From Candidatus Omnitrophota bacterium (GTDB lineage Bacteria > Omnitrophota > Gorgyraeia > Pluralincolimonadales > Pluralincolimonadaceae), in contig JAUYOH010000074.1 in the NCBI GenBank assembly GCA_030695925.1, positions 1 through 61,941 of the forward strand: DNA of 61,941 nucleotides. Direction: 5' to 3'. Positions 1 through 61,941 of this stretch are shown in pieces (within the stretch, counting starts at the first letter, position 1; each line of letters starts with the position of its first letter). A program made the position numbers and the translations under genes. The notes under the pieces are model-generated. The model was not told the DNA's origin, searched no databases, and saw nothing but the letters and a program-made list of their open reading frames with translations.

Positions 1-518
1 TCCGGCGTCTCGGCTTTCTCAAACTTTAGGGGGATGCCTATTTTCACTTTAACCGTGTGAGGCCTCGGTAACAGCGCCGTACGCGGATATGCCTCAAAAC
101 TTCCGCGGATGGCGCAAGGGACGACAAAAGCACCTGTCTTGAGCGCGAGGACGGCAACCCCTCTCTTTCCCGCCTGAAGCTTCCCGTCCCAGCTCCTGGT
201 CCCTTCGGGAAAGACACCTATGGTGTCTCCGCTTTCCAGACAAGATAGCGAACTACCTACCGCGCCGTTCTCAGGTATCATGCCGATCATGAAGAACAGC
301 CACTTAAGCCACCAGACATTGTAGGCATCTTTTCTGACGACCCATCTTATCCTTTTCGGGATAGCGACACCGAACGCGATAGGGTCGAGATAACTGGCGT
401 GGTTTGCGGCTATGATGATCTTATTATCGGCGGGGAGTTTTTCTATGCCTTCGGTCTTTATATTGAACAAGACCTTGCATATAAACCAACTTATTGGGCG
501 CAAGAAGTGATATAACAC
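1..518 (-). CDS. plsC: 1-acyl-sn-glycerol-3-phosphate acyltransferase (partial, C-terminus cut by window edge)
   Basis: About 172 residues are readable before the window edge. The PlsC family transfers an acyl group to lysophosphatidic acid at the inner membrane. The acyltransferase signatures are clear: NHASYLD at residues 39-45 (the NHx4D catalytic box), RKDAYNVWW near 62-70, FPEGTRS at 103-109 and a VVPCAIRGS block. A GTG at 518 is chosen as start because the hydrophobic N-terminus typical of the family begins there; no upstream ATG is in frame before the preceding gene, which overlaps slightly (ends at 527). The ribosome-binding site is weak. It is probably the last gene visible of the PilZ transcript. 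Confidence 0.85.
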   Translation of the reverse strand, partial: MLYHFLRPISWFICKVLFNIKTEGIEKLPADNKIIIAANHASYLDPIAFGVAIPKRIRWVVRKDAYNVWWLKWLFFMIGMIPENGAVGSSLSCLESGDTIGVFPEGTRSWDGKLQAGKRGVAVLALKTGAFVVPCAIRGSFEAYPRTALLPRPHTVKVKIGIPLKFEKAETP

Positions 519-526
519 GGCAGGAT

Positions 527-907
527 TTAACTTACAATGATCATTCTTTTTGCCAGAATGGAATTTATATAATTAGAGATCTTAGCTGCATCCTGCCTCT
601 TTAGCTTATTAAAGAAGATGGCTACATTACGGAAATTTGATTCCGGAGATGACTTGACCGGTTCCGAGCGGACGATAACGCCTTCTATATGGATGGGATG
701 AGCCTTGGCCTTCTCTTCCGAAGGCAACAGTAAGACGATCTTAACTTTGGATAGCAACGGGAAGTAACCGTCTACCTGGCAAAATACGCCGGAGCAGCTG
801 ATATTCTTGGTTACGCTTATGGCGTCGAAACCTTCATCTTTTATCTTGAGAGGTATCTTTTCCTCGACGCGAGGATGTCTTCTCCTCTCCATCTTAGGTC
901 GTCCCAT
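527..907 (-). CDS. PilZ-domain protein 1
   Basis: A 126-residue single-domain PilZ protein, a predicted receptor for the second messenger cyclic di-GMP. Both ligand-binding signatures are present: an arginine-rich RRRHPR segment near residues 8-13 and TKNISCSG (N-x-S-x-x-G) near 33-40. There is no signal peptide or membrane segment, so it should act in the cytoplasm. The ATG at 907 opens the frame; a second Met at residue 6 is an alternative start. It is 12 nt downstream of PilZ protein 2 and shares its promoter. No GGDEF, EAL or HD-GYP enzyme is in the window, so partner and output are unknown. Confidence 0.8.
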   Translation of the reverse strand: MGRPKMERRRHPRVEEKIPLKIKDEGFDAISVTKNISCSGVFCQVDGYFPLLSKVKIVLLLPSEEKAKAHPIHIEGVIVRSEPVKSSPESNFRNVAIFFNKLKRQDAAKISNYINSILAKRMIIVS

Positions 908-919
908 ATTTTATTTATC

Positions 920-1294
920 TTATTTTTTGGCTTGAGCGCCCTGCCCAACCTGCTGCTCGACCCATTGCCTGTAGACGTGGTCTAATATACGATTCCTGTC
1001 AAAAGGGGATACCTGTGTGAACTTTATTCCGGCGGCTGATTCGGTCTTCGCCTCTGCCTTATCGATCCAGGCTATATCGCCTTTCGCGTAGACAGGCGCG
1101 GGATCTCCCGGAATCCTTAATTTGATCTCGAGCTCTGTGCCTGGGATAAGTTTACTGTTTAAATTGGCTTGCATGCCTTCGCGGCTTAAATTTCTCGTGA
1201 TGGAGATTCCTTCTAGCGGGGTGCCGTTTCCGGGAACCATATACTCGATCTCAATGGCCACTTCAAACCGCATAAATTTCCTTTTTTCGCTCAT
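920..1294 (-). CDS. PilZ-domain protein 2
   Basis: A 124-residue single-domain PilZ protein. It keeps the R-x-x-x-R switch (RKFMR near residues 5-9) and TRNLSREG (N-x-S-x-x-G), so cyclic di-GMP binding is expected. The C-terminal 15 residues are Gln/Ala/Lys rich. A strong promoter candidate lies about 67 nt upstream (1361..1389), and a purine-rich GGGGGTGGAGGG tract sits directly before the ATG. It begins a short transcript with PilZ protein 1 and plsC. Confidence 0.8.
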   Translation of the reverse strand: MSEKRKFMRFEVAIEIEYMVPGNGTPLEGISITRNLSREGMQANLNSKLIPGTELEIKLRIPGDPAPVYAKGDIAWIDKAEAKTESAAGIKFTQVSPFDRNRILDHVYRQWVEQQVGQGAQAKK

Positions 1295-1360
1295 CCCTCC
1301 ACCCCCTATTATATTATTTTACCTTCTTAAATTCGGTTCCCTCATCCTCCTTTTTGTATT

Positions 1361-1389
1361 ATTATCTACCCGCTCAAAAGAAAAGTCAA
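1361..1389 (-). promoter_or_regulatory. Sigma70-type promoter for the PilZ2-PilZ1-plsC transcript
   Basis: On the minus strand TTGACT (1389-1384) is followed after exactly 17 nt by GATAAT (1366-1361). Both boxes match the vegetative consensus in five of six positions. The predicted start lies near 1354, giving a leader of about 60 nt. It lies between two PilZ genes, so PilZ protein 3 appears to be a separate unit. Confidence 0.6.
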
Positions 1390-1411
1390 CCATTTTATTT
1401 CAGCTCATACC

Positions 1412-1774
1412 CTAATATCCCAGCAATTCATCTATGATACGCTTCATGCGTGATCTATCCCGGTCTGAGACCTCGATAAATTCAATACCCGTATCAAATT
1501 GGGACGATTTTTTCTTGGTATACTTGTTGCGCTTTGCAGACCACATTATCTTGCCCGTACATTTCGCGGGAGGTAAATCATCGGGAAGCGATAATTCGAC
1601 TTCTACGGGTGTATTTTTTAACAATTCCTTTTCAAGGATGACACAGACGCCGCCCACGGACATATTCTCTGTAGCGGAACGAAAGACAAGGCTACTGCGC
1701 GCCTTCTTGACGATAACGGTGCACTCAAAAGAAACCCTTACCGACTTTCTGGTATTGATCCCGGCCCAGCCCAT
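1412..1774 (-). CDS. PilZ-domain protein 3
   Basis: A 120-residue PilZ protein with RKSVR near residues 9-13 and TENMSVGG near 36-43, so the cyclic di-GMP contact residues are intact. It is divergent from the GspA-like ATPase at 1921 and has its own promoter (1805..1832). The family controls motility, adhesion or polysaccharide export in other bacteria. The neighbouring secretion-type ATPase is suggestive, but nothing in the sequence fixes the output. Confidence 0.8.
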   Translation of the reverse strand: MGWAGINTRKSVRVSFECTVIVKKARSSLVFRSATENMSVGGVCVILEKELLKNTPVEVELSLPDDLPPAKCTGKIMWSAKRNKYTKKKSSQFDTGIEFIEVSDRDRSRMKRIIDELLGY

Positions 1775-1804
1775 CTTCTAAGGCATCCTTGTTTTTCTGA
1801 TTAT

Positions 1805-1832
1805 ATTATACTCCCTAAACGGGGCTTTACAA
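1805..1832 (-). promoter_or_regulatory. Promoter for PilZ protein 3
   Basis: The minus strand reads TTGTAA (1832-1827), a 16-nt spacer, then a perfect TATAAT (1810-1805). The -35 box matches in only four positions. Transcription would start near 1798, about 25 nt before the ATG. It overlaps no other element but stands back to back with the plus-strand promoter at 1847..1875. Confidence 0.5.
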
Positions 1833-1846
1833 TATAATTTTTTACT

Positions 1847-1875
1847 TTGACAATCGTTCCTTGCGATGTTAAAAT
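1847..1875 (+). promoter_or_regulatory. Sigma70-type promoter for the GspA/GspB-like pair
   Basis: A perfect TTGACA at 1847-1852 is followed after 17 nt by TAAAAT at 1870-1875. The predicted start is about 1882, and a GGGAGG ribosome-binding site precedes the GTG start at 1921. It drives the only two plus-strand genes in the window. Confidence 0.65.
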
Positions 1876-1920
1876 AATACCAGATTATTAAAACGCGCCT
1901 CTGATGGGAGGTTCCTTACC

Positions 1921-2736
1921 GTGTATAAAGATTTTTTCGGCCTCAGGGAAAAACCCTTTAATGTGACAGCCGACCCGAATTTTTTGTTCTTCAGCAAAAA
2001 ACATCGCGAGGCATTCGAGCATCTGATATACGGCATAAAGGAGAAGAAGGGTTTTCTCGAGATAACCGGAGAGATCGGGACCGGAAAGACTACCCTTTGC
2101 CGGGCGCTCTTGACCCAACTCGACGAAAGAGCAAGGACCGCCTTCATCTTAAACTCGAACCTGCCTGAGGTCCAACTTTTGTCCGCGATAGCGGGGGACT
2201 TTGGCCTCCTGATCAAGCCCAAGACCAAGATCAATATACTCTCGGAATTAAACAGGTATTTGATCGAGCAGCTTAAACTGGGATATAACGTCGTCCTTAT
2301 CATAGACGAGGCTCAGAATCTAAGGGCCGCCCAGCTTGAACAAATAAGGTTATTATCAAACCTCGAGACCGATAAAGAAAAACTGATCCAGATAATCCTG
2401 GTAGGGCAGCCGGAATTAAGGGTGAAACTTGACTCGCCTGAACTTGAACAATTAAGACAGAGGATCGCGGTAAGATACCATATACTGCCCTTAGACAGGA
2501 TGGAGATAGACGCCTATATTTATCACCGCCTGCATGTCGCCGGTTCGGACGGAAACATTAAATTCGATCCTGATGCCATAAGCGAAATATACGAATACTC
2601 CGGAGGCATACCGCGGTTGATAAATCTGGTCTGCGACAGGGCGTTACTGCTGGGGTTCGTGACGGAGACTAAAAATATATCAATGGATATGATAAAACAT
2701 GCGGTCGAGGAAATTGAGGGGTGCGTAAAAATATGA
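1921..2736 (+). CDS. ExeA/GspA-type AAA ATPase
   Basis: A 271-residue ATPase of the ExeA/GspA/MshM family, which couples ATP hydrolysis to assembly of type II secretion secretins or pilus machinery through peptidoglycan. The family N-terminus (YKDFFGLREKPFNVTADP) is intact. Walker A is GEIGTGKT at 50-57, Walker B is VVLIIDEAQ near 125-133, and the sensor region GGIPRLINLVCDRAL is near 222-236. It lacks the C-terminal peptidoglycan-binding domain of long ExeA forms. Start GTG at 1921 has a GGGAGG site upstream. Its TGA overlaps the next ATG (ATGA), so the pair is translationally coupled. Confidence 0.85.
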   Translation: MYKDFFGLREKPFNVTADPNFLFFSKKHREAFEHLIYGIKEKKGFLEITGEIGTGKTTLCRALLTQLDERARTAFILNSNLPEVQLLSAIAGDFGLLIKPKTKINILSELNRYLIEQLKLGYNVVLIIDEAQNLRAAQLEQIRLLSNLETDKEKLIQIILVGQPELRVKLDSPELEQLRQRIAVRYHILPLDRMEIDAYIYHRLHVAGSDGNIKFDPDAISEIYEYSGGIPRLINLVCDRALLLGFVTETKNISMDMIKHAVEEIEGCVKI

Positions 2737-3224
2737 GCATAATCTTAGAGGCATTAAAAAAAGTCACAAAAGAAATTCCCACCGAAACAATAGAGACGGA
2801 AAAACCGGAAATTCAAACGCCGGATTTGAGCCTTCCCCGGCTAACCAGGCCTACGCTCATTTCTCTGGCGATAATAGCAATCAGCGGTTTCCTGCTCTTC
2901 TTTCTGCTTAGAGAATGGAATCTTCCGGTAGCGGAAAAAACCGAACCGCAAGCCCAACCGACAAGTCTCACTTTAACCGAAAAACCGGCGCCGACAGCCG
3001 AAGGTTATACGCCGGTCAATATCTTCAAGATAAAGCCCCTCAATCCGAGGCTTACATTAAACGGCATAGTCTCCGGGATAGGAAAACCCGCCGCGATCAT
3101 CGACAATAAGATAGTCGAAGAAGGCGCATCGATAAATGGCGCGAAAATCGTGAAGATCTACAACGATAAGGTGGAGTTGCGAAACGAGGCATCCGGCGAA
3201 ATATTCACCCTCCGGGTCTACTGA
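2733..3224 (+). CDS. GspB-like single-pass membrane protein
   Basis: 163 residues from the ATG at 2733; a GTG four codons earlier is possible, but MSIILEALKK is the family-like N-terminus and gives an ATGA overlap with the ATPase. One membrane helix lies at about residues 41-59, followed by a Pro/Thr/Glu-rich linker and a C-terminal beta domain (LTLNGIVSGIGKPAAIID through FTLRVY) resembling the GspB/PulB C-terminal domain. The likely role is the inner-membrane partner of the GspA-like ATPase in secretin or pilus assembly. No secretin is in the window. Its stop overlaps the convergent SPOR gene by 7 bp. Confidence 0.65.
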   Translation: MSIILEALKKVTKEIPTETIETEKPEIQTPDLSLPRLTRPTLISLAIIAISGFLLFFLLREWNLPVAEKTEPQAQPTSLTLTEKPAPTAEGYTPVNIFKIKPLNPRLTLNGIVSGIGKPAAIIDNKIVEEGASINGAKIVKIYNDKVELRNEASGEIFTLRVY

Positions 3225-3922
3225 GGTTTGGTAAGTACGAAGGAATCCCTGAACTGCCTTTCTTTCCTTAATCGTTGGACTGTCTTATTCGCTTCTTTTT
3301 TGTCCAGATATTCGCCCGCATAGATAATGTATTTGCTCTTTCCTGAAGCAGACTTTATCTCCTTCAAATCAGACAATATCTTCTTGGAAGAAAGAAGCCG
3401 CATCGCGTTCTGCGCGTCTTCCTTTTTGGAGGTGGTATAGGCCTGGATAGTATAGACCTTCGCGGGCGCCGATTCGATCCTTGCCGCCCCCGATACTTTT
3501 CCTTCCCTGACCTCTTTAATTATAAACTTCACCGTAAAGACGGAGGCGACCATGACGGCCAAGAGGACGACGGCCGAACCGATGATTATAAGATGTTTCA
3601 CCTTTAGAAAAGGCGGCTTAAACCAGAATTCCGTGCGCGCTAAGGACTCTTTCTCTCTTCTGAGCCTGTTTACCTCATCCTTAAGATGTTTAAATTCGGC
3701 CTGCAGGCTTTTCAATTCCGCGTCTACTTCTTTCTTTATCTTGCTGTCAAATTTTTCCTCTATCGGTTTTTCCTCTTTCCCTTCAACGATGGCGGCGGAG
3801 TCCATGACCTCGAGCTTGTATCCGCCCTTGCCGAGGTAATTGCCGTAGAGTTGTTTCTGTATCTCTTTCTCGGAGAGATTCTTTAAATTTTTTTCCTTCT
3901 TATCGGATCTCTTCCAGAACAC
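3218..3922 (-). CDS. SPOR-domain membrane protein 1
   Basis: 234 residues from a GTG at 3922, one nucleotide after the ybgC stop. The cytoplasmic N-terminal half is highly charged with a coiled coil near 65-100. A single membrane helix (HLIIIGSAVVLLAVMVAS) is near 110-128. The C-terminal 75 residues (VYTIQAYTTSKKEDAQNAM onward) form a SPOR-like repeat, a domain that binds denuded septal peptidoglycan. It may be a divisome or cell-wall remodelling protein. The exact family is not recognised; the C-terminal fold assignment is by pattern only. Confidence 0.6.
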   Translation of the reverse strand: MFWKRSDKKEKNLKNLSEKEIQKQLYGNYLGKGGYKLEVMDSAAIVEGKEEKPIEEKFDSKIKKEVDAELKSLQAEFKHLKDEVNRLRREKESLARTEFWFKPPFLKVKHLIIIGSAVVLLAVMVASVFTVKFIIKEVREGKVSGAARIESAPAKVYTIQAYTTSKKEDAQNAMRLLSSKKILSDLKEIKSASGKSKYIIYAGEYLDKKEANKTVQRLRKERQFRDSFVLTKPQ

Positions 3923-3923
3923 C

Positions 3924-4322
3924 TTAAGCCCGCCTCTCTATAACCTCTCTTATGTCTTCGGGGATCTTTACTGGTTTTCTGTCCTTATTGACCAGTGCCT
4001 GGACCGTCTTGCCTGTGGCTAAAAGATCTTTACCCTTTACTACTTCATACTCAAAGGTAAAACTGGTATTCATCACGGAAGATATCCGTGACCTTATCGT
4101 AATCTGGTCGTCATAATATGCCGGCTGTTTATACTGACAGGAAGAACTGACAACGACGATATATATGCCTTTCTTTTCCAGTTCGGCATAGGGCAGGCCC
4201 GCGCTCCTGAAAAATTCGGTCCGCGCTATCTCAAACCAAACGTAATAATTGGCATAGTAGACTATGCCGAATTTATCCGTCTCCTGGTAGCGGACCCTGA
4301 TGTCAACCGAACATACGCCCAT
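3924..4322 (-). CDS. ybgC: YbgC/FadM-type acyl-CoA thioesterase
   Basis: 132 residues with a single hot-dog domain. The 4-hydroxybenzoyl-CoA thioesterase signature ETDKFGIVYYANYYVWFE lies near residues 14-31, including the catalytic Asp of the ETD motif. It hydrolyses acyl-CoA or acyl-ACP thioesters. In proteobacteria ybgC begins the tol-pal cluster, but no tol genes are here. It lies between GNAT and SPOR genes in one tightly packed direction. Confidence 0.8.
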   Translation of the reverse strand: MGVCSVDIRVRYQETDKFGIVYYANYYVWFEIARTEFFRSAGLPYAELEKKGIYIVVVSSSCQYKQPAYYDDQITIRSRISSVMNTSFTFEYEVVKGKDLLATGKTVQALVNKDRKPVKIPEDIREVIERRA

Positions 4323-4331
4323 ACATAATTC

Positions 4332-4787
4332 TCAAATGGTTAAGGTGAACTTTATGATATTGACCCCGCCTAAATCCAGCTTTTCCTTCTCCTTAAATCC
4401 CTTGATCATGCAAAGTCCCATAGCGGCCTTCATCGCATTGGAAGCGTGAAAGATGACTTCATGATATCCTTTTTCCCTGCAAAAATCCAAAGCCTTTCCT
4501 ATCAAAAGGCGGCCATAGCCCTTTCCACGGTACTTAGGACTTATAAAAAGTCTCCTTAAGATCGCGATATCCCCAGACTCCTCTTTTACGGCGGCCGTCC
4601 CTATTATATGACCTTCATTCTCACCGACGAAAAATACCTCTCTCGCGCCGCCGTATACCTTGGATATAGAGTCCAAGTCGGAATGCGGATAGGCCTTCTG
4701 GTCCATCGCAAAATCATTTGCCAAAATACCGGTAATGAGCTTTTTAACCTGCCCCTGGTCTTTAATATTAAATCGCCTGATCTTCAT
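4332..4787 (-). CDS. GNAT-family N-acetyltransferase
   Basis: 151 residues covering one GNAT domain. The acetyl-CoA pyrophosphate loop is visible as KYRGKGYGRLL (R/Q-x-x-G-x-G) near residues 89-99, preceded by the RRLFISP strand. The substrate cannot be told from sequence. About 40 nt separate it from rnc upstream, with no strong terminator between. Confidence 0.8.
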   Translation of the reverse strand: MKIRRFNIKDQGQVKKLITGILANDFAMDQKAYPHSDLDSISKVYGGAREVFFVGENEGHIIGTAAVKEESGDIAILRRLFISPKYRGKGYGRLLIGKALDFCREKGYHEVIFHASNAMKAAMGLCMIKGFKEKEKLDLGGVNIIKFTLTI

Positions 4788-4826
4788 CGTTGTTCAGCCC
4801 TTTTTTATTTGATTTTACTTCTCCTG

Positions 4827-5546
4827 TTAAGATTTGTCAAGTAAACCCGTATTCAAGAGAGCTTCATACGCGGCGTCCTGCTGTGCTGATTTCTTGTTCT
4901 TCCCCTCCCCTTTGCCGCGTATCATACCACCGAAGGAAACGGCCACTTCAAAATGCTTCCTATGGTCGGGGCCTTCCTCAAATATGACGGCATATCTCGG
5001 AGGCGCTTTATACTCCTTTAGAGTATATTCCTGCAGGATGGACTTATAATCTTTCTTTGCGCCGCCCTCAAATACCTTTTTAATCTCTTCCTTGAAATGA
5101 AATTCTATAAAATTATTTGCCTTCTTAAAGCCGCCGTCGAGATAAATCGCCCCTATTATCGCCTCATAAACCCCTACGATGTTGCTGGGCTGGTCAGCGC
5201 CGCCGCCCGCCGCCTCACCCTTCCCTAAAAGGAGCAGCCCGCCTACCGCAAGCCGCCTTGCCAGATTTTCCAAAGTAGTCCTGCCAACGAGCATGGACCT
5301 TATCCTCGTCATCTCTCCTTCCTGGCAATCGGGAAGCTGCCTGTAGATATAATCACTTATAGCCAATCCCAACACCGCGTCCCCTAAGAACTCGAGGCGT
5401 TCGTTGTCTATGGTCCTTTCCCGAGGGTGTTCGAAAGCATAAGAGCGATGGGTTAACGCCTGATCCAGCAGGTTTCTGTTCCTGAAATTATAACGGAGCA
5501 GGCGTTGAAAATCCTTTAGGTCTATGATCCGTGCTCTATCGGTCAT
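4827..5546 (-). CDS. rnc: Ribonuclease III
   Basis: 239 residues, normal length. The nuclease domain carries the signature ERLEFLGDAVL at 49-59, with the acidic metal ligands, and a second acidic segment (YEAIIGAIYLDGG) near 128-140. A double-stranded RNA-binding domain follows (DYKSILQEYTLKEY to the C-terminus, ending in KKSAQQDAAYEALL). It processes rRNA and structured mRNA. It overlaps aroB by 11 nt. Confidence 0.95.
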   Translation of the reverse strand: MTDRARIIDLKDFQRLLRYNFRNRNLLDQALTHRSYAFEHPRERTIDNERLEFLGDAVLGLAISDYIYRQLPDCQEGEMTRIRSMLVGRTTLENLARRLAVGGLLLLGKGEAAGGGADQPSNIVGVYEAIIGAIYLDGGFKKANNFIEFHFKEEIKKVFEGGAKKDYKSILQEYTLKEYKAPPRYAVIFEEGPDHRKHFEVAVSFGGMIRGKGEGKNKKSAQQDAAYEALLNTGLLDKS

Positions 5547-6672
5547 CGGCGGGCGTTGTTTTGAGGGATAGCCTGTTCAATTCCTGACGTATCATCTCTT
5601 CGGATATGCGCTCTTTTATTATGACTCTCCCTACCCTGACGGGAAGGACAAACCTGGTTATACCATGTATAAATTTCTTGTCGTAGGCCAACGATCTCAT
5701 TATCTTGCGGGTATCTACTCTTTTTATCTTGGTAGGCAGACCGAAAGACCCGATCATCTCTTCGATCTTAAGAAGGTCTGCGACGGAAAGATGTCCCATG
5801 CGGTTTGATATCCGCGCGGCGACGATCATACCCAAGCCTACCGCCTCCCCGTGAGAATAGAATCCGGAGTAGCCGAAGGCAGTCTCTATGGCATGGCCTG
5901 CCGTATGCCCGAAATTCAATATCGTCCTTATTGATTTACGTTCTCTCTCGTCTTTAGATACGATATCGGCTTTTATCTTCGCGCACCTTGCTATTATCTC
6001 CTTGAGAGCCTTCGTCTCGCGCCTTAATATCGCGGATCTGTTATCGCGAAGGTAATTAAAAAGCGCCTTGTCCTTTATTACGCCGTATTTTATGATCTCC
6101 GCCATTCCGGAAATGAAATCACGCCGCGACAAACCCTTGATAAACGATATGTCTATATAAACGAGCCTCGGCTGATAGAAGGAGCCGGTCAGATTTTTCC
6201 CGGTAGTCAAATCTATCGCTACTTTCCCGCCTATCGAAGAATCTACCTGCGCCAGCAAAGTAGTCGGTATCTGGATATACGGAATGCCGCGTTTATATAT
6301 TGAAGCGACAAAGCCCGCTAAGTCACCGACAACACCGCCGCCCAGAGCGATGACGCAAAGCCTCTTCCCCTTGCCGTCGATCTTGGAGATCGCGCCTAAA
6401 AGCTTGACCGCCTCTTTTACGGATTTCGCTCTTTCGGAATCGGGTACTAATACCGGACTTACCCTAAGGCCGGAACCCTTAAGGTAATATCGAACGCTTT
6501 TCCCGAACAATGAATTTATTTTTGGATTTGTTATTAATACCGCGTCCGTCCCCAAATTCAGGGATTTCAATTTCCGCGGTAACATCTTGAGGCTATTTTC
6601 GATGAGGATCTTATAACTTCGGTCTCCCAAACTAACGATCGTGGGGTTCATTTTGAATTTTACGACTGGCAT
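5536..6672 (-). CDS. aroB: 3-dehydroquinate synthase
   Basis: 378 residues. It converts DAHP to 3-dehydroquinate with NAD and a divalent metal, the second step of the shikimate pathway; aroQ for the next step is at 22338. Motifs seen are ALGGGVVGDLAGFVAS near 111-126, DSSIGGKVAIDL near 144-155 and the metal-ligand segment NFGHTAGHAIE near 254-264. The ATG at 6672 overlaps the stop of the small basic protein gene as TAATG, which favours this start over Met8 and indicates coupling. Confidence 0.95.
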   Translation of the reverse strand: MPVVKFKMNPTIVSLGDRSYKILIENSLKMLPRKLKSLNLGTDAVLITNPKINSLFGKSVRYYLKGSGLRVSPVLVPDSERAKSVKEAVKLLGAISKIDGKGKRLCVIALGGGVVGDLAGFVASIYKRGIPYIQIPTTLLAQVDSSIGGKVAIDLTTGKNLTGSFYQPRLVYIDISFIKGLSRRDFISGMAEIIKYGVIKDKALFNYLRDNRSAILRRETKALKEIIARCAKIKADIVSKDERERKSIRTILNFGHTAGHAIETAFGYSGFYSHGEAVGLGMIVAARISNRMGHLSVADLLKIEEMIGSFGLPTKIKRVDTRKIMRSLAYDKKFIHGITRFVLPVRVGRVIIKERISEEMIRQELNRLSLKTTPADDR

Positions 6673-6962
6673 TAAGACTTCTGTTGTTCTTTCTTGGCTG
6701 GCGCTGCCTGAGGTTTTGCTCCGGCCGGCGCTGCGGCGGCGGGCGCTCCGGCAACCGGTGCCGCGGCGGCTTCAGCTGCGGGTTTCTCGACCTTTTCTTT
6801 CTTTACCTTGATCTTTATCGATTTGACCTTGGGCAGACCAAAGACCGATACCCCTTCCCTCCATTTATCCTTATCCAACAGCATCTTTACCCGCTCAAAC
6901 CTCTTGAATACGGATCTATGGCCCTTGCCCTTAGCCGGCCTCAAACTGGGATGGATCGACAT
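6672..6962 (-). CDS. PVC-type small basic protein
   Basis: 96 residues. The first 57 are strongly basic, with HPSLRPAKGKGHRSVFKRFE, then KWREGVSVFGLPK and KSIKIKVKKEK. These match a short family I recall as restricted to Chlamydiae, Verrucomicrobia and related PVC phyla (TIGR04137-like, from memory). The function is unknown; the charge suggests nucleic-acid or ribosome contact. The C-terminal 40 residues are an Ala/Pro-rich tail. It is upstream of aroB with a 1-nt stop/start overlap. Confidence 0.75.
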   Translation of the reverse strand: MSIHPSLRPAKGKGHRSVFKRFERVKMLLDKDKWREGVSVFGLPKVKSIKIKVKKEKVEKPAAEAAAAPVAGAPAAAAPAGAKPQAAPAKKEQQKS

Positions 6963-6981
6963 TATTTGCTCTCCTTGCTTT

Positions 6982-7611
6982 TTAACGTTTTCTTACGATA
7001 CAATCTTTATACCGCCGCTCCCAATACGGAAGCGCTTGGTTGGCTAATTCCTTTTTCGCGTACGAACCCACACAGAGGATAAAATAATCGCCCTTCTTTA
7101 GGATATCCGAAGAATAACCTTTGTTCTTCAGGCGCGTCAATTCTTTCTCGGCGAGATTGCGTGTCTTATAGGATGCGACTTGAATCGTAAACGGCTTGTC
7201 TGCTGCGGCAGAAGGAGCGGTCTTTACGACTTCCTGTTTCTTCTCCGGCTTAACCGTTGCCTCTTTCTGAACTTCCGCGGATTGTTCTATGACGGCATTG
7301 GCCGGGGAGATCTTTATCTCGCTCGCTGTCGTCTCGGTCACCGGCTGGATCGCTCCGGGAGAAGAAATAGCCGAAGAGAACTCCAGGCTCCTGCCCCTCT
7401 CTACCCCCAAAGAAAAAAGTATACTGGCGCTCAATACAACGCCTATCAGCGCTATAATCAAGGTCTCATAAGAAAAGGAGAATGTCAGACGCTGTTGCGG
7501 AAAGATCGGTTTCTTGAACTTGAAGGCCCCGAAAAGCTTGCCTTTCCTCTTCTCTCTTATTACGAACTCTTCGAATAATTCCTGTTGCTTCTGTGCGTTT
7601 ACTGGTGTCAT
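6982..7611 (-). CDS. SPOR-domain membrane protein 2
   Basis: 209 residues. The basic cytoplasmic N-terminus is followed by one membrane helix near 49-70 (TLIIALIGVVLSASILFSL), a Glu/Lys/Thr/Ala-rich linker, and a C-terminal SPOR domain (FTIQVASYKTRNLAEKEL to YKDCIVRKR), which is canonical with the Q-V-A-S-Y start and F-x-L-C-V-G middle. The domain binds septal peptidoglycan lacking stem peptides. A promoter candidate is 22 nt upstream. Confidence 0.8.
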   Translation of the reverse strand: MTPVNAQKQQELFEEFVIREKRKGKLFGAFKFKKPIFPQQRLTFSFSYETLIIALIGVVLSASILFSLGVERGRSLEFSSAISSPGAIQPVTETTASEIKISPANAVIEQSAEVQKEATVKPEKKQEVVKTAPSAAADKPFTIQVASYKTRNLAEKELTRLKNKGYSSDILKKGDYFILCVGSYAKKELANQALPYWERRYKDCIVRKR

Positions 7612-7632
7612 AAAATACCCCGTAGAGTTTTT

Positions 7633-7661
7633 ATTTTATCATAAGGGGAATAAAAATACAA
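7633..7661 (-). promoter_or_regulatory. Candidate promoter for SPOR2-small basic protein-aroB-rnc
   Basis: On the minus strand TTGTAT (7661-7656), a 17-nt spacer and TAAAAT (7638-7633). The -10 box is good, the -35 weak. It lies in one of the few AT-rich gaps in this strand-uniform region. Confidence 0.4.
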
Positions 7662-7668
7662 TTACTTT

Positions 7669-8376
7669 TTACTCCGACGGCGCAGGAGCGGATTTGACTT
7701 CTAATTTTACGGCTCCCGTCGAAAAAGATATACTGGAAGGCTTGTGGGGATCCCCTTTCACCGAGAGTTTGACCGAATGCCAGCCCTGCGTATCCTCATC
7801 CGCAAGTAACTGGTTCTTTTTGCCTTCCTGCGCCCCCAAAACTTGTTTATTTATCTTGAACTCTATATCATAATCTACCTTTTTGTCCTTAAAGCGGGTA
7901 AATTCCCCTAATATCTTAAAATCGGGGCCGACGGCATTCAGGCCATGAACCTCAAAAGAGCCCTTCTTCATCATTATTATCGCGCTTATGTTATCAAACC
8001 TATAAATATCCTGTGCAGGCACTCCAAGCGGTTTTAGAAGACCGTTCAAGGAATTGCATAGGCCGGAACTAATCCCGACATTCTTGAGTTCACAGTTCAA
8101 GACTGCGTTGGCTTTAATGATCTTTGAGGTATCTAGCTGAAAATACGCCCGTTGGGCCGTAAGTGCCGTGCCGTTTTTATCCAAAGCCTTTACATCCGAG
8201 ACCATCAATTGCGCCGGAAATTCAAAGCGTGCCTTCCCGAAGGCTATGGTCATATCAAGAGTCTTCTCCATGCGGGAAGTGATAAAGTCTTTAAGCAGAT
8301 ACGAGGTCAGCGGCGAATAAAGAACGGTTATGACTATCGCGATAAAAAGAACTATGTAAATCGAGCGGCTTCTCAT
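7669..8376 (-). CDS. AsmA/GspN-like periplasmic protein with N-terminal anchor
   Basis: 235 residues. An N-terminal hydrophobic helix (residues about 5-24) is followed by a beta-rich domain with repeats of the kind seen in AsmA, DUF748 and GspN proteins (LTAQRAYFQLDTSKIIKANA, FEVHGLNAVGPDFKILGEF). Such proteins sit on the periplasmic side of the inner membrane and relate to outer-membrane or secretion assembly. The assignment is by overall pattern, not a diagnostic motif. It overlaps dgt by 4 nt. Confidence 0.45.
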   Translation of the reverse strand: MRSRSIYIVLFIAIVITVLYSPLTSYLLKDFITSRMEKTLDMTIAFGKARFEFPAQLMVSDVKALDKNGTALTAQRAYFQLDTSKIIKANAVLNCELKNVGISSGLCNSLNGLLKPLGVPAQDIYRFDNISAIIMMKKGSFEVHGLNAVGPDFKILGEFTRFKDKKVDYDIEFKINKQVLGAQEGKKNQLLADEDTQGWHSVKLSVKGDPHKPSSISFSTGAVKLEVKSAPAPSE

Positions 8377-9530
8377 CGCATCCTTTCGTATGGGTTAAAT
8401 AACTTTATATACTCGTCTAAGGCGTATCTATCCGTCATCCCCGCTATATAATCACAGACAACACGATGGGGACCTTCCGCGCCTAGGCGGCCCTTGCTGG
8501 TAGGAGGCAGCTGCTCGGGGTTTGAGAGGTATACGTTAAAAAGTTCACGTATAAACCTGCGGGATTTATCAGCCATCCTCACCACCTTATGATGCATATA
8601 CAGGTTATCAAAGAGGAATTTCTTGAGCGCTTTTCTCTCCTCAAGCAATTTTTGCGAGAAGAGGATGATTCTCTGCGATACCTCTCTGGCGTCCTCCGAT
8701 GTCTTTATCTTAAACTCTCCTATCCTCTTCTCGGATTCCGTGATAAGGTCCGTTACTTCTGTATTTATAAGGGCTCTTATGATCTGGTATTTCCTTATCT
8801 GGCCTTTCAGGCCGGGATATCTGGTGTTTATCTTATCGTGTATATCCCTCCACAACGGTATCTCGCGCAATTCCTCTTCCTTGATAAGTCCGGATGTCAG
8901 ACCGTCGTCCAGGTCATGGTTGTCATAGGCGATCTCGTCGGAAAGATCGACGATTTGAGCCTCCAGCGTCGGAGATTTATCGGGCTCTAACTCTACCAGT
9001 TTGCTGGAGTGGTCATAGGGAGTGGAATGTTTATTAATCCCTTCCCTGACCTCCCAGCTTAGATTTAACCCCCTGAAATCGGGGTATCTTTCTTCAAGCA
9101 GGTCTACCACTCTCAAGCCCTGCAGGTTATGATCGAAACCGCCGTGGTCTTTCATCAATACATGAAGCTCTTCTTCGCCCGAATGGCCGAATGGCGGATG
9201 GCCGATGTCGTGCGCTAATGCCACGGCTTCCGCTAAGTCCCCGTTTAAACCGAGGCCGCGCGCGATCGAAACGGCGATCTGCACGACCTCGAGGGTATGG
9301 GTAAGGCGCGTGCGGTAGTAATCGCCTTCATGATTCACAAATACCTGAGTCTTGTATTCCAGCCGGCGGAATGCCGTTGAATGGATGATCCTGTCCCTGT
9401 CGCGTTGATAACAGGTCCTGTAAGGATGTTCCTCTTCTTTATAGACCCTGCCCTTTGTGTGCCTCGCTTTCATCGCATACGGCGCGAGGATCTTTATCTC
9501 TATTTCTTCTATTTCCCGGCGCGTGAACAT
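8373..9530 (-). CDS. dgt: Deoxyguanosinetriphosphate triphosphohydrolase-like HD protein
   Basis: 385 residues. Cleaves dGTP or related dNTPs to deoxynucleoside and triphosphate, controlling dNTP pools. Signatures include HPYRTCYQRDRDRIIHSTAF near 36-55, RTRLTHTLEV near 73-82 with the first HD-domain His, and the paired metal ligands in ALAHDIGHPPFGHSGEE near 105-121. The N-terminus aligns with the usual family start, so the 22-nt overlap with the upstream HIT gene is accepted. Confidence 0.9.
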   Translation of the reverse strand: MFTRREIEEIEIKILAPYAMKARHTKGRVYKEEEHPYRTCYQRDRDRIIHSTAFRRLEYKTQVFVNHEGDYYRTRLTHTLEVVQIAVSIARGLGLNGDLAEAVALAHDIGHPPFGHSGEEELHVLMKDHGGFDHNLQGLRVVDLLEERYPDFRGLNLSWEVREGINKHSTPYDHSSKLVELEPDKSPTLEAQIVDLSDEIAYDNHDLDDGLTSGLIKEEELREIPLWRDIHDKINTRYPGLKGQIRKYQIIRALINTEVTDLITESEKRIGEFKIKTSEDAREVSQRIILFSQKLLEERKALKKFLFDNLYMHHKVVRMADKSRRFIRELFNVYLSNPEQLPPTSKGRLGAEGPHRVVCDYIAGMTDRYALDEYIKLFNPYERMR

Positions 9531-9997
9531 TTTTTCAATCTGCCGTAGAGGGCATCCAGTGACTCAGAAATCACTTTGGTAGAGGTAAAGACGGGCATAA
9601 AATTCGAATCTCCTATCCAGCGCGGCACCAGATGGATATGCACGTGGTCTTTTAGTCCGGCGCCGGCAGCCCTGCCGATGTTTGCCCCTATATTATACCC
9701 GTCGGGATGCATCGTCTTCGAGAGAAGTTCCTGCGAACTCTTCAAGAGATGCATAAGATCAAGGATCTCTTCATCGTTTAATTTGGCTATATCATTGACA
9801 TGCCGATAAGGGACGATCATCATATGGCCGTTATTATAGGGATAGATATTAAGGATAGAGAACGAATGCCGGCTGCGACATACTATATGATTCGTTCTGT
9901 CTTTTTTAGATTTGGGTTTGGAGCAAAATATACATCCTTTTATAGAGCCCACCTTGGTTATATATTTGGACCTCCAAGGCGCCCAGAGCTTATCCAT
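9509..9997 (-). CDS. HIT-family nucleotide hydrolase/phosphorylase
   Basis: 162 residues from the ATG at 9997 (TGATG overlap with the upstream gene; a TTG one codon earlier is less likely). The histidine triad HVHIHLVPRW is near 120-129. The N-terminal block DKLWAPWRSKYI and GCIFC match the subgroup related to diadenosine polyphosphate phosphorylases. The CIFC pair suggests a zinc site. The substrate is probably a dinucleoside polyphosphate or AMP conjugate. Confidence 0.85.
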   Translation of the reverse strand: MDKLWAPWRSKYITKVGSIKGCIFCSKPKSKKDRTNHIVCRSRHSFSILNIYPYNNGHMMIVPYRHVNDIAKLNDEEILDLMHLLKSSQELLSKTMHPDGYNIGANIGRAAGAGLKDHVHIHLVPRWIGDSNFMPVFTSTKVISESLDALYGRLKKCSRAGK

Positions 9998-10494
9998 CAA
10001 ACGTTCTCCTGTAATTTTATGATCTTTCCCGTTATCTTATCGGTTATCTCTAAAATGCCATAAGAATTATAGGGCGTAAATATCTTGTCTGATGCGCTGC
10101 CGGGATTAAAGAATAATATCCCTTTTATTGTCTCATTTATCGGGTGATGGGAATGTCCGAATACGATACAGTCAACCTTTTCTCCTTTGAATTCCGCAAG
10201 TATCCGTTCCGCCAATCCTTCAGGCGGGCCCCATCCGTGGATCAGGCCGATCCGAAAATTTCCCGCTTCGATTATTTCTTTCGGTTTCAGAACGGCCGTG
10301 ATCTCCTTAGAATCCATATTACCGGAAACGGCGACAGTCTTTTTAAATTTTCTTAATTTTTCGAGGAATTTTATTTCGACCAGATCGCCCGCATGCAATA
10401 TCAAATCGACCTCTTTAAAACCGTCGTATACGGCCTTGGGGATATCTCTGGCCATCCTCGGTATGTGCGTATCGGATATTACGCCTATCTTCAT
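9997..10494 (-). CDS. YfcE/MJ0936-type metallophosphoesterase
   Basis: 165 residues. All metallophosphoesterase motifs are present: DTHIPR near 8-13, HAGD near 35-38, SGNMD near 58-62, HGWG near 84-87 and GHSHHP near 116-121. It is a small cytoplasmic phosphodiesterase; members act on 2',3'-cyclic nucleotides or bis-pNPP in vitro. It follows the AAA ATPase gene after 3 nt. Confidence 0.9.
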   Translation of the reverse strand: MKIGVISDTHIPRMARDIPKAVYDGFKEVDLILHAGDLVEIKFLEKLRKFKKTVAVSGNMDSKEITAVLKPKEIIEAGNFRIGLIHGWGPPEGLAERILAEFKGEKVDCIVFGHSHHPINETIKGILFFNPGSASDKIFTPYNSYGILEITDKITGKIIKLQENV

Positions 10495-10497
10495 CTT

Positions 10498-12183
10498 TTA
10501 AGCTGTCTCCACACCGCCTATGTCGTCGGCCGCCGTTTCCTGCGATACCGCCTTGCTTACATCAAACAAGACCATCCTTTGCTTTCCGGCGATATCTACT
10601 AATTCATTTAGCTCCTTCAGGGCCCAGATCCACGTCTTTGCTTCTTTCGCTATCAGTTTGGTATTCGCATCCATCTCGGACGGCGAGATCATAATCCTCC
10701 GCTTGACATCTTTCTTCTGCTGTTTACAATAACTCAGAAAATCCGTTATATCGCTCTCCCTCAGGGCAGTAAGTCCTATTAAAAAAGCCCAAAGGCACTC
10801 GGTATTGGATAAAAACAGGTATGATACGCCGCCTGTCTCCGTATGATGCACATCTGCCGTATTAAAACCGGGAAATCTGAAACTTCTTTTATCTATCTCG
10901 ACAAGTTCTCCGTCAAAAGAAATAAAAAGTTCGGATATCCGTTGAATATAATCCTGCTTGGACGCCTCGGCATATTTATTCAGGTATTCCTTTATCTCCA
11001 GATTGAATTTTGATATCTTCGGTTCATAACCGACATCCAGCAGATATTCTTTATTCTGATGCACGTTCCTCAACCAGAACTCAAAGACTTTGTCGCGGAT
11101 TAAATAGAATACGCCATGTTTTACCACCCAGCCGAAATCGATAAGTCTGCCTAAGAGCGGATTTAATTCGGGCGCTTTCAGACGCGATGCCGTCGATATA
11201 GATTGGGCCTTTTTGTTGCCGTTTGCGACGGCAAGAAGGATTGGAACATACCGCTCGTCTACTTTTTCCAGCTCCGAGACCACATTAGCGAAATGCTGAT
11301 TTAGGATTCCCTTGGAATCGAAGAGGATCTCGGCGAACGTCTTTGTTATGGCGTCTATCTGATTATCCCTTGAGGCAGCGCTTAGATTATCATCGAGGTT
11401 AAGGAGGATGCTGTCCAGATAAAAAGGATGGCCGCCGGTAAAGGCGACCAAAAAGTTGATGAATTGCTTCGGCAAAGTATTCGTGCAAACCCTGAAATTA
11501 ATGAAATCGACCGCGCTCGAGGCATCGAATGTCTCCAGTTCACATGTCTCAAAATTGCCAAACAACAACGATAGTTTCTCTGAAAGTATCTCCCTGGCTT
11601 GGTTTATCTGGGAAGATGTCACTATATACATCGTGTCCTTCTGAAGCATTATATACTTGCCCAGTACCGCGAATGCGTTATCGATGCCAAAATCCCCTAT
11701 CCGGTGAAATTCATCGATTATGACTATGGGGCGCAGGGATGTCTCGGCATGGGCCATCGCCGGCAGCTCAAACATAGCGGAATACGCTTGAGATATCTTG
11801 CCGCCCTTTATCAGCGCCTCTATCGCTTTTATCGCCCTTGCGGTCTTTGGCATCCTCTCGGAGGCAATCGGCATCAATTCCTTGGCATCCTCTATCTTAT
11901 ATTCGATATTAGTCAGATATTTGAAGAGAAGCGTTGAGATAAATTTTTCCGCAAAATTGGGGAAGCCATGGGGTTTTACTTCGATATAGACCGGGATGAC
12001 ATCCTTAAAAGACAGGCTATCCATGAAGCGGTAGATTACGGATGTCTTTCCGTAATAAGACGGCCCGATGATGGCGATGTTCTGGCGATAACCATATCGC
12101 AAACCATCGACGCGTTTTTTCAGCAACTCAAGCAGCTCGCCTCTGCCGAAAAAATTATTTCCTCTCGCGGGATCTAATAACAT
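10498..12183 (-). CDS. AAA/STAND-type ATPase of the archaeal ATPase_2 kind
   Basis: 561 residues. The N-terminal P-loop domain has Walker A GPSYYGKTS near 39-47, Walker B RPIVIIDEFHR near 152-162 and a TSSQ sensor segment near 190-193. A winged-helix-like region follows (LNPLLGRLIDFGWVVKHGVFY, DKVFEFWLRNV), typical of Pfam ATPase_2 proteins that carry a DUF234-type or nuclease-like C-terminus. The last 160 residues are unrecognised and end in a helix-rich segment. The role is unknown. It is preceded by a cell-wall lipoprotein and followed by a phosphoesterase. Confidence 0.65.
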   Translation of the reverse strand: MLLDPARGNNFFGRGELLELLKKRVDGLRYGYRQNIAIIGPSYYGKTSVIYRFMDSLSFKDVIPVYIEVKPHGFPNFAEKFISTLLFKYLTNIEYKIEDAKELMPIASERMPKTARAIKAIEALIKGGKISQAYSAMFELPAMAHAETSLRPIVIIDEFHRIGDFGIDNAFAVLGKYIMLQKDTMYIVTSSQINQAREILSEKLSLLFGNFETCELETFDASSAVDFINFRVCTNTLPKQFINFLVAFTGGHPFYLDSILLNLDDNLSAASRDNQIDAITKTFAEILFDSKGILNQHFANVVSELEKVDERYVPILLAVANGNKKAQSISTASRLKAPELNPLLGRLIDFGWVVKHGVFYLIRDKVFEFWLRNVHQNKEYLLDVGYEPKISKFNLEIKEYLNKYAEASKQDYIQRISELFISFDGELVEIDKRSFRFPGFNTADVHHTETGGVSYLFLSNTECLWAFLIGLTALRESDITDFLSYCKQQKKDVKRRIMISPSEMDANTKLIAKEAKTWIWALKELNELVDIAGKQRMVLFDVSKAVSQETAADDIGGVETA

Positions 12184-12196
12184 TATAGATAAAACC

Positions 12197-12880
12197 TTAC
12201 GGCAAATAATGAAACGGATTATGGGGCTTGTGCCCCTTCCTGATCTCGAAATGTAAATACGGCGTCTGGTTCCTGCCCGTCGAACCCACCTTAGCGATGG
12301 CGTCAGACTGCGCTACTCTTTCGCCTATCTTGACAAGGATCTCCGAGTTATGCGCGTAAACTGTCTGATAGCCGTCTCCGTGGTCCAGTATGACGGTCTT
12401 GCCATAGCCTCTCAGTTTATCCTCGGAAAATATCACTCTGCCGCTTCTTGCGGCGACGACCGGTACTCCGGCGCTCGCTTGGATATCAATGCCTTTATTG
12501 GGAGTGATCCCCTGACGTTCTCCGAACGATGATATCACCCTGCCCTTGAGGGGCCAGATAAAATCTTCTTTAGAATGAACAGCCGTCCCGGGAACTTTGC
12601 TTTCTGCCGGCCTGCTCGCCGACGGAATAAAGATCATTTGACCGACCTCGATGCGCTCTGCATCACTAAGGCCATTTGAGGAAATTACCTTTTCCAGTTC
12701 GACGCCGTAATTCTTTGAGATCCGCCACAGCGTCTCGCCTTTAACGACCTTATGATATATGCCCTGTTCCCTCTTGACGGTCGGCGTAACTTCTCTCGGA
12801 GGCGAGACGACAGGCGCTCTTGCGCAACCTCCCAATATAAAGATAAAAATCGCTGCGCTGACTATTCTCAAATAAAACAT
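12197..12880 (-). CDS. LysM and M23-peptidase lipoprotein (NlpD/EnvC-like)
   Basis: 227 residues. A lipoprotein signal ends in LGGC near residues 16-19. A LysM domain (YHKVVKGETLWRISKNYGVE) spans about 42-88, followed by an M23 lysostaphin-type domain (GRVISSFGERQGITPNKGID) with HGDGYQTVYAHNS and LHFEIRKG. NlpD-type members activate amidases at the septum; degenerate ones lack metal ligands. Here the HxH analogue is YAHNS and LHFE, while the first His appears replaced (PNKGID instead of HxGxD), so it is probably a non-catalytic regulator. It starts 27 nt after tRNA-Gly. Confidence 0.8.
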   Translation of the reverse strand: MFYLRIVSAAIFIFILGGCARAPVVSPPREVTPTVKREQGIYHKVVKGETLWRISKNYGVELEKVISSNGLSDAERIEVGQMIFIPSASRPAESKVPGTAVHSKEDFIWPLKGRVISSFGERQGITPNKGIDIQASAGVPVVAARSGRVIFSEDKLRGYGKTVILDHGDGYQTVYAHNSEILVKIGERVAQSDAIAKVGSTGRNQTPYLHFEIRKGHKPHNPFHYLP

Positions 12881-12906
12881 ATAAAGGCCGCTAGGTTTTT
12901 ATTCAA

Positions 12907-12982
12907 TGGAGCGGGTGATGGGACTCGAACCCACGATATTCAGCTTGGGAAGCTGACGTTCTACCAACTGAACTACACCCGC
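12907..12982 (-). tRNA. tRNA-Gly (anticodon CCC)
   Basis: 76 nt. The acceptor arm GCGGGTG pairs with CACCCGC, the D-arm holds GTTCAGTTGGTAGAAC, the anticodon loop is TTCCCAA (anticodon CCC, reading GGG), and the T-arm has GTGGG-TTCGAGT-CCCAT. Discriminator U and a genome-encoded CCA end the gene at 12907. It lies 8 nt after the PfkB-kinase stop and 26 nt before the M23 gene start, so it is probably processed from a longer transcript. Confidence 0.95.
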
Positions 12983-12990
12983 CTGCGCTT

Positions 12991-13890
12991 CTAACACTTT
13001 ATCAGCTTCTTGAACTTCTTATATCTCTCCGTTATATCTCTCGGCTTCAATCGCAGGAGGCGCTTTATGCTGAAATCCTCAACAACATAGGACGCTAAAA
13101 TTGTACCGTAAGCGCACGCTTTGCGCAAGGCTAATTCATTCAATCTGTTTGTCCTGCTTAAGTATCCCATAAACCCTCCGGCAAAGGTATCGCCCGCGCC
13201 AGTCGGGTCAAAAGGGTCCTCCAGGATATACGCCGGATAAGAAAACATAAAATTACGGGAGGCGCAAAGAACACCGTGTTCGCCTCTTTTTATTATAGCA
13301 ATTTTAGGGCCGCAAGAAAATATATATCTGGCGGCCTTAAGGAGATTGTGCTCTCCGGAGAACTCGCGCACCTCGGTATCGTTAGCGAAAAATATATGGA
13401 CGTCCTTAATCAACCTTTTTAATTGCCTGTGTTTATTCTCGATCCAATAATTCATGGAATCGCAGGCGACAAGCTTGGGTCGCTCCACCTGTCTTAAGAC
13501 ATCCTTTTGCAAATCCGGGTCTATGTTCGCCAAGAATACGCTCCTGGAATCGCGATAGTCAATCGGGATGACGGGTTTAAAATCCGCGAAGACATTCAAG
13601 TGAGTATAAATGGTATGTGCGACGTTCAGATCGTAGCCGTAATCACCCTTCCATCGGAATGTCTTTCCGTCATTGATGGTCAGGCCTTTCAGGTCTATCC
13701 CCCTGTCCCTAAGTATAGCGATATGGGACTTGGGAAAATCCGAACCGACGGCGCCGACCAACCGGACCGGACTAAAAAAACTTGCGGCATATGAAAAAAA
13801 TACCGCGGAACCACCGAGTGCCTCCTCCACCTTGCCGAAAGGGGTCTTTACGGAATCCAATGCTATCGAGCCCACGACTAGTAATGACAT
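12991..13890 (-). CDS. PfkB-family carbohydrate/nucleoside kinase
   Basis: 299 residues. Ribokinase-fold kinase with the N-terminal GGSAVFFSYAA substrate-lid segment near 27-37 and the C-terminal ATP/anion-hole signature DPTGAGDTFAGGF near 226-238, containing the catalytic Asp. The substrate could be a sugar, adenosine or an activated intermediate. It lies downstream of thiC, but lacks features of the HMP kinase ThiD, so it is not assumed to belong to thiamine synthesis. Confidence 0.8.
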   Translation of the reverse strand: MSLLVVGSIALDSVKTPFGKVEEALGGSAVFFSYAASFFSPVRLVGAVGSDFPKSHIAILRDRGIDLKGLTINDGKTFRWKGDYGYDLNVAHTIYTHLNVFADFKPVIPIDYRDSRSVFLANIDPDLQKDVLRQVERPKLVACDSMNYWIENKHRQLKRLIKDVHIFFANDTEVREFSGEHNLLKAARYIFSCGPKIAIIKRGEHGVLCASRNFMFSYPAYILEDPFDPTGAGDTFAGGFMGYLSRTNRLNELALRKACAYGTILASYVVEDFSIKRLLRLKPRDITERYKKFKKLIKC

Positions 13891-13893
13891 TTT

Positions 13894-15174
13894 TTATCTC
13901 AAGTATTTATCCGATATCTTCATTGAACAATACTGGCCGCACATCGTACAGACATCCTTAGAAGCCGGCCTGGAACGCTTGCGATATTCCCGCGCGACGG
14001 CGGGATCAATGGCGAGTTTAAACTGCCGCGGCCAGTCTCTCTTCTTGCGCGCCATGGACATGGATATGTCCCAATCTAACGCCCCTTTTACATTTTTGGC
14101 TATATCCGCGGCGTGGGCAGCTATCCTCGCCGCTACGACACCAGTCTTGACGTCAGCAATCGAAGGAAGCCCTAAATGTTCCGACGGCGTCACATAACAT
14201 ATGAAATCGGCTCCGTAAGAAGCCGCCAGTGCCCCGCCGATAGCGGATGTGATGTGGTCATAACCGGGCGCGATATCGGTCACCAAGGGACCCAAAACAT
14301 AAAACGGCGCCCCTTGGCAAATCTCTTTCTCTAACAATATATTTGACTCTATCTGGTTTAAGGGGACATGGCCGGGGCCTTCGATCATTACCTGAACGCC
14401 GGCATCTCTGGCCCTCTTGGCGAGTTCACCCAAAATTATCAATTCTTGGACCTGCGCCCTGTCTGTCGCGTCCGCCAGGCAACCGGGCCTCATCCCGTCT
14501 CCGAGACTTAATGTAATGTCATATCTCCTCGCGATATCCAAGACCTTCTCAAATTCTTCGTAGAACGGGTTTTCGCTGCCGTTATGAGCCATCCATTCAA
14601 TCAATATCGCTCCGCCCCTGCTTACGACATCAACGACCCTGCCTTCCTTTTTAAGGCGCTCGACCGTCTCCATCGTGACACCGCAATGGATGGTAAAAAA
14701 ATCGACGCCCTCCTTAGCTTGTTCTTCTAAGACCGCGAACATCTCGTCCGCCCCGATAGATGGTATCTGCCTTTTTTCTTTCTCCGCCATTACGGCGACT
14801 TCGTAGATAGGCACGGTTCCCAAAGGAACGGGTGAGGCCTTGAGCATCGCCCTGCGTATCCTCTTTAAATCCCCGCCTGTCGAGAGATCCATTATTGTAT
14901 CCGCGCCGTATTCTACCGCCACCTTTAATTTCTTAAGTTCGGCGTTTAGATTCGATAGATCCGCGGAAGTCCCTATATTCGCGTTTACCTTCGTCCTTAA
15001 CCCTTGGCCGATACCGCAAAGTTTGGATTTCTTCCTAATGCGATTGGATGGGATGACGATCCTGCCTGCAGCCACTTCCTTAAGCAGCCTCTTGGGGTCC
15101 ATACCTTCGGAGCGGGCCACAGCCCTCATCTCAGGTGTCAATCTATCTCTCTTGGCATATTCTAACTGAGTCAT
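13894..15174 (-). CDS. thiC: Phosphomethylpyrimidine synthase
   Basis: 426 residues. A radical-SAM enzyme that rearranges aminoimidazole ribotide into HMP-phosphate, the thiamine pyrimidine. The C-terminal cluster motif CTMCGQYC (C-x2-C-x3-C) is of the short ThiC type. Conserved core segments include ADTIMDLSTGGD, MEGPGHVP-like IEGPGHVPLNQ, and GPLVTDIAPGYDHITSAIGG. It lacks the long N-terminal domain of proteobacterial ThiC. It overlaps thiE by 4 nt. No TPP riboswitch was seen upstream. Confidence 0.95.
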   Translation of the reverse strand: MTQLEYAKRDRLTPEMRAVARSEGMDPKRLLKEVAAGRIVIPSNRIRKKSKLCGIGQGLRTKVNANIGTSADLSNLNAELKKLKVAVEYGADTIMDLSTGGDLKRIRRAMLKASPVPLGTVPIYEVAVMAEKEKRQIPSIGADEMFAVLEEQAKEGVDFFTIHCGVTMETVERLKKEGRVVDVVSRGGAILIEWMAHNGSENPFYEEFEKVLDIARRYDITLSLGDGMRPGCLADATDRAQVQELIILGELAKRARDAGVQVMIEGPGHVPLNQIESNILLEKEICQGAPFYVLGPLVTDIAPGYDHITSAIGGALAASYGADFICYVTPSEHLGLPSIADVKTGVVAARIAAHAADIAKNVKGALDWDISMSMARKKRDWPRQFKLAIDPAVAREYRKRSRPASKDVCTMCGQYCSMKISDKYLR

Positions 15175-15791
15175 ATATTCTTAAGTCTTTCTTTTAATCT
15201 TTCGGCCGCGACTCTGACATCTTTAGCGCCACAGACCGCCCTTACGACCGCAACGCGCCTTGCCCCCGCCGCGATGACCTCATCGATATTCGATTCGCCT
15301 ATACCGCCGATTACGACGAACGGTATCTTAATCTTATCTCTTACTTCCCTAATCAAATCTATTCCGACGGCCCTATAATCCGGTTTTGTGGGGGTAGAAA
15401 AGATAGGCCCCACTCCTATATAATCCGCGCCTTTCTTCTCGGCATCAAGCGCCTGCGGAAGCGAATGGGTAGACAGGCCGATTAATTTTTCGCTTCCCAT
15501 CATCGAACGCGCGGCTTCGATTGGCAGATCGTCTTGACCCAAATGGACGCCGTCAGCATCAAGGGCTACCGCGATATCCACCCTGTCATTTATAATGAAG
15601 GGGATTTTCTTCTTATGGGTCAGGTCACGAATCACGCGGCCAACCTTCAAGATCTCAGAAGCAGATGTATCTTTGTCGCGTAACTGTATTATATCCGCGC
15701 CACCGCTTATTGCCTCTTGCGCGAGATACACCAGATCGCGCCCCCCGGAGGACTTCCTGTCAATAATCACGTAGAGCTTAAAATCTATCAA
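15171..15791 (-). CDS. thiE: Thiamine-phosphate synthase
   Basis: 206 residues. Joins HMP-PP and thiazole phosphate to give thiamine phosphate. TIM-barrel motifs are in order: IIQLRDKD near 35-42, FIINDRVDIA near 66-75, GVHLGQDDLP near 81-90, IGLSTHS near 104-110, YIGVGPIFSTPTK near 124-136, VIGGIGESN near 162-170. It is tightly linked to the ThiD2-like gene upstream (3 nt) and thiC downstream. Confidence 0.95.
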   Translation of the reverse strand: MIDFKLYVIIDRKSSGGRDLVYLAQEAISGGADIIQLRDKDTSASEILKVGRVIRDLTHKKKIPFIINDRVDIAVALDADGVHLGQDDLPIEAARSMMGSEKLIGLSTHSLPQALDAEKKGADYIGVGPIFSTPTKPDYRAVGIDLIREVRDKIKIPFVVIGGIGESNIDEVIAAGARRVAVVRAVCGAKDVRVAAERLKERLKNI

Positions 15792-15794
15792 GAC

Positions 15795-16205
15795 CTAAAA
15801 CCTCGCGGTCAATTTCTTCTCGGCTTCATAGGCCTTAAACCGGAGTCTCTTAAACCTGTCCGCTATCCTGCTATCGATGAGTTTCGAAAATTCTTCAAGG
15901 GCGCGCAGAGATTCTTTGACGCGCTCCATATTAGCCAAAGAGATCCCTTTCCAATCCTTCCTCCTCTGCTCCATTGGCTGCCTGCCTCTGCCCACATCCC
16001 TGCCCGAATCGCGCGCCGAGATGATATCCTGTAATCGCGCCGGATAAAATTTTATGCAATCCGTTATCTTGTGGCGCAGGCCCTTGAACTCTTCTGTAAG
16101 GCGTTTATCATCAAGGACGAATCTTGCTATCTCCTCGCAAACCCTTAACCCTTCCCGCGACCTGTTAAGATTTGCGTCGATTATCCTATATACCTTCTGC
16201 CTCAT
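15795..16205 (-). CDS. thiD2: Stand-alone ThiD2-like HMP-phosphate kinase
   Basis: 136 residues with the pattern RIIDANLNRSREGLRVCEE near 7-25, ARDSGRDVG near 64-72 and LANMERVKESLRALEEFSK near 89-107. This is the all-helical domain normally fused to the N-terminus of ThiE in some bacteria, reported in the literature (recalled) as the alternative HMP-P kinase ThiD2 (PF17792-like). Here it is a separate gene between rfaE2 and thiE. No conventional thiD is in the window, so it probably phosphorylates the product of ThiC for ThiE. Confidence 0.75.
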   Translation of the reverse strand: MRQKVYRIIDANLNRSREGLRVCEEIARFVLDDKRLTEEFKGLRHKITDCIKFYPARLQDIISARDSGRDVGRGRQPMEQRRKDWKGISLANMERVKESLRALEEFSKLIDSRIADRFKRLRFKAYEAEKKLTARF

Positions 16206-16675
16206 TTAAATATGTCTACTATCTTGCGTATCAGGTTAGAGGTAGACCTGCCTTTTACCAAAGAGACCGCCTTTACCTTGCCGCCGTATGACTTCACGAA
16301 ATCGCCGCCGACTATGCTATTTAATCGCCAGTCGGCGCCCTTGACCAGTACATCCGGCTTTATGGCTTTTATCAGTTTTATCGGGATTGCGTCATTGAAT
16401 ATCGAGACATAATCAACGGGTTTGAGCGCCGCTACGATCGCCGCCCTGTCGCCCTGCCTGACGACCGGCCTCGACGGCCCCTTTATCTTTTTTACCGAGG
16501 AGTCACTGTTTATGCCGACGATAAGGACATCGCCGAGGGCCTTGGCTCTCTCAAGATATTTTATGTGCCCGGCGTGGATGATGTCAAAACAACCGTTGGT
16601 GAATACGATGCGTCTCTTCTTTGCCCTCAACGATGAGGCTAAGGCCACGACTTTAGAAAAGGGAACTATCTTCAC
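16202..16675 (-). CDS. rfaE2: D-glycero-beta-D-manno-heptose 1-phosphate adenylyltransferase
   Basis: 157 residues. Cytidylyltransferase-fold domain with FTNGCFDIIHAGHIKYLE near 24-41 (the HxGH nucleotide-binding motif) and IVGINSDSSVKKIKGPSRP near 52-70. It corresponds to the C-terminal domain of HldE, making ADP-heptose for lipopolysaccharide core. The HldE kinase domain and gmhB are not adjacent. It overlaps gmhA by 4 nt, supporting the heptose role. Confidence 0.85.
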   Translation of the reverse strand: MKIVPFSKVVALASSLRAKKRRIVFTNGCFDIIHAGHIKYLERAKALGDVLIVGINSDSSVKKIKGPSRPVVRQGDRAAIVAALKPVDYVSIFNDAIPIKLIKAIKPDVLVKGADWRLNSIVGGDFVKSYGGKVKAVSLVKGRSTSNLIRKIVDIFK

Positions 16676-17235
16676 AGGGCGTCCTCTACGAGTTGGCAGA
16701 TGATATGCCCTATCGTGACGTGAGATTCTTGTATCCTGGGAGTAGATCTGGAAGGGACGATGATTGAAATCTTTGCCACTTTGGCAAGCCCTCCGCCGTC
16801 TCCGCCGGTCAAGGCGATCGTCACCAGTCCTTTTTTATTCGCAAACTCGATCGCCTCGATGACGTTCGCCGCCTTGCCGCTTGTAGAGATCCCGATTGCC
16901 ACATCATTCTTTTCCGCTAAGGCATCCACCTGCCGCGAGAAGACCTGGTTATATGAATAGTCGTTGGCTATCGCGGTCAGTATCGAGGTGTTTGTCGTAA
17001 GCGCGATCGCGGGCAGGCCTTTTCTTTCCTTCAGAAATCTGCCGACCAATTCGGCAGCTATGTGCTGACTGTCGGCGGCGCTGCCGCCGTTTCCGAAAAT
17101 AACTATCTTCCCGCCGGCCTTGAGAGCGCTTATCATAGCCTTAGCCGCTTTTTCTATCGACCCTGACTGTGACTTTACCAGGTCCTTCTTAACAGCTATA
17201 CTCTCCTCGATTATCTCTTCTATTTTATTTTTCAT
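16672..17235 (-). CDS. gmhA: Sedoheptulose 7-phosphate isomerase
   Basis: 187 residues. SIS-domain enzyme forming D-glycero-D-manno-heptose 7-phosphate. Motifs: VIFGNGGSAADSQHIAAELV near 45-64, TTNTSILTAIANDY near 80-93, GISTSGKAANVIEAIE near 114-129, and the catalytic region TPRIQESHVTIGHIICQLVE near 165-184 with the conserved E-x-x-H. It is followed by rfaE2, giving two steps of ADP-heptose synthesis in one unit. Confidence 0.9.
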   Translation of the reverse strand: MKNKIEEIIEESIAVKKDLVKSQSGSIEKAAKAMISALKAGGKIVIFGNGGSAADSQHIAAELVGRFLKERKGLPAIALTTNTSILTAIANDYSYNQVFSRQVDALAEKNDVAIGISTSGKAANVIEAIEFANKKGLVTIALTGGDGGGLAKVAKISIIVPSRSTPRIQESHVTIGHIICQLVEDAL

Positions 17236-17237
17236 AT

Positions 17238-18266
17238 TTAACCAAAGAATACCTTCGCTATATTGTACAGGTCCATATCTACGGTCTTTAACGTCCCTAC
17301 CGCCTTTTCTATGGGAACGGAGACGATCTTGTTGCCCCTAAGACTCACCATCTCTCCGAATTTGCCTTCTTTGACCAATTCAACCGCCTTGACTCCGAAC
17401 CTTGTGCCCAAGACCCTGTCAAAAGCGGTGGGGCTTCCGCCTCGCTGTATATGTCCCAAGACAGTCACTCTCGTCTCAAAGCCCGTCTTCTTCTCTATCA
17501 ATTCGCCGAGGGCCTGGCCTATTCCCCCTAACCTTACGTGTCCGAATTCATCCAGTTTTTCGGTCGACAAGATTTCTTTGTCATTCTTAAATGTCGCGCC
17601 TTCTGCTACGACCACTATGGAAAAATTCTTCCCGTGCTCGTGGCGTTTCCTGATGCTACTGCATACCTCGTCGATATCTATCGGCAATTCGGGGATCAGG
17701 ATGACATCTGCACCGCCGGCTATCCCGGAATGGACCGCGATCCAACCGGCATGGCGTCCCATGACCTCTACGACCATGATCCTGTTATGGCTCTCGGCCG
17801 TAGTGTGCAGCCTGTCTATAGACTCGGTAACGATATTGACGGCCGTATCAAAACCAAAAGTGAAATCGGTCCCACTTAAGTCATTGTCTATGGTCTTCGG
17901 CACGCCGACTATCTTCAATCCTTCCTTTGCCAATTTATTGGCGACACCCAAAGTGTCCTCGCCGCCTATCGCGATAAGCGCGTCCAATTCTAACTTCTTG
18001 AAATTATCCTTGACCTGCTCTACACCGCCTTCCTTTTTATACGGATTGGTCCGCGATGTCCCTAAGATCGTCCCGCCTTTCGGCAATATCCCGGATACGG
18101 AACGTAAGTCCAAAGGCATGACTTCACCTTCTATCAGGCCCTTCCAGCCGTACTTTATCCCAAGCACTTCATATCCTTCTTGAAACGCTTTCCTGACCAC
18201 CGCCCTGATAACCGGATTTAAACCCGGGCAGTCGCCGCCGCCCGTCAAGACTCCCAACCTCTTCAC
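17238..18266 (-). CDS. pfp: Phosphofructokinase with pyrophosphate-type active site
   Basis: 342 residues, group III PFK. Catalytic TIDND is at 125-129 (Asp127 in E. coli numbering, which applies almost unshifted). The two phosphodonor determinants are E103-D104 in IGGEDTLG and K124 in PKTIDND. ATP-dependent PFKs have Gly at both positions, so these residues predict use of PPi. It would then work reversibly in glycolysis and gluconeogenesis. It lies 2 nt upstream of gmhA. Substrate could extend to sedoheptulose 7-phosphate, as for some PPi enzymes. Confidence 0.88.
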   Translation of the reverse strand: MKRLGVLTGGGDCPGLNPVIRAVVRKAFQEGYEVLGIKYGWKGLIEGEVMPLDLRSVSGILPKGGTILGTSRTNPYKKEGGVEQVKDNFKKLELDALIAIGGEDTLGVANKLAKEGLKIVGVPKTIDNDLSGTDFTFGFDTAVNIVTESIDRLHTTAESHNRIMVVEVMGRHAGWIAVHSGIAGGADVILIPELPIDIDEVCSSIRKRHEHGKNFSIVVVAEGATFKNDKEILSTEKLDEFGHVRLGGIGQALGELIEKKTGFETRVTVLGHIQRGGSPTAFDRVLGTRFGVKAVELVKEGKFGEMVSLRGNKIVSVPIEKAVGTLKTVDMDLYNIAKVFFG

Positions 18267-18294
18267 TCGAACTTCCTCCTTTATTTTTTATGTG

Positions 18295-18912
18295 TCAGTC
18301 GTTCCTGTACTCCATCCCGCTAAACGGCATACGCAGGTCTTCTTTATCCTTATCCTTTTCCTTCTTGGATTGCCTCGGTTCCTGACGTGCCGCTATCTTC
18401 GTGACATGCACCTTCACTATAATGGGCTCGTCGATCCCCAGCATCTCCTGAATGCGCGACCTGATCAGGCCCTGGATCTTCTCGGTCGCCTCCGGGATAT
18501 TCGCGTCAGACCAAAATATAACCCTTGTTGAAATATCTATCCCTTTCTTTGTGGCAATGCAATCCGACTTCAATTCCTTGATCTCAGGAAGAGAGGATCC
18601 GATGCGCTTTATGAATTCCTCTATAGCCGATAACGAAATGGTAACCTGTCCGTCGGGATTATTGAACGCTATATTCTTCTGACGTTCTATCCGGGCGACG
18701 GTAAACTGATATGCGGCTATCGAGATTAAGATCAACAAGCCGCCGACGACAGCGACACCTACCCTTAAGTTCATAGAGGCGTAAATATAATCGAGGGCGT
18801 TTAAGAGCGGCTCGCTTTGTATGAATTTGGCCGAGACCAGAAGCAAAAATAATCCTATGGCTACAAATATCACGAGAAAAAACAGCATCGTTATCCTGTT
18901 TAATATGTTCAT
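18295..18912 (-). CDS. amaP: Asp23-family membrane anchor (AmaP-like)
   Basis: 205 residues with two N-terminal membrane helices (about 8-28 and 52-70) and a C-terminal Asp23/Gls24-like alpha-beta domain ([34 protein letters not shown]). This architecture is that of AmaP, which anchors Asp23 to the membrane in Firmicutes. The final 25 residues are strongly charged. It overlaps accC by 4 nt; the function here is unknown. Confidence 0.65.
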
Positions 18913-20267
18913 TGCGTAACCTCCTTTTCGCCCATCATCTTCGCTACGAACTCGGTCGTCACCTGCCCCCGCAGGAAATCCGGGTCAGCGATGACGCGTT
19001 TATGGAAATCTATCGTCGTCTTTATCGGCTCTATCGTAAATTCGGAGAGCGCACGCTGCATGATCTGTATGGCTTCGGCGCGGTTCCTCCCGTGGGTTAT
19101 CAGCTTGGCGATCATTGAATCGTAATATGGGGTTATCTCGTAACCCTGATAGACATGGGAATCGACCCGCACGCGCGGCCCGCCGGCCGCATGAAAAAAA
19201 GAGACCTTTCCGGGGCATGGTAAAAAACCCTTGTCCGGGTCTTCCGCGTTGATCCGGCATTCTATCGCCCAGCCGTCGATCTTTATATCGTCCTGGTCAA
19301 AAGACAGCCTTTCTCCCGCCGCGATCCTTATCTGCTCTTTGACTAAATCTATGCCCGTGACCATCTCGGTAACAGGATGTTCGACCTGTATCCTCGTATT
19401 CATCTCCATAAAATAGAAATTGCCGCGCTCATCCAAGAGGAACTCTACAGTCCCGACATTGGTATAATTGGCCGACTTTGCGCCGCGGACCGCGGCCTCT
19501 CCCATCTTCTTCCTTAATTTTGAATCTATCGCCGGCGACGGCGATTCCTCAAGTAATTTTTGATGCCGCCTTTGAATGGTGCAGTCCCTCTCTCCGAGAT
19601 GGACCACATGCCCATACTTATCCGCCACTATCTGAAATTCGACGTGTCGCGGGTTACTTACATATTTCTCAATATAGACATCCGGGCTGCCGAACGCCGC
19701 TTCCGCCTCGGCCTGACAAGTCATAAGGACGCTTACAAGCCTTATATCGTTATGCGCTATACGCATTCCGCGGCCTCCGCCGCCGGCCGCCGCTTTTACT
19801 ATAACGGGATACTGTAATTTATGCGCGACCTTCAGCGCCTCGTCTTTATCTTTTACGAGAGACAAGCTGCCGGGGATTATGGGAAGGCCGGCTTTCTTCA
19901 TCGTATCCTTGGCGGCCATCTTGTCCCCCATCAGACGCATCGCCTCTGGCGTGGGGCCGATAAACTTGATCTGGCAGGAGTCGCAGACCTCGGCAAAATG
20001 GGCGTTCTCAGCCAAGAATCCATAGCCGGGGTGTATCGCTTCGACATCCGCTATCTCTGCCGCGCTGATTATACTGGGGATATTCAGATAACTGCTTTGC
20101 GGCGAGGCGGCACCGATACATATCGCCTCATCGGCAAATTTCACATGTAAAGAATCTTTGTCCGCCTCCGAATACACGGCGACGGATTTTATGCCTAGTT
20201 CCTTGCAGGCCCTTATGATCCTGAGGGCCACTTCTCCCCTATTCGCGATTAATATCTTGGAGAACAT
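18909..20267 (-). CDS. accC: Biotin carboxylase subunit of acetyl-CoA carboxylase
   Basis: 452 residues. ATP-grasp enzyme that carboxylates biotin on AccB, starting fatty acid synthesis. Motifs: [20 protein letters not shown] near 4-23, [12 protein letters not shown] near 159-170 (the glycine-rich ATP loop), [12 protein letters not shown] near 234-245, [20 protein letters not shown] near 276-295. It is 3 nt downstream of accB. No accA/accD is in the window. Confidence 0.95.
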
Positions 20268-20270
20268 TTT

Positions 20271-20723
20271 TTATTGTGCGGGCTCGATTAAAAAGAGCAC
20301 GTGGCCGAACTCTACCGGCTGCGCGCTCTCGACAACTATATCGACGATCTTGCCTTTGACCTCGGACTTAATCTCGTTCATCAGTTTCATCGCTTCGATT
20401 ATACAGATAACCTGTCCCGGTTCTATATCATTTCCTACTTCGACAAACGGCGGGGCATCGGGCGCGGGCGCCCTGTAAAATGTCCCGACCATAGGGGCCT
20501 TTATCTCGATGCGTTTGGCTTCCGAAGGCGCCGTCTCTTTCGAGACCGGCGCGGCAGATATCGCGGCAGCCGGCTGAATTATATATTTCTCCTGTGTCTC
20601 CTCCGGAATACCCGCCATACCTTTTTTTATCCTGATCCTTTGGCCTTCTCTCTCGATCTCGATCTCAACGAGCCCGTTCTCGTTCATAAGGGCTATCATC
20701 TCTTTAAGTTCCTTGACGTTCAT
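20271..20723 (-). CDS. accB: Biotin carboxyl carrier protein
   Basis: 150 residues. Typical AccB layout: helical N-terminus ([18 protein letters not shown]), a Pro/Ala-rich linker, and a biotinyl domain with [11 protein letters not shown], whose Lys in EAMKL is the biotinylation site. Immediately upstream of accC and downstream of efp, an order common in bacteria. Confidence 0.95.
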
Positions 20724-20744
20724 TTTACCCCCTTTAGGGCTTGC

Positions 20745-21302
20745 TTATACCCTCTCGACATACTCGCCTGTACGGGTATCGATCTTCAAGACGTTTCCTA
20801 CTTCTATAAATAAAGGGACTTGGATGGTATAACCGGTCTCCAGCTTTACGGACTTTGTCCCGCTCTTAGCGGTATCGCCCTTCAGGCCCGGCTCGGCCTC
20901 CACGACCTTAAGCTCGACGAACATCGGCGCCTCGACATTCATCAATTTGCCCTCGTAGGAAGAGGCATTGACTATCATATTTTCCTTGAGATAATGGGTG
21001 ACATCGCCGAGCTGTTCGGCGCTTATCTGAAACTGCTCGAAGGTCTTCTCTTCCATGAAATGGTACTCCTCTCCCGAGGAATACATGAACTGTAGTTTCT
21101 TATACTCTATGAAAGCATCCTCGACCTTGTCTCCGGCCCTGAAAGTCCTCTCGTGGACGTTGCCGTTGGTCAAGTTGCGCATTTTTGTGCGGACAAACGC
21201 CCCGCCCTTGCCGGGTTTAACGTGCTGGAATTCTATAATCTGATACAGTTGTCCTTCTAATTTTATAGTAAGGCCGCTCTTAAACTCACTTGTAGATGCC
21301 AT
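20745..21302 (-). CDS. efp: Elongation factor P
   Basis: 185 residues, the normal three-domain length. Relieves ribosome stalling at polyproline. The tip loop is KPGKGGAFVRTK, with Lys32 available for modification. The C-terminal signature DTRTGEYVERV is close to the usual end. It overlaps the upstream M24 peptidase by 17 nt, consistent with coupling. Confidence 0.95.
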   Translation of the reverse strand: MASTSEFKSGLTIKLEGQLYQIIEFQHVKPGKGGAFVRTKMRNLTNGNVHERTFRAGDKVEDAFIEYKKLQFMYSSGEEYHFMEEKTFEQFQISAEQLGDVTHYLKENMIVNASSYEGKLMNVEAPMFVELKVVEAEPGLKGDTAKSGTKSVKLETGYTIQVPLFIEVGNVLKIDTRTGEYVERV

Positions 21303-22341
21303 CTGTCAATACCTCGCATCCCTTCTTTGTGACCAAGACCATATCCTCAATGCGAATGCCGCCCCGGCCCGGTAAATAAACAGCCGGTTCGATTGTAAAG
21401 ACCATCCCGGGTTTTAATACGGTGTGATTCCTGCCCGATATGGAAGGGCTCTCGTGGACCTCAAGCCCTATCCCGTGGCCTAACGCGTGGCCGAAATACG
21501 CGCCGAATCCTCTTTTACGAATAAAGCCCCGCGCGATTTCGTCGATCTTGAATATCTCTACGCCGGGGCGGATTGCTTTTATGGAGCGCCTGTTCGCCTC
21601 TTTTACGATACCATAAATCTTCTTGGTTCTGGGATTAATTTTACCCAAAAAGAATACACGTGTCAAGTCGGAATTGTAGCCCTCACACTCAACGCCTAAG
21701 TCCAATAAAACCATGTCATTAGACTTGATCCTGCGGTTGGTTGGGCGGGCATGGGGGAAAGCGGAATTACTGCCAGAGGCGACTATTATATCAAAAGAAC
21801 TCTTCTCGCCGCCGGAGGCCTTGATAAAGTGTTCCAACTCAGCGGCAAGATCGCGCTCGGTAAGACCGGGCATTAACATTGTCTTGAAGCGGATAAGGGA
21901 CCTCTCTAATATCGAGACCGATCTTCTTATCAGGCGTATCTCGCCGGCATCTTTTATCTGCCTGAGCTTCTCGATTATGTCGGAGACCGGAACTATCTCA
22001 GTTCCGGGAAGCGTTCTTACCAGGCGTTCGTGTTGAGCATGTGTAAGGTCATTGCATTCAAACCCTAACCGCCTAACTTTAAGTGCGCGCGCCAAATCTC
22101 TGACAGTCTCGGTTAATGTGCTCTTTATGATCTTAACCGTGAAACCCTTGGTGTCCTTCCGCGCTTGCAACGCATACCTTGAATCGGTGATAAAAAACCG
22201 CCTCTTATGCGTAATAAAGAGGATGGCATCCTCGCCACTGTAACCACTTAAATAACGCACGTTCGCCGCTTTGGTAATCAAAAAGGCATCTATGCGCTCT
22301 TTAACGAGAGTAACTATAACTCTTTCTATGCGGGATCTCAA
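21286..22341 (-). CDS. pepP: M24 Xaa-Pro aminopeptidase/dipeptidase
   Basis: 351 residues. N-terminal creatinase-like domain followed by the pita-bread domain with metal ligands in [17 protein letters not shown] near 213-229 (two Asp), [15 protein letters not shown] near 283-297 (His) and two Glu near the C-terminus ([19 protein letters not shown]). Removes N-terminal residues before proline. In the classic aroQ-pepP-efp-accB-accC order. Confidence 0.88.
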
Positions 22342-22784
22342 CGCGGTCTTCTTTTGGCTATATCTATTGCGGCTTTCAGGCCTAACTTGTAGCTATTCAT
22401 GCCGAAACCGCTGACCTGCCCTACGGCAACAGGCGCAACCAGCGAGGTATGGCGGAAATCCTCCCGGGCATAAATATTGGAGATGTGGACTTCTACCGTC
22501 GGAATAGCGACAGCCGAGATAGCGTCCCTTATAGCGATCGATGTATGCGTATAAGCGGCGGGGTTTATCAGGATGCAGTCTAACTTCCCCTTCGCCTTGC
22601 CTATCTTTTCCACTATCTCGCCCTCATGGTTCGACTGGAATATCTCCAGGTCGACCTTCTCAGCCTTGGCTATTTTTTTTAACTCGGCGTTTATCTCCTG
22701 CAGAGTGAACTTGCCGTAAATATCTACCTCGCGGCCGCCCAGAAGATTTAAGTTCGGGCCGTGTATCACAAGTATCTTCGCCAT
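22338..22784 (-). CDS. aroQ: Type II 3-dehydroquinate dehydratase
   Basis: 148 residues. Converts 3-dehydroquinate to 3-dehydroshikimate. The signatures [11 protein letters not shown] (9-19), [11 protein letters not shown] with the catalytic Tyr, [17 protein letters not shown], and [18 protein letters not shown] with the catalytic His are all present. Overlaps pepP by 4 nt. Together with aroB (5536) two shikimate steps are encoded in the window. Confidence 0.95.
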
Positions 22785-22785
22785 A

Positions 22786-22947
22786 TTATTTCTCTGCCTC
22801 GTCTATCAGCATGATCGGTATACCGTCCCTAATCGGATATTTTAACCCGCAGGCGGGGTTTTTGCAAACAATCTTATTTTCTTCTAGCTCCACCGCGAAC
22901 TTGCATTTCGGGCACGCTAAGATCTTGAGCAATTCCTTGTCTAACAT
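22786..22947 (-). CDS. Trm112/UPF0434-like zinc-ribbon protein
   Basis: 53 residues: it starts [16 protein letters not shown] and continues with [16 protein letters not shown] and [15 protein letters not shown]. The CPKC and a second Cys pair form a zinc ribbon as in UPF0434/YcaR and Trm112 proteins, which activate methyltransferases. The ATG at 22947 follows a GAGGAACC site, and the stop is 2 nt before aroQ. The gene is short and easily missed. Confidence 0.85.
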
Positions 22948-22961
22948 GTGGTTCCTCCTCG

Positions 22962-23921
22962 TTATCGCCTTAAAGCGTGTTTGTATAGTTTGCCGGAGAA
23001 CAGGTACAAGATCCCTCCGATAAGGCTCATAATCAGTATGATCGCCAGATACAATATAGATACCGCCACCGCGCTTTCCCTGCTTATGAACTCTGTTAAA
23101 AAATAAACGAAGGCGCCTTCCCTGACTCCGAGGCCGTTTATCGACGGCATCATCGAGGCCACAGAAACGAGCGGTATTATCAAAAACAGGGTAAGGAACG
23201 GCATCTCCTGTGAAAGACTTTTTATTATGATATATATGGCCACTACGGCTATCAGTTGAGCAAGCAAGGAGATGCCTATCAATTGCGCGATTATTATCTT
23301 ATGTTCTTTATACGTGTTAAGCGCGTTGTAGAGTTTCCTGAGTTTTGACCCCTCTCTGAAAACAGGCAGGTCGAGCAATCTGGCAAAGAGTTTCTTGGTC
23401 AATCTCTTATTCAGAAAAAATATAAAGGCCGATAGTACTATCGCTGAAAATAGCGCCGAGCCCCATAATAAGTTGGTATCTTTTATGTCCTTATTTAAAA
23501 ATAAAACCCCCAGAAATGCTAATATCCCGATCGAGAGAAATCCGAAGAACCTGTCGAAGAAAACAGCTGAAAATGATTCTAGCTTCCTGGTGCTTTTTTT
23601 CGTGGCGTAATACGCCTTTACCAGATCCCCGCCTACCGACGTAGGCAAAAAATTGTTGAAAAAACTCCCTATGAAAGTCAGGTATATCGCCTCACCTAAT
23701 TTTAAGTGCAATCCCTGCACTGAGAATATCTTCTTAAGCCTCACGGAAATAACGGCAAGGACTAAGACGTTTAAGACCACCGCTATCCCGAAGAAGAAGG
23801 GGTTGATATTCTTTAGGACCGCGAGAATATCCGGGAGATCTTTCCTGAAAAACCAGACCAGCAGGCCGATGAAGGCCAGACTGACTAATATCCTCAGGGC
23901 AAGCAATATCCTATTCTTCAT
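22962..23921 (-). CDS. YbhN/UPF0104-like flippase-domain membrane protein
   Basis: 319 residues with about eight membrane helices. The pattern YYATKKSTRKLESFSAVFFDR near 104-124 and LGVREGAFVYFL near 269-280 match the lysylphosphatidylglycerol synthetase transmembrane region family (AglD/YbhN). There is no aminoacyl-transferase domain, so it is probably a lipid or polyprenyl-linked substrate translocator. It overlaps rmuC by 4 nt. Confidence 0.75.
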   Translation of the reverse strand: MKNRILLALRILVSLAFIGLLVWFFRKDLPDILAVLKNINPFFFGIAVVLNVLVLAVISVRLKKIFSVQGLHLKLGEAIYLTFIGSFFNNFLPTSVGGDLVKAYYATKKSTRKLESFSAVFFDRFFGFLSIGILAFLGVLFLNKDIKDTNLLWGSALFSAIVLSAFIFFLNKRLTKKLFARLLDLPVFREGSKLRKLYNALNTYKEHKIIIAQLIGISLLAQLIAVVAIYIIIKSLSQEMPFLTLFLIIPLVSVASMMPSINGLGVREGAFVYFLTEFISRESAVAVSILYLAIILIMSLIGGILYLFSGKLYKHALRR

Positions 23922-24889
23922 CTGATCAACGCGCTTTTATCTTCATAAATTTTATCCTGTCTCTGTTCGTCCTTATGACGCAGTTCCAAGGATGAGATAT
24001 CTATTTCGACCTTTGAGAGCCTCTTTACCGCCTCAGAGAGATATTTTTTGTACGCGTCGCTTAAATGAGCTCCGACCACATCGAAGACAGTCTTGAACTC
24101 TTCGAAATCCTTCCTCAGTGCCCCTATCCTCTCCAATATCTGCTTGGCGTTCTCCTCTATCCTGAACGCCTTCAGGCCGTGAACAATAGTAGAGATATAG
24201 GGAAATAAGGTCGCCGGCGAGACTATATAGACCCTGTTCTTCGCCGCGTAAGAAAGTAGGCTGCTCTCTTCCCCGTAGTGTTTATCCCTGACGACCGCCT
24301 CATAATAGACGCTCTCCGAGGGAACGTACATAAAAGCGAATTCAAAGGTGTTTTCATCCGGCAGGATGTATTTTCTGGAAATGCTGTCTACCTGTCTCTT
24401 CACCGCCTGCACAAACTCCTTATAGCATCTGCGCTTATCATCTTCCGTCTCGCATTCAAGCATCTTCTTGAAACTGTCCAGCGGAAATTTGGAGTCCACA
24501 GGCAGGATAAATTCACGGAACTTGATGACGGCGTCAACCTGTTCACCGGACCGGAAGGTGTGTTTCATCTGGTATATTCCGGACGGCAGCATATCGGACA
24601 ATATCTTCTCAAGGAGGATCTCGCCGGTCATGCCCCTTATATGCGGCGGCCTCAAGAGGTTGCCTATCTCGTTTATGGCCTTGCCGAAATCCTCAAACCG
24701 TTCTCCCCTTGTCTTTAATTCGCCTAGGCTGCGGTTTATATCTCCGATCGCCCCGGTCGTCACCTGAAGCGCCTCGGTAACGCTGCTGGAGACGTCCCGC
24801 GGAAGTTTGCGCACTTCCTTAAATAAATATAGCGAGATCAGTATAAAAACGAAAGCTATTATTAAAAATATTATGCTAAGCGCCGTCAC
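23918..24889 (-). CDS. rmuC: RmuC-family DNA recombination protein
   Basis: 323 residues from a GTG at 24889. An N-terminal membrane helix (4-24) and coiled coil precede the RmuC nuclease-fold core (RGMTGEILLEKILSDMLP, VDAVIKFREFILPVDSKFPL, FMYVPSESVYYEA). It limits inversions at inverted repeats in E. coli. GTG overlaps the TGA of the 39-aa micro-gene as GTGA, so translation is coupled. Confidence 0.88.
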   Translation of the reverse strand: MTALSIIFLIIAFVFILISLYLFKEVRKLPRDVSSSVTEALQVTTGAIGDINRSLGELKTRGERFEDFGKAINEIGNLLRPPHIRGMTGEILLEKILSDMLPSGIYQMKHTFRSGEQVDAVIKFREFILPVDSKFPLDSFKKMLECETEDDKRRCYKEFVQAVKRQVDSISRKYILPDENTFEFAFMYVPSESVYYEAVVRDKHYGEESSLLSYAAKNRVYIVSPATLFPYISTIVHGLKAFRIEENAKQILERIGALRKDFEEFKTVFDVVGAHLSDAYKKYLSEAVKRLSKVEIDISSLELRHKDEQRQDKIYEDKSALIR

Positions 24890-25005
24890 TTTACCTTCTC
24901 CGCGTATTTGAGTCTCAGGCCATACAGGATGTCATCTATCAATTTTTGCTCTTCGGGCGTGAGGTTGCCTTTTGTCTTATCACCTATCTTGTCATTGAAT
25001 TCCAT
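24886..25005 (-). CDS. 39-aa protein resembling the C-terminal half of DUF1844
   Basis: The frame encodes MEFNDKIGDKTKGNLTPEEQ and ends QKLIDDILYGLRLKYAEKVK. The KTKGNLTPEEQKLIDDILY-LR-Y pattern matches the conserved tail of DUF1844 proteins, but the usual N-terminal half is missing; an in-frame TAA four codons before the ATG rules out extension. It is coupled to rmuC through GTGA. No Shine-Dalgarno site is visible. Its function is unknown. Confidence 0.65.
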   Translation of the reverse strand: MEFNDKIGDKTKGNLTPEEQKLIDDILYGLRLKYAEKVK

Positions 25006-25011
25006 GAAATT

Positions 25012-25040
25012 ATCTTACCCTAATTTTAGCGTCAGTTCAA
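25012..25040 (-). promoter_or_regulatory. Candidate promoter giving a near-leaderless transcript
   Basis: On the minus strand TTGAAC (25040-25035), 17-nt spacer, TAAGAT (25017-25012). Both boxes match consensus at four of six positions. The -10 box ends 6 nt before the ATG of the micro-gene, so transcription would begin at or next to the start codon. This is weak evidence but fits the absence of a ribosome-binding site. Confidence 0.3.
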
Positions 25041-25054
25041 CCATTTAATGGCGG

Positions 25055-25855
25055 TCAATATACCACGATCCCGCCATATCCTACAACCGCGGTATGATCG
25101 CCTGTTGTCTCGCCGCTGGTTGAATACTTGATCATCTTGGATTTCGTAGCGCCCAGTTCTTTTGCCGCGGCCAGCATGACACAAGTGGGGGCACAGCCGC
25201 ACATCGAAATATCGTATTCACGGATCACTTTTAAGAGACCGACCTCATCAAGGTTCAGGACGGCGTCCATGGCTTTTTTGTCCTTCTGGGCCGCTACATC
25301 ATAAGGTTCATAATGGGTCAGGTCGGAACTCGCTATTATCGTAGCCGCGTATTTCTCCTTCAGGGATTTGGCGATGGACTTTCCTATGCTCCTGTAAACC
25401 TCCACACCGGCATCCGCGATCACCATAGGGACGATCTTAATCTTGCCCTTCAAGGCCTGCAGGAACGGTATCTGGACCTCAACGGAATGCTCACCCCGGT
25501 GCGCCGCTTCGTCTTCCTCCAGATAATCTGAATTGTCCAAGATCGACTTCGCCAAAACGCTGTCTATCTCGCAATCACCTGACGGCAGCCTCCATATCCC
25601 TTCCGTCATTATCGAGAACGGCCTGCCCTCTCCAGTATGGTTGGGCCCCATAATAATACAGGTATCTTTTAATTCAACGGAAGAAAGTGTCGCTCCCGCA
25701 ACTGATCCGGAATACGGATAGCCCGCGTGCGGAGACATTATACCGATGGCATCGATCTTATCGCGGACTTTCAAGAGATATCTCTCTACTTCTTTCTGCA
25801 GGGCGGCTTTTGTACCGGGATAAAAAGATCCCGCGGCCGCGGGGTCGCGGACCAT
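25055..25855 (-). CDS. amrB: MEMO-family protein (AmmeMemoRadiSam protein B)
   Basis: 266 residues. MEMO fold related to class III extradiol dioxygenases, with His ligands in MSPHAGYPYSG near 40-50, MGPNHTGEG near 73-81 and ASSDLTHYEPYD near 179-190, plus a Cys-rich CGCAPTCVM near 223-231. Bacterial members usually cluster with AMMECR1 and a radical-SAM protein, but neither partner is adjacent. The reaction is undetermined. Confidence 0.85.
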   Translation of the reverse strand: MVRDPAAAGSFYPGTKAALQKEVERYLLKVRDKIDAIGIMSPHAGYPYSGSVAGATLSSVELKDTCIIMGPNHTGEGRPFSIMTEGIWRLPSGDCEIDSVLAKSILDNSDYLEEDEAAHRGEHSVEVQIPFLQALKGKIKIVPMVIADAGVEVYRSIGKSIAKSLKEKYAATIIASSDLTHYEPYDVAAQKDKKAMDAVLNLDEVGLLKVIREYDISMCGCAPTCVMLAAAKELGATKSKMIKYSTSGETTGDHTAVVGYGGIVVY

Positions 25856-25856
25856 G

Positions 25857-28496
25857 TTATTTCTCTTTCTTCGTCGAAACCGGCTTAGGATCAGCGACGG
25901 GATAGATCAATACCTCGTTTAATCTCGAATCCGCGAAGTATTTTCTCGCGACACGGATGACGTTGTCGGCGGTAACAGATTCTATCGCGGCCGGATATGA
26001 GAAGATATTCTCATAACCTAAACCGTAGAGCTCATCCAATCCCGCCCTAAATCCCACCTCAGAATCTATCTCTAAACTGCGGAAATAAGCGCCCGCTAAG
26101 TCACTTTTCGCCAAATTCATTTCTTCCTGCGTTGGCCCTTCACTCTTTAATGACTTAATCTGCCCTAATAAGAGCCTTTTCGCCTCGTCCACATTCTTGT
26201 AGGAAGTAGCGACATATAAGGCGTTATATCCGGGGTCTATGCCTAAGACCGAAAACGAACCAAGTGTATAAGAAAGGCCGAGCCTTTCTCTTATCGCCGT
26301 ATACAACCTTCCCCCCTCATGGCTGAGTATTGAGTTTATTACGTCCAAGACGTACCTGTCCGGATTTCTCACGTCGACGCCGGGATATCCCATCATGAGG
26401 ACGCTCTGTTCCTTGAACATCTGCCTTAACGACTGACGGGAGCCGGTCTGTTCGGGTTCAAGCGGTACGCTTGGTCCGTTCAGGCGGCCGCGCAATCTAC
26501 CGAATATAACCGAGGCCTCCTTCTGCGTCTTGACAGCGTCTATGTCTCCGAATATCGCCACGACCATATTGTCAGGCACTATAAAACGCCTGTAATATTT
26601 AACGAGATCGTCCCTCTTCAAATTATTTACCGATTCCTTTGTCCCCAGGTCAGGCATACCGTATGGATGGTATTTGAATATACTCTTTATCAGCTCCTTC
26701 GAGGCGGTCGCGAATATGTCGTCCTCCTGCGCCTTGATGGCGGCAAGCTGGAGGTCCTTCAGGATACCGACCTCTTTCTCGGGAAAATTCGCGTTCCTTA
26801 AGATATCGGAGATTAAATCCAAGGAAAAATCAAAGTCGTCCTTTAAGCACTTGACCGAGATCCCGAAAGAATTCTTTCCGCTGAAACTCGTAAAGATGAT
26901 CCCGCGCGATTCCGTCTCTTTCGCTATCCACTCCGCGGAATGAGACCCCGTCCCTTTTAAGAGGGCGTTTGCCATAAGGTAAGACAGGCCGTTTGTAGTT
27001 TTATCCTCGGTGCGGACGCCGCCTTTGAATAAAATGTTCATCGATACGATCGGTAAGGAGCGGTCTTCACACAATAAGATAGTCGCGCCGTTAGACAAAG
27101 ACGTCTTCTTTATATCAAACTTCCTGTTCTCATTTGACGCGGGTACTGCGCCTGCGGCCGTCTCCTTCTGCGCCTTTATGACGGCGACAGTCATATTATC
27201 AAGGCCAAGGTATTTATTCGCAACCCGCGCTACGTCGCGCTTCTTTACGGCACCTATGCCTCTTAGATATCTCTTGGAAAAATTATAGTCGCCTGTCAGG
27301 GCATAATTCGAGGCGTAATCATCGGCCTGCGCCTCGATGGATTCTTTTGAGTAGATAAAACTGCTTAGGGCGGCTTTCTTCACTTTATTCAGCTCGCCGC
27401 TTAAGAGAGAACTTCTCTTTATCTTCCTCAGTTCATTTAAGACCTCAGTGACCGCTTCTTCTATCTTCTCCTCCTCAAGGGCAATGCCTATGATAAACAG
27501 ACCGGCGTCCTGCGGCGTATAATTATACGATGAGACCGAATAGGCCAGTTTCTTGTCCTTGACCAATCTCTTATACAATCTTGAACTCTCTCCCTCGCCG
27601 AGTGCCACCGCCAGCAGATCAAGGGGATACAAGTCTTCGCTCGCCAAGGCGGTCCCGTGGAAAGCTATCATCGCGCGGGAAAGTTTGAGCTGCGGGATTC
27701 CTTCTTCGGCCCTTCTTGGAGAGACCTGCAATGGCTCTATAGGCCTGCCAGATTGGATATCCGGCTCCCTCGGCAATCTCCCGAAGATGTCTTTGGCTAC
27801 TCGTCCGGCATTCTCCGCATCAATATCTCCGACGATAGAGAGGATACAATTATTGGGTATATACTTCACGCTGTGATATTCGATGAGGTCTTCTCTGGTT
27901 ATCCTCTTAAAGAGGTCTTCATAGCCTATTACGGGGTAACGGTAGGGATGCACCAGGTAAGCGCTGCTCCATAATAGCACCGATGCCCTCCGGGACGGCT
28001 CATCCCGGTTCATCCGTATCTCGCTTAAAATTACCTCTCTCTCCTTCTCAAACTCTGCTTTGTCAAAGGTGGGATTAAAGACGAGGTCGGATAAAAGCTC
28101 CAATACCTCCTCAAGGTGCTCTCTCTTCACAATAAGGAGGACCTCTGTCGTATCATGGGAAGTGGAGGCATTAATATATCCGCCGTAAGATTTTATCTGT
28201 TTTTCTATCTGTCCGACAGGGCGGCTGGGCGTGCCCTTAAACAGCATATGTTCCGTGAAATGGGATATACCGTTGCCGGCAAATCTGCCTTCCGTGGCAG
28301 AACCTGTCTTTATGACAAGTCTGACCGCGACCAACGGGACCTTATCGGAGTTCTTTATGATTACGGTCAGGCCGTTATCTAAGGCGAGTTTCTGGATTGG
28401 CTCTTCGTATTCTGATCGCTGAAGGGGAGATCCTTTGAATACAAACGCTGCGGAAGCTATAAGGCACAGAAAAATAAAAAGATAAAAAATCCTCAT
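25857..28496 (-). CDS. Double-unit M16 zinc protease (PqqL/pitrilysin-type)
   Basis: 879 residues. An N-terminal signal or anchor (1-20) is followed by two M16 halves. The first has the inverted zinc motif HFTEHMLF near 81-88 with a downstream Glu (LSEIRMNRDEPSR). The second half (from about residue 450) has lost it: TTNGLSYLMANALLKGTG occupies that place. This active plus inactive arrangement makes the closed chamber of M16B/C enzymes. Substrate is probably a periplasmic or leader peptide. Confidence 0.88.
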   Translation of the reverse strand: MRIFYLFIFLCLIASAAFVFKGSPLQRSEYEEPIQKLALDNGLTVIIKNSDKVPLVAVRLVIKTGSATEGRFAGNGISHFTEHMLFKGTPSRPVGQIEKQIKSYGGYINASTSHDTTEVLLIVKREHLEEVLELLSDLVFNPTFDKAEFEKEREVILSEIRMNRDEPSRRASVLLWSSAYLVHPYRYPVIGYEDLFKRITREDLIEYHSVKYIPNNCILSIVGDIDAENAGRVAKDIFGRLPREPDIQSGRPIEPLQVSPRRAEEGIPQLKLSRAMIAFHGTALASEDLYPLDLLAVALGEGESSRLYKRLVKDKKLAYSVSSYNYTPQDAGLFIIGIALEEEKIEEAVTEVLNELRKIKRSSLLSGELNKVKKAALSSFIYSKESIEAQADDYASNYALTGDYNFSKRYLRGIGAVKKRDVARVANKYLGLDNMTVAVIKAQKETAAGAVPASNENRKFDIKKTSLSNGATILLCEDRSLPIVSMNILFKGGVRTEDKTTNGLSYLMANALLKGTGSHSAEWIAKETESRGIIFTSFSGKNSFGISVKCLKDDFDFSLDLISDILRNANFPEKEVGILKDLQLAAIKAQEDDIFATASKELIKSIFKYHPYGMPDLGTKESVNNLKRDDLVKYYRRFIVPDNMVVAIFGDIDAVKTQKEASVIFGRLRGRLNGPSVPLEPEQTGSRQSLRQMFKEQSVLMMGYPGVDVRNPDRYVLDVINSILSHEGGRLYTAIRERLGLSYTLGSFSVLGIDPGYNALYVATSYKNVDEAKRLLLGQIKSLKSEGPTQEEMNLAKSDLAGAYFRSLEIDSEVGFRAGLDELYGLGYENIFSYPAAIESVTADNVIRVARKYFADSRLNEVLIYPVADPKPVSTKKEK

Positions 28497-28508
28497 TACG
28501 TTAGGATC

Positions 28509-28697
28509 TTAAAAATACGTCCTTTTTCTCTTATTCTTGAGCGCTTCCATCTGTTTTCTCTTCTTCTTTACGCTCGGTTTCTCGTAATGCTTGCGTGCCC
28601 TGATAGCCTTTAAAATTCCTTCTCTCTCTATCTTCTTCTTGAGCCGCCTCAAGGCCCTCTCCAAGGGCTCATTTTGGCCGACTTCTACCTGTGGCAT
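28509..28697 (-). CDS. rpsU: Ribosomal protein S21
   Basis: 62 residues, very basic, with the family pattern EPLERALRRLKKKIEREGIL and RKHYEKPSVKKKRK. S21 sits in the 30S head-platform region and assists initiation. It opens the transcript that continues into the M16 protease; a strong promoter lies 39-67 nt upstream. An AAAGGGATGA tract precedes the ATG. Confidence 0.93.
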   Translation of the reverse strand: MPQVEVGQNEPLERALRRLKKKIEREGILKAIRARKHYEKPSVKKKRKQMEALKNKRKRTYF

Positions 28698-28735
28698 TTA
28701 TTATCATCCCTTTCTTGTGGTTTTTCGTTACTTTC

Positions 28736-28764
28736 AATGTATCAAATGGTTATAATATTGTCAA
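28736..28764 (-). promoter_or_regulatory. Sigma70-type promoter for rpsU
   Basis: Perfect TTGACA (28764-28759), 17-nt spacer, TACATT (28741-28736). Start predicted near 28729, leader about 32 nt. It begins 12 bp after the tonB stop, so the rpsU unit is separate from the B12 regulon. Confidence 0.6.
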
Positions 28765-28775
28765 GGGAAATTGCC

Positions 28776-29513
28776 CTATTTGCGGATGAAAGATATCTGG
28801 CAGGTAAACGTTATCTCAGGGGCCAAGATGTCCTTTGGGAGCTTCGGAAAAGGAGAGGAATTTCTTACGGCTTCGAATGCCATCTTACGCAGAGAACTGT
28901 CTTTTACGGATTTTTCGCCTATGATGCTAATATCTTTTAATTCGCCGCGTGACGTAATCACAAATCGAACGAAGACATCTCCCTCGCCTCCCGAATCGTC
29001 CGAATCCAGGTTATCTATTATCCTGCCTCGGACCATCTGGGCGTATGAGGGCGGTACCAGCCGCAGATCTTTTAAGTCTACGGAGGCTGTCGTCTCTGTC
29101 TTTGGAACGACGGGTTGTTTGATCACTACCGTGGCTCTCTGTTCAGGAGTGGGTTTCTTGTTAATTTTTACCTCATCCTTTTTCGCCTCGATGATATCTT
29201 TCTTTGGAGCCGCGGCGTCAGATTTCTTTGGCTGGCCGGCATTAGGAAGTTCCTCACTTACTATTTTGGTCGGTTGAGCCGATTCCAGTTGAGGTTGAGA
29301 TTTCTTTACGGCGTCTTCCGATTTCTTCGGAGCCGCCGTAGGCGGCTCCTTGGCTCTAACGTATGTTATCTCGATGTCTTTAAATTGGTCTTTAACGGAA
29401 AACAGGCGTCCGTAAAAAGACCAATTGGCGACAGCGATGGCGTGAAAAATAATAGACAATATTAAGGCGTACCTAAACGACCTGTTTATTTCTACCGAAT
29501 AATCAAAAGTCAA
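28776..29513 (-). CDS. tonB: TonB energy-transducing protein
   Basis: 245 residues. One N-terminal membrane helix (YALILSIIFHAIAVANWSF near 12-30), a long Lys/Pro/Ala periplasmic spacer, and a C-terminal TonB domain (GEGDVFVRFVITSRGELKDI near 175-194; LRKMAFEAVRNSSPFPKLP). It transmits proton-motive force to outer-membrane receptors. It overlaps btuB by 11 nt, so it is probably dedicated to B12 uptake. exbB and exbD are not in the window. Confidence 0.88.
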   Translation of the reverse strand: MTFDYSVEINRSFRYALILSIIFHAIAVANWSFYGRLFSVKDQFKDIEITYVRAKEPPTAAPKKSEDAVKKSQPQLESAQPTKIVSEELPNAGQPKKSDAAAPKKDIIEAKKDEVKINKKPTPEQRATVVIKQPVVPKTETTASVDLKDLRLVPPSYAQMVRGRIIDNLDSDDSGGEGDVFVRFVITSRGELKDISIIGEKSVKDSSLRKMAFEAVRNSSPFPKLPKDILAPEITFTCQISFIRK

Positions 29514-31332
29514 CCCTTGCTCCCCCGTTTATAGCGAAGCCCGGCATCGGATAATCCAGAACCCTCTGATATCTCCTGTTGAATATATTATCAATTGAAA
29601 GAAAAGTAGTCAAATTATTATTCGCCTTATATGAGGCATCGAGGTAACAAACGACATCCTGCTTCAAGAATCTGGTATTTGTGACATTCGTATACCGCCT
29701 GCCTAAAAGCTGTCCGTAAAACCTTACATTTAGTTTCTTATATTCATAAGTCAATCCGAAATCCAATTTATGCTTCGCCCTGTATATAAGAGACCTGTCC
29801 CTCTCTATATCTAACGGATAAAGATGCGTGTATCCGAAATCAGCTTTTAGGTATTCCGCCAGAGGCACTACCGTCTTTAACTCGATACCGTCTATCTTGG
29901 CGGAGCCGACATTAGTAGGCCGCCACACAAAATCATCGCCCGGCGCCCAGTTTATCAGGTCTTTTAATTTATTGGTAAAATAAGTGGCGCTTACCTCAAA
30001 TTCATTCGGATATTCGATATCAAAACCGCCTTCCCACGACCATGACTTCTCCGGCCTTAGTCTGGGGTTGCCCTCGCTAAAGCCGTCAAACGGCCAATAC
30101 AGGTCGTTGAATGTGGGCGCGCGGAATCCCTTGGCGTAATTGACCCTTAACTTGGCGTTCTCGTTTATCTTGTAACTGGCGCCAGCGCTTTGCGTCGACT
30201 CGCTACCGAAATTTGAATAGTCATCCCACCTTGCGCCGAAATTTACGTTCCAATCTTTACCGATGGAAACCTCGTTCTGTAAAAATGGCGAACGGATAAT
30301 GTATCGGTGCTTACCAAAAGTCGAAGCGTTCGCCTTGTTGTCCTTGCCGTCAAAGCCGGCGATTACCTTATAAAAATCAAAAAACTCCTGCGTATACTGG
30401 GCAACCAAGCCTCGGACTCTTGATCTGGCAGCGTCTTTTAACGGCTGCGGATTGGTTGAGCTTATGAATTCCAGGCGATCGGTATTCTGGTATCCCCTGA
30501 CACTAACATTTGCTTCTTCAAATAACTGCGCAGACCATGCCAGATCAAGATAATTCTTGAAATTAAATTGCAAATCGTCCGTCTCGGGAAAAAGGATCGA
30601 ACCGGGAGCACCCGCCCTATCCTCGAAATAACCGCCGTTAAATGATAACTTATTATTATCGCCAACACGGTAATCGAGTTTTGTCGTCCAGTTGTGTGAG
30701 CGGTACTCAGAATTATCCCTGTGTCCTAACGATGAGTCATAGGTATAATTGAAAAAATATCCGAAGTCTTTTATCGTGGCGGAAGAAGAAAGCGATTCGT
30801 GAAATGTCTTAAAGGTACCGAAGCTTGATTCAATCGTCGTTTTTGGTTTCTTTGAGGGGCTCTTTGTTATAACATTGATGACGCCGCCTATGGCGCTCGA
30901 ACCGTATACCGCGGAGGCCGGCCCCTTGATCACTTCTATTCTCTCTATCGTATCCACGGGTATCTGGTGTAGCTCTGCCTGTCCGCTTCGCGGATCGTTA
31001 ATCGGCCTGGAATCCACCAACACCAGAACTTGTTCGGCCGTCGACCCGCGCAGTTGGATCGATTTTAAAGCGCCTAACGAACCGTAATCAATCACTGCCG
31101 CCGAGGTCAGTCTACCCAATGGTTTAGAGATATTCTGCGAATACGTAGATTCTAGTTCTTTATAATGAATAACGTCCATACTTCTGGAGACCTCGCCATA
31201 TGCTTGCTCTGTCCCCATCGGCGTAATCACTATCCTCTCTAATTCTACGTTTAACGGCTCTTCGCAAAATGCGACGCCTCCGGACACTATCAAAAAACAA
31301 CCGATTGCTGAAATTAAATTAACTCTTTTCAT
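29503..31332 (-). CDS. btuB: BtuB-like TonB-dependent cobalamin receptor
   Basis: 609 residues from the ATG at 31332, which follows a GAGGGAGGAG site and starts a signal peptide (MKRVNLISAIGCFLIVSGG). Longer frames upstream merely translate the riboswitch. A TonB-box-like ERIVITPMG is near residue 30. The plug domain (SIQLRGSTAEQVLVLVDSRP; GPASAVYGSSAIGGVINVIT) is followed by a 22-strand barrel ending in the outer-membrane signal RVDF. The cobalamin riboswitch before it and btuF/C/D beside it identify the substrate. Confidence 0.9.
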   Translation of the reverse strand: MKRVNLISAIGCFLIVSGGVAFCEEPLNVELERIVITPMGTEQAYGEVSRSMDVIHYKELESTYSQNISKPLGRLTSAAVIDYGSLGALKSIQLRGSTAEQVLVLVDSRPINDPRSGQAELHQIPVDTIERIEVIKGPASAVYGSSAIGGVINVITKSPSKKPKTTIESSFGTFKTFHESLSSSATIKDFGYFFNYTYDSSLGHRDNSEYRSHNWTTKLDYRVGDNNKLSFNGGYFEDRAGAPGSILFPETDDLQFNFKNYLDLAWSAQLFEEANVSVRGYQNTDRLEFISSTNPQPLKDAARSRVRGLVAQYTQEFFDFYKVIAGFDGKDNKANASTFGKHRYIIRSPFLQNEVSIGKDWNVNFGARWDDYSNFGSESTQSAGASYKINENAKLRVNYAKGFRAPTFNDLYWPFDGFSEGNPRLRPEKSWSWEGGFDIEYPNEFEVSATYFTNKLKDLINWAPGDDFVWRPTNVGSAKIDGIELKTVVPLAEYLKADFGYTHLYPLDIERDRSLIYRAKHKLDFGLTYEYKKLNVRFYGQLLGRRYTNVTNTRFLKQDVVCYLDASYKANNNLTTFLSIDNIFNRRYQRVLDYPMPGFAINGGARVDF

Positions 31333-31335
31333 TTT

Positions 31336-31352
31336 TTCTCCTCCCTCGAGAA
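31336..31352 (-). promoter_or_regulatory. Hairpin presenting the btuB ribosome-binding site
   Basis: On the minus strand TTCTC and GAGAA pair (5 bp) around the loop GAGGGAG, which is the Shine-Dalgarno sequence, 3 nt before the ATG. It lies directly after the cobalamin aptamer P1 stem. Placement fits translational control in which the ligand-bound aptamer docks on or blocks this loop. The pairing is seen; the mechanism is inferred. Confidence 0.5.
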
Positions 31353-31358
31353 TACTTC

Positions 31359-31457
31359 CCAGATAGTCAATCGTCCGGGCTCTCCCAACGTAACGCTGGG
31401 GATTACCGTTGCGGGGCAGCGCTTGGAATCTCACCAAGACTTCCTCTGCCTATCCGG
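31359..31457 (-). promoter_or_regulatory. Cobalamin riboswitch upstream of btuB
   Basis: Stem P1 is formed by CCGGATAG (31457-31450) and CTATCTGG (31366-31359) with one G-U pair. The core holds GGAAGTCTTGGTGAGATTCC, then the B12-box CTGCCCCGCAACGGTAA, a P5-like CCCAGC/GTTGGG hairpin and a final GCCCGGA segment. It begins only about 14 nt after the btuD stop, so it is either internal to the upstream operon or served by a promoter within btuD. No intrinsic terminator follows, unlike the copy upstream of cobU. Confidence 0.88.
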
Positions 31458-31470
31458 AAAAACATTAAAC

Positions 31471-32283
31471 TCAATAAGTCCTTTTAGCCAGTTTTTGCCT
31501 TTCCTCTTCAGAGACTAATAATATATAAGGCTTGGAGGAAACGGGGTTTTTCTCAACCACTACGACCGTTTTGTAGACTTCTTCTATGACGTCATAATTC
31601 AACACCTCCTCGGGTTGCCCCATTTTATGAATCCGCCCGTCGTTAATAAGGATCAGGCGCTGGCAGTATTCGCTTGCTAGATTGAGGTCGTGCAAGACCA
31701 TGATTACGGTAAGCCCCAGCTCCCGATTGAGTCTTTTTATAAGGTCCAAGATGCCTACCTGATGGGTTATATCCAAATGCGCCGTAGGCTCATCCAACAA
31801 AATAAGCCTCGGTTCCTGGGCGAGGGCCTTCGCAATGAATATCCGCTGCCTCTCGCCGGCGCTTAACTGGTCTATCGGACGATTTATAAAATCCACGCAG
31901 TCGGTAACGGTGAGCGCCCGGCGGACGATATCGATATCGCGCCTTGATTCATCCTGAAACAGGCGCAGGTACGGCGACCTTCCCATCAACGCTATCTCCA
32001 GTGCCGTAAAAGCGAACGTGACAACCGTGCCCTGTGTGACAAAGGCCACGGATTTGGCAAATTCCTTAAGCGGCATATTGTAGATATCGCGCCCGTCAAG
32101 CGATATATTTCCGCTCTTCGGATGGATGGCCCTGCTTACCGTCTTGAGCAACGTCGATTTTCCGGCGCCGTTGGGGCCTATGATGCCGAGGAACTCCCCT
32201 TTTCCGACGGAAAAAGACATCCCCTTCACTATCATCTTCTCTCCGTAGCCGCTTACAACATCCCTTATCGTCAATATGTCCAT
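31471..32283 (-). CDS. btuD: Cobalamin ABC transporter ATPase
   Basis: 270 residues. ABC motifs: Walker A GPNGAGKST near 36-44, signature LSAGERQRIFIAKAL near 140-154, Walker B RLILLDEPTAHLD near 158-170, switch His in VMVLHDLN. It powers BtuC-mediated import of corrinoids from BtuF. It lies 1 nt after btuC. Confidence 0.92.
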   Translation of the reverse strand: MDILTIRDVVSGYGEKMIVKGMSFSVGKGEFLGIIGPNGAGKSTLLKTVSRAIHPKSGNISLDGRDIYNMPLKEFAKSVAFVTQGTVVTFAFTALEIALMGRSPYLRLFQDESRRDIDIVRRALTVTDCVDFINRPIDQLSAGERQRIFIAKALAQEPRLILLDEPTAHLDITHQVGILDLIKRLNRELGLTVIMVLHDLNLASEYCQRLILINDGRIHKMGQPEEVLNYDVIEEVYKTVVVVEKNPVSSKPYILLVSEEERQKLAKRTY

Positions 32284-32284
32284 A

Positions 32285-33286
32285 TTAAACCTTTGATTTT
32301 TTCCTTAAGAGGTATATAAAAAACGGCCCGCCGACGATAGCGGTTATCACACCTATCGGGATCTCAGAAGGAGATATCGCGACTCTCGCCAGGGAATCGC
32401 AAACAATAAGAAAGATGGCTCCCGCCAGAAAAGAAGCCGGGATAAGTACCTTATAATTGGGGCCTACGATCAGCCTCATGAAATGCGGAACGATCAATCC
32501 CACAAAGCCTATCATTCCCGCCGCCGATACTATAGCTCCGGTAATCAATGCGGATATAAAAAAGAGCGTCTTCTTAACCCGCTCAATGTCAATGCCGAGA
32601 TGAAGCGCCTCTTCCTCGCCGAGCGAGATAGCGTTTAACTCCCTGTGGAACATGAAAGATAGAATAACGCCTATAGCCACCACCGATCCCACCGAAAATA
32701 AGAGATTGAGATCAAATACCTGAAGACTTCCCAGCATCCACCACATCACGCTATGGAGAGTCTGGCTTTGCGAAAATGAGTCGATAAAGATAACTACGGA
32801 TGAAAGAACCGCTCCGATCACCACTCCCGACAATAATAGATTCTGAAGCGGCAATCTGCCGTTTATCTGCGCGATCCTATATATAAAAAACAGGGTTATC
32901 GCCGCGCCGAGAAAGGCGAATACCGGCAAGATCCCGAAGCCGAATACCGTATAGCCGATACCGACCGAGATCGCCGAAACAGCGCCTAATGCCGCTCCGC
33001 TTGAGATCCCTAAGACGTAGGGCTCACAGAGCGGATTCCTTAATAGGCCCTGCAGGATCGCGCCCGTGACCGATAATCCGCCGCCGGCGATGACCGCCAT
33101 AAGCAGGCGCGCCAGTCTAATATTGCGTATCTCTTTGTTTGCGGGATCAAATATCTCAAAGAAGCCGAACTTAACAGCGCCCGCGTAAACAGAAATGAGC
33201 GCGAAAAAAATCAGCATGACTATAAGCGCCGTGATTGCCCTTGCGCTCTTACCCTTGGACTCTTCAAAAGCACGCTCTATTTCCAT
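32285..33286 (-). CDS. btuC: Cobalamin ABC transporter permease
   Basis: 333 residues, about ten membrane helices, FecCD/BtuC family. Characteristic segments: RLARLLMAVIAGGGLSVTGA near 58-77, LLRNPLCEPYVLGISSGAALG near 84-104 and the ATPase-contact region LGEEEALHLGI near 224-234. Start at 33286 follows btuF by 2 nt. Confidence 0.92.
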   Translation of the reverse strand: MEIERAFEESKGKSARAITALIVMLIFFALISVYAGAVKFGFFEIFDPANKEIRNIRLARLLMAVIAGGGLSVTGAILQGLLRNPLCEPYVLGISSGAALGAVSAISVGIGYTVFGFGILPVFAFLGAAITLFFIYRIAQINGRLPLQNLLLSGVVIGAVLSSVVIFIDSFSQSQTLHSVMWWMLGSLQVFDLNLLFSVGSVVAIGVILSFMFHRELNAISLGEEEALHLGIDIERVKKTLFFISALITGAIVSAAGMIGFVGLIVPHFMRLIVGPNYKVLIPASFLAGAIFLIVCDSLARVAISPSEIPIGVITAIVGGPFFIYLLRKKSKV

Positions 33287-33288
33287 GC

Positions 33289-34125
33289 CTATTTATAGAA
33301 CCTCTTATATAATTCTTCTGTCCCGCGGACCAAACGAGGGCCGGGCCGGAAAAGCAGGTCGGAATCTATATCATCATAGACCCTGCCGTATCTTACCGCA
33401 TTTATGTTCTGCCAACCCAACCTCTTGGAGACCGCCCCTGTCGCCGAGACGCCCATATTCATATAGCCCAATATGATCACATCCGGATTTCTTTCTATGA
33501 TCAATTCCGGGCTGAATTGCGAAAACGGCCTCGGTGCGTCAGAGGTGATGTTAATGCCGCCTGCGATCTTTATCATCTCGTCTACCAAAGATCCCTTTCC
33601 TACCGTCATAATAGGGTCATGCCAGATCTCAAGATAGACCTTCGGTCTCTCTGATTCCTTTACCAAATCGACTTTCTCCGAGATCCGCGCAATCGAGCTT
33701 CTCATGCTTTCTATCAAAGCGGCGGATTGGAACTGTCTACCGCAAATCTCCCCTATCCCTTTAACGCAGGCGAAGAACTCCTCGAAATTCTTGGGATCTA
33801 CGATAAAGACATTAATATTCATCTTTTTAAGCTTAAGGACTGTATATGCCTGCTCAAGGCCGGTTGCGAGTACCAAGTCGGGCTTAAGGGAGATTATTTT
33901 CTCGATACTCGGATCGCTAAATGACCCTATTTTCTCCTTGCTCTTGACCTCTTGCGGATAATCGCAAAAAGTCGATACGCCGACCAGGTTATCGAATAAA
34001 CCCAGCGCGCAGGCTATCTCGGTCGCGCTCGGGGTAACGGAGATTATCCTCAATTCTTTCGCCGGCAGTTCGCTGTTTATTGAGAAGATTAACGTCAGAA
34101 TGATTATCTTGATAAGGTATCTCAT
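33289..34125 (-). CDS. btuF: Periplasmic corrinoid-binding protein
   Basis: 278 residues. A signal peptide (1-22) precedes a class III binding-protein fold: SVTPSATEIACALGLFDNLVG near 29-49, CDYPQEVKSKEKIGSF, KPDLVLATG near 86-94, and WHDPIMTVGKGSLVDEMIKI near 168-187. It delivers the B12 captured by BtuB to BtuCD. Its position between cobS and btuC supports corrinoid over siderophore. Confidence 0.9.
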   Translation of the reverse strand: MRYLIKIIILTLIFSINSELPAKELRIISVTPSATEIACALGLFDNLVGVSTFCDYPQEVKSKEKIGSFSDPSIEKIISLKPDLVLATGLEQAYTVLKLKKMNINVFIVDPKNFEEFFACVKGIGEICGRQFQSAALIESMRSSIARISEKVDLVKESERPKVYLEIWHDPIMTVGKGSLVDEMIKIAGGINITSDAPRPFSQFSPELIIERNPDVIILGYMNMGVSATGAVSKRLGWQNINAVRYGRVYDDIDSDLLFRPGPRLVRGTEELYKRFYK

Positions 34126-34126
34126 C

Positions 34127-34864
34127 TTAGATAAGGACCACCGCGAGAGCCAGTGTCAGCACTTCCGTTACCTCATTCAATGCGCCCAGCGTGTCGCCTG
34201 TTATCCCGCCTATCTTTTTATAAAAATAAAAATTAAACCCGATTAAAAGGACGGCAACGACCGGTATTAAAATGAGCACTTTGAACTTAAAGATAAAAAC
34301 CATAACCAATAAAGCGAATAGGGTGGCTATAAATCCTTCCTTCCGGCTTAAACTCTGGATAAATTTTCTACCCAGCCCCTCGCCTTCTCTGGCGTACGGG
34401 AATAATGACGAAGACGCGACGAGTGACCACCTGCCTAAAGTCGTCATGGCGATTAACGATACTTCTACGGTGCCTTTCGGCAAAGAAACAAGCAGCGAAT
34501 ATTTAGCCAGAAACAAAAGAATAGCGGCCGCGATGCCTATAGCTCCCGGCCGGCCTTCGCGCATTATCTCAAGTATCTTATTTTTATCCCCGCCGCTGGC
34601 TGTTCCGTCGAAGGTATCGATAAACCCGTCTATATGAAGGCCGCCCGTGATCATGGCATTTAGAATCAGTATAAAAGCGCAGGTTACCGGATCTGAAAAT
34701 ACCAGATTAAATATATTGTAAAATAATGCCAGCGTCGTCCCCACAAGGAAACCGACCAGCGGAAAATAAGCCATTGACTTTGCGAGATCCTTATCCGCTA
34801 CGGCATCTTTTAGTCTTACGGGTACCGTTGTCAAAAACTGCAGCGCTATTAAAAAAAACCTCAT
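34127..34864 (-). CDS. cobS: Adenosylcobinamide-GDP ribazoletransferase
   Basis: 245 residues from the ATG at 34864 (MRFFLIALQFLTTVPVRL), 13 nt after the cobT stop. The frame extends 21 codons further into cobT but without family similarity. Polytopic membrane enzyme with the conserved GGLHIDGFIDTFDG near 74-87, the Asp-rich active site. It joins alpha-ribazole from CobT with adenosylcobinamide-GDP from CobU, the final step of nucleotide-loop assembly. Confidence 0.92.
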   Translation of the reverse strand: MRFFLIALQFLTTVPVRLKDAVADKDLAKSMAYFPLVGFLVGTTLALFYNIFNLVFSDPVTCAFILILNAMITGGLHIDGFIDTFDGTASGGDKNKILEIMREGRPGAIGIAAAILLFLAKYSLLVSLPKGTVEVSLIAMTTLGRWSLVASSSLFPYAREGEGLGRKFIQSLSRKEGFIATLFALLVMVFIFKFKVLILIPVVAVLLIGFNFYFYKKIGGITGDTLGALNEVTEVLTLALAVVLI

Positions 34865-34877
34865 GGTTCGAGTCCGC

Positions 34878-35951
34878 TCACGATGACTCCTCCGAAACAC
34901 CGGCTTCGGAAAATGTCGCCATTTCATTAAATATCTTGACAGCCGCTTCAGCTATCCCGATTCCTAGAGCAGCACCCGTACCTTCGCCAAGCCTCATCTC
35001 GAGATTCAATAACGGCTTTTGATTGACGTGTCTCAATATGGCCAATTGCCCGGCCTCAACCGATTGATGGGCAAATATCATATAATCACTGACATCACGA
35101 CATATCTCGAACGCTATCAAAGCACCGCAAGATGCTATAAACCCATCTACCATAACGGGAACCTTCTTAGATGCGGCAGCCAATACGACACCGGCAATGC
35201 CGCCTATCTCGAACCCTCCCACCTTGGATAAAACATCTATAGGGTCTTTTGGGTTTGGGTTATGCAAAGACAAGGCCCTTTTTATGACTTCGATCTTACG
35301 GTTGTAAGATGTGTCGTCTATACCCGTGCCCTTGCCTGTCACTAAGGCAGCGTCTTCTCCTGTTATGGCGGCGACTATCGCGCTTGAAGCGGTAGTATTG
35401 CCAATTCCCATATCCCCCACTCCGACTATATCAATCGCTTTCTCGGAGTAAGCCTCTTCAAAGACCTCGATGCCTCCGAGTATAGACTTTAAAGCTTCTT
35501 CTCTTGACATAGCCTGTTCTTTTGCAAAATTCTTTGTGCCTGAATTTACTTTTTTGTCCTTGAATCTTTTTTCGCCTGAAGCGACGATCTTTTCTTTGAC
35601 ACCCATATCAACGACGATAACTTCTGCGCCGACATGCTTTGCCAAAACATTTATTCCAGCTCCCCCTCTTAAAAAATTGTATACCATCTGAGGGGTGACT
35701 TCCTGAGGATAGGCGCTGATGCCCTCTTCGCACACACCGTGGTCAGCTGCCATCGTAAATATCACTTTCCTTTTCAGGGACGGTTTCAGATTCTTAGAAA
35801 TAGCGACGATGCGCATCGCGATCTCTTCTAACCGCCCTAAGCTCCCTTTCGGTTTGGTCAGATTATCCAACCGGTGTTGCGCCTTAGCGTAATAAGTTAC
35901 GTCGACCGGTTCGATTTTTTCCAGGACATCATTTGCTAATCGGCTGGACAT
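34878..35951 (-). CDS. cobT: Nicotinate-nucleotide-dimethylbenzimidazole phosphoribosyltransferase
   Basis: 357 residues. Activates the lower-ligand base for cobalamin. Motifs: LTKPKGSLGRLEEIA near 31-45, ADHGVCEEGISAYP near 71-84, GGAGINVLA, GDMGIGNTTASSAI near 178-191, and the catalytic-Glu segment MRLGEGTGAALG near 323-334. The start overlaps the DUF71 gene by 23 nt. Its choice of base cannot be told from sequence. Confidence 0.95.
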   Translation of the reverse strand: MSSRLANDVLEKIEPVDVTYYAKAQHRLDNLTKPKGSLGRLEEIAMRIVAISKNLKPSLKRKVIFTMAADHGVCEEGISAYPQEVTPQMVYNFLRGGAGINVLAKHVGAEVIVVDMGVKEKIVASGEKRFKDKKVNSGTKNFAKEQAMSREEALKSILGGIEVFEEAYSEKAIDIVGVGDMGIGNTTASSAIVAAITGEDAALVTGKGTGIDDTSYNRKIEVIKRALSLHNPNPKDPIDVLSKVGGFEIGGIAGVVLAAASKKVPVMVDGFIASCGALIAFEICRDVSDYMIFAHQSVEAGQLAILRHVNQKPLLNLEMRLGEGTGAALGIGIAEAAVKIFNEMATFSEAGVSEESS

Positions 35952-36639
35952 ATCTTTCTCCTTTCGGCTCTAGGCTATACTCCTGAATATCTAAAAACCA
36001 GTGATTGCTACGCAACACCTTTTCCGTTTTACGGATTTCTATTCTTTTCTCAAAGTTAGGGCCGTCAAAGACAAAAGTATGATATTCGCCGTTCTCTCCG
36101 CAAAGATCGACCCCCTCTATTTTCGCGAGGTCCTCCATAAATTTCTCATCAATTACACGGCCGATCCAGTTTTCGTTCAGCAACTCCGCTCTCGTCGCGG
36201 TAACGATCGCCTTGAAGCCAGTATTAATAAATTCGGTCAATACCTCTCTCGAAGGGATTTCCCAAAGAGGTTCCACCGCTTCCAGCCCCTCCTCTTTGCA
36301 GATTCTCTCTACCCAATTTTGGACATCGAGCAGGAATATATCGCCTGCGATTATAGATTTGACGCCATCGGCCTTCAAGAACCTCAAACTTTCCCTGAAA
36401 ACTTTCTCATAGGCGCCTTCCGCCTTAATGACTTCTCTCTGTAATAAAGGAATGCCCATCGCCTGTGCTTGCAGCTGTACCAATTCAGACTCAACACCAT
36501 GAAAACTGACTCTCTTAAACTCCTGAGAGACGAAGTTCATAAGATAAGCGATTTTATGCCCGTCTTTTATTGCCTTATAGCAAGCAAGGCAACTATCCTT
36601 ACCGCTGCTCCATGAACAGGCTGCCGTCAATCCTGACAT
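35929..36639 (-). CDS. DUF71/COG2102 PP-loop ATPase in the B12 regulon
   Basis: 236 residues. PP-loop motif WSSGKDS near 11-17, then FHGVESELVQLQAQAMGIP and a C-terminal GENGEYHTFVFDGP near 199-212, all typical of the family that includes diphthine-ammonia ligase. Bacteria do not make diphthamide; published comparative genomics (recalled) predicted that a subgroup of this family acts in B12 salvage, perhaps an amidation. Its place between cobU and cobT under a cobalamin riboswitch fits that subgroup. Confidence 0.82.
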   Translation of the reverse strand: MSGLTAACSWSSGKDSCLACYKAIKDGHKIAYLMNFVSQEFKRVSFHGVESELVQLQAQAMGIPLLQREVIKAEGAYEKVFRESLRFLKADGVKSIIAGDIFLLDVQNWVERICKEEGLEAVEPLWEIPSREVLTEFINTGFKAIVTATRAELLNENWIGRVIDEKFMEDLAKIEGVDLCGENGEYHTFVFDGPNFEKRIEIRKTEKVLRSNHWFLDIQEYSLEPKGERYVQPISK

Positions 36640-36648
36640 ACCTTCCTC

Positions 36649-37167
36649 CTATTTTATCTTTACCGGAATACCCGAGATTAAAAGATATACACAATCGGCC
36701 TCGCCGCTTACTATCTGATTTACTCTCCCTTGCAGATCGCGGAACCTTCTGCCTAATTTGCTATCCGGCACGATACCGCTTCCCACCTCATTCGTGACTA
36801 TGATAACGGCCTCGGACTTCCGCTTTAACGCTTTCAAAATAGATTTGACTTCACTACAAACTGCCTTATCGCTTAACCCTTTGAGGATCAGGTTTGAGAT
36901 GAACAGGGTAAGACAGTCGAGGAGCATGACTCTTCTGTCAGTAGATAATTTTCTGACCGCCCCTAAAACACCAATGGGCTCTTCTATCGTAACCCAACTT
37001 TTGTCGCGGCTCTTCTTGTGCTGCCCGATCCTTTCTTTCATGTCGGAGTCCAAGGCCTCGGCAGTCGCTATATATATTACCTTGCGCTTGAACGATTTTG
37101 CGAGATGTTGGGCATAGTTTGATTTGCCTGACCTTACTCCGCCTGTAATTAAGATTAATTCCGACAT
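36649..37167 (-). CDS. cobU: Adenosylcobinamide kinase / guanylyltransferase
   Basis: 172 residues. Walker A GGVRSGKSNYAQ near 8-19, RVMLLDCLTLFISN (Walker B) near 77-90 and VTNEVGSGIVPDSKLGRRFR near 118-137. It phosphorylates and then GMP-transfers cobinamide to give adenosylcobinamide-GDP for CobS. First gene of the B12 regulon, about 46 nt downstream of an attenuator terminator. Confidence 0.93.
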   Translation of the reverse strand: MSELILITGGVRSGKSNYAQHLAKSFKRKVIYIATAEALDSDMKERIGQHKKSRDKSWVTIEEPIGVLGAVRKLSTDRRVMLLDCLTLFISNLILKGLSDKAVCSEVKSILKALKRKSEAVIIVTNEVGSGIVPDSKLGRRFRDLQGRVNQIVSGEADCVYLLISGIPVKIK

Positions 37168-37212
37168 AGAGCTCCCTGATTAATCTACCCCGACTCCTAA
37201 GATATGGCGAAT

Positions 37213-37242
37213 AAAAAACCTCATTCCAGGAATAGAATGAGG
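37213..37242 (-). terminator. Attenuator terminator between cobalamin riboswitch and cobU
   Basis: On the minus strand CCTCATTC (37226-37219 paired arm) and GAATGAGG form a perfect 8-bp stem with an 8-nt loop, followed by six T residues (37218-37213). It lies after the aptamer and before cobU, so ligand binding probably favours it and stops transcription when B12 is abundant. Confidence 0.8.
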
Positions 37243-37280
37243 TCAAAAAAATTCTCCTCACCCTCGAAGGAATTCAAAGT

Positions 37281-37448
37281 CTATAAGCAGGTATCCTGAC
37301 TTCCTCGCTCTTTCGGCCGTCTTCCCACCCCGGACATTCGGGGCAGTGACTTTACTCTTTTGCCGAAAGAGTCCCCTTTCTTTTCAGAAAGGGCGGGGTT
37401 ACAGTGGCGGGGCCGTGCCCGTTTTTCACGGGCTTCCCTCGCTTATAG
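37281..37448 (-). promoter_or_regulatory. Cobalamin riboswitch upstream of cobU
   Basis: P1 is a perfect 8-bp stem of CTATAAGC (37448-37441) and GCTTATAG (37288-37281). The core has GAGGGAAGCCCGTG, CACGGCCCCGCCACTGTAA (B12 box near 37397-37408), extended P7-P10-like hairpins with CTTTC/GAAAG repeats, AAGTCACTGCCCC and GAAGTCAGGATACCTGC. The element fills most of the 323-bp gene-free gap between cobU and pcm together with its promoter and attenuator. Confidence 0.95.
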
Positions 37449-37455
37449 TGGTCTT

Positions 37456-37484
37456 ACAATAACACGGTAAATCAAAAAATGCAA
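37456..37484 (-). promoter_or_regulatory. Promoter of the B12 regulon
   Basis: TTGCAT (37484-37479), 17-nt spacer, TATTGT (37461-37456) on the minus strand. The predicted start near 37449 coincides with the first base of riboswitch P1, which supports the call despite only four-of-six matches in each box. Confidence 0.55.
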
Positions 37485-37490
37485 GAAAAA

Positions 37491-38141
37491 TTATTTTTTC
37501 CAGCCGTATCTGCCGACGAGCGGCACGAAGACGCAGCCGCAAATTTCTTCTTGCACAATCTTCCCTTCTTGCTTCTTGACTAACGTCAGCGTTTGGCTGA
37601 AACCGCCGCCGACGGGTATCACCAGCCTCCCGCCTTCGGCTAATTGCTCGACCAGCGGCTCCGGGACTGACGGCGCACCGGCGGTGACAACTATCGCATC
37701 GTAAGGCGCGAATTCTTCCCATCCTTCGGTACCGTCGCCTACTTTTATCTTTATATTTGTATATCCCAAATCGTTTAAAACCATCTGCGCTCTTTCCGCT
37801 AAGACGGCGAATCTTTCCACAGAATACACTTCCTTCGCCAATTCCGCAAGGATCGAGGTCTGATACCCCGACCCGGTCCCGATCTCAAGAGCCATATCGC
37901 CCGGCTTTAAATCCAGATATTGTGTCATAAGCGCCACCATATACGGCTGTGAGATGGTCTGCCCTTCGCCTACGGGCAGAGGAAAATCGCCGTATGCGTT
38001 CTCCAGGTTTTTATCGGGGATGAAGGTGTGGCGCGGAACTTTCCTGAAAGCGTCCAGTACCCTCTCGTCAAAGATCCCCCTCGGTACCAACTGTTCTTCT
38101 ACCATCCTGTTTCTTAATACCGCTGCGTCGGAACGCATCAT
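37491..38141 (-). CDS. pcm: Protein-L-isoaspartate O-methyltransferase
   Basis: 216 residues. Methylates isoaspartyl residues for repair of aged proteins. Motifs: GEGQTISQPYMVALMTQ near 57-73, LEIGTGSGYQTSILAELA near 86-103 (SAM site) and YDAIVVTAGAPSVPEPLVEQ near 151-170. It overlaps the glycosyltransferase gene by 4 nt at the end of an envelope-lipid cluster. Confidence 0.93.
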   Translation of the reverse strand: MMRSDAAVLRNRMVEEQLVPRGIFDERVLDAFRKVPRHTFIPDKNLENAYGDFPLPVGEGQTISQPYMVALMTQYLDLKPGDMALEIGTGSGYQTSILAELAKEVYSVERFAVLAERAQMVLNDLGYTNIKIKVGDGTEGWEEFAPYDAIVVTAGAPSVPEPLVEQLAEGGRLVIPVGGGFSQTLTLVKKQEGKIVQEEICGCVFVPLVGRYGWKK

Positions 38142-38803
38142 CTTCTGATGCCCTTTCTTAAGATAAAAGATATGAAGCGTATCGTATCGACGACCGGACG
38201 TATCCGGCTCTTTTGCCCTCTGTAAATTGACTTTATAGGTATGGACCTTATCTTAAAGCCGGCGCGCGAGGCCTCTATAAGGACCTCGGATTCGATCTCG
38301 TATTTGTTCGTCGTAAGGGGGATCGCCTTCAGGACGCCGGTCCGTACCAATCTGAATCCGCATTGTGAGTCCGGAATATCCTGACGCGCTATCGCGGAAA
38401 TAAGCGTGGACATAAACCAATTAGTCAGGCGCCTCCTTAAGGGCATATCCTTGGGGCTATACATCCTGTTACCTAATATAATCTCCGCGTCGTTTTCTTC
38501 GGCCGCCTTTATGAAATTTCCTATCTCATCCGGATGATGCTGGCCGTCGCCGTCCATCGTTATGATAAAATCGTAGCCGCCATCCATAATACGCCTAAAG
38601 CCGTCTCTTAAAGAGGTGCCTTTGCCAAGATTGACCGGATGCGATATTACGCTCGCGCCTTCTCGTTCGGCTATCTTTCTTGTCTTGTCAGAGGAGCCGT
38701 CATCGATGACAAGGCAGTCCAGCCCCTTGGCCTTTATCTCGCATACGATATGGCCGATCCTCATCTCCTCGTTGTAAGCGGGTATTATTACGCAACCTCG
38801 CAT
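38138..38803 (-). CDS. Family 2 glycosyltransferase (polyprenyl-phosphate sugar synthase-like)
   Basis: 221 residues from the ATG at 38803, which has an AAGGAAGG site and begins directly with the fold (MRGCVIIPAYNEE); upstream codons lie in the preceding gene. Motifs: VIDDGSSDKTRKIAE near 31-45, TMDGDGQHHPDEIGNF near 81-96 (DxD), and SQCGFRLVR near 143-151. There are no membrane helices. It resembles DPM1/DpmA enzymes that charge polyprenyl phosphate with a sugar; the acceptor is not certain. Confidence 0.8.
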   Translation of the reverse strand: MRGCVIIPAYNEEMRIGHIVCEIKAKGLDCLVIDDGSSDKTRKIAEREGASVISHPVNLGKGTSLRDGFRRIMDGGYDFIITMDGDGQHHPDEIGNFIKAAEENDAEIILGNRMYSPKDMPLRRRLTNWFMSTLISAIARQDIPDSQCGFRLVRTGVLKAIPLTTNKYEIESEVLIEASRAGFKIRSIPIKSIYRGQKSRIRPVVDTIRFISFILRKGIRR

Positions 38804-38817
38804 GGCTACCGCCTTCC

Positions 38818-39672
38818 TTACGCCCAAAAATTCCTGAACATATACCACTGGGACGGATATCTTTTTATGTATCTCTCCATAACCTCAATGCCCTTCTTCA
38901 TGATCAACTGTGTATCTTCATCGGTGCCGCCGGTAGCCGAATAGGTTATCGGCCTCTCAAATGTCAGTTCAAATGTATCGTCGGGCATCCTGATAAAAAA
39001 AGTTGGGATAATCGATGCCGCGGTCCTAAGGCTGAGTACGGCGGTACCTTTAGGTATCAGGGAATCCTTTCCGAAAAACTTCATCTTAAGCCCGTGATTT
39101 AAAAAATCCCTATCACCCAAGAGCGCGAGGGCCTCGCCCCTCTTCAGGCATGCGTAGCATCTTTTTAATGCCATACCCAAAGGGATAACATTTATATTCG
39201 CGGTCTGTCTCTGTCTTATGAAAAAATTGTTGACCAACTTGTTCTTGTGGTCCAACGCCACCGCGTTAAAGGTATAGCCGAGTAACGAGACGGCAGCCCC
39301 TCCTAACTCATAATTACCGATATGCGCCGTAAGCAGAATGACGCCCTTCTTTCTTTTAATGGCGGCGTCCAAATTATCCCTTCCGATGAGCTTGACATTC
39401 TTGGCGATGTATTCTTTGGTGAGTTTACTGAAACGAAAAAAATCCACAAGATATTTGGCGAAGTTGACAAAAACTTCTTTAGCGACTTTCCGTATCGCCG
39501 CCTCATCGCGCGTATCCAGGACAGCCTTCAAGTTGTCCGAGACCATTTTCCTATCTTTCCTCGAAAAATAAAATTGACATCTTGCCAAAAAAGCGGCTAT
39601 TGCGTAACCTGCCTTCAGGGGCAGAAACAATGACAGTAATTGGGCGATCTTATATATTATAAATTGGTACAT
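38818..39672 (-). CDS. LpxL/HtrB-like lysophospholipid acyltransferase
   Basis: 284 residues. An N-terminal hydrophobic segment precedes the acyltransferase core: LLTAHIGNYELGG near 113-125 contains the H-x4-E catalytic box, followed by GDRDFLNHGLKMKFFG near 185-200 and a C-terminal YPSQWYMFRNFWA. Members add secondary acyl chains to lipid A or act in other envelope lipids. Its position between two glycosyltransferases suggests a glycolipid. It overlaps the MGDG-synthase-like gene by 16 nt. Confidence 0.8.
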   Translation of the reverse strand: MYQFIIYKIAQLLSLFLPLKAGYAIAAFLARCQFYFSRKDRKMVSDNLKAVLDTRDEAAIRKVAKEVFVNFAKYLVDFFRFSKLTKEYIAKNVKLIGRDNLDAAIKRKKGVILLTAHIGNYELGGAAVSLLGYTFNAVALDHKNKLVNNFFIRQRQTANINVIPLGMALKRCYACLKRGEALALLGDRDFLNHGLKMKFFGKDSLIPKGTAVLSLRTAASIIPTFFIRMPDDTFELTFERPITYSATGGTDEDTQLIMKKGIEVMERYIKRYPSQWYMFRNFWA

Positions 39673-40781
39673 TCTAATATGAGCCTCGCGATATCGACAG
39701 CCGAATTAGGCTTCGCGATCCTTCTGGCGTTTTGGCGCATCTGTTCAAGCTTTAAGGAGTGACTGAGAAGCGCTTCTGTCAGCAAGGCGGCGTCGCCTGT
39801 CGAGTTAGCCTTTATAGCCGCTCCTTCCCTGAGCAGGTACTCGGTATTCTTGGCTTCCTGCCCGGGGATAGGATTTATTATTATGATAGGCAGGTTCTTT
39901 GAAAGGGCCTCTGATATAGTCAAGCCTCCCGGCTTGGTGATAATCAAAGTGGAAACGGCCATAAGTTCGTCGATATTCGAGACGTAGCCGTAGATAAAAG
40001 ACCTCATCCTGAAATTATGCCTGCGCCTCTCGAACCAATTAAAGAGCCGCTTATTACTGCCTGCTACGATTATCATCTGGATCGGCCTGGCTATCCTATT
40101 TAACGAAGAGACGATCTCGGGAATCGGCCCTAACCCCTGCCCCCCGCCCATTATCAAAACGGCAGGAATCCTCTTATCTATCCCTATCCTGGCCGTGATA
40201 TCGTTGATGTCTACCTTATCAGCGAACTTAGGATCGATGGGTATCCCGAAGGTCCGGACCTTTTCCCTCGGTATGCCGTGTTCCACCAACCTGTTGGTAG
40301 CCGCCTCTGAATTGACTATATAATAATCCACGGAATCAAAAAGCCAGTATGAATGAGGGTAGCAATCGGTCAGGATACCGATGAGGGGGGCCTTTAAACC
40401 GAATGAATTCTTATAATCGGCGACCATCCCGCAGGGAAAAGCCTGCGTGCACGCGATTGCATCAGGCCTGAACTCATCGAGCAATGTCTTCAATTTGCCT
40501 GAATTGAAACGATGTATCAGGTCGCGCAACTTGGATATGCTGCGAAAGACCCTTGGATTGTCATATAGATACTCCCATACCTCAGGCTTATTCTTGATCA
40601 CGCCCATATAGGTCCTGTTTAAGACTTTCTCCACGAAAGGATTGATGTAATTCACGGCATTTATATTCAATACCTCGGCATCCGGCTCTAGTAATTTCAG
40701 CGCTTTTTCCACCGCCAAAGCCGCCCTATGATGCCCTGAGTTGACCGATATGTGCAGCAACAAAATCTTTCTTCTTGCCAC
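39657..40781 (-). CDS. MGDG synthase/UgtP-like GT28 glycosyltransferase
   Basis: 374 residues. The N-terminal MGDG-synthase domain begins ILLLHISVNSGHHRAALAVE near 6-25 with ACTQAFPCGMVADY near 110-123. The C-terminal GT-B domain has IMGGGQGLGPIPEIV near 208-222 and KPGGLTISEALSKNLPIII near 285-303 (donor binding, UDP-sugar). It should transfer Glc or Gal from UDP-sugar to diacylglycerol. First gene of the 40.8-37.5 kb envelope-lipid cluster. Confidence 0.8.
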   Translation of the reverse strand: MARRKILLLHISVNSGHHRAALAVEKALKLLEPDAEVLNINAVNYINPFVEKVLNRTYMGVIKNKPEVWEYLYDNPRVFRSISKLRDLIHRFNSGKLKTLLDEFRPDAIACTQAFPCGMVADYKNSFGLKAPLIGILTDCYPHSYWLFDSVDYYIVNSEAATNRLVEHGIPREKVRTFGIPIDPKFADKVDINDITARIGIDKRIPAVLIMGGGQGLGPIPEIVSSLNRIARPIQMIIVAGSNKRLFNWFERRRHNFRMRSFIYGYVSNIDELMAVSTLIITKPGGLTISEALSKNLPIIIINPIPGQEAKNTEYLLREGAAIKANSTGDAALLTEALLSHSLKLEQMRQNARRIAKPNSAVDIARLILECTNL

Positions 40782-40794
40782 CGTCCACCACCTT

Positions 40795-40831
40795 TAAATA
40801 AAAGCGCCCCGACGTATCCTCGGGGCGCTTT
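40795..40831 (-). terminator. Rho-independent terminator of the aspC-icd-lpd-lipA-lipoyl operon
   Basis: AAAGCGCCCCG and CGGGGCGCTTT form an 11-bp GC-rich stem with a 9-nt loop (40801-40831). On the minus strand it continues into TTTATTTAAAGG (stem plus T-run). It is 25 bp after the stop of the second aminotransferase and before the GT28 gene. Confidence 0.85.
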
Positions 40832-40855
40832 AAACTATCATCCTAAAGAACCTCT

Positions 40856-42040
40856 TTAGCTCTCAATCTCCAGGACCTTCTTTATTCTCTCTACCGCTAT
40901 CTTCAGCTTGTCCTCAGGCTCAACGAGAGCGAACCTGACAAAACCTTCGCCGTACTCGCCGAAACCCGTACCGGGAGCCGAGACCACACCCGCTTCCTCG
41001 ACGAGCAGTGCCGAGAATTCCAGCGATGTCAGAGCGCTGTATTTCGGCGGAATATGCGCCCAGACATAAAATGTGCCCTGAGGCATATCTAAATTCCAAC
41101 CGACCTTGTTTAACCCGCCGACAAAAACGTCCCTTCTCTTCCTGTAGGTATCGACTATCTCCCTGACGCAATCCTGCGGTCCCGTCAGAGCCTTTATCGC
41201 GGCCAATTGTATGGGCCTAAAAAGGCCGAAGTCTATATAACTTTTTGTCTTCTCAAGTGAACGGATGATATTGGCGTTCCCGACTACCATGCCTATCCTC
41301 CATCCGGCCATATTGTACGACTTTGAAAGAGTGTGAAACTCCACACATTTTTCTTTGGCACCCTTTATCTGTAAGATGCTGGGCGCGGGTTTTCCGTTAA
41401 AGACAAAATCAGAATAAGCGTTGTCGTGAGCGATGATTATGTCTTTATCTTTTCCCCAATCCACCACTTCCTGAAAAAATCCCAGATCAGCTACGGCTGT
41501 CGTTGGATTGTGCGGATAACTTATGAAGAGTATTTTAGCCATCCTCGCGATCTCGCGTCCCAGGGACTTTAAGTCCGGCTTATAGCCGTTTTCTTTGGTT
41601 ACAGGTATACTGTATAAGATGCCGCCGGCCATTATCGGGCCGTTAAAATGTACGGGATAGCCCGGGCTCGGTACAAGCGCTATATCGTCATTATTCAGGA
41701 ACGTAAGGCAGAAATTGGCTATGCCTTCCTTCGAGCCTATCAAAGGCAGGACCTCTGTCCGAGGATCCAAATCTACGTTGAACTTAGTCTTATACCAGTC
41801 GGCTATCGCCTTCTTTAAGGCCTTTTCCACATCACCGGTAGGCCTGGAATAACGATGGTTAGCGACATATTTTGCCTGTTCGCGGAGTTCTTCGACTATG
41901 TGTTTTGGCGTCGGCAAGTCGGGATTTCCCATACCGAGGTCGATGACCTCCACGCCCCGCGCTTTGGCCCTCTCCTTTAACTCATCCAAGATAGTAAACA
42001 GGTATAATGGCAATCTCTTTAATCTGTTTGCTTCATGCAT
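40856..42040 (-). CDS. Class I aminotransferase (LL-DAP/alanine aminotransferase-like)
   Basis: 394 residues. PLP enzyme with LGMGNPDLPTPKHIVEEL near 35-52, HRYSRPTGDVEKALKKAIAD near 62-81, SYPHNPTTAVADL near 171-183, HDNAYSDFVFNG near 205-216 and the Schiff-base Lys in TLSKSYNMAGWRIG near 240-253. This subgroup includes DapL-like LL-diaminopimelate aminotransferases and AlaA/AlaC. It closes the operon that contains lpd, lipA and icd, all centred on 2-oxoglutarate. Confidence 0.8.
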   Translation of the reverse strand: MHEANRLKRLPLYLFTILDELKERAKARGVEVIDLGMGNPDLPTPKHIVEELREQAKYVANHRYSRPTGDVEKALKKAIADWYKTKFNVDLDPRTEVLPLIGSKEGIANFCLTFLNNDDIALVPSPGYPVHFNGPIMAGGILYSIPVTKENGYKPDLKSLGREIARMAKILFISYPHNPTTAVADLGFFQEVVDWGKDKDIIIAHDNAYSDFVFNGKPAPSILQIKGAKEKCVEFHTLSKSYNMAGWRIGMVVGNANIIRSLEKTKSYIDFGLFRPIQLAAIKALTGPQDCVREIVDTYRKRRDVFVGGLNKVGWNLDMPQGTFYVWAHIPPKYSALTSLEFSALLVEEAGVVSAPGTGFGEYGEGFVRFALVEPEDKLKIAVERIKKVLEIES

Positions 42041-42047
42041 TTGATCG

Positions 42048-42308
42048 CTACTCCTCTTCTTCGAAATTAGTATCTTCCTCTTCTATGTTGGCGAGCACCT
42101 CGCCTACCTCAATTATATCGCCTTCCTCAAAGAATACTTCCGTCAATACTCCTGAACAGGGCGCCGGTATATTTAACGTGGATTTGTCCGTGGCAATCTC
42201 GACCAACTCCTCTCCTTCCTCTATCCTGTCGCCTTCCTCGAAATGCCAGTACGAGATAGTCGCTTCTCTTGCCTCTTTCCCGATTTCAGGCAGTATAACC
42301 TTTGCCAT
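42048..42308 (-). CDS. Free-standing lipoyl-domain protein
   Basis: 86 residues, a single E2-type lipoyl domain. The modification hairpin is ATDKSTLNIPAP with the lipoylation Lys42; the usual DKA is DKS here. The second half is the symmetric VLTEVFFEEGDIIEVGEVLA, and the tail ends in an acidic EEEDTNFEEEE. There is no E2 catalytic core or subunit-binding domain, so this is a mobile lipoyl carrier. It sits between lipA and an aminotransferase, beside lpd. Confidence 0.88.
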   Translation of the reverse strand: MAKVILPEIGKEAREATISYWHFEEGDRIEEGEELVEIATDKSTLNIPAPCSGVLTEVFFEEGDIIEVGEVLANIEEEDTNFEEEE

Positions 42309-42328
42309 ATCCTTTCCTCCTTAAAAGG

Positions 42329-43177
42329 CTAAGTTATATTGAAACAGGCTATATGATAAGAACTCCTGACGAAAGGTCCTGAGTTCACACTTGTGAAGCC
42401 TAAATTATACGCTATTTCTTCGTATTTTTCAAATGTTTTTGGCGATATAAACTCCCGTTCCTTCAGCATGTCTCTCGCAGGCCGTAGGTATTGTCCCAAA
42501 GTTATTATATCGCAACTTACATCTCTTAATTCTTTCATAGCCGCTATAACGTCTTCTGTTGTCTCACCTAACCCAAGCATCAATCCGCTCTTAGTGGGCA
42601 CACTTCCGGAAAGAGCTTTTGCCGTCTTTAAGACTTTCAAAGAAGTCTCGTAATCCGAATTCGGTTTAACCGACTTATACAGGCGCCTGACCGTATCTAT
42701 ATTATGCGCGAAGACATCTATCTTTGCATTGTATATGGCCTTCAGGGGTTCTTCTCTCGCTCCAAAGTCAGGTACCAGTACTTCTATCTTTATATCATCC
42801 AACCTTCCGCGCAGATATCTTATGACGGCCGCATAATGACTCGCGCCGCCGTCGGCTAAGTCATCCCTCGTCACAGAGGTAATCACTATATATCTCAAGC
42901 GAAGTGGGCGCACTGCCTCATATATCCGCGAGGGTTCGCTAGGATCCAGAGGTTCGGGTTTTCCTTTCTTTACCGCGCAGAAACCGCATCCCCTTGCGCA
43001 GACAGAACCCATTATTATAAAAGTCGCCACACCTTTATCAAAGCATTCGCACAAGTTAGGGCATCTCGCGCTCTCGCATACGGTATTCAGGGAAAAACGC
43101 CTTAAAAGGCGACGAGTATTCTCTATCTTTTCCGAAGATAATATGCTTCTGCGTAACCATGCCGGCTTGGCGATCAT
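42329..43177 (-). CDS. lipA: Lipoyl synthase
   Basis: 282 residues. Radical-SAM enzyme inserting two sulfurs into octanoyl groups. The auxiliary-cluster cysteines are C34, C39 and C45 (VCESARCPNLCECF, with an extra C43), and the SAM-cluster motif is CARGCGFC. ITSVTRDDLADGGASHYAAV and SGPFVRSSYHI near the C-terminus are typical. It overlaps lpd by 4 nt. No lipB or lplA is in the window. Confidence 0.95.
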   Translation of the reverse strand: MIAKPAWLRRSILSSEKIENTRRLLRRFSLNTVCESARCPNLCECFDKGVATFIIMGSVCARGCGFCAVKKGKPEPLDPSEPSRIYEAVRPLRLRYIVITSVTRDDLADGGASHYAAVIRYLRGRLDDIKIEVLVPDFGAREEPLKAIYNAKIDVFAHNIDTVRRLYKSVKPNSDYETSLKVLKTAKALSGSVPTKSGLMLGLGETTEDVIAAMKELRDVSCDIITLGQYLRPARDMLKEREFISPKTFEKYEEIAYNLGFTSVNSGPFVRSSYHIACFNIT

Positions 43178-44490
43178 CTAACCTGCCTGGAAAGATTTAA
43201 TGCGGCCTCTTGTATCCCTTCGCAAAAAGTCGGATGCGCTTGTGTAATTTCCGCGACATCTTCTATCTTTAATCTTCTCCTTATGGCGATACTGACCAAT
43301 CCTATAAGTTCAGAAGCATAATGGCCTAAGATCTGCGCTCCTAACACAGCGCCGCTCTTTTTATCCGCTACCAGTTTTATAAAACCTTCTGCCGCTCCTT
43401 CTGTCTGCGCCCTGCCCAATCCCGCGAAATGCAGCCGGCTGCTGCGGAGCTCATAGCCTTTGTTCTCTGCCTCAATGGCATTTAACCCGACGCTGGCTAC
43501 TTCAGGTATGGAATAAACGCACATGGGGACTATCGTATAATCCATCGCTGTCTTTCCGCCTAAAGCATTCCTCGCGGCGACCCTGCCCTGCGCCGACGCC
43601 ATATGCGCCAGATTATATTTTCCGATACAATCGCCTATCGCGAATATGCCCGGTGAATCCGTCTCTAAATATTCGTTTACCGACAGACGGCCGTCTTTTA
43701 CGATGACGCCTGCATTTTCGAGGCCGATGTCTTTTACGTTCGCCGAGCGACCAACCGAGATTAATATGACTTCGGATTTAATGGTTCTTGTATTTAAAGA
43801 AGAGTCTCCGGTTAGAACCTCTATGCCTTTTTTCTTGAAGATCCCTTCCAGCCTGCTGGATATATCCCTATCTTCATTAGGGAGGATACTCTCAAGCATT
43901 TCTACAAGTGTCACTTTTACCCCGAAAGCCGAGAAGAAAGAAGCGAATTCGCAGCCGATTGCTCCGGCGCCGATGATCGTTATGTCTTTAGGCATCTTTT
44001 CTATCTCTAAAATGCCCTCCGAGCAAAAAATCCTTTTATTATCCACGGCCAGGGAATCTAAGCCCTTCGGGGAAGAACCTGTCGCGACAATAAACGAACG
44101 CGCGTTTATTTTCTTTTCACCCACCACAATATGTTTATTATCCACAAAAGCCGCTTTCCCCTTGATGAAGTCTATCTTTCTGGCCTTAAGGGACGAGCCT
44201 AACTGTCCTTTTAAGACATTGACGACTTCTTTGGCGCGGCGTTTAATATGAGAAAGGTCGTAGGAAATATCCTTGCAGGATATCCCAAATTCATCGGAGC
44301 GTTTTAGTTCTTCGTAAAGTAAGGCGGACTTAAGGAATGCCTTGGTGGGGATGCAGCCTTTATTTAAGCATATGCCGCCGACTTCATCCTTCTCGATAAC
44401 CGCTACTCTTGCCCCAAGCGATGACGCCTCGACCGCTGCCGCCGTCCCTCCCGGCCCCGCCCCTATAATACATATATCAAAATCTTCCAT
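43174..44490 (-). CDS. lpdA: Dihydrolipoamide dehydrogenase
   Basis: 438 residues, shorter than the usual 470. FAD motif IIGAGPGGTAAAVEA near 7-21, redox disulfide GGICLNKGCIPTKAFL near 38-53, NAD-binding IIGAGAIGCEFASFF near 172-186, and the C-terminal interface AHPTFCEGIQEAAL with the catalytic His-Glu pair. It reoxidises dihydrolipoyl groups; the adjacent lipoyl protein is the evident partner. Confidence 0.92.
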   Translation of the reverse strand: MEDFDICIIGAGPGGTAAAVEASSLGARVAVIEKDEVGGICLNKGCIPTKAFLKSALLYEELKRSDEFGISCKDISYDLSHIKRRAKEVVNVLKGQLGSSLKARKIDFIKGKAAFVDNKHIVVGEKKINARSFIVATGSSPKGLDSLAVDNKRIFCSEGILEIEKMPKDITIIGAGAIGCEFASFFSAFGVKVTLVEMLESILPNEDRDISSRLEGIFKKKGIEVLTGDSSLNTRTIKSEVILISVGRSANVKDIGLENAGVIVKDGRLSVNEYLETDSPGIFAIGDCIGKYNLAHMASAQGRVAARNALGGKTAMDYTIVPMCVYSIPEVASVGLNAIEAENKGYELRSSRLHFAGLGRAQTEGAAEGFIKLVADKKSGAVLGAQILGHYASELIGLVSIAIRRRLKIEDVAEITQAHPTFCEGIQEAALNLSRQVR

Positions 44491-44508
44491 TAAATATAGT
44501 CCCGTTAA

Positions 44509-45588
44509 CTAAAGCAGTTTTATAATAGCGTCTGCCGTCTCGCGCGTTCCCACCGCGGTGGGGTCATCACGGGTCGGTTTTAGATCGTATGTCACGTATT
44601 TACCGTCGATTATGACTTTTTTCACGGCGTTCTCAAGTCTGTCCGCCGCGGCGTTTTCGCCTATATGGCGAAGCATAAGGACTCCGGAGAGTATCATGGC
44701 GATGGGATTGACTTTGTTTAAACCCTTATATTTTGGCGCGCTGCCGTGAGTTGCCTCAAAAACCGCCGCGTTATCTCCGATATTGGCGCCGGGCGCCACT
44801 CCCAATCCACCGACTAATCCCGCGCAGAGGTCAGATATTATGTCGCCGTAAAGATTGGGTAGCACCAATATATCATATTCCTCAGGCCTCTGGACCAATT
44901 GCATGCATAGGTTATCTACGATCCTGTCTTCAAATGCTATTTTATCCTGATATCTTACGGCGACTTCTCTGGCTGTCGCCAGAAACAACCCGTCTGTGGC
45001 CTTCATGATATTCGCCTTATGGACGCACGTCACCTTTTTTCTGTTATTCTTAAGCGCGTATTCAAAGGCAAACCTCACGATGCGTTCACTCGCGGCTTTG
45101 GTTATAGCTTTTATGCTTATCGCCGAATCATCTTTAAGTTTCTTATTTGATACGGAATTTATGACGCTAATGACTTGTTTAGAGTCGCCGGTGTTAGGGT
45201 CGAACTCTATGCCCGCGTAAAGGTCTTCGGTATTTTCCCTGACGATCACTATATCGACCTTATCGTATCTGCTCCTTACGCCCTTATAAAGGACGCAGGG
45301 ACGCAGGCATGCGTAAAGCTCAAGCGCCTTTCTTAACTCGACGTTGACACTTCTTATGCCGGTCCCCACCGGGGTAGTAATTGGGCCTTTTAAGGCGACC
45401 TTATTCTTTCTTATCGACTCTAATACGTGTTCCGGAAGCGGCGTCCCGTACTTATCCATGACATCGACTCCGGCATCGAAGACCTCCCATTCTATAGCTA
45501 CGCCTGTTGCCTCTATGCAGCGCCTTGCCGCTTCGGAAAGTTCGGGGCCGACCCCGTCACCAGGAATAAAAGTGATCTTATGCCTCAA
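44509..45588 (-). CDS. icd: NAD-type isocitrate dehydrogenase
   Basis: 359 residues, decarboxylating dehydrogenase family. [20 protein letters not shown] near 72-91 holds the substrate-site Ser and Arg; [14 protein letters not shown] near 113-126; Asp ligands in [20 protein letters not shown] near 236-255; and [11 protein letters not shown] near 271-281. RENTED and the length favour isocitrate over isopropylmalate. It would supply 2-oxoglutarate. It is between aspC and lpd. Confidence 0.85.
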
Positions 45589-45600
45589 GAAAACCTCCTT

Positions 45601-46767
45601 TTAAAGCCCTTTGACCCACTCGCCTATCCTATCAAGGCCCTTCTTTATATCCTCGATGCCCGTCGCGAAACTCAGCCTTATATGGGTATTCCACCCGAAA
45701 GGCTCTCCCGGTATAACCGCGACTTTCACCTCGTCTAAGAGCCTTCTTGCGAACTCAAAAGAATCCATCTTCGTCCCGGATATATCACAAAAGATATAGA
45801 AAGCCCCTTTAGGGTTCACGCAGGAAATACCTTTTATCTCATTTATTCTCTGGACCATATAATCGCGCCTCTTCCTGAATTCCGAAACCATATTCTCAAC
45901 ACACCCCTGGTCGCCCTTGATGGCCTCGAGCGCGGCCTTTTGCGCAAACGATGTCGGATTCGAAGTCGAATGATCCTGCAACCTGCCGATAGCGGAAGAC
46001 AATTCCTTATTCGGCGCCGCGAGGTATCCTATTCGCCAGCCTGTCATAGCATATGTCTTCGAGACGCCGTTAACGACAAAAGTCAGATTATAGGCCTCTT
46101 TGCCCAGCGAGGCAAACGAGATGTGTCTTTCGCCGCCATAAATCAGTTTCTCATATATCTCGTCTGAAATAACGGCGACTTTTCTATTTATGAGCACTTC
46201 TGCTATATCTTCAAGTTCGGACTTGGTATATATCGAACCGGTGGGATTCGACGGGCTATTCAGGACAAATGCAACCGTTTTATCGGTAATGGCTTTATTT
46301 AGCCGGTCTTTTTTTAATTTGAACCCATCCTCCTGCTCGGTCTTAAGTATTACCGGCACCCCACCCGCCAGACGGACCATCTCGATATAGCTCACCCAGT
46401 ACGGAGAAGGGATTATGACCTCATCGCCCTCATCGCAAATGACCTGAAATATATTATAGAGTGAATGTTTTGCGCCGCAGGAAACGATTATTTGGCCGGG
46501 CTCGTAAATAAGGCCGTTGTCGCGCTGAAATTTATCGCAGACCGCTTTCTTAAGTTCCGGAATTCCCGAGGAAGGGGTATATTTAGTAAAGCCGCCTTCG
46601 ATCGCCTTTATCGCCGCTGATTTTATAGGTACGGGCGTATCAAAATCGGGTTCCCCCGCCCCGAAGCTTACGACGTCTTCGCCCCTCTGTTTCATCTCCT
46701 TGGCTCTCGCGGTAATCGCGAGAGTGGGAGATTCTTTGACTTCTTTTAGCCGTCTAGAGATCTTCAT
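45601..46767 (-). CDS. aspC: Aspartate-type aminotransferase
   Basis: 388 residues from the ATG at 46767; a GTG three codons earlier is possible, but GGTGA then acts as ribosome-binding site. PLP motifs: VSFGAGEPDFDTP near 33-45, YTPSSGIPELKKAV near 62-75, LNSPSNPTGSIYTKSELEDI near 169-188, and the Lys in VNGVSKTYAMTGWRIGYLAAP near 226-246. Class I subgroup I-gamma. It opens the operon behind a strong promoter. Confidence 0.85.
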   Translation of the reverse strand: MKISRRLKEVKESPTLAITARAKEMKQRGEDVVSFGAGEPDFDTPVPIKSAAIKAIEGGFTKYTPSSGIPELKKAVCDKFQRDNGLIYEPGQIIVSCGAKHSLYNIFQVICDEGDEVIIPSPYWVSYIEMVRLAGGVPVILKTEQEDGFKLKKDRLNKAITDKTVAFVLNSPSNPTGSIYTKSELEDIAEVLINRKVAVISDEIYEKLIYGGERHISFASLGKEAYNLTFVVNGVSKTYAMTGWRIGYLAAPNKELSSAIGRLQDHSTSNPTSFAQKAALEAIKGDQGCVENMVSEFRKRRDYMVQRINEIKGISCVNPKGAFYIFCDISGTKMDSFEFARRLLDEVKVAVIPGEPFGWNTHIRLSFATGIEDIKKGLDRIGEWVKGL

Positions 46768-46787
46768 ATTTATCACCGGATAGTAAG

Positions 46788-46816
46788 GTTATACAATAAG
46801 AGAGAGGAAAAGTCAA
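46788..46816 (-). promoter_or_regulatory. Strong promoter of the aspC-icd-lpd-lipA operon
   Basis: TTGACT (46816-46811), 17-nt spacer, TATAAC (46793-46788) on the minus strand, each five of six to consensus. The leader is short (about 14 nt to the ATG). It lies 10 nt after the rplQ stop and separates the ribosomal cluster from metabolism genes. Confidence 0.65.
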
Positions 46817-46826
46817 ATACTAAGGG

Positions 46827-47405
46827 CTACTTCGTCCTGCCCCTGAAGAACTTGCGAAGGGTGCCAATAAACCCGGTCGGTGCCTTCGGAGCCGGATGCA
46901 TCTCCTTCTCTTTCCTTGCCTCTTTTTTGCGCGGGGGGTGTTTTTCGGGCGTAACTTCTTTTGGCTTCTCGGCTGGAGGCGGAGTTACCTCTTTTGGCGC
47001 GGCCTTCGGGGCTTGCGCGGAAGGCTTTTTGACCTTTGGGGCGATGACTTTCTTTTCGGTCAATTCCAGTATGACTAATTGCGCGTTATCGCCTCTTCTC
47101 ATGCCAAACTGGATTATTCTAGTATATCCGCCGTTGCGGCCCTTGAAGAGGGGGGCGATTTCTTTGAACAACTTCGCGACTAAATCCTCGTCCCGCAGGA
47201 CGGCGAAGACCTTACGCCTCGAATGCAGATCGTCTTTCTTGGCGACACTTATGAGCCGCTCTGCCAATTTGCGTGCCTCTTTCGCTTTGACTATGGTCGT
47301 CTTTATGCTCTGAGATATGAAAAGCCCTCTGACGAGATTGCGCATCAGGGAGTCTCTCTCGGGCTTGTTCCTGTCTAATCTCTTATAACCTTTTCTATGT
47401 CGCAT
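46827..47405 (-). CDS. rplQ: Ribosomal protein L17 with long C-terminal tail
   Basis: 192 residues. The first about 120 are canonical (MRHRKGYKRLDRNKPERDSL; GRNGGYTRIIQFGMRRGDNA). Residues 120-192 form a Lys/Pro/Ala/Glu-rich extension (KKPSAQAPKAAPKEV, PPRKKEARKEKE) ending in FIGTLRKFFRGRTK. The usual length is about 120. The tail is not visible as any known domain. It is the last gene of the alpha-operon block. Confidence 0.93.
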   Translation of the reverse strand: MRHRKGYKRLDRNKPERDSLMRNLVRGLFISQSIKTTIVKAKEARKLAERLISVAKKDDLHSRRKVFAVLRDEDLVAKLFKEIAPLFKGRNGGYTRIIQFGMRRGDNAQLVILELTEKKVIAPKVKKPSAQAPKAAPKEVTPPPAEKPKEVTPEKHPPRKKEARKEKEMHPAPKAPTGFIGTLRKFFRGRTK

Positions 47406-47419
47406 GGCTGTCTACCTGT

Positions 47420-48403
47420 TTAGTCTTTCTTCAGTAATTTTTTATCTATCTTCATCTCGAGCGATAGACCCATCCCGGTTATTATCTCTCTTATCTCAGT
47501 CAGTGATTTCTTGCCGAAATTTCTGTATTTTAACATCTCGGCCTCGGACTTCTGCACCAACTCGCCTATCGTCTTTATCTTGGCTTCCTTTAGGCAATTG
47601 GCGCTCCGCACCGAAAGCTCAAGCTCCGAGACCGGCATCTTGAGTTTGTGGTATAATTCCTCGTCTACCCTCGTCCCCTCTTCTGCTTCCTCCGCGGGAA
47701 GTTTTCCGTAGTTTACGAATATCTCAAGATGCTTCTGGAGTATATGGGCGGCATATAAAAGGGCGTCTTTGGGAGTTATGCTTCCGTTCGTCCAGATCTC
47801 CAGTATCAATTTATCGTAATCGGTTATCTGGCCCACACGGGTGTTCTCCACTTGAAAATTGACTTTGACGATGGGCGTGAATATGGAATCCACGGGTATT
47901 ACGCCTATCGTCTGGTTTTCCTTCTTGTTCTTCTCTGCGGGATAATAACCCCGGCCTCTTCCGACCTCCATCTCAACATGAAATTTCGTGTTCTTCGTCA
48001 GTGTGGCGATGTGCAGGTCCGGATTTAAGATCTCGATCGTCTCATCGTGTATTATGTCTTTCGCTTTTACTTCGCCTTTCGAGTCGGCTTTGATCTCGAT
48101 TACTTTTGGCTGTCTTGAATGCGAACGCAATATGAGCTTCTTTATGTTCAGGATTATCTCGGGCACATCCTCCACTACACCCGTGATGGTCGAAAATTCA
48201 TGATGCGCGGAATCTATCTTTACCGAAGTCACGGCACCTCCCTCTATCGACGAGATCAGGATCCTCCTAATCGCGTTCCCCAGAGTCGTACCATATCCCC
48301 GTTCAAAGGGCTCGGCGATAAACTTGCCGTAAGTATCGGTGTAGCTAGACTCATCGCAAGTCAACTTCTTCGGTATCTCAAAATCTTTCCAGGCAATACC
48401 CAT
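47420..48403 (-). CDS. rpoA: RNA polymerase alpha subunit
   Basis: 327 residues. The N-terminal dimerisation domain includes EPFERGYGTTLGNAIRRILI near 31-50 and the second half AEKNKKENQTIGVIPVDSIF; the C-terminal DNA-binding domain is complete (ELELSVRSANCLKEAKIKTI, FGKKSLTEI). Standard size. Flanked by rpsD and rplQ as in the ancestral alpha operon. Confidence 0.97.
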   Translation of the reverse strand: MGIAWKDFEIPKKLTCDESSYTDTYGKFIAEPFERGYGTTLGNAIRRILISSIEGGAVTSVKIDSAHHEFSTITGVVEDVPEIILNIKKLILRSHSRQPKVIEIKADSKGEVKAKDIIHDETIEILNPDLHIATLTKNTKFHVEMEVGRGRGYYPAEKNKKENQTIGVIPVDSIFTPIVKVNFQVENTRVGQITDYDKLILEIWTNGSITPKDALLYAAHILQKHLEIFVNYGKLPAEEAEEGTRVDEELYHKLKMPVSELELSVRSANCLKEAKIKTIGELVQKSEAEMLKYRNFGKKSLTEIREIITGMGLSLEMKIDKKLLKKD

Positions 48404-48418
48404 ATTGTTTTACCCCCC

Positions 48419-49045
48419 CTACTTCGAGTATAACTCAACTATTAATTGTTCTTGGATTGGAAATCCTATATCTTCTCTGGCAGGCAACTTTATGATCTTG
48501 GCTTCCAGATTATTAAGGTCTGTTTCCATCCACTTGGGTGAACCCTTGTCTTTGGTGCGCTCTACGTTGTCCTTTATATGTTTGATCGTCTTCTCTTTGC
48601 CTACTATCTTTATCGAATCGCCGACTTTGACGGAATAAGACGGGATATCGACGGTCCGGCCATTGACTTTGACATGGCGGTGCACGACCATCTGTCTGGC
48701 CTCGGATCCGGAGGGCGCGAAACCCGCGCGCTGAATTACATTATCAAGCCGCCTCTCCAGCAACTGCAGCAAGACCTCGCCGGTAACCCCCTTGGATTTC
48801 TCCGCGATCTTAAAATAACGCCTGAACTGCCTCTCCAGGACACAGTAAATCCTCTTGAGTTTCTGTTTCTCCCTCAACTGAAGGCCATAGTCAGAGAGCT
48901 TGATCCTGCCTTGGCCGTGCTGCCCGGGGGCGTATTCGCGGCGGGAGATGGCGCATTTTCCCGTATAGCAGCGCGAACCCTTTAAGAAAAGTTTTGCGCC
49001 TTCCCTTCTGCACAACCTGCACACGGCATCCTGATATTTCGCCAT
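48419..49045 (-). CDS. rpsD: Ribosomal protein S4 (zinc form)
   Basis: 208 residues. The N-terminus has four Cys (CRLC near 9-12, then RCYTGKC near 25-31), so it is the zinc-containing C+ variant. The S4 RNA-binding domain ([20 protein letters not shown]) follows. Homologues repress their own operon by binding leader mRNA. Confidence 0.97.
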
Positions 49046-49048
49046 TTA

Positions 49049-49459
49049 CTATACTCTCCTTCTCTTCGGTGGCCTGCAACCATTATGTGGAATAGGCGTC
49101 ACATCTTTTATTAATGATATCGCTAATCCGGCCGCCTGTAACGCGCGTATAGCCGATTCGCGGCCGGCGCCCGGTCCTTTAACATGTACTTCCACTTCTT
49201 TGACTCCGTGCTCCATGGCTTTCTTGGCGGCTACCTCCGCCGCGACCTGCGCGGCAAACGGAGTAGATTTCTTCGAACCGGCAAAACCGGACGAACCGCT
49301 TGAAGCCCAACAGATCGAGTTGCCCGCTTTATCGGAGATAGTTATGATAGTATTATTAAAACTTGCCTGAATATGCGCCACAGCGCTTGGTATATTCTTA
49401 GCGACTTTCTTCTTGGATCTGACCTTCTTTTTCTTTTCTTCCTTCTTCTCTTCTACCAT
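49049..49459 (-). CDS. rpsK: Ribosomal protein S11
   Basis: 136 residues. Lys-rich N-terminus, then [16 protein letters not shown] and the core [36 protein letters not shown] at the C-terminus. An AAGGAG site precedes the ATG, directly after a palindrome (49471..49500). Confidence 0.97.
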
Positions 49460-49470
49460 TGCTGCTCCTT

Positions 49471-49500
49471 AATTCGCCCGCAGCTGAATTGCTGCGAATT
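49471..49500 (-). repeat. Palindrome just upstream of rpsK
   Basis: The 30-nt segment has outer arms AATTCGC / GCGAATT and inner arms GCAGC / GCTGC around AATTCA. It ends 6 nt before the rpsK ribosome-binding site. It could be an mRNA hairpin or a palindromic element; see findings. Confidence 0.6.
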
Positions 49501-49501
49501 A

Positions 49502-49543
49502 ACCCCCAGCGTATTGATTCGCGAAGCGAATCAGCTGTGGGGT
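49502..49543 (-). repeat. Long imperfect hairpin between rpsM and rpsK
   Basis: Outer stem ACCCC-A-CAGC / GCTGGGGGT (9 bp, one bulged A) encloses an internal perfect 8-bp hairpin TGATTCGC-TTC-GCGAATCA. No T-tract follows, so it is not a terminator. It starts 6 nt after the rpsM stop. Confidence 0.65.
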
Positions 49544-49548
49544 AGATG

Positions 49549-49938
49549 TTATGCGCCCGGCTTAGTCTCTTTCTTCTTTAAGGTGACGGCCATCCGGCGC
49601 GGGCCTTTTCTGGTCCTGGCGTTTGTCCTGGTCCTCTGCCCTCTAACCGGCAATCCCCTCTTATGTCTTATTCCCCGATAAGCGCCGATATCCATCAGCC
49701 TCTTTATGTTCTGGCCTATCTCTCTCCTTAGATCGCCCTCGACCTTATATTCCTTCTGTATGATCGAGGTTATGCGAGCCACTTCATCATCGGTTAGATC
49801 CTTGGCGCGGACATCCGGCTTTATATTCGCTTCTTTGAGGATCTTGTTTGCCAGAACCCGCCCGACACCATAGAGATACATCAGAGAGATCTCTATCCTC
49901 TTTTCTTTTGGAATATCGACACCTAAAATCCTCGGCAT
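49549..49938 (-). CDS. rpsM: Ribosomal protein S13
   Basis: 129 residues. [19 protein letters not shown] start and [20 protein letters not shown] near 90-109 are diagnostic. The basic C-terminal tail contacts P-site tRNA. It is 18 nt downstream of rpmJ. Confidence 0.97.
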
Positions 49939-49956
49939 TAAAACCTCCTAAATAAT

Positions 49957-50070
49957 TTAACCCTGGCGCTGTTTATGCTTAGGGTTAGAACAAATTACGT
50001 AGAGAATACCCTTTCTCTTTACTATCTTGCACTTCTCGCAGATCTTTTTTATACTTGAACGGACTTTCAT
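49957..50070 (-). CDS. rpmJ: Ribosomal protein L36 (zinc form)
   Basis: 37 residues: [20 protein letters not shown] followed by [17 protein letters not shown]. The C-x2-C...C...H zinc site is intact. It lies in its standard position between infA and rpsM and is 2 nt after infA. Confidence 0.95.
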
Positions 50071-50072
50071 TT

Positions 50073-50291
50073 TTATTTCACCCTGAATGTAATCCTTCCT
50101 CGAGTTAAATCATACGGCGATAATTCCATCTTCACTCTATCGCCGGGCAATATGCGTATAAAATTCATCCTCATCTTCCCGGAGACATGGCCCAGTACCT
50201 TGTGCCCGTTATCGAGTTCTACCTTAAACATCGCGTTAGGAAGAGCTTCCAAGACCTTCCCTTCGACTTCTATAGGTTCCTCTTTTGCCAT
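50073..50291 (-). CDS. infA: Translation initiation factor IF-1
   Basis: 72 residues, one OB-fold: [20 protein letters not shown] near 9-28, [20 protein letters not shown] near 38-57. The start overlaps map by 22 nt; [13 protein letters not shown] is the canonical N-terminus, so the overlap is real. Confidence 0.96.
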
Positions 50292-51031
50292 TTAGTCAGT
50301 ATCTCCGGCCCGCCTTCGCCGATATAAATCGTATGTTCGAAGTGGGCTGATAATCTCCTGTCTTTCGTAACGGCTGTCCAGCCGTCCTCTAAAACCTCCG
50401 CCTTATATGTACCTGAATTGACCATCGGCTCTATCGCAAAGACCATGCCCGGCTTGAGCCTCGGCCCGGTGCCCGCTTCACCAAAATTCGGTATCTGCGG
50501 ATCTTCGTGCATCTTCGAGCCTATGCCGTGGCCGACAAATTCGCGCACTACTGAAAAACCGTTCGACTCAGCATATTTCTGAATTGCGCTGGATATATCA
50601 TAGAGCCTGTTATCCGCCGACGCTTTCGATATACCTTCGTAAAGCGCCCCTTCGGCCACCGCAAGCAACCTCTTGGCCTCTTGCGATATCTTCCCGACGG
50701 GAAAAGTTATCGCCGCGTCTCCGTAATAACCGTTCAGTTTGACTCCGACATCGACTGATATTATGTCGCCGTCTTTGAGTACTTGTCTTCCGGGAATGCC
50801 GTGGACAATGACATCGTTTACCGATGTGCAGATATTCGCCGGAAAACCCTTGTAACCCTTAAAAGCCGAAACGGCACCCCTTTGGCCTATATAATCACCG
50901 GCAAGATTGTCCAGTTCCAAGGTCGTAACTCCGGGCTTTATTTTCGCCTCTAAAAATTCCAAAATATCGCCGACTATACGGCAGGCCGCCTCTATGCACG
51001 CCACCTCCGCCTTGGACTTCAACGTTATCAT
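50270..51031 (-). CDS. map: Methionine aminopeptidase type I
   Basis: 253 residues. Metal ligands lie in [20 protein letters not shown] near 89-108 (two Asp), [20 protein letters not shown] near 164-183 (His), and two Glu in FAIEPMVN and HFEHTIYIG. Removes initiator Met. It is 4 nt downstream of adk. Confidence 0.95.
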
Positions 51032-51035
51032 AACG

Positions 51036-51692
51036 TTATTTTATATTCTCTTTGAGAAAGAGCTTGCTAAGATACGCGTTTGCCTCATCTACATCCATAT
51101 CACCCGAAACGGTCCGAAGTATTCCCTTGGCCTCGTAATAATCTATTACCTGAGGCACCGTACTCTCGTATACCTTTATCCTGTTACGGACGGTTTCTTC
51201 TTTATCGTCATCTCTCTGATAAAGCTCGCCGCCGCAGAGGTCGCATTTTCCGGTGACTTTCGGTGGTATATTCCTGATATGATAAGTCGCCGCGCAATTC
51301 CTGCAGACCCTTCTACCCGAAAGCCTCTGGATTATCGTCTCTACAGACGTCTTAAAATAAAGGACCAGATCTATCGGGCACTTAAGCTGCGCAAGCGTGG
51401 AATCAAGCGCCTTCGCCTGCGCTTCTGTCCGCGGGAAGCCGTCAAGGATAAATCCTTTTTTACAGTCGGGCCTTGCCACGCGTCCGGCCACTATCTCTAT
51501 TACGACTTCGTCAGGGACCAGTCCTCCTCTATCCATAAACTCCCTGGCTTTCATCCCGACCGGCGTCTTCGCCTTGACCGCCTCGCGTAATATATCACCT
51601 GTTGAGATATGCGGTATATTATAATCCTCAGAAAGAACTTTTGCCTGCGTGCCTTTGCCGGCGCCGGGCGGACCAAGCAGGACTAACTTCAC
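51036..51692 (-). CDS. adk: Adenylate kinase with zinc LID
   Basis: 218 residues. P-loop GPPGAGKGTQAK near 7-18, DGFPRTEAQAKAL near 84-96. The LID carries CRNC and CDLC (C-x2-C pairs), a structural zinc site as in Gram-positive and some other bacteria. Overlaps secY by 4 nt. Confidence 0.96.
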   Translation of the reverse strand: MKLVLLGPPGAGKGTQAKVLSEDYNIPHISTGDILREAVKAKTPVGMKAREFMDRGGLVPDEVVIEIVAGRVARPDCKKGFILDGFPRTEAQAKALDSTLAQLKCPIDLVLYFKTSVETIIQRLSGRRVCRNCAATYHIRNIPPKVTGKCDLCGGELYQRDDDKEETVRNRIKVYESTVPQVIDYYEAKGILRTVSGDMDVDEANAYLSKLFLKENIK

Positions 51693-53026
51693 CTGATCCT
51701 CGCTTTCAGCCTGCCGCCCTTCATAAAGCCATCGTAATGGCGCATCAGCAGGAATGACTCTATCTGTTTCATCGTATCAAGCATGACACCGACGATAATC
51801 AAGAGCGCCGTCCCGCCGAAGAAACTCGCGACAAGATACGGTATCTTAAGCCACTTTCCCACAAAATCGGGGAATATGGCGATTATCGATAAAAATATGG
51901 CGCCCGGCAGCGTGACGCGGTTCAATATATAATTGAAGAAATCCTCGGTCGGTTTTCCCGGCCTGATCCCCGGAATAAAACCGCCGTATTTTTTCATGTT
52001 ATCCGCCAGATCCCTGGGGTTTAGGGTAACGGCTGTATAAAAATACGTGAAGAATATTATCAATGCCGCGTAAAAAACAGTATAGAAAAAGCCGCCGTGC
52101 TGAAGAAACCCTATCATCTGCTTGATCGTCTGGTTCGGCACGAACTGCGCTATGGTCGCCGGAAATAACAATATAGACTGCGCGAATATGATCGGTATGA
52201 CGCCTGCCTGGTTTACCCTAAGCGGAAGATAGGTACTTTGCCCGCCCATAACTTTCCTTCCGACGATGCGCTTGGCATACTGCACCGGAATACGTCTCTG
52301 CGCCTGTGTTATCATTATGACGGCTATTATAACGCCGAATATCATGACACCCATCAAGACTAAGCTAAGCGGGGCGATCTGCCCTGAGGACGACAGAATA
52401 ATAAGCTGATGTATAGCCGTCGGGATCCTCGAGATTATCGAAGCGGTGATTATGATGGACATGCCGTTTCCGATGCCGTGCTCGGTCATCTGCTCACCGA
52501 GCCACATTATAAAAGCCGTGCCGCTGACCAAGGTGAGTATCGTTACAAGCCGGAACCCCCAGCCGGGGTTCTGGACTATGTGCATCCCGCCCTGAAGCGT
52601 AAGCCCTTCCAGCCAGAAACTCGTAAATAAGGCTTGAATGGCTCCTATCACGAGTGTTCCGTAACGCGTATACTGTGTTATCATCCTGCGGCCGTGTTCG
52701 CCGCCTTCCTTGGCCAATTTCTCAAAATACGGAAAAGCGAAACAGAGAAGCTGCATGATGATGGAACTTGAGATATACGGCATAATACCGAAAGCGAAGA
52801 TGGTCATCTGCGACATGGCGCGGCCGGTAAACAGGTCCATTATGTCAAACAGGGTTCCGCCTAATCTTTTTGACTCTTGTTCTATGTATTGAGAAAGAGC
52901 GTGCCCGTCGATCCCGGGTGTGGGTATATATCTTCCGAGGCTGTAGACGGCCAGCAAGATAGCGGTGATCAACAGCTTCTTTTTTAACTCAGGAATCTTG
53001 AATATATTTAAGAACGCCTGAAGCAT
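51689..53026 (-). CDS. secY: Protein translocase subunit SecY
   Basis: 445 residues with ten membrane helices. Signatures: YSLGRYIPTPGIDGHALSQY near 28-47, FGIMPYISSSIIMQLL near 78-93 and the cytoplasmic RRIPVQYAKR loop near 247-256. No Shine-Dalgarno site is evident before the ATG; instead two palindromes end rplO 14-43 nt upstream. Confidence 0.97.
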   Translation of the reverse strand: MLQAFLNIFKIPELKKKLLITAILLAVYSLGRYIPTPGIDGHALSQYIEQESKRLGGTLFDIMDLFTGRAMSQMTIFAFGIMPYISSSIIMQLLCFAFPYFEKLAKEGGEHGRRMITQYTRYGTLVIGAIQALFTSFWLEGLTLQGGMHIVQNPGWGFRLVTILTLVSGTAFIMWLGEQMTEHGIGNGMSIIITASIISRIPTAIHQLIILSSSGQIAPLSLVLMGVMIFGVIIAVIMITQAQRRIPVQYAKRIVGRKVMGGQSTYLPLRVNQAGVIPIIFAQSILLFPATIAQFVPNQTIKQMIGFLQHGGFFYTVFYAALIIFFTYFYTAVTLNPRDLADNMKKYGGFIPGIRPGKPTEDFFNYILNRVTLPGAIFLSIIAIFPDFVGKWLKIPYLVASFFGGTALLIIVGVMLDTMKQIESFLLMRHYDGFMKGGRLKARIR

Positions 53027-53032
53027 AGTTTT

Positions 53033-53506
53033 TTATTTTCCGCCTGAGGCGGATCCGCCTTTGGCGGATATCAATTCGGTTTGGCCGCCTGCTTTTTTGA
53101 TCTTCTCCGCCGCGCCGGAAGAAAAGGCATGCGCCTTTATCGTGATCGGCTTAGAAACCTCCCCATCGCCTAAAATCTTTACCGGCGTCGTCTCGTCTTT
53201 TATGATGCCTTCTTTGCATAGCTCGACCGGGCTTATAACCGAATTTTCTTTAAAACCCGTCAGTTGAGAAAGGTTCACTATCTGAAATATCTTCTTGAAT
53301 TTACTGGTAAATCCACGTTTTGGGATTCTTCTTATGAGCGGCATCTGGCCGCCCTCAAAACCGACCCGTATCCCGGCGCCCGACCTTGACTTCTGGCCCT
53401 TTTGGCCCCTGGTCGAGGTCTTGCCGTGTCCCGAACCGGGACCCCTGCCGACTCTCTTCTTTTTCTTGGTAGCCCCAGCCGGGACCCGTATATCGCCTAA
53501 TCTCAC
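53033..53506 (-). CDS. rplO: Ribosomal protein L15
   Basis: 157 residues. [20 protein letters not shown] near 18-37 is diagnostic, with [18 protein letters not shown] following. The start overlaps rpsE by 4 nt, so no room exists for rpmD (L30). The last codons ([10 protein letters not shown]) lie inside two palindromes. Confidence 0.97.
53040..53069 (-). repeat. Two adjacent palindromes at the rplO 3' end
   Basis: CCGCC-TGA-GGCGG (53040-53052) and ATCCGCC-TTT-GGCGGAT (53053-53069) are both perfect and directly joined. They encode the Gly/Ser-rich end of L15 and lie just before secY. The sequence looks like short palindromic elements inserted in a tolerant C-terminus. Confidence 0.65.
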
Positions 53507-53991
53507 TTAGATCCCTCTCCTTTTATGCGCCTGTTTTCCTCTTTATTGCGTAAACTCTTGAGCCCTACGACCGCGGCCTTGATCACGTTTAGGGCATTAT
53601 CCGACCCAAGCGATTTGGACAGGATATCCTTGATTCCAGCCGCGTCGCATAATGCCCTGATAGGGCCACCCGCGACTACACCGGCGCCCGGAGCAGCGGG
53701 TTTCAATAACACCTTGGCTGCGCCATATTTCCCCATTACCTCGTGCGGTATGGTCGTTCCCACGATAGGGACCTCAAAAAGCCCGTTTCTGGCATCGACC
53801 AGACCCTTGCGTATCGCCTCCGAGACCTCGTTCGCTTTGCCGTATCCGAAACCGGCCTTGCCTTTGCCGTCACCCACTACGACAAGGGCGCTGAAGGACA
53901 TCTTCTTTCCGCCCTTAGTGACCTTGGCAACGCGGTTTATAGTTAAAACTTTTTCCGTTAATCCTGACTCTTGAGCTCTACGTTCAGCCAA
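53503..53991 (-). CDS. rpsE: Ribosomal protein S5
   Basis: 162 residues. [20 protein letters not shown] near 19-38 and [17 protein letters not shown] near 47-63 are the conserved blocks. rpmD (L30), which normally follows, is absent; L15 begins at once. Confidence 0.97.
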
Positions 53992-54016
53992 TTTTTTCTC
54001 CTAAATTACGATTTAA

Positions 54017-54385
54017 CTAAAATTCCAATCCGGCTTTTCTCGCGGCATCGGCAAACGCCTTTATCCTGCCGTGATAAAGGTATCCGCCTCTGTCGAAGAC
54101 GATCTTCTTTATGCCTTTGTCCTTCGCTTCTTTCGCGAGGATCTCGCCTAAAACCTCGGCGGATTTCACGTTTCCGCCAGTCTTGCTTTTGTCCTTGAAA
54201 CGCTTATCAAGAGAAGAAACCGCGCATAAAGTCTTGCCTTCAATATCGTCTATCAATTGGATAAAGAGGTTATTGAGGCTGCGGTGAACCGAAAGCCGGG
54301 GCTTCTCTTTCGTTCCCTTTATATTCTTCCTTATCCTTTGATGGCGTTTTAACCTGCTTAATTCACTTTTAACAGTTACGGCCAT
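54017..54385 (-). CDS. rplR: Ribosomal protein L18
   Basis: 122 residues. RLSVHRSLNNLFIQLIDDIE near 30-49 and VFDRGGYLYHGRIKAFADAA near 96-115 identify L18, a 5S rRNA binder. The ATG is directly at the rplF stop. Confidence 0.96.
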   Translation of the reverse strand: MAVTVKSELSRLKRHQRIRKNIKGTKEKPRLSVHRSLNNLFIQLIDDIEGKTLCAVSSLDKRFKDKSKTGGNVKSAEVLGEILAKEAKDKGIKKIVFDRGGYLYHGRIKAFADAARKAGLEF

Positions 54386-54921
54386 TAACCAACCGCCTTT
54401 CCAACTTTTCTCCTTACATATTCTCCGAGGTATCTTATGCCTTTGCCTTTATACGGCTCCGGAGGGAAGATCGCCCTTATCTCAGCGGCGGTCTCTCCTA
54501 CCTTTTGTTTATCTATCCCTTTGATGATGATTTGCGTGGGTTTCGGAGCTTCTATAACTATCCCTTCCGGAATATGGAAGTCAACAGGATGAGAGAAGCC
54601 CAATTGCAAGACAATCTTCTTTCCGCTGACCTGAGCCCTGAAACCTACGCCCTGTATCTCCAATTCCTTCTGGTAACCGGCCGTCGTGCCCACCACCATA
54701 TTATTAATCAAGGTCCGCGTCAAACCGTGCAAGGCCTTATCGGATTTCTCGTCTGAGCGCCTCGAGACGATAACTTGATCTTCCTTGGCCTCAACCGTCA
54801 TATTGGGGTGGGCATCAAAAGTCAGTTTACCCTTCGGTCCTTCTACTAAAACCGTATTTCCGGTTACGCTGACTTTAACATTCTTAGGAATCAAAATTGG
54901 TTTCTTGCCTACTCTTGACAT
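54385..54921 (-). CDS. rplF: Ribosomal protein L6
   Basis: 178 residues, two repeated domains. MSRVGKKPILIPKNVKVSV start and PEPYKGKGIRYLGEYVRRK-GKAVG end are diagnostic. Stop and next ATG overlap by one base (54385). Confidence 0.97.
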   Translation of the reverse strand: MSRVGKKPILIPKNVKVSVTGNTVLVEGPKGKLTFDAHPNMTVEAKEDQVIVSRRSDEKSDKALHGLTRTLINNMVVGTTAGYQKELEIQGVGFRAQVSGKKIVLQLGFSHPVDFHIPEGIVIEAPKPTQIIIKGIDKQKVGETAAEIRAIFPPEPYKGKGIRYLGEYVRRKVGKAVG

Positions 54922-54929
54922 TTTTCACC

Positions 54930-55319
54930 TTACCATATGTAACATAGAATTTCGCCGCCGACCTTGAGCTCACGCGCCTCTTTATTAGTCAGAATGCCTT
55001 TGGGCGTCGAGATGACGGCGATGCCTAATCCGCGCAACACATTTGGAATATCCTTGTGCGCAGCATAAATCCTTAAGCCCGGCTTTGATATCCTCTTTAA
55101 ATTTTTTATCGCGCTGTGATTTGAGACATACTTGAGATAGGCCCTCGCCTGCTTCGACGCATCCAGCGGTTTAAAGTCGGATATATATCCTTCCTTCTTT
55201 AATATGCCAAGGATCTCCTTGTTCATCTTGGAATTCGGGACGTCAACGCTCTCCTTTTTAGCGCGAGTGGCGTTTCTGATTAACGTCAAAAAATCTGCTA
55301 TCGGATCGGTTTTAGACAT
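54930..55319 (-). CDS. rpsH: Ribosomal protein S8
   Basis: 129 residues. DPIADFLTLIRNATRAKKES near 5-24 and GIAVISTPKGILTNKEAREL-KVGGEILCYIW end match S8. In E. coli S8 is the spc-operon repressor; its rplE-leader site was not assessed. Confidence 0.97.
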   Translation of the reverse strand: MSKTDPIADFLTLIRNATRAKKESVDVPNSKMNKEILGILKKEGYISDFKPLDASKQARAYLKYVSNHSAIKNLKRISKPGLRIYAAHKDIPNVLRGLGIAVISTPKGILTNKEARELKVGGEILCYIW

Positions 55320-55332
55320 ATTAATCCCTTTT

Positions 55333-55518
55333 TTACCAGCTTGCCTTTGTTACGCCGGGAATCTCCCCCTTAGAGGCTAATTCCCTGAAACAGATGCGGC
55401 AAAGTTCAAACCTCCTCAAATAACCGCCGCTCCTGCCGCATAGGCGGCATCTGTTATATTTTCTGGCGGAGAACTTCGCCGGCCGTTTCCACTTTTCTAT
55501 CAATGATTTTTTTGCCAT
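55333..55518 (-). CDS. rpsN: Ribosomal protein S14 type Z
   Basis: 61 residues, the short zinc-binding type with CRLC near 24-27 and CRIC near 39-42. [20 protein letters not shown] start. It lies 2 nt after rplE. Confidence 0.97.
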
Positions 55519-55520
55519 TT

Positions 55521-56087
55521 TTACTGACCTTGCTTTTTAAAGGGCATACCTAAAAGCTGCAGTAATTCCCTTGCCTCGTCTGCGGACTTCGCGGTCGTCA
55601 CGATTATGATATCCATTCCTTGCGCCCTTTGAATCTTGTCGTATTCTATCTCCGGAAATATGGTCTGTTCGTGGAGCCCCAGCGCGTAATTCCCGTTGCC
55701 GTCGAAGGAATCCGAGGGGACGCCGCGAAAATCCCTGATTCGCGGCAGCGCCACGTTGACCAACCGGTCAAAGAATTCGTACATCCTTACGCCGCGCAAC
55801 GTGACCTTGCACCCTACAGGGGAACCTTCCCTTATCTTAAAATTAGCGATCGCTTTCTTCGCACGGGTAATAACCGGCTTCTGCCCCACAATCGTTGTCA
55901 AGTCAGCTATCGCCGCTTCCAGGATTTTTATATCCTCAGCCCCCTTGCCTACACCCATATTAACGACTATCTTCCTAAGACACGGGACCTGAAACACGTT
56001 TTTGTAAGCAAATTTCTTGGTCAGTTGCGGAACAACGTCTTTTTTGTACTTTTCTGAAAGTCTAGGCGTGATAGTTGCCGATTTCAT
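55521..56087 (-). CDS. rplE: Ribosomal protein L5
   Basis: 188 residues. [20 protein letters not shown] near 34-53, [20 protein letters not shown] near 77-96 and [20 protein letters not shown] near 140-159 are the family blocks. 5S rRNA binder. Stop-start overlap by one base with rplX. Confidence 0.97.
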
Positions 56088-56401
56088 CAGGCCAATGCCT
56101 CCTTACATTTATTACAAACCCTTAATTTTTTACCGTCTTTCTCGATAATAGAACCTACCCTCGCCGGTTTATTGCACTTGTGGCAGACCGGCATAAGGTT
56201 AGATAACTGTATGGGGCTTTCCATCTGGATGATGCCGCCTTGCGGATTCCGCTGGCTCTTCCGGCTGTGCTTCTTTATTAAATTACGCCCTTCGATTATC
56301 GCCCTCATCTCTTGAGGTAGTATCTTCATTACGCGGCCTGTCTTGCCGCGGTCTCTTCCCTTTATAATCATCACGGTGTCATTCTTCCTGATTCTTATCA
56401 T
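56087..56401 (-). CDS. rplX: Ribosomal protein L24 (zinc-tailed)
   Basis: 104 residues. KOW motif [20 protein letters not shown] near 11-30 and [18 protein letters not shown]. The C-terminus carries CHKC and CNKC (C-x2-C pairs), a zinc ribbon. Confidence 0.96.
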
Positions 56402-56770
56402 CTATATTACCTCTGGCGCTAAAGAAATTATCTTCAAGAAATTCTTATCGCGCAATTCTCTGGCTACGGGTCCGAATATCCTCGTCCCTCTCGGATTTTT
56501 CTGATTATCTATTATAACAGCGGCGTTACTGTCAAATCTCAAATAAGAACCGTCCGGCCTTCGGGTGGAAGCCCTAGTCCTGACTACAACCGCCCTTGCC
56601 ACTTCACCCTTTTTAACAATCGCCTCGGGAGAGGACTCTTTTATATGAACCGTTATTATATCTCCTATTGAAGCGGTCTTCTTGTTCTGGCGCCCGATTA
56701 CGCCTATCATAGCGGCGCGCTTGGCTCCGGTATTGTCGGCAACGTCCAATATTGTGCGTAATTGAATCAT
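56402..56770 (-). CDS. rplN: Ribosomal protein L14
   Basis: 122 residues. [20 protein letters not shown] start, [20 protein letters not shown] near 67-86, [20 protein letters not shown] near 98-117. Exact standard length. Confidence 0.97.
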
Positions 56771-57024
56771 TTCAGGACCTCAACTAATCTCCATCTTTTA
56801 TCTTTTGAGATAGGGCGGGTCTCGACAATCTTAACTCTATCGCCAATCTTCGCTTTCTTCTCTTCATCGTGGACCTTAAATTTTTTCGAGCGGTGAATGA
56901 TCCTCTTGTATCCCGGGTGCTTAGCGAGACTGTCGACCTTCACGACGATGGTCTTCTGCATCTTGTCGCTGACCACGGTACCTATTCTTTCTTTCCTGTG
57001 ACCTCTCTCACTTCTTTCGTTCAT
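56767..57024 (-). CDS. rpsQ: Ribosomal protein S17
   Basis: 85 residues. [20 protein letters not shown] near 13-32 and [18 protein letters not shown] end. It overlaps rplN and rpmC by 4 nt each. Confidence 0.97.
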
Positions 57025-57221
57025 ATTTTGATATCCTTTTCCCTTAATGCGGTCAGTATCCGCGCGACATCCTTCTTGGTCTGGCGGATCTTGTCGGGTT
57101 TCTCAAGCTTGCCGATCCTTGCCTGCTGGTTAAGATTAAAGAGCTCCTGCATAAGGGCGTTATATTTAGCCTTCAGCTCGTCCGTTCCCAGATTTCTTAT
57201 CTCTTGCGATTTCAATGCCAT
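57021..57221 (-). CDS. rpmC: Ribosomal protein L29
   Basis: 66 residues, two helices: [20 protein letters not shown] near 7-26, [20 protein letters not shown] near 46-65. It sits next to the nascent-chain exit and SRP site in known ribosomes. Confidence 0.95.
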
Positions 57222-57242
57222 TTTAAAATACCGTCTTTATTT

Positions 57243-57665
57243 TTAGGCTACAACCTTCATCCTCGAAATAAATCTCGTCCTTACCGGTAACTTTGAGGAG
57301 GCCAAGCGCATAGCTTCCTTCGCTATAGGCTCCGGGATACCTTCAAGTTCAAATAAGATCTTTCCGCGTTTTACCACGGCGACCCAGTGGTCCGTCATAC
57401 CCTTACCTTTTCCCTGCCTGGTCTCGGCGGGCTTCTTGGTTACTGGTTTGTCGGGAAATATTCTTATCCAAGACTTTCCACCGCCCCTTAAATGACGGGA
57501 TAAAACAACTCTCGCGGACTCTATCTGGGTATTCTTTATCCACGCATTCTCAAGGGTCTGAAGCCCGTATTCCCCGAAAGCGATCGTCGAGCCGGACGTG
57601 GCGATGCCCTTACGCCTGCCCCTTTGTGCCTTCCTGTATTTAACTCTTTTCGGAAATAACGCCAT
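57243..57665 (-). CDS. rplP: Ribosomal protein L16
   Basis: 140 residues. [20 protein letters not shown] start, and [20 protein letters not shown] near 89-108. It overlaps rpsC by 26 nt; the canonical N-terminus supports this start. Confidence 0.97.
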
Positions 57666-58320
57666 CTAATACCTCCGCTTCTACCGGCCGCTTCATTAAG
57701 ATGTCCCCTTTATAAACCCATACCTTTACGCCTATAAGCCCGTAGGTAGTCATTGCTTCCGTAAATCCGTAATCTATATCGGCTCTGAATGTCTGCAGGG
57801 GGACCTTTCCTTCTTTATAACCCTCTGTTCGCGACATCTCGGCGCCGCCAAGCCTGCCCGCGCATTTGACCTTTATTCCTAATGCGCCGCCGGTCATCGC
57901 CTGCTGGACCGCTTTCTTCATCGCGCGGCGGAACGCGATGCGTTTTTCCAGCTGAAACGCGATGTTCTCCGCCACTAGCTGGGCCTCGATAGCCGGATGC
58001 TTGACCTCTTTTATGTCAATGTAAATCTCTTTCTTTGTCTTATCCTGAAGATCGTCACGCAGCCTGTCTATATCCGCGCCCTTCCTGCCGATGATGATAC
58101 CCGGCCTGGCGGTATGGATTATGACCTTCACTCGCGTGCTTGCGCGTTCAATTTCGATGGTCGCGATGCCGGCTGCGGAAAAAGTCTTCTTGACATATTT
58201 ACGTATCTCTATGTCCTCATGAAGATTATTGGCGAAATCCTTCTTTTTGGCGAACCAGCGCGAACGCCACGTCTTTATATAACCTAACCTCATTGATAAC
58301 GGATGAACTTTATGACCCAC
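57640..58320 (-). CDS. rpsC: Ribosomal protein S3
   Basis: 226 residues. [20 protein letters not shown] start, KH domain with [20 protein letters not shown] near 75-94, and the C-terminal domain with [20 protein letters not shown]. Overlaps rplV by 11 nt. Confidence 0.97.
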
Positions 58321-58660
58321 TTAATCTCCTTCCTACCTCTATCGATATATGACACGTTCTTTTTCTTATCATCGTGGCACGGCCCATCGCCGCGGCCTTG
58401 TATCTTTTCATCATCGGCCCGTCATCGACTAATATCTTTGAGATATAAAGATCGTCTTGCTTGACCTTGCCGCCTTGTTTCGCGGAGGCGATCGCCGATT
58501 TCAAGGCGCGCTCCAGATAAAGTGTCGAACGCTTCTCGGTATTTTTCAAGATCGCCATGGCTAAATTCACATCCTTGCCCCTTATCAGCGCCACGACCTT
58601 ACGCACCTTATACGGTGAAATTTTTATATATTTTGCTATCGCGCTTCCCGCGGATTCCAT
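58310..58660 (-). CDS. rplV: Ribosomal protein L22
   Basis: 116 residues. [20 protein letters not shown] near 11-30, the tunnel loop near [20 protein letters not shown] (84-103), HISIEVG end. Normal size. Confidence 0.96.
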
Positions 58661-58684
58661 ATCCTTTGGCTATCCTCTCTTCTC

Positions 58685-58966
58685 TTAAGTAGGTGTGGGC
58701 GTTACGGCCGCCTTCACGCCGCCGTGTCTCCTGAAAGTCCTGGTCGGAGCGAACTCGCCGAGTTTATGCCCCACCATGTTCTCGGTTATAAAAACCGGTA
58801 TAAATTTATTGCCGTTATGGACCAGGAAGGTGTAGCCGATAAACTCAGGTATGACCGTTGACCTGCGGGACCATGTCTTGATCGGTTTCTTGTCGCCTTT
58901 CATTTTATCGATCTTCTTGATCAAATAATCTTCTACAAATGGGCCTTTTTTGGTAGAACGCCCCAT
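58685..58966 (-). CDS. rpsS: Ribosomal protein S19
   Basis: 93 residues. [20 protein letters not shown] start, [20 protein letters not shown] near 31-50, [20 protein letters not shown] near 67-86. Confidence 0.97.
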
Positions 58967-58968
58967 TA

Positions 58969-59793
58969 TTATCTCCTCCGTTTGATTATCAATCTGTTCG
59001 AATATTTGCCCGCTCTTCTTGTCCTAAATCCTTTGGTAGGCATGCCCCAGGGTGAAACAGGATGCGGGTTTCCCTGTCCCGATTTTCCCTCTCCGCCGCC
59101 GTGAGGATGGTCGTGAGGATTCATCGCGGCTCCTCTTACCGTCGGACGGATACCAAGCCATCTACTCCTGCCTGCTTTACCGATCGATATTGTGCCGTGT
59201 TCAGCATTCCCGACCTGACCTACCGTCGCATAACAATCCAGATGAATTAAACGGATCTCGCCTGAAGGTAACTTGACGTGCGAATAATCGCCTTCTTTAG
59301 CCATAAGCTGTGCCGATGTGCCGGCAGAACGCACTATCTGCGCGCCCTTGCCTTTAGTTAATTCGATGTTATGTATAAACGTTCCTACCGGTATATTCCT
59401 GACGGGTAGCGCGTTGCCCGGTTTTATATCCGCATCGGGACCCGAGACGACCGTATCACCAACTTTTAAATCCACCGGCGCGATAATATATTTTCGCACG
59501 CCGTCTGAATACTCAACGAGCGCTAAAAACGCCGACCTGTTCGGATCGTATTCGATGGCTATGACCTTGGCTGAAACTCCGACCTTATCCCTCTTAAAAT
59601 CGATTATCCGTATCATGCGCTTATGCCCGCCGCCCTGGTGGCGCACCGTCACATGGCCGTGAGCGTTACGTCCGCCCTTCTTCTTCTTAGGGATAAGCAG
59701 GGCCTTCTCCGGTTCTTTCTTGGTAAGGATGGAGAAGTCCGACGACGTCATAAACCTTCTTGATTTCGTATATGGCTTATATGTTTTTAACAT
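58969..59793 (-). CDS. rplB: Ribosomal protein L2
   Basis: 274 residues. [20 protein letters not shown] near 57-76 and the peptidyl-transferase-proximal [20 protein letters not shown] near 230-249 with the conserved His. [20 protein letters not shown] end. Confidence 0.97.
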
Positions 59794-59803
59794 TATCTTA
59801 TCC

Positions 59804-60085
59804 TTATGAGCCTATATCTATTTTATTGCCTGCCCGCAGGGTAACTACCGCCTTCTTCCAGTCAGGGGTCTTGCCGGGCTTGAACCTTACTTTGCGCCAT
59901 TTCCCGGACATTATCATTGTGTTTACATCCTTTACCTTTACCTTATACACTTCCTCTACCGCTTTCTTTATCTCCGGCTTGTTTGCCTTTTTATCGACCT
60001 CAAAGATATATTTATTGAAGGGCGCAAGCGTTGACCCTTTCTCTGAGTGAAGCAGGCTTCGGATTATCTTATATTTCTGGATCAT
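59804..60085 (-). CDS. rplW: Ribosomal protein L23
   Basis: 93 residues. [20 protein letters not shown] near 26-45 and [20 protein letters not shown] near 49-68. Overlaps rplD by 4 nt. Confidence 0.96.
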
Positions 60086-60711
60086 TGTTTCGCCAGCTGT
60101 TTAGTCAGGGCAACAAGCGCCTTTTGAGTCAATACCAATTTGTGCTGCCTGATGATATCGTAGGCGTTTAAAGTCCTGTAATTCCGCAAAATAAGTTGCG
60201 GGATATTTCGGGAAGCCCGTACTATCGCCTCGTCTTTTTCATCAAGGACCAGAAGCGGTCTTTCTTCCGCCTTTAAATTACGAAGCGCGGCAGCTATCTC
60301 CTTTGTCTTGGGCTTGGAGATCTTTATATCATCCACGACAATGAGTTCTTTATCATTTAATTTAGAATTCAAGCTCGATATCAAAGCCAGCCTTTTGACC
60401 GCCTTAGGAAGGGAATAAGAATAATCCCTCGGATGAGGGCCGAAGACTATGCCGCCGCCTCTCCACAGCGGAGACCTGATGGTACCTGCGCGCGCGCGGC
60501 CTGTGCCCTTTTGTTTCCAGGGTTTCTTGCCGCCGCCCGATACATCGGAACGGGTCTTTGTCGAAGCGTTGCCCTGCCTTAAATTGGCTTCGTGCATCTT
60601 TACTATCTGATAAAGGACGGCCTTGTTGACCTCGCCGTTGAATATCTTCTTGTCGAGTTCCATCTTCCCGACTGACTGGCCGTTTATATTATAAATGGAT
60701 ACCTCTGCCAT
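60082..60711 (-). CDS. rplD: Ribosomal protein L4
   Basis: 209 residues. The extended loop GNASTKTRSDVSGGGKKPWK near 49-68 and GTGRARAGTIRSPLWRGGGI near 72-91 is typical. In proteobacteria L4 also attenuates the S10 operon. Confidence 0.97.
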   Translation of the reverse strand: MAEVSIYNINGQSVGKMELDKKIFNGEVNKAVLYQIVKMHEANLRQGNASTKTRSDVSGGGKKPWKQKGTGRARAGTIRSPLWRGGGIVFGPHPRDYSYSLPKAVKRLALISSLNSKLNDKELIVVDDIKISKPKTKEIAAALRNLKAEERPLLVLDEKDEAIVRASRNIPQLILRNYRTLNAYDIIRQHKLVLTQKALVALTKQLAKQ

Positions 60712-60713
60712 GA

Positions 60714-61442
60714 TTATTTCTTAGCCTCTTTCTTGCCGGCCTCGGCTTTCGCCGCGCCTTTCGATTTTTCCTTCTTTTCCTTGGCTATGACCAACGGCGG
60801 TATCTTGGCCTTATCGCGCTTCTTTGCCTTCTTGATCATCAATAAGCTGCTGGTCGGACCGGGTACGGCGCCTTCTATGACCAACAAATTATTTTCAGGG
60901 TCAACCTTAACGACTTCCAAATTCTGGACAGTGACCGTATCGCCGCCCATCCTGCCTGGCATATGATGCCCTTTAAAGACTCTACCGGGAGTCGTGCTGG
61001 AACCGATTGAGCCGACTCTCCTGTGAGATGTGGAGCCGTGAGTCTTATTACCGCCCTTCCAATGCCATCTCTTCATTCCACCCTGAAAACCTTTACCGAT
61101 CGAGGTACCCGTAATATCGACCGCGTCCCCGGCTGTGAATATATCGACCTTTAATTGCTGTCCCACTTCAAATTTCATGTCGGGAGAAATCCTTATCTCG
61201 CGGATAAATCTCTTCGGGGATATATTTATCTTCTTAAACTTGCCCAGCTGCGGCTTGGTAACGTTCTTTTCCTTCTTATCGACAAAGCCGATCTGCACCG
61301 CGTCATAACCGTCCTTATCCTTCGCCTTTACCTGAAGGACATAACATGGTCCCGCTTCGATCACGGTTACCGGGATCACGCGGCCGTCGTTCCTGAAGAC
61401 CTGAGTCATGCTTAATTTTCTACCTAGAATACCCAATGCCAT
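60714..61442 (-). CDS. rplC: Ribosomal protein L3 with C-terminal tail
   Basis: 242 residues. [20 protein letters not shown] near 4-23, [20 protein letters not shown] near 130-149, [20 protein letters not shown] near 154-173. The final about 30 residues are Lys/Ala/Glu rich, beyond the usual 205-210 length. Confidence 0.96.
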
Positions 61443-61473
61443 TTTTATTATTATCCGATATTTTGTTTATAAT

Positions 61474-61788
61474 TTATTTTATCTCTACGTCAACTCCTGC
61501 CGGTAAATCCAACTTCTTTAACGCGTCTATCGTCTTTGAGGTCGGTTCGATGATGTCCAAGACGCGCTTGTGTGTCTTCATCTGGAATTGTTCCCGCGAC
61601 TTTTTGTCGATGTGCGGAGAGCGCAAGACCGTGTAGACCACCCTATCACTCGGTAAAGGTATCGGTCCTGAGACCTTAGCGCCCGTCCTCTTGGCAGTCT
61701 CGATTATCTCGGCAGTGGACTGGTCCAATACCCTGTGATCGTAAGCCTTTAGTTTAATCCTTATCTTTGCCTTCTGTGCGGTTGACAT
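61474..61788 (-). CDS. rpsJ: Ribosomal protein S10
   Basis: 104 residues. [20 protein letters not shown] near 8-27, [20 protein letters not shown] near 40-59, and the end [13 protein letters not shown]. Starts 2 nt after tuf, so both share a transcript; S10 is also NusE. Confidence 0.97.
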
Positions 61789-61790
61789 CT

Positions 61791-61941
61791 TTACGCTATA
61801 ACCTCTGATACGACTCCGGCGCCTACGGTATGGCCGCCTTCGCGGATAGCGAAGCGCAGCTCTTTGTCCATGGCGACCGGGATTATGAGTTCGACTTCGA
61901 ATATGACGCTGTCACCGGGCATGACCATCTCGACACCCTTT
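61791..61941 (-). CDS. tuf: Elongation factor Tu (partial, C-terminus only)
   Basis: The last about 49 residues of the barrel domain [23 protein letters not shown], then [20 protein letters not shown] and VVSEVIA. The N-terminal remainder lies beyond the right edge. Its place before rpsJ follows the usual str-to-S10 order. Confidence 0.95.

Follow-up and report, generated by a model that had tools for sequence, protein, structure and literature searches.

A DUF71/COG2102 PP-loop protein with a predicted role in B12 salvage in a riboswitch-headed operon of Candidatus Omnitrophota

Introduction

What does a bacterial relative of a diphthamide enzyme do in an operon for corrinoid salvage? The question is raised by one gene in a 61,941-nucleotide stretch of DNA from a Candidatus Omnitrophota bacterium, which was analyzed as a whole and is called the window here. 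The Pfam name of the family, PF01902, is diphthamide synthase, even for bacterial proteins. The namesake, Dph6 (EC 6.3.1.14), is an archaeal and eukaryotic protein-modifying enzyme. A bacterial subgroup, DUF71-B12, was described in 2012 by de Crecy-Lagard and colleagues (PMC3541065), who tied it to the patterns of CbiB and CbiZ, read the non-overlap of CbiZ and DUF71 as equivalence, and raised a CbiZ-like role as a hypothesis. The first-pass annotation of the window called the B12 role predicted but unproven, and this agrees with the literature: the prediction dates from 2012, and no experimental function was found in the PMC literature searched.

Results

The gene is an open frame with an ATG start, located on the reverse strand in an operon that reads cobalamin riboswitch, cobU, DUF71, cobT, cobS, btuF, btuC, btuD, and btuB, with a TonB protein and then an M16 peptidase past btuB (Table 1). 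This is the placement first described, between cobU and cobT in a B12 salvage context and under a cobalamin riboswitch. A gap of 9 bp separates cobU from the DUF71 gene, whose end shares 23 bp with the cobT frame as listed. The window operon contains no cbiB, cbiP, or AsnB-like gene (AsnB-like meaning a stand-alone asparagine-synthetase-like protein), and CbpB is not among its identified genes.

Table 1. Features of the operon and its surroundings, with the matches that name them.
Feature	Position	Strand	Evidence
Cobalamin riboswitch RF00174, operon head	37269..37476	-	cmscan 68.1 bits, gathering 31.5, full model 1-189
cobU, cobinamide kinase/guanylyltransferase, 172 aa	36649..37167	-	PF02283 200.4 bits; NF004469 192.6, cut-off 161
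DUF71/COG2102 PP-loop protein, 236 aa	35929..36639	-	PF01902 189.9 bits
PP-loop WSSGKDS, residues 10-16 of DUF71 protein	36592..36612	-	sequence
GENGEYHT, residues 181-188 of DUF71 protein	36076..36099	-	aligned columns
cobT, lower-ligand phosphoribosyltransferase, 357 aa as listed	34878..35951	-	PF02277 442.2 bits; start maybe further in
cobS, adenosylcobinamide-GDP ribazoletransferase	34127..34927	-	PF02654 179.2; TIGR00317 140.4, cut-off 110; start maybe further in
btuF-like corrinoid-binding protein	33289..34125	-	PF01497 107 bits; top NCBIfam match BtuF, below its cut-off
btuC-like permease	32285..33286	-	PF01032 292.3 bits; top NCBIfam matches BtuC, below their cut-offs
btuD-like ATPase	31471..32283	-	top NCBIfam match corrinoid ABC transporter ATPase, below its cut-off
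btuB-like TonB-dependent receptor	29503..31437	-	PF00593, PF07715; top NCBIfam match TIGR01779 TonB-B12, below cut-off
TonB-type protein, overlapping btuB end	28776..29513	-	PF03544 30.4 bits, cut-off 24.6
M16 peptidase behind operon	25857..28496	-	PF00675, PF05193

The family assignment and the PP-loop reported at first pass are both confirmed. PF01902 is the single Pfam match in the protein and lies far beyond chance (E 5.8e-56, cut-off 23.2), covering protein residues 7–222 and profile positions 4–218 of 219. The same search gave no match to PF01955, the CbiZ family, or to a CbiR-type AP-endonuclease-2 TIM barrel. In the AlphaFold model (pLDDT 92.5), a PP-loop and a HUP fold with an extra C-terminal domain are predicted, and the nearest fold is that of the Dph6 structures of PH1257 (2D13) and PF0828 (3RJZ, 3RK0, 3RK1), aligned over 206–212 residues with Z 27–30, rmsd 1.6–1.9, and 34–36% identity. 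Most of the ATP residues are retained (S11, G13, K14, D15, H47, E185, T188), and W10, S11, G13, and K14 are invariant across 21 aligned sequences.

While the window protein shares with Dph6 the fold over approximately 210 residues, the PP-loop, H47, E182, E185, and T188, it differs at six of the nine listed Dph6 contact residues (window/Dph6: R43/S44, V44/Y45, Y77/E78, D105/Y103, V106/Q104, H187/E188), with E182, E185, and A151 retained. In addition, the invariant D100 and G193 stand against Ala and Met in both Dph6 structures. Against TIGR03679, the NCBIfam equivalog for Dph6, the protein scores 164.3 bits, below the cut-off of 197.3. Membership in the diphthine–ammonia ligase subfamily, which the first-pass annotation had read from the motif, consequently does not hold. 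The motif itself belongs elsewhere: Dph6 has EGGE/DXE, whereas the bacterial DUF71-B12 form is ENGE[FY]H, which GENGEYH at residues 181–187 fits (PMC3541065). The window protein fits the subgroup predicted in 2012, and this kind of protein has been known since then (PMC3541065). Like the published members, it sits among B12 transport and salvage genes in a genome with no CbiZ match.

The final His of the motif is found in all 76 B12-linked rows of the alignment (window included), and the same column is Glu in both Dph6 structures. ENGE[FY]H was considered as a marker of a B12 role and rejected, as His is also present in 54 of the 55 rows labeled unlinked; the motif is not sufficient. As an observation on its own, Glu188 is the predicted catalytic residue of Dph6, and its replacement by His187 may mean a different reaction.

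In a quick tree without bootstrap, the window protein falls in a starred (96) clade of seven rows, all of which are B12-linked. A phylogeny of COG2102 had been proposed at first pass as a check, and placement in an unrelated clade did not occur. Three genomes of this clade, G037, G106, and G118, lack both CobU and CobS. In a large bacterial DUF71 clade sharing the motif, 40 of 45 rows had no B12 neighbours found. The tree omits L040, L094, and frames below 150 aa; it contains three duplicate pairs (L101/L061, L124/L053, L136/L068) and four rows on contigs too short for a linkage label. Because the label ignores btuB, cbiP, and the AsnB-like gene, a few rows (L057/G161) are linked in the genome table and unlinked in the tree. 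Flavobacterium, Algoriphagus, Hymenobacter, and Gracilimonas isolates were rejected as CobS/CbiB-negative cases because no B12 genes were found next to their DUF71, which lies in the mostly unlinked clade.

Relatives of the window protein occur in comparable settings. Four of its five distinct nearest relatives are from genomes without CbiB and CobS. The nearest, L100, lies in a B12 operon behind a riboswitch, as in the window, with no cbiB or cbiP on its 6.4-kb contig and no CbiB match in its genome (completeness not given). In contrast, three genomes of the same family (G019, G033, G119) carry the window operon minus DUF71, which suggests that DUF71 is an accessory step. Across phyla, the recurring DUF71 neighbours are corrinoid transport and salvage genes; in the draw loci, neighbours took their names from phmmer comparisons with proteins of the window and of C74, and distant “Btu” names denote similarity. 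Gene content was searched for 49 of the 50 loci used out of 80 (L171 was left out), and 13 of 27 linked cross-phylum genomes lack CbiB.

Two kinds of neighbour bear on chemistry. In 15 distinct loci, cbiP is found no more than 3 kb from DUF71. An AsnB-like protein, sought within the retrieved DUF71 loci, is near DUF71 in 12 others, never together with cbiP; an example of the AsnB-like protein is L055 5278–6207. The exclusivity over all loci is borderline (p = 0.049), and the 1-in-210 figure for the split is post hoc and leaves the window genome out. A CbiP-like match of 132 bits in L152 fell under the threshold used and was not counted. In 8 of these 27 loci, frames overlap DUF71 by longest-frame calls. 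CbpB-like frames were identified in 11 distinct DUF71 loci, several directly adjoining, with TIGR04163 confirmed for the two checked; CbpB is absent from most linked loci.

Gene content was then compared over a draw of 165 genomes of the phylum, 39 of which have a B12-linked DUF71. CbiB is present in 11 of the 39 and absent from 28, of which 26 are at least 90% complete, which differs from the CbiB-linked pattern published for the subgroup. One of the 11 is the window genome, G000 (94.6% complete, contamination 7.4%), where CbiB was found only on contig C74, a doubtful contig: the six genes tested on it have their best matches in family f2 and not in the genome's own family, f1. Eleven linked genomes lack CobU, CobS, CbiB, and CbiZ together (nine at least 90% complete), and 16 have CobU and CobS with no CbiB. 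Neither CbiZ nor CbiC was found in any of the 39. Taken singly, linked DUF71 showed no significant association with CbiB, CbiZ, or CbiC (p = 0.17, 0.34, and 0.20); the argument is built on what individual genomes have and lack, not on those tests.

In the 11 genomes without CobU, CobS, CbiB, and CbiZ, a cobalamin riboswitch was found on the DUF71 strand at all nine loci scanned, although its position in L082 and L084 is between DUF71-DUF6580 and btuB, where DUF71 may escape its control. Four of these genomes (G050, G062, G066, G086) carry CbiP or an AsnB-like gene beside DUF71, so the operons are not purely for transport. CbiP without CbiB occurs in 11 genomes, eight at least 90% complete, and DUF71 adjoins CbiP in four of them.

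A role as a missing adenosyltransferase was rejected, as 37 of the 39 linked genomes have CobA or PduO; the other two are G062 (82% complete) and G086 (75%). Unlinked DUF71 showed no association with adenosyltransferases (9/11 versus 113/154, p = 0.73). Lower-ligand activation with CobT is not favoured, given that neighbours vary and that CobU and CobS are absent in 11 of 39.

Discussion

The DUF71 protein very probably has a role in B12 salvage. The gene content of genomes without CbiB, CobU, and CobS implies that its product is not in general cobyric acid for CbiB or cobinamide for CobU, and the protein likely does not supply CbiB with cobyric acid. What is new here is that the CbiZ-like proposal of 2012 does not fit this gene content. 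Our favoured reading, held tentatively, is of an accessory enzyme acting on an imported corrinoid, probably by ATP-dependent amidation of a side-chain carboxylate. A bacterial DUF71-B12 PP-loop ATPase would have been added to a corrinoid salvage operon and, judging from the riboswitch, would be made when B12 is scarce. Its substrate would be a corrinoid brought in by BtuB/BtuFCD, and its action would depend neither on the CbiB route nor on the assembly of the lower loop by CobU, CobT, and CobS. By analogy with Dph6, whose reaction would be transferred to a corrinoid, the enzyme may adenylate a side-chain carboxylate on a corrinoid that is incompletely amidated or has been hydrolysed, with release of PPi, and ammonia, the presumed nitrogen source, would displace AMP and restore the amide.

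Amide formation on a corrinoid is a possibility that we put somewhat below even chances. Of the two amidation targets suggested at first pass, the corrinoid side chain survives as the preferred chemistry, and cobyric acid-type intermediates do not, given the lack of cbiB and cbiP in the window operon and of CbiB in L100 and most linked genomes. CbiP/CobQ (adenosylcobyric acid synthase) carries out ATP-dependent amidation of corrinoid side chains and belongs to a separate family with a glutaminase domain. The proposed DUF71 chemistry would work alike, and cbiP is a frequent neighbour, but the family is another one and is missing from the window operon. The amide argument is indirect in the window, whose operon has neither cbiP nor an AsnB-like gene. 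More speculatively, and doubtful as yet, DUF71-B12 proteins could constitute, next to CbiA/CbiP, a second and separate family of corrinoid amide ligases. They would repair or complete the side-chain amides of corrinoids scavenged by bacteria that cannot make the corrin ring or, in many cases, the lower loop either, and would pair in modular fashion for amidation with CbiP or its AsnB-like stand-in. Deamidated corrinoids are not documented as natural substrates in the literature searched, which also held nothing usable on environmental corrinoid carboxylates or on CbpA/CbpB with cobalamin.

Other readings can be weighed against the same data. B12 riboswitches also control B12-sparing genes. The substrate might be no corrinoid at all but a peptide, tRNA, or protein modified at B12 scarcity, for example, the product of a CbpB radical-SAM system; Dph6 itself modifies a protein, and CbpB-like frames accompany DUF71 in the 11 loci above. 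We consider this unlikely, since CbpB was not identified in the window operon and is missing from most linked loci, and since the neighbours that recur across phyla are those of corrinoid transport and salvage.

Replacement of CbiZ (an adenosylcobinamide/pseudo-B12 amidohydrolase), as proposed in 2012 for the same salvage step, would have DUF71 cut the aminopropanol amide of pseudo-B12-type cobamides to give AdoCby for CbiB, or serve another pseudo-B12 salvage route. The strict anti-correlation with CbiZ in bacteria (PMC3541065) favours it, as does our draw: no genome of 165 has both, and the 26 genomes with CbiB and without CbiC divide into 11 with linked DUF71, 6 with CbiZ, and 9 with neither. 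However, the CbiZ product needs CbiB, and AdoCby would be a dead end in the 28 linked genomes without it, 11 of them also without CobU and CobS; in the cross-phylum set, CbiB is absent from 13 of the 27 linked genomes. The PP-loop is kept though hydrolysis needs no ATP. Furthermore, in a Nitrospirae MAG (L113), DUF71 and a true CbiZ (PF01955, 169.8 bits) are overlapping frames of one operon, which means that they are not interchangeable in that genome. This replacement is improbable in our view. The window genome follows the published rule that bacterial genomes with a DUF71-B12 protein do not also encode CbiZ; L113 is an exception.

Just as improbable is remodelling at the cobinamide level, in which the lower loop of unsuitable cobamides would be removed to feed CobU. 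The position between cobU and cobT and the 16 linked genomes with CobU and CobS but no CbiB would suit it, and CbiR of Akkermansia, likewise first a gene without an assigned role in a cobamide salvage locus, proved to be a remodelling enzyme (PMC7733943). CbiR has another fold, an AP-endonuclease-2-type TIM barrel, and cleaves the phosphoribosyl bond by hydrolysis, giving AdoCbi-P and alpha-ribazole; in the parts of that report available to us, it was assayed in Tris and DTT with no ATP mentioned (PMC7733943). Neither CobU nor CobS is present in 11 of the 39 linked genomes, the three from the window protein's own clade among them.

A substitute for CbiB, joining aminopropanol (phosphate) to cobyric acid, is very unlikely: PP-loop enzymes do form amides, and in G094 a cbiP-DUF71 pair adjoins cobUTS with no CbiB, but 11 of 39 linked genomes also have CbiB (one only on C74), and the product would be unusable in 11 others without CobU and CobS. 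A true Dph6 can be dismissed, for the match to “Diphthamide synthase” and the nearest fold are outweighed by the sub-threshold TIGR03679 score, the changed contact positions, and the absence of diphthamide from bacteria (PMC3541065).

If scavenged corrinoids are indeed amidated, damaged corrinoids, which B12-dependent microbes could then repair, would count toward the environmental supply of B12, with a bearing on models of B12 exchange. Operons without lower-loop genes, such as those of L054 and L061, are the simplest systems for studying the enzyme, and the same-family genomes without DUF71 are natural comparisons. In those genomes, frames of 873 (G019), 886 (G033), and 879 aa (G119) follow btuB, and their similarity to the M16 peptidase of the window is one of size.

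Results

The DUF71 open reading frame is the second gene of an operon that runs riboswitch, cobU, DUF71, cobT, cobS, btuF, btuC, btuD and btuB, with genes for a TonB protein and then an M16 peptidase behind it; neither a CbiP gene nor one for an AsnB-like (stand-alone asparagine-synthetase-type) protein is included. B12 proteins are the best NCBIfam matches of the transporter and receptor genes, yet the scores lie under the model cut-offs, so these names rest on similarity and context. Frames of similar size to the peptidase also lie behind btuB in three genomes of the same family (G019, G033 and G119), and it is conceivable, if speculative, that the peptidase releases corrinoid from proteins.

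The COG2102 phylogeny was a quick IQ-TREE with SH-aLRT support only, on 137 rows, 134 of them different (L101 repeats L061, and three loci from our draw of the phylum have DUF71 rows identical to Omnitrophota records). The window protein pairs with L100 (76% identity over 226 columns), and L060, L102, L054, L061 and L101 join the two in a supported clade (96) whose every row has B12 genes adjoining DUF71 (is "linked"). This bears out the B12-linked placement for which the first-pass annotation had proposed such a tree. In the named genome collection, the three closest relatives belong to Candidatus Omnitrophota; together with the identical rows, this points to Omnitrophota as the phylum. Linkage clusters on the tree (17 changes, where shuffling gives 45.2 on average and none of 500 shuffles falls that low), although near-copies contribute to this result. 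The ENGE[FY]H motif, on which both the first-pass annotation and the 2012 paper (PMC3541065) rely, does mark bacterial DUF71 proteins but is no proof of a B12 role, because a second supported clade of 45 rows, 40 of them unlinked, carries the same motif and mostly the same Asp100. The claim of a B12 role is carried by operon and tree. The protein is a genuine member of DUF71-B12, a known but uncharacterised subgroup in which it had been placed correctly. We found no experiment on this subgroup in the open-licence PMC literature, where the hits were the 2012 paper, papers that cite or mention it, and unrelated work; passages of PMC5481537, PMC5041015 and PMC8305020 hold none.

The protein is almost certainly not a diphthine-ammonia ligase (Dph6). 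It scores 164.3 bits with the NCBIfam model for that enzyme, whose cut-off is 197.3. Six of the nine residues listed for the modelled EF-2 interface of Dph6 in PMC3541065 differ: S44, Y45, E78, Y103, Q104 and E188 of PF0828 are R43, V44, Y77, D105, V106 and H187 here, while A149, E183 and E186 are retained. The ATP-binding residues common to the family are retained, the one change being Ser12 in place of Gly13. In the structure comparison, as in Foldseek, the predicted model (pLDDT 92.5) is closest to the Dph6 structures PH1257 and PF0828 (Z 27-30); other PP-loop enzymes, e.g., argininosuccinate synthase and QueC, follow at Z of about 12-13.

The three same-family genomes lack DUF71 in this operon but keep its gene order, cobU-cobT-cobS-btuFCD-btuB (in G019 with cbiP directly ahead of cobU), and, among the fetched draw loci, supply the best matches of the window's cobU, cobT, cobS, btuF, btuC and btuB. 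With the exception of L100, the nearest DUF71 proteins belong to other parts of the phylum. G019 and G033 do encode a DUF71 at another site, from the second clade, and a PF01902 search of G119 found none. DUF71 is thus an accessory step, which an already existing operon has either acquired or lost at the place between cobU and cobT.

The window comes from a MAG whose contamination is 7.4%. Its contig C74 carries a second late-B12 set (cobC-cobU-cobT-cobS-cobD-cbiP-cbiB), with a DUF71 start behind cbiB that runs for 21 codons before a stop. All six genes tested match another family (f2) best, at 66-85% identity, so the contig is probably contamination; gene transfer is the other reading.

We searched 165 genomes of the phylum for PF01902, CbiB, CbiZ, CobU, PduO- and CobA-type adenosyltransferases, CobS, CbiP and CbiC. 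PF01902 was above cut-off in 50, and by the fetched surroundings 39 of these are linked (Btu, Cob or adenosyltransferase genes beside DUF71; in G161, btuB and a riboswitch) and 11 unlinked. CbiB is present in 11 linked genomes, one being the window's own through C74, and absent in 28 (26 at least 90% complete); CbiZ and CbiC were found in none of the 39. Sixteen have CobU and CobS without CbiB, and in 11 (nine at least 90% complete) CobU, CobS, CbiB and CbiZ are all absent. In seven of the latter, every neighbour seen beside DUF71 is of transport or adenosyltransferase type (btuB, btuFCD, a DUF6580 protein, cobA); cbiP lies beside DUF71 in G062, G066 and G086, and an AsnB-like gene in G050. 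All nine scanned loci of these 11 genomes have a cobalamin riboswitch; in L082 and L084 it stands between the DUF71-DUF6580 pair and btuB and may not control DUF71. Three of the 11 (G037, G106 and G118) belong to the window protein's own clade, as does L102, which has neither CobS nor CbiB. In a named cross-phylum set of 49 genomes (completeness not given), 27 are linked; CbiB is absent in 13 of these and CobS too in four, including L130, where CobU and CobT adjoin DUF71 and the missing CobS may be a gap. The DUF6580 protein, which matched PF20221 in all three cases tested, might form part of a corrinoid transporter in the inner membrane.

Features, loci and genomes in the analysis
Feature	Location	Remarks
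DUF71 ORF	window 35929-36639 (-)	236 aa; full-length PF01902, 189.9 bits
Cobalamin riboswitch	window 37269-37476	operon start
M16 peptidase	window 25857-28496	behind btuB-tonB
Second late-B12 set	C74 (L040) 261-6782	
DUF71 and CbiZ	L113 2876-4257	CbiZ: PF01955, 169.8 bits; behind DUF71, frames overlapping
CbpB	L052 7879-9273; L062 7361-8740; L074 8533-9861	radical-SAM peptide maturase, TIGR04163
CbpB, further loci	L067, L068, L071, L112, L113, L115, L127, L139, L191, L193	
AsnB-like	L055 5278-6207; L046 9001-9930; L052 6750-7673; L062 6229-7203; L073 7082-8008	
AsnB-like, further loci	L112, L113, L122, L127, L130, L132, L142, L193	
DUF6580 membrane protein	L082 9251-9751; L057 1733-2257; L083 7569-8099; L084 9709-10209; L102	beside DUF71; loci seen without btuFCD
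Mostly unlinked clade	L147-L179; L086, L088	Flavobacterium and related; second-type DUF71 of G019, G033
Linked, without CobU, CobS, CbiB, CbiZ	G037, G050, G051, G062, G066, G069, G086, G106, G107, G118, G161	
CbiP without CbiB	G019, G028, G032, G046, G062, G066, G084, G086, G094, G135, G160	

Discussion

Two things are new: evidence that DUF71 has a role independent of the salvage branches already known, and an amide-forming partner that recurs. According to PMC3541065, the 2012 hypothesis was CbiZ-like production of adenosylcobyric acid, or another pseudo-B12 route. Adenosylcobyric acid is of use only with CbiB, and cobinamide only with CobU and CobS. DUF71 stands beside a transporter in genomes without any of these and so cannot in general have a job producing either compound.

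Within 3 kb of DUF71, cbiP lies in 15 distinct loci and an AsnB-like protein in 12 others, never both (chance of no overlap, 0.049); by longest-frame calls, frames overlap DUF71 in 8 of these 27. Leaving the window genome aside, ten linked draw genomes have CbiB: six with CbiP, and four with an AsnB-like protein and no CbiP over cut-off, a 1-in-210 split by a figure computed afterwards, with AsnB-like proteins sought only in fetched loci. The AsnB-like protein is a PP-loop protein of some 310 aa that ends in a Cys4 motif at the C terminus and shares the fold of AsnB and beta-lactam synthetase. In B12 operons it is near DUF71 in 12 of 13 loci and never shares a locus with CbiP, and it is a candidate CbiP replacement. 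CbiP occurs with no CbiB match in 11 genomes (eight at least 90% complete; DUF71 beside CbiP in four), where it seems to serve something other than feeding CbiB. Because both neighbours make amides, as Dph6 does, and amidoligases are among the PP-loop relatives (a reviewer comment in PMC3541065), we tentatively favour, as the likeliest single reaction, that DUF71 would carry out ATP-dependent amidation of a carboxylate on an imported corrinoid, a substrate that we infer.

That DUF71 instead replaces CbiZ is improbable. The two do anti-correlate in the draw (of 26 genomes with CbiB and without CbiC, 11 have DUF71, six CbiZ, none both and nine neither), which counts in favour of the 2012 proposal, but all six CbiZ genomes lie outside the window's class, and lineage may explain the pattern. 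The pattern fails beyond the phylum: in L113, from a Nitrospirae MAG that has CbiB, DUF71 and a true CbiZ share one operon (AsnB-like, CbpB, DUF71, CbiZ, btuF, btuC, btuD, cobA), which argues against plain replacement. In bacteria, DUF71 and CbiZ are reported to exclude each other, a rule that this locus breaks. CbpB, confirmed by NCBIfam in L052 and L074 and found by phmmer in the remaining loci, recurs in B12 operons, often beside DUF71, and suggests that corrinoid salvage is connected with a peptide-modifying system.
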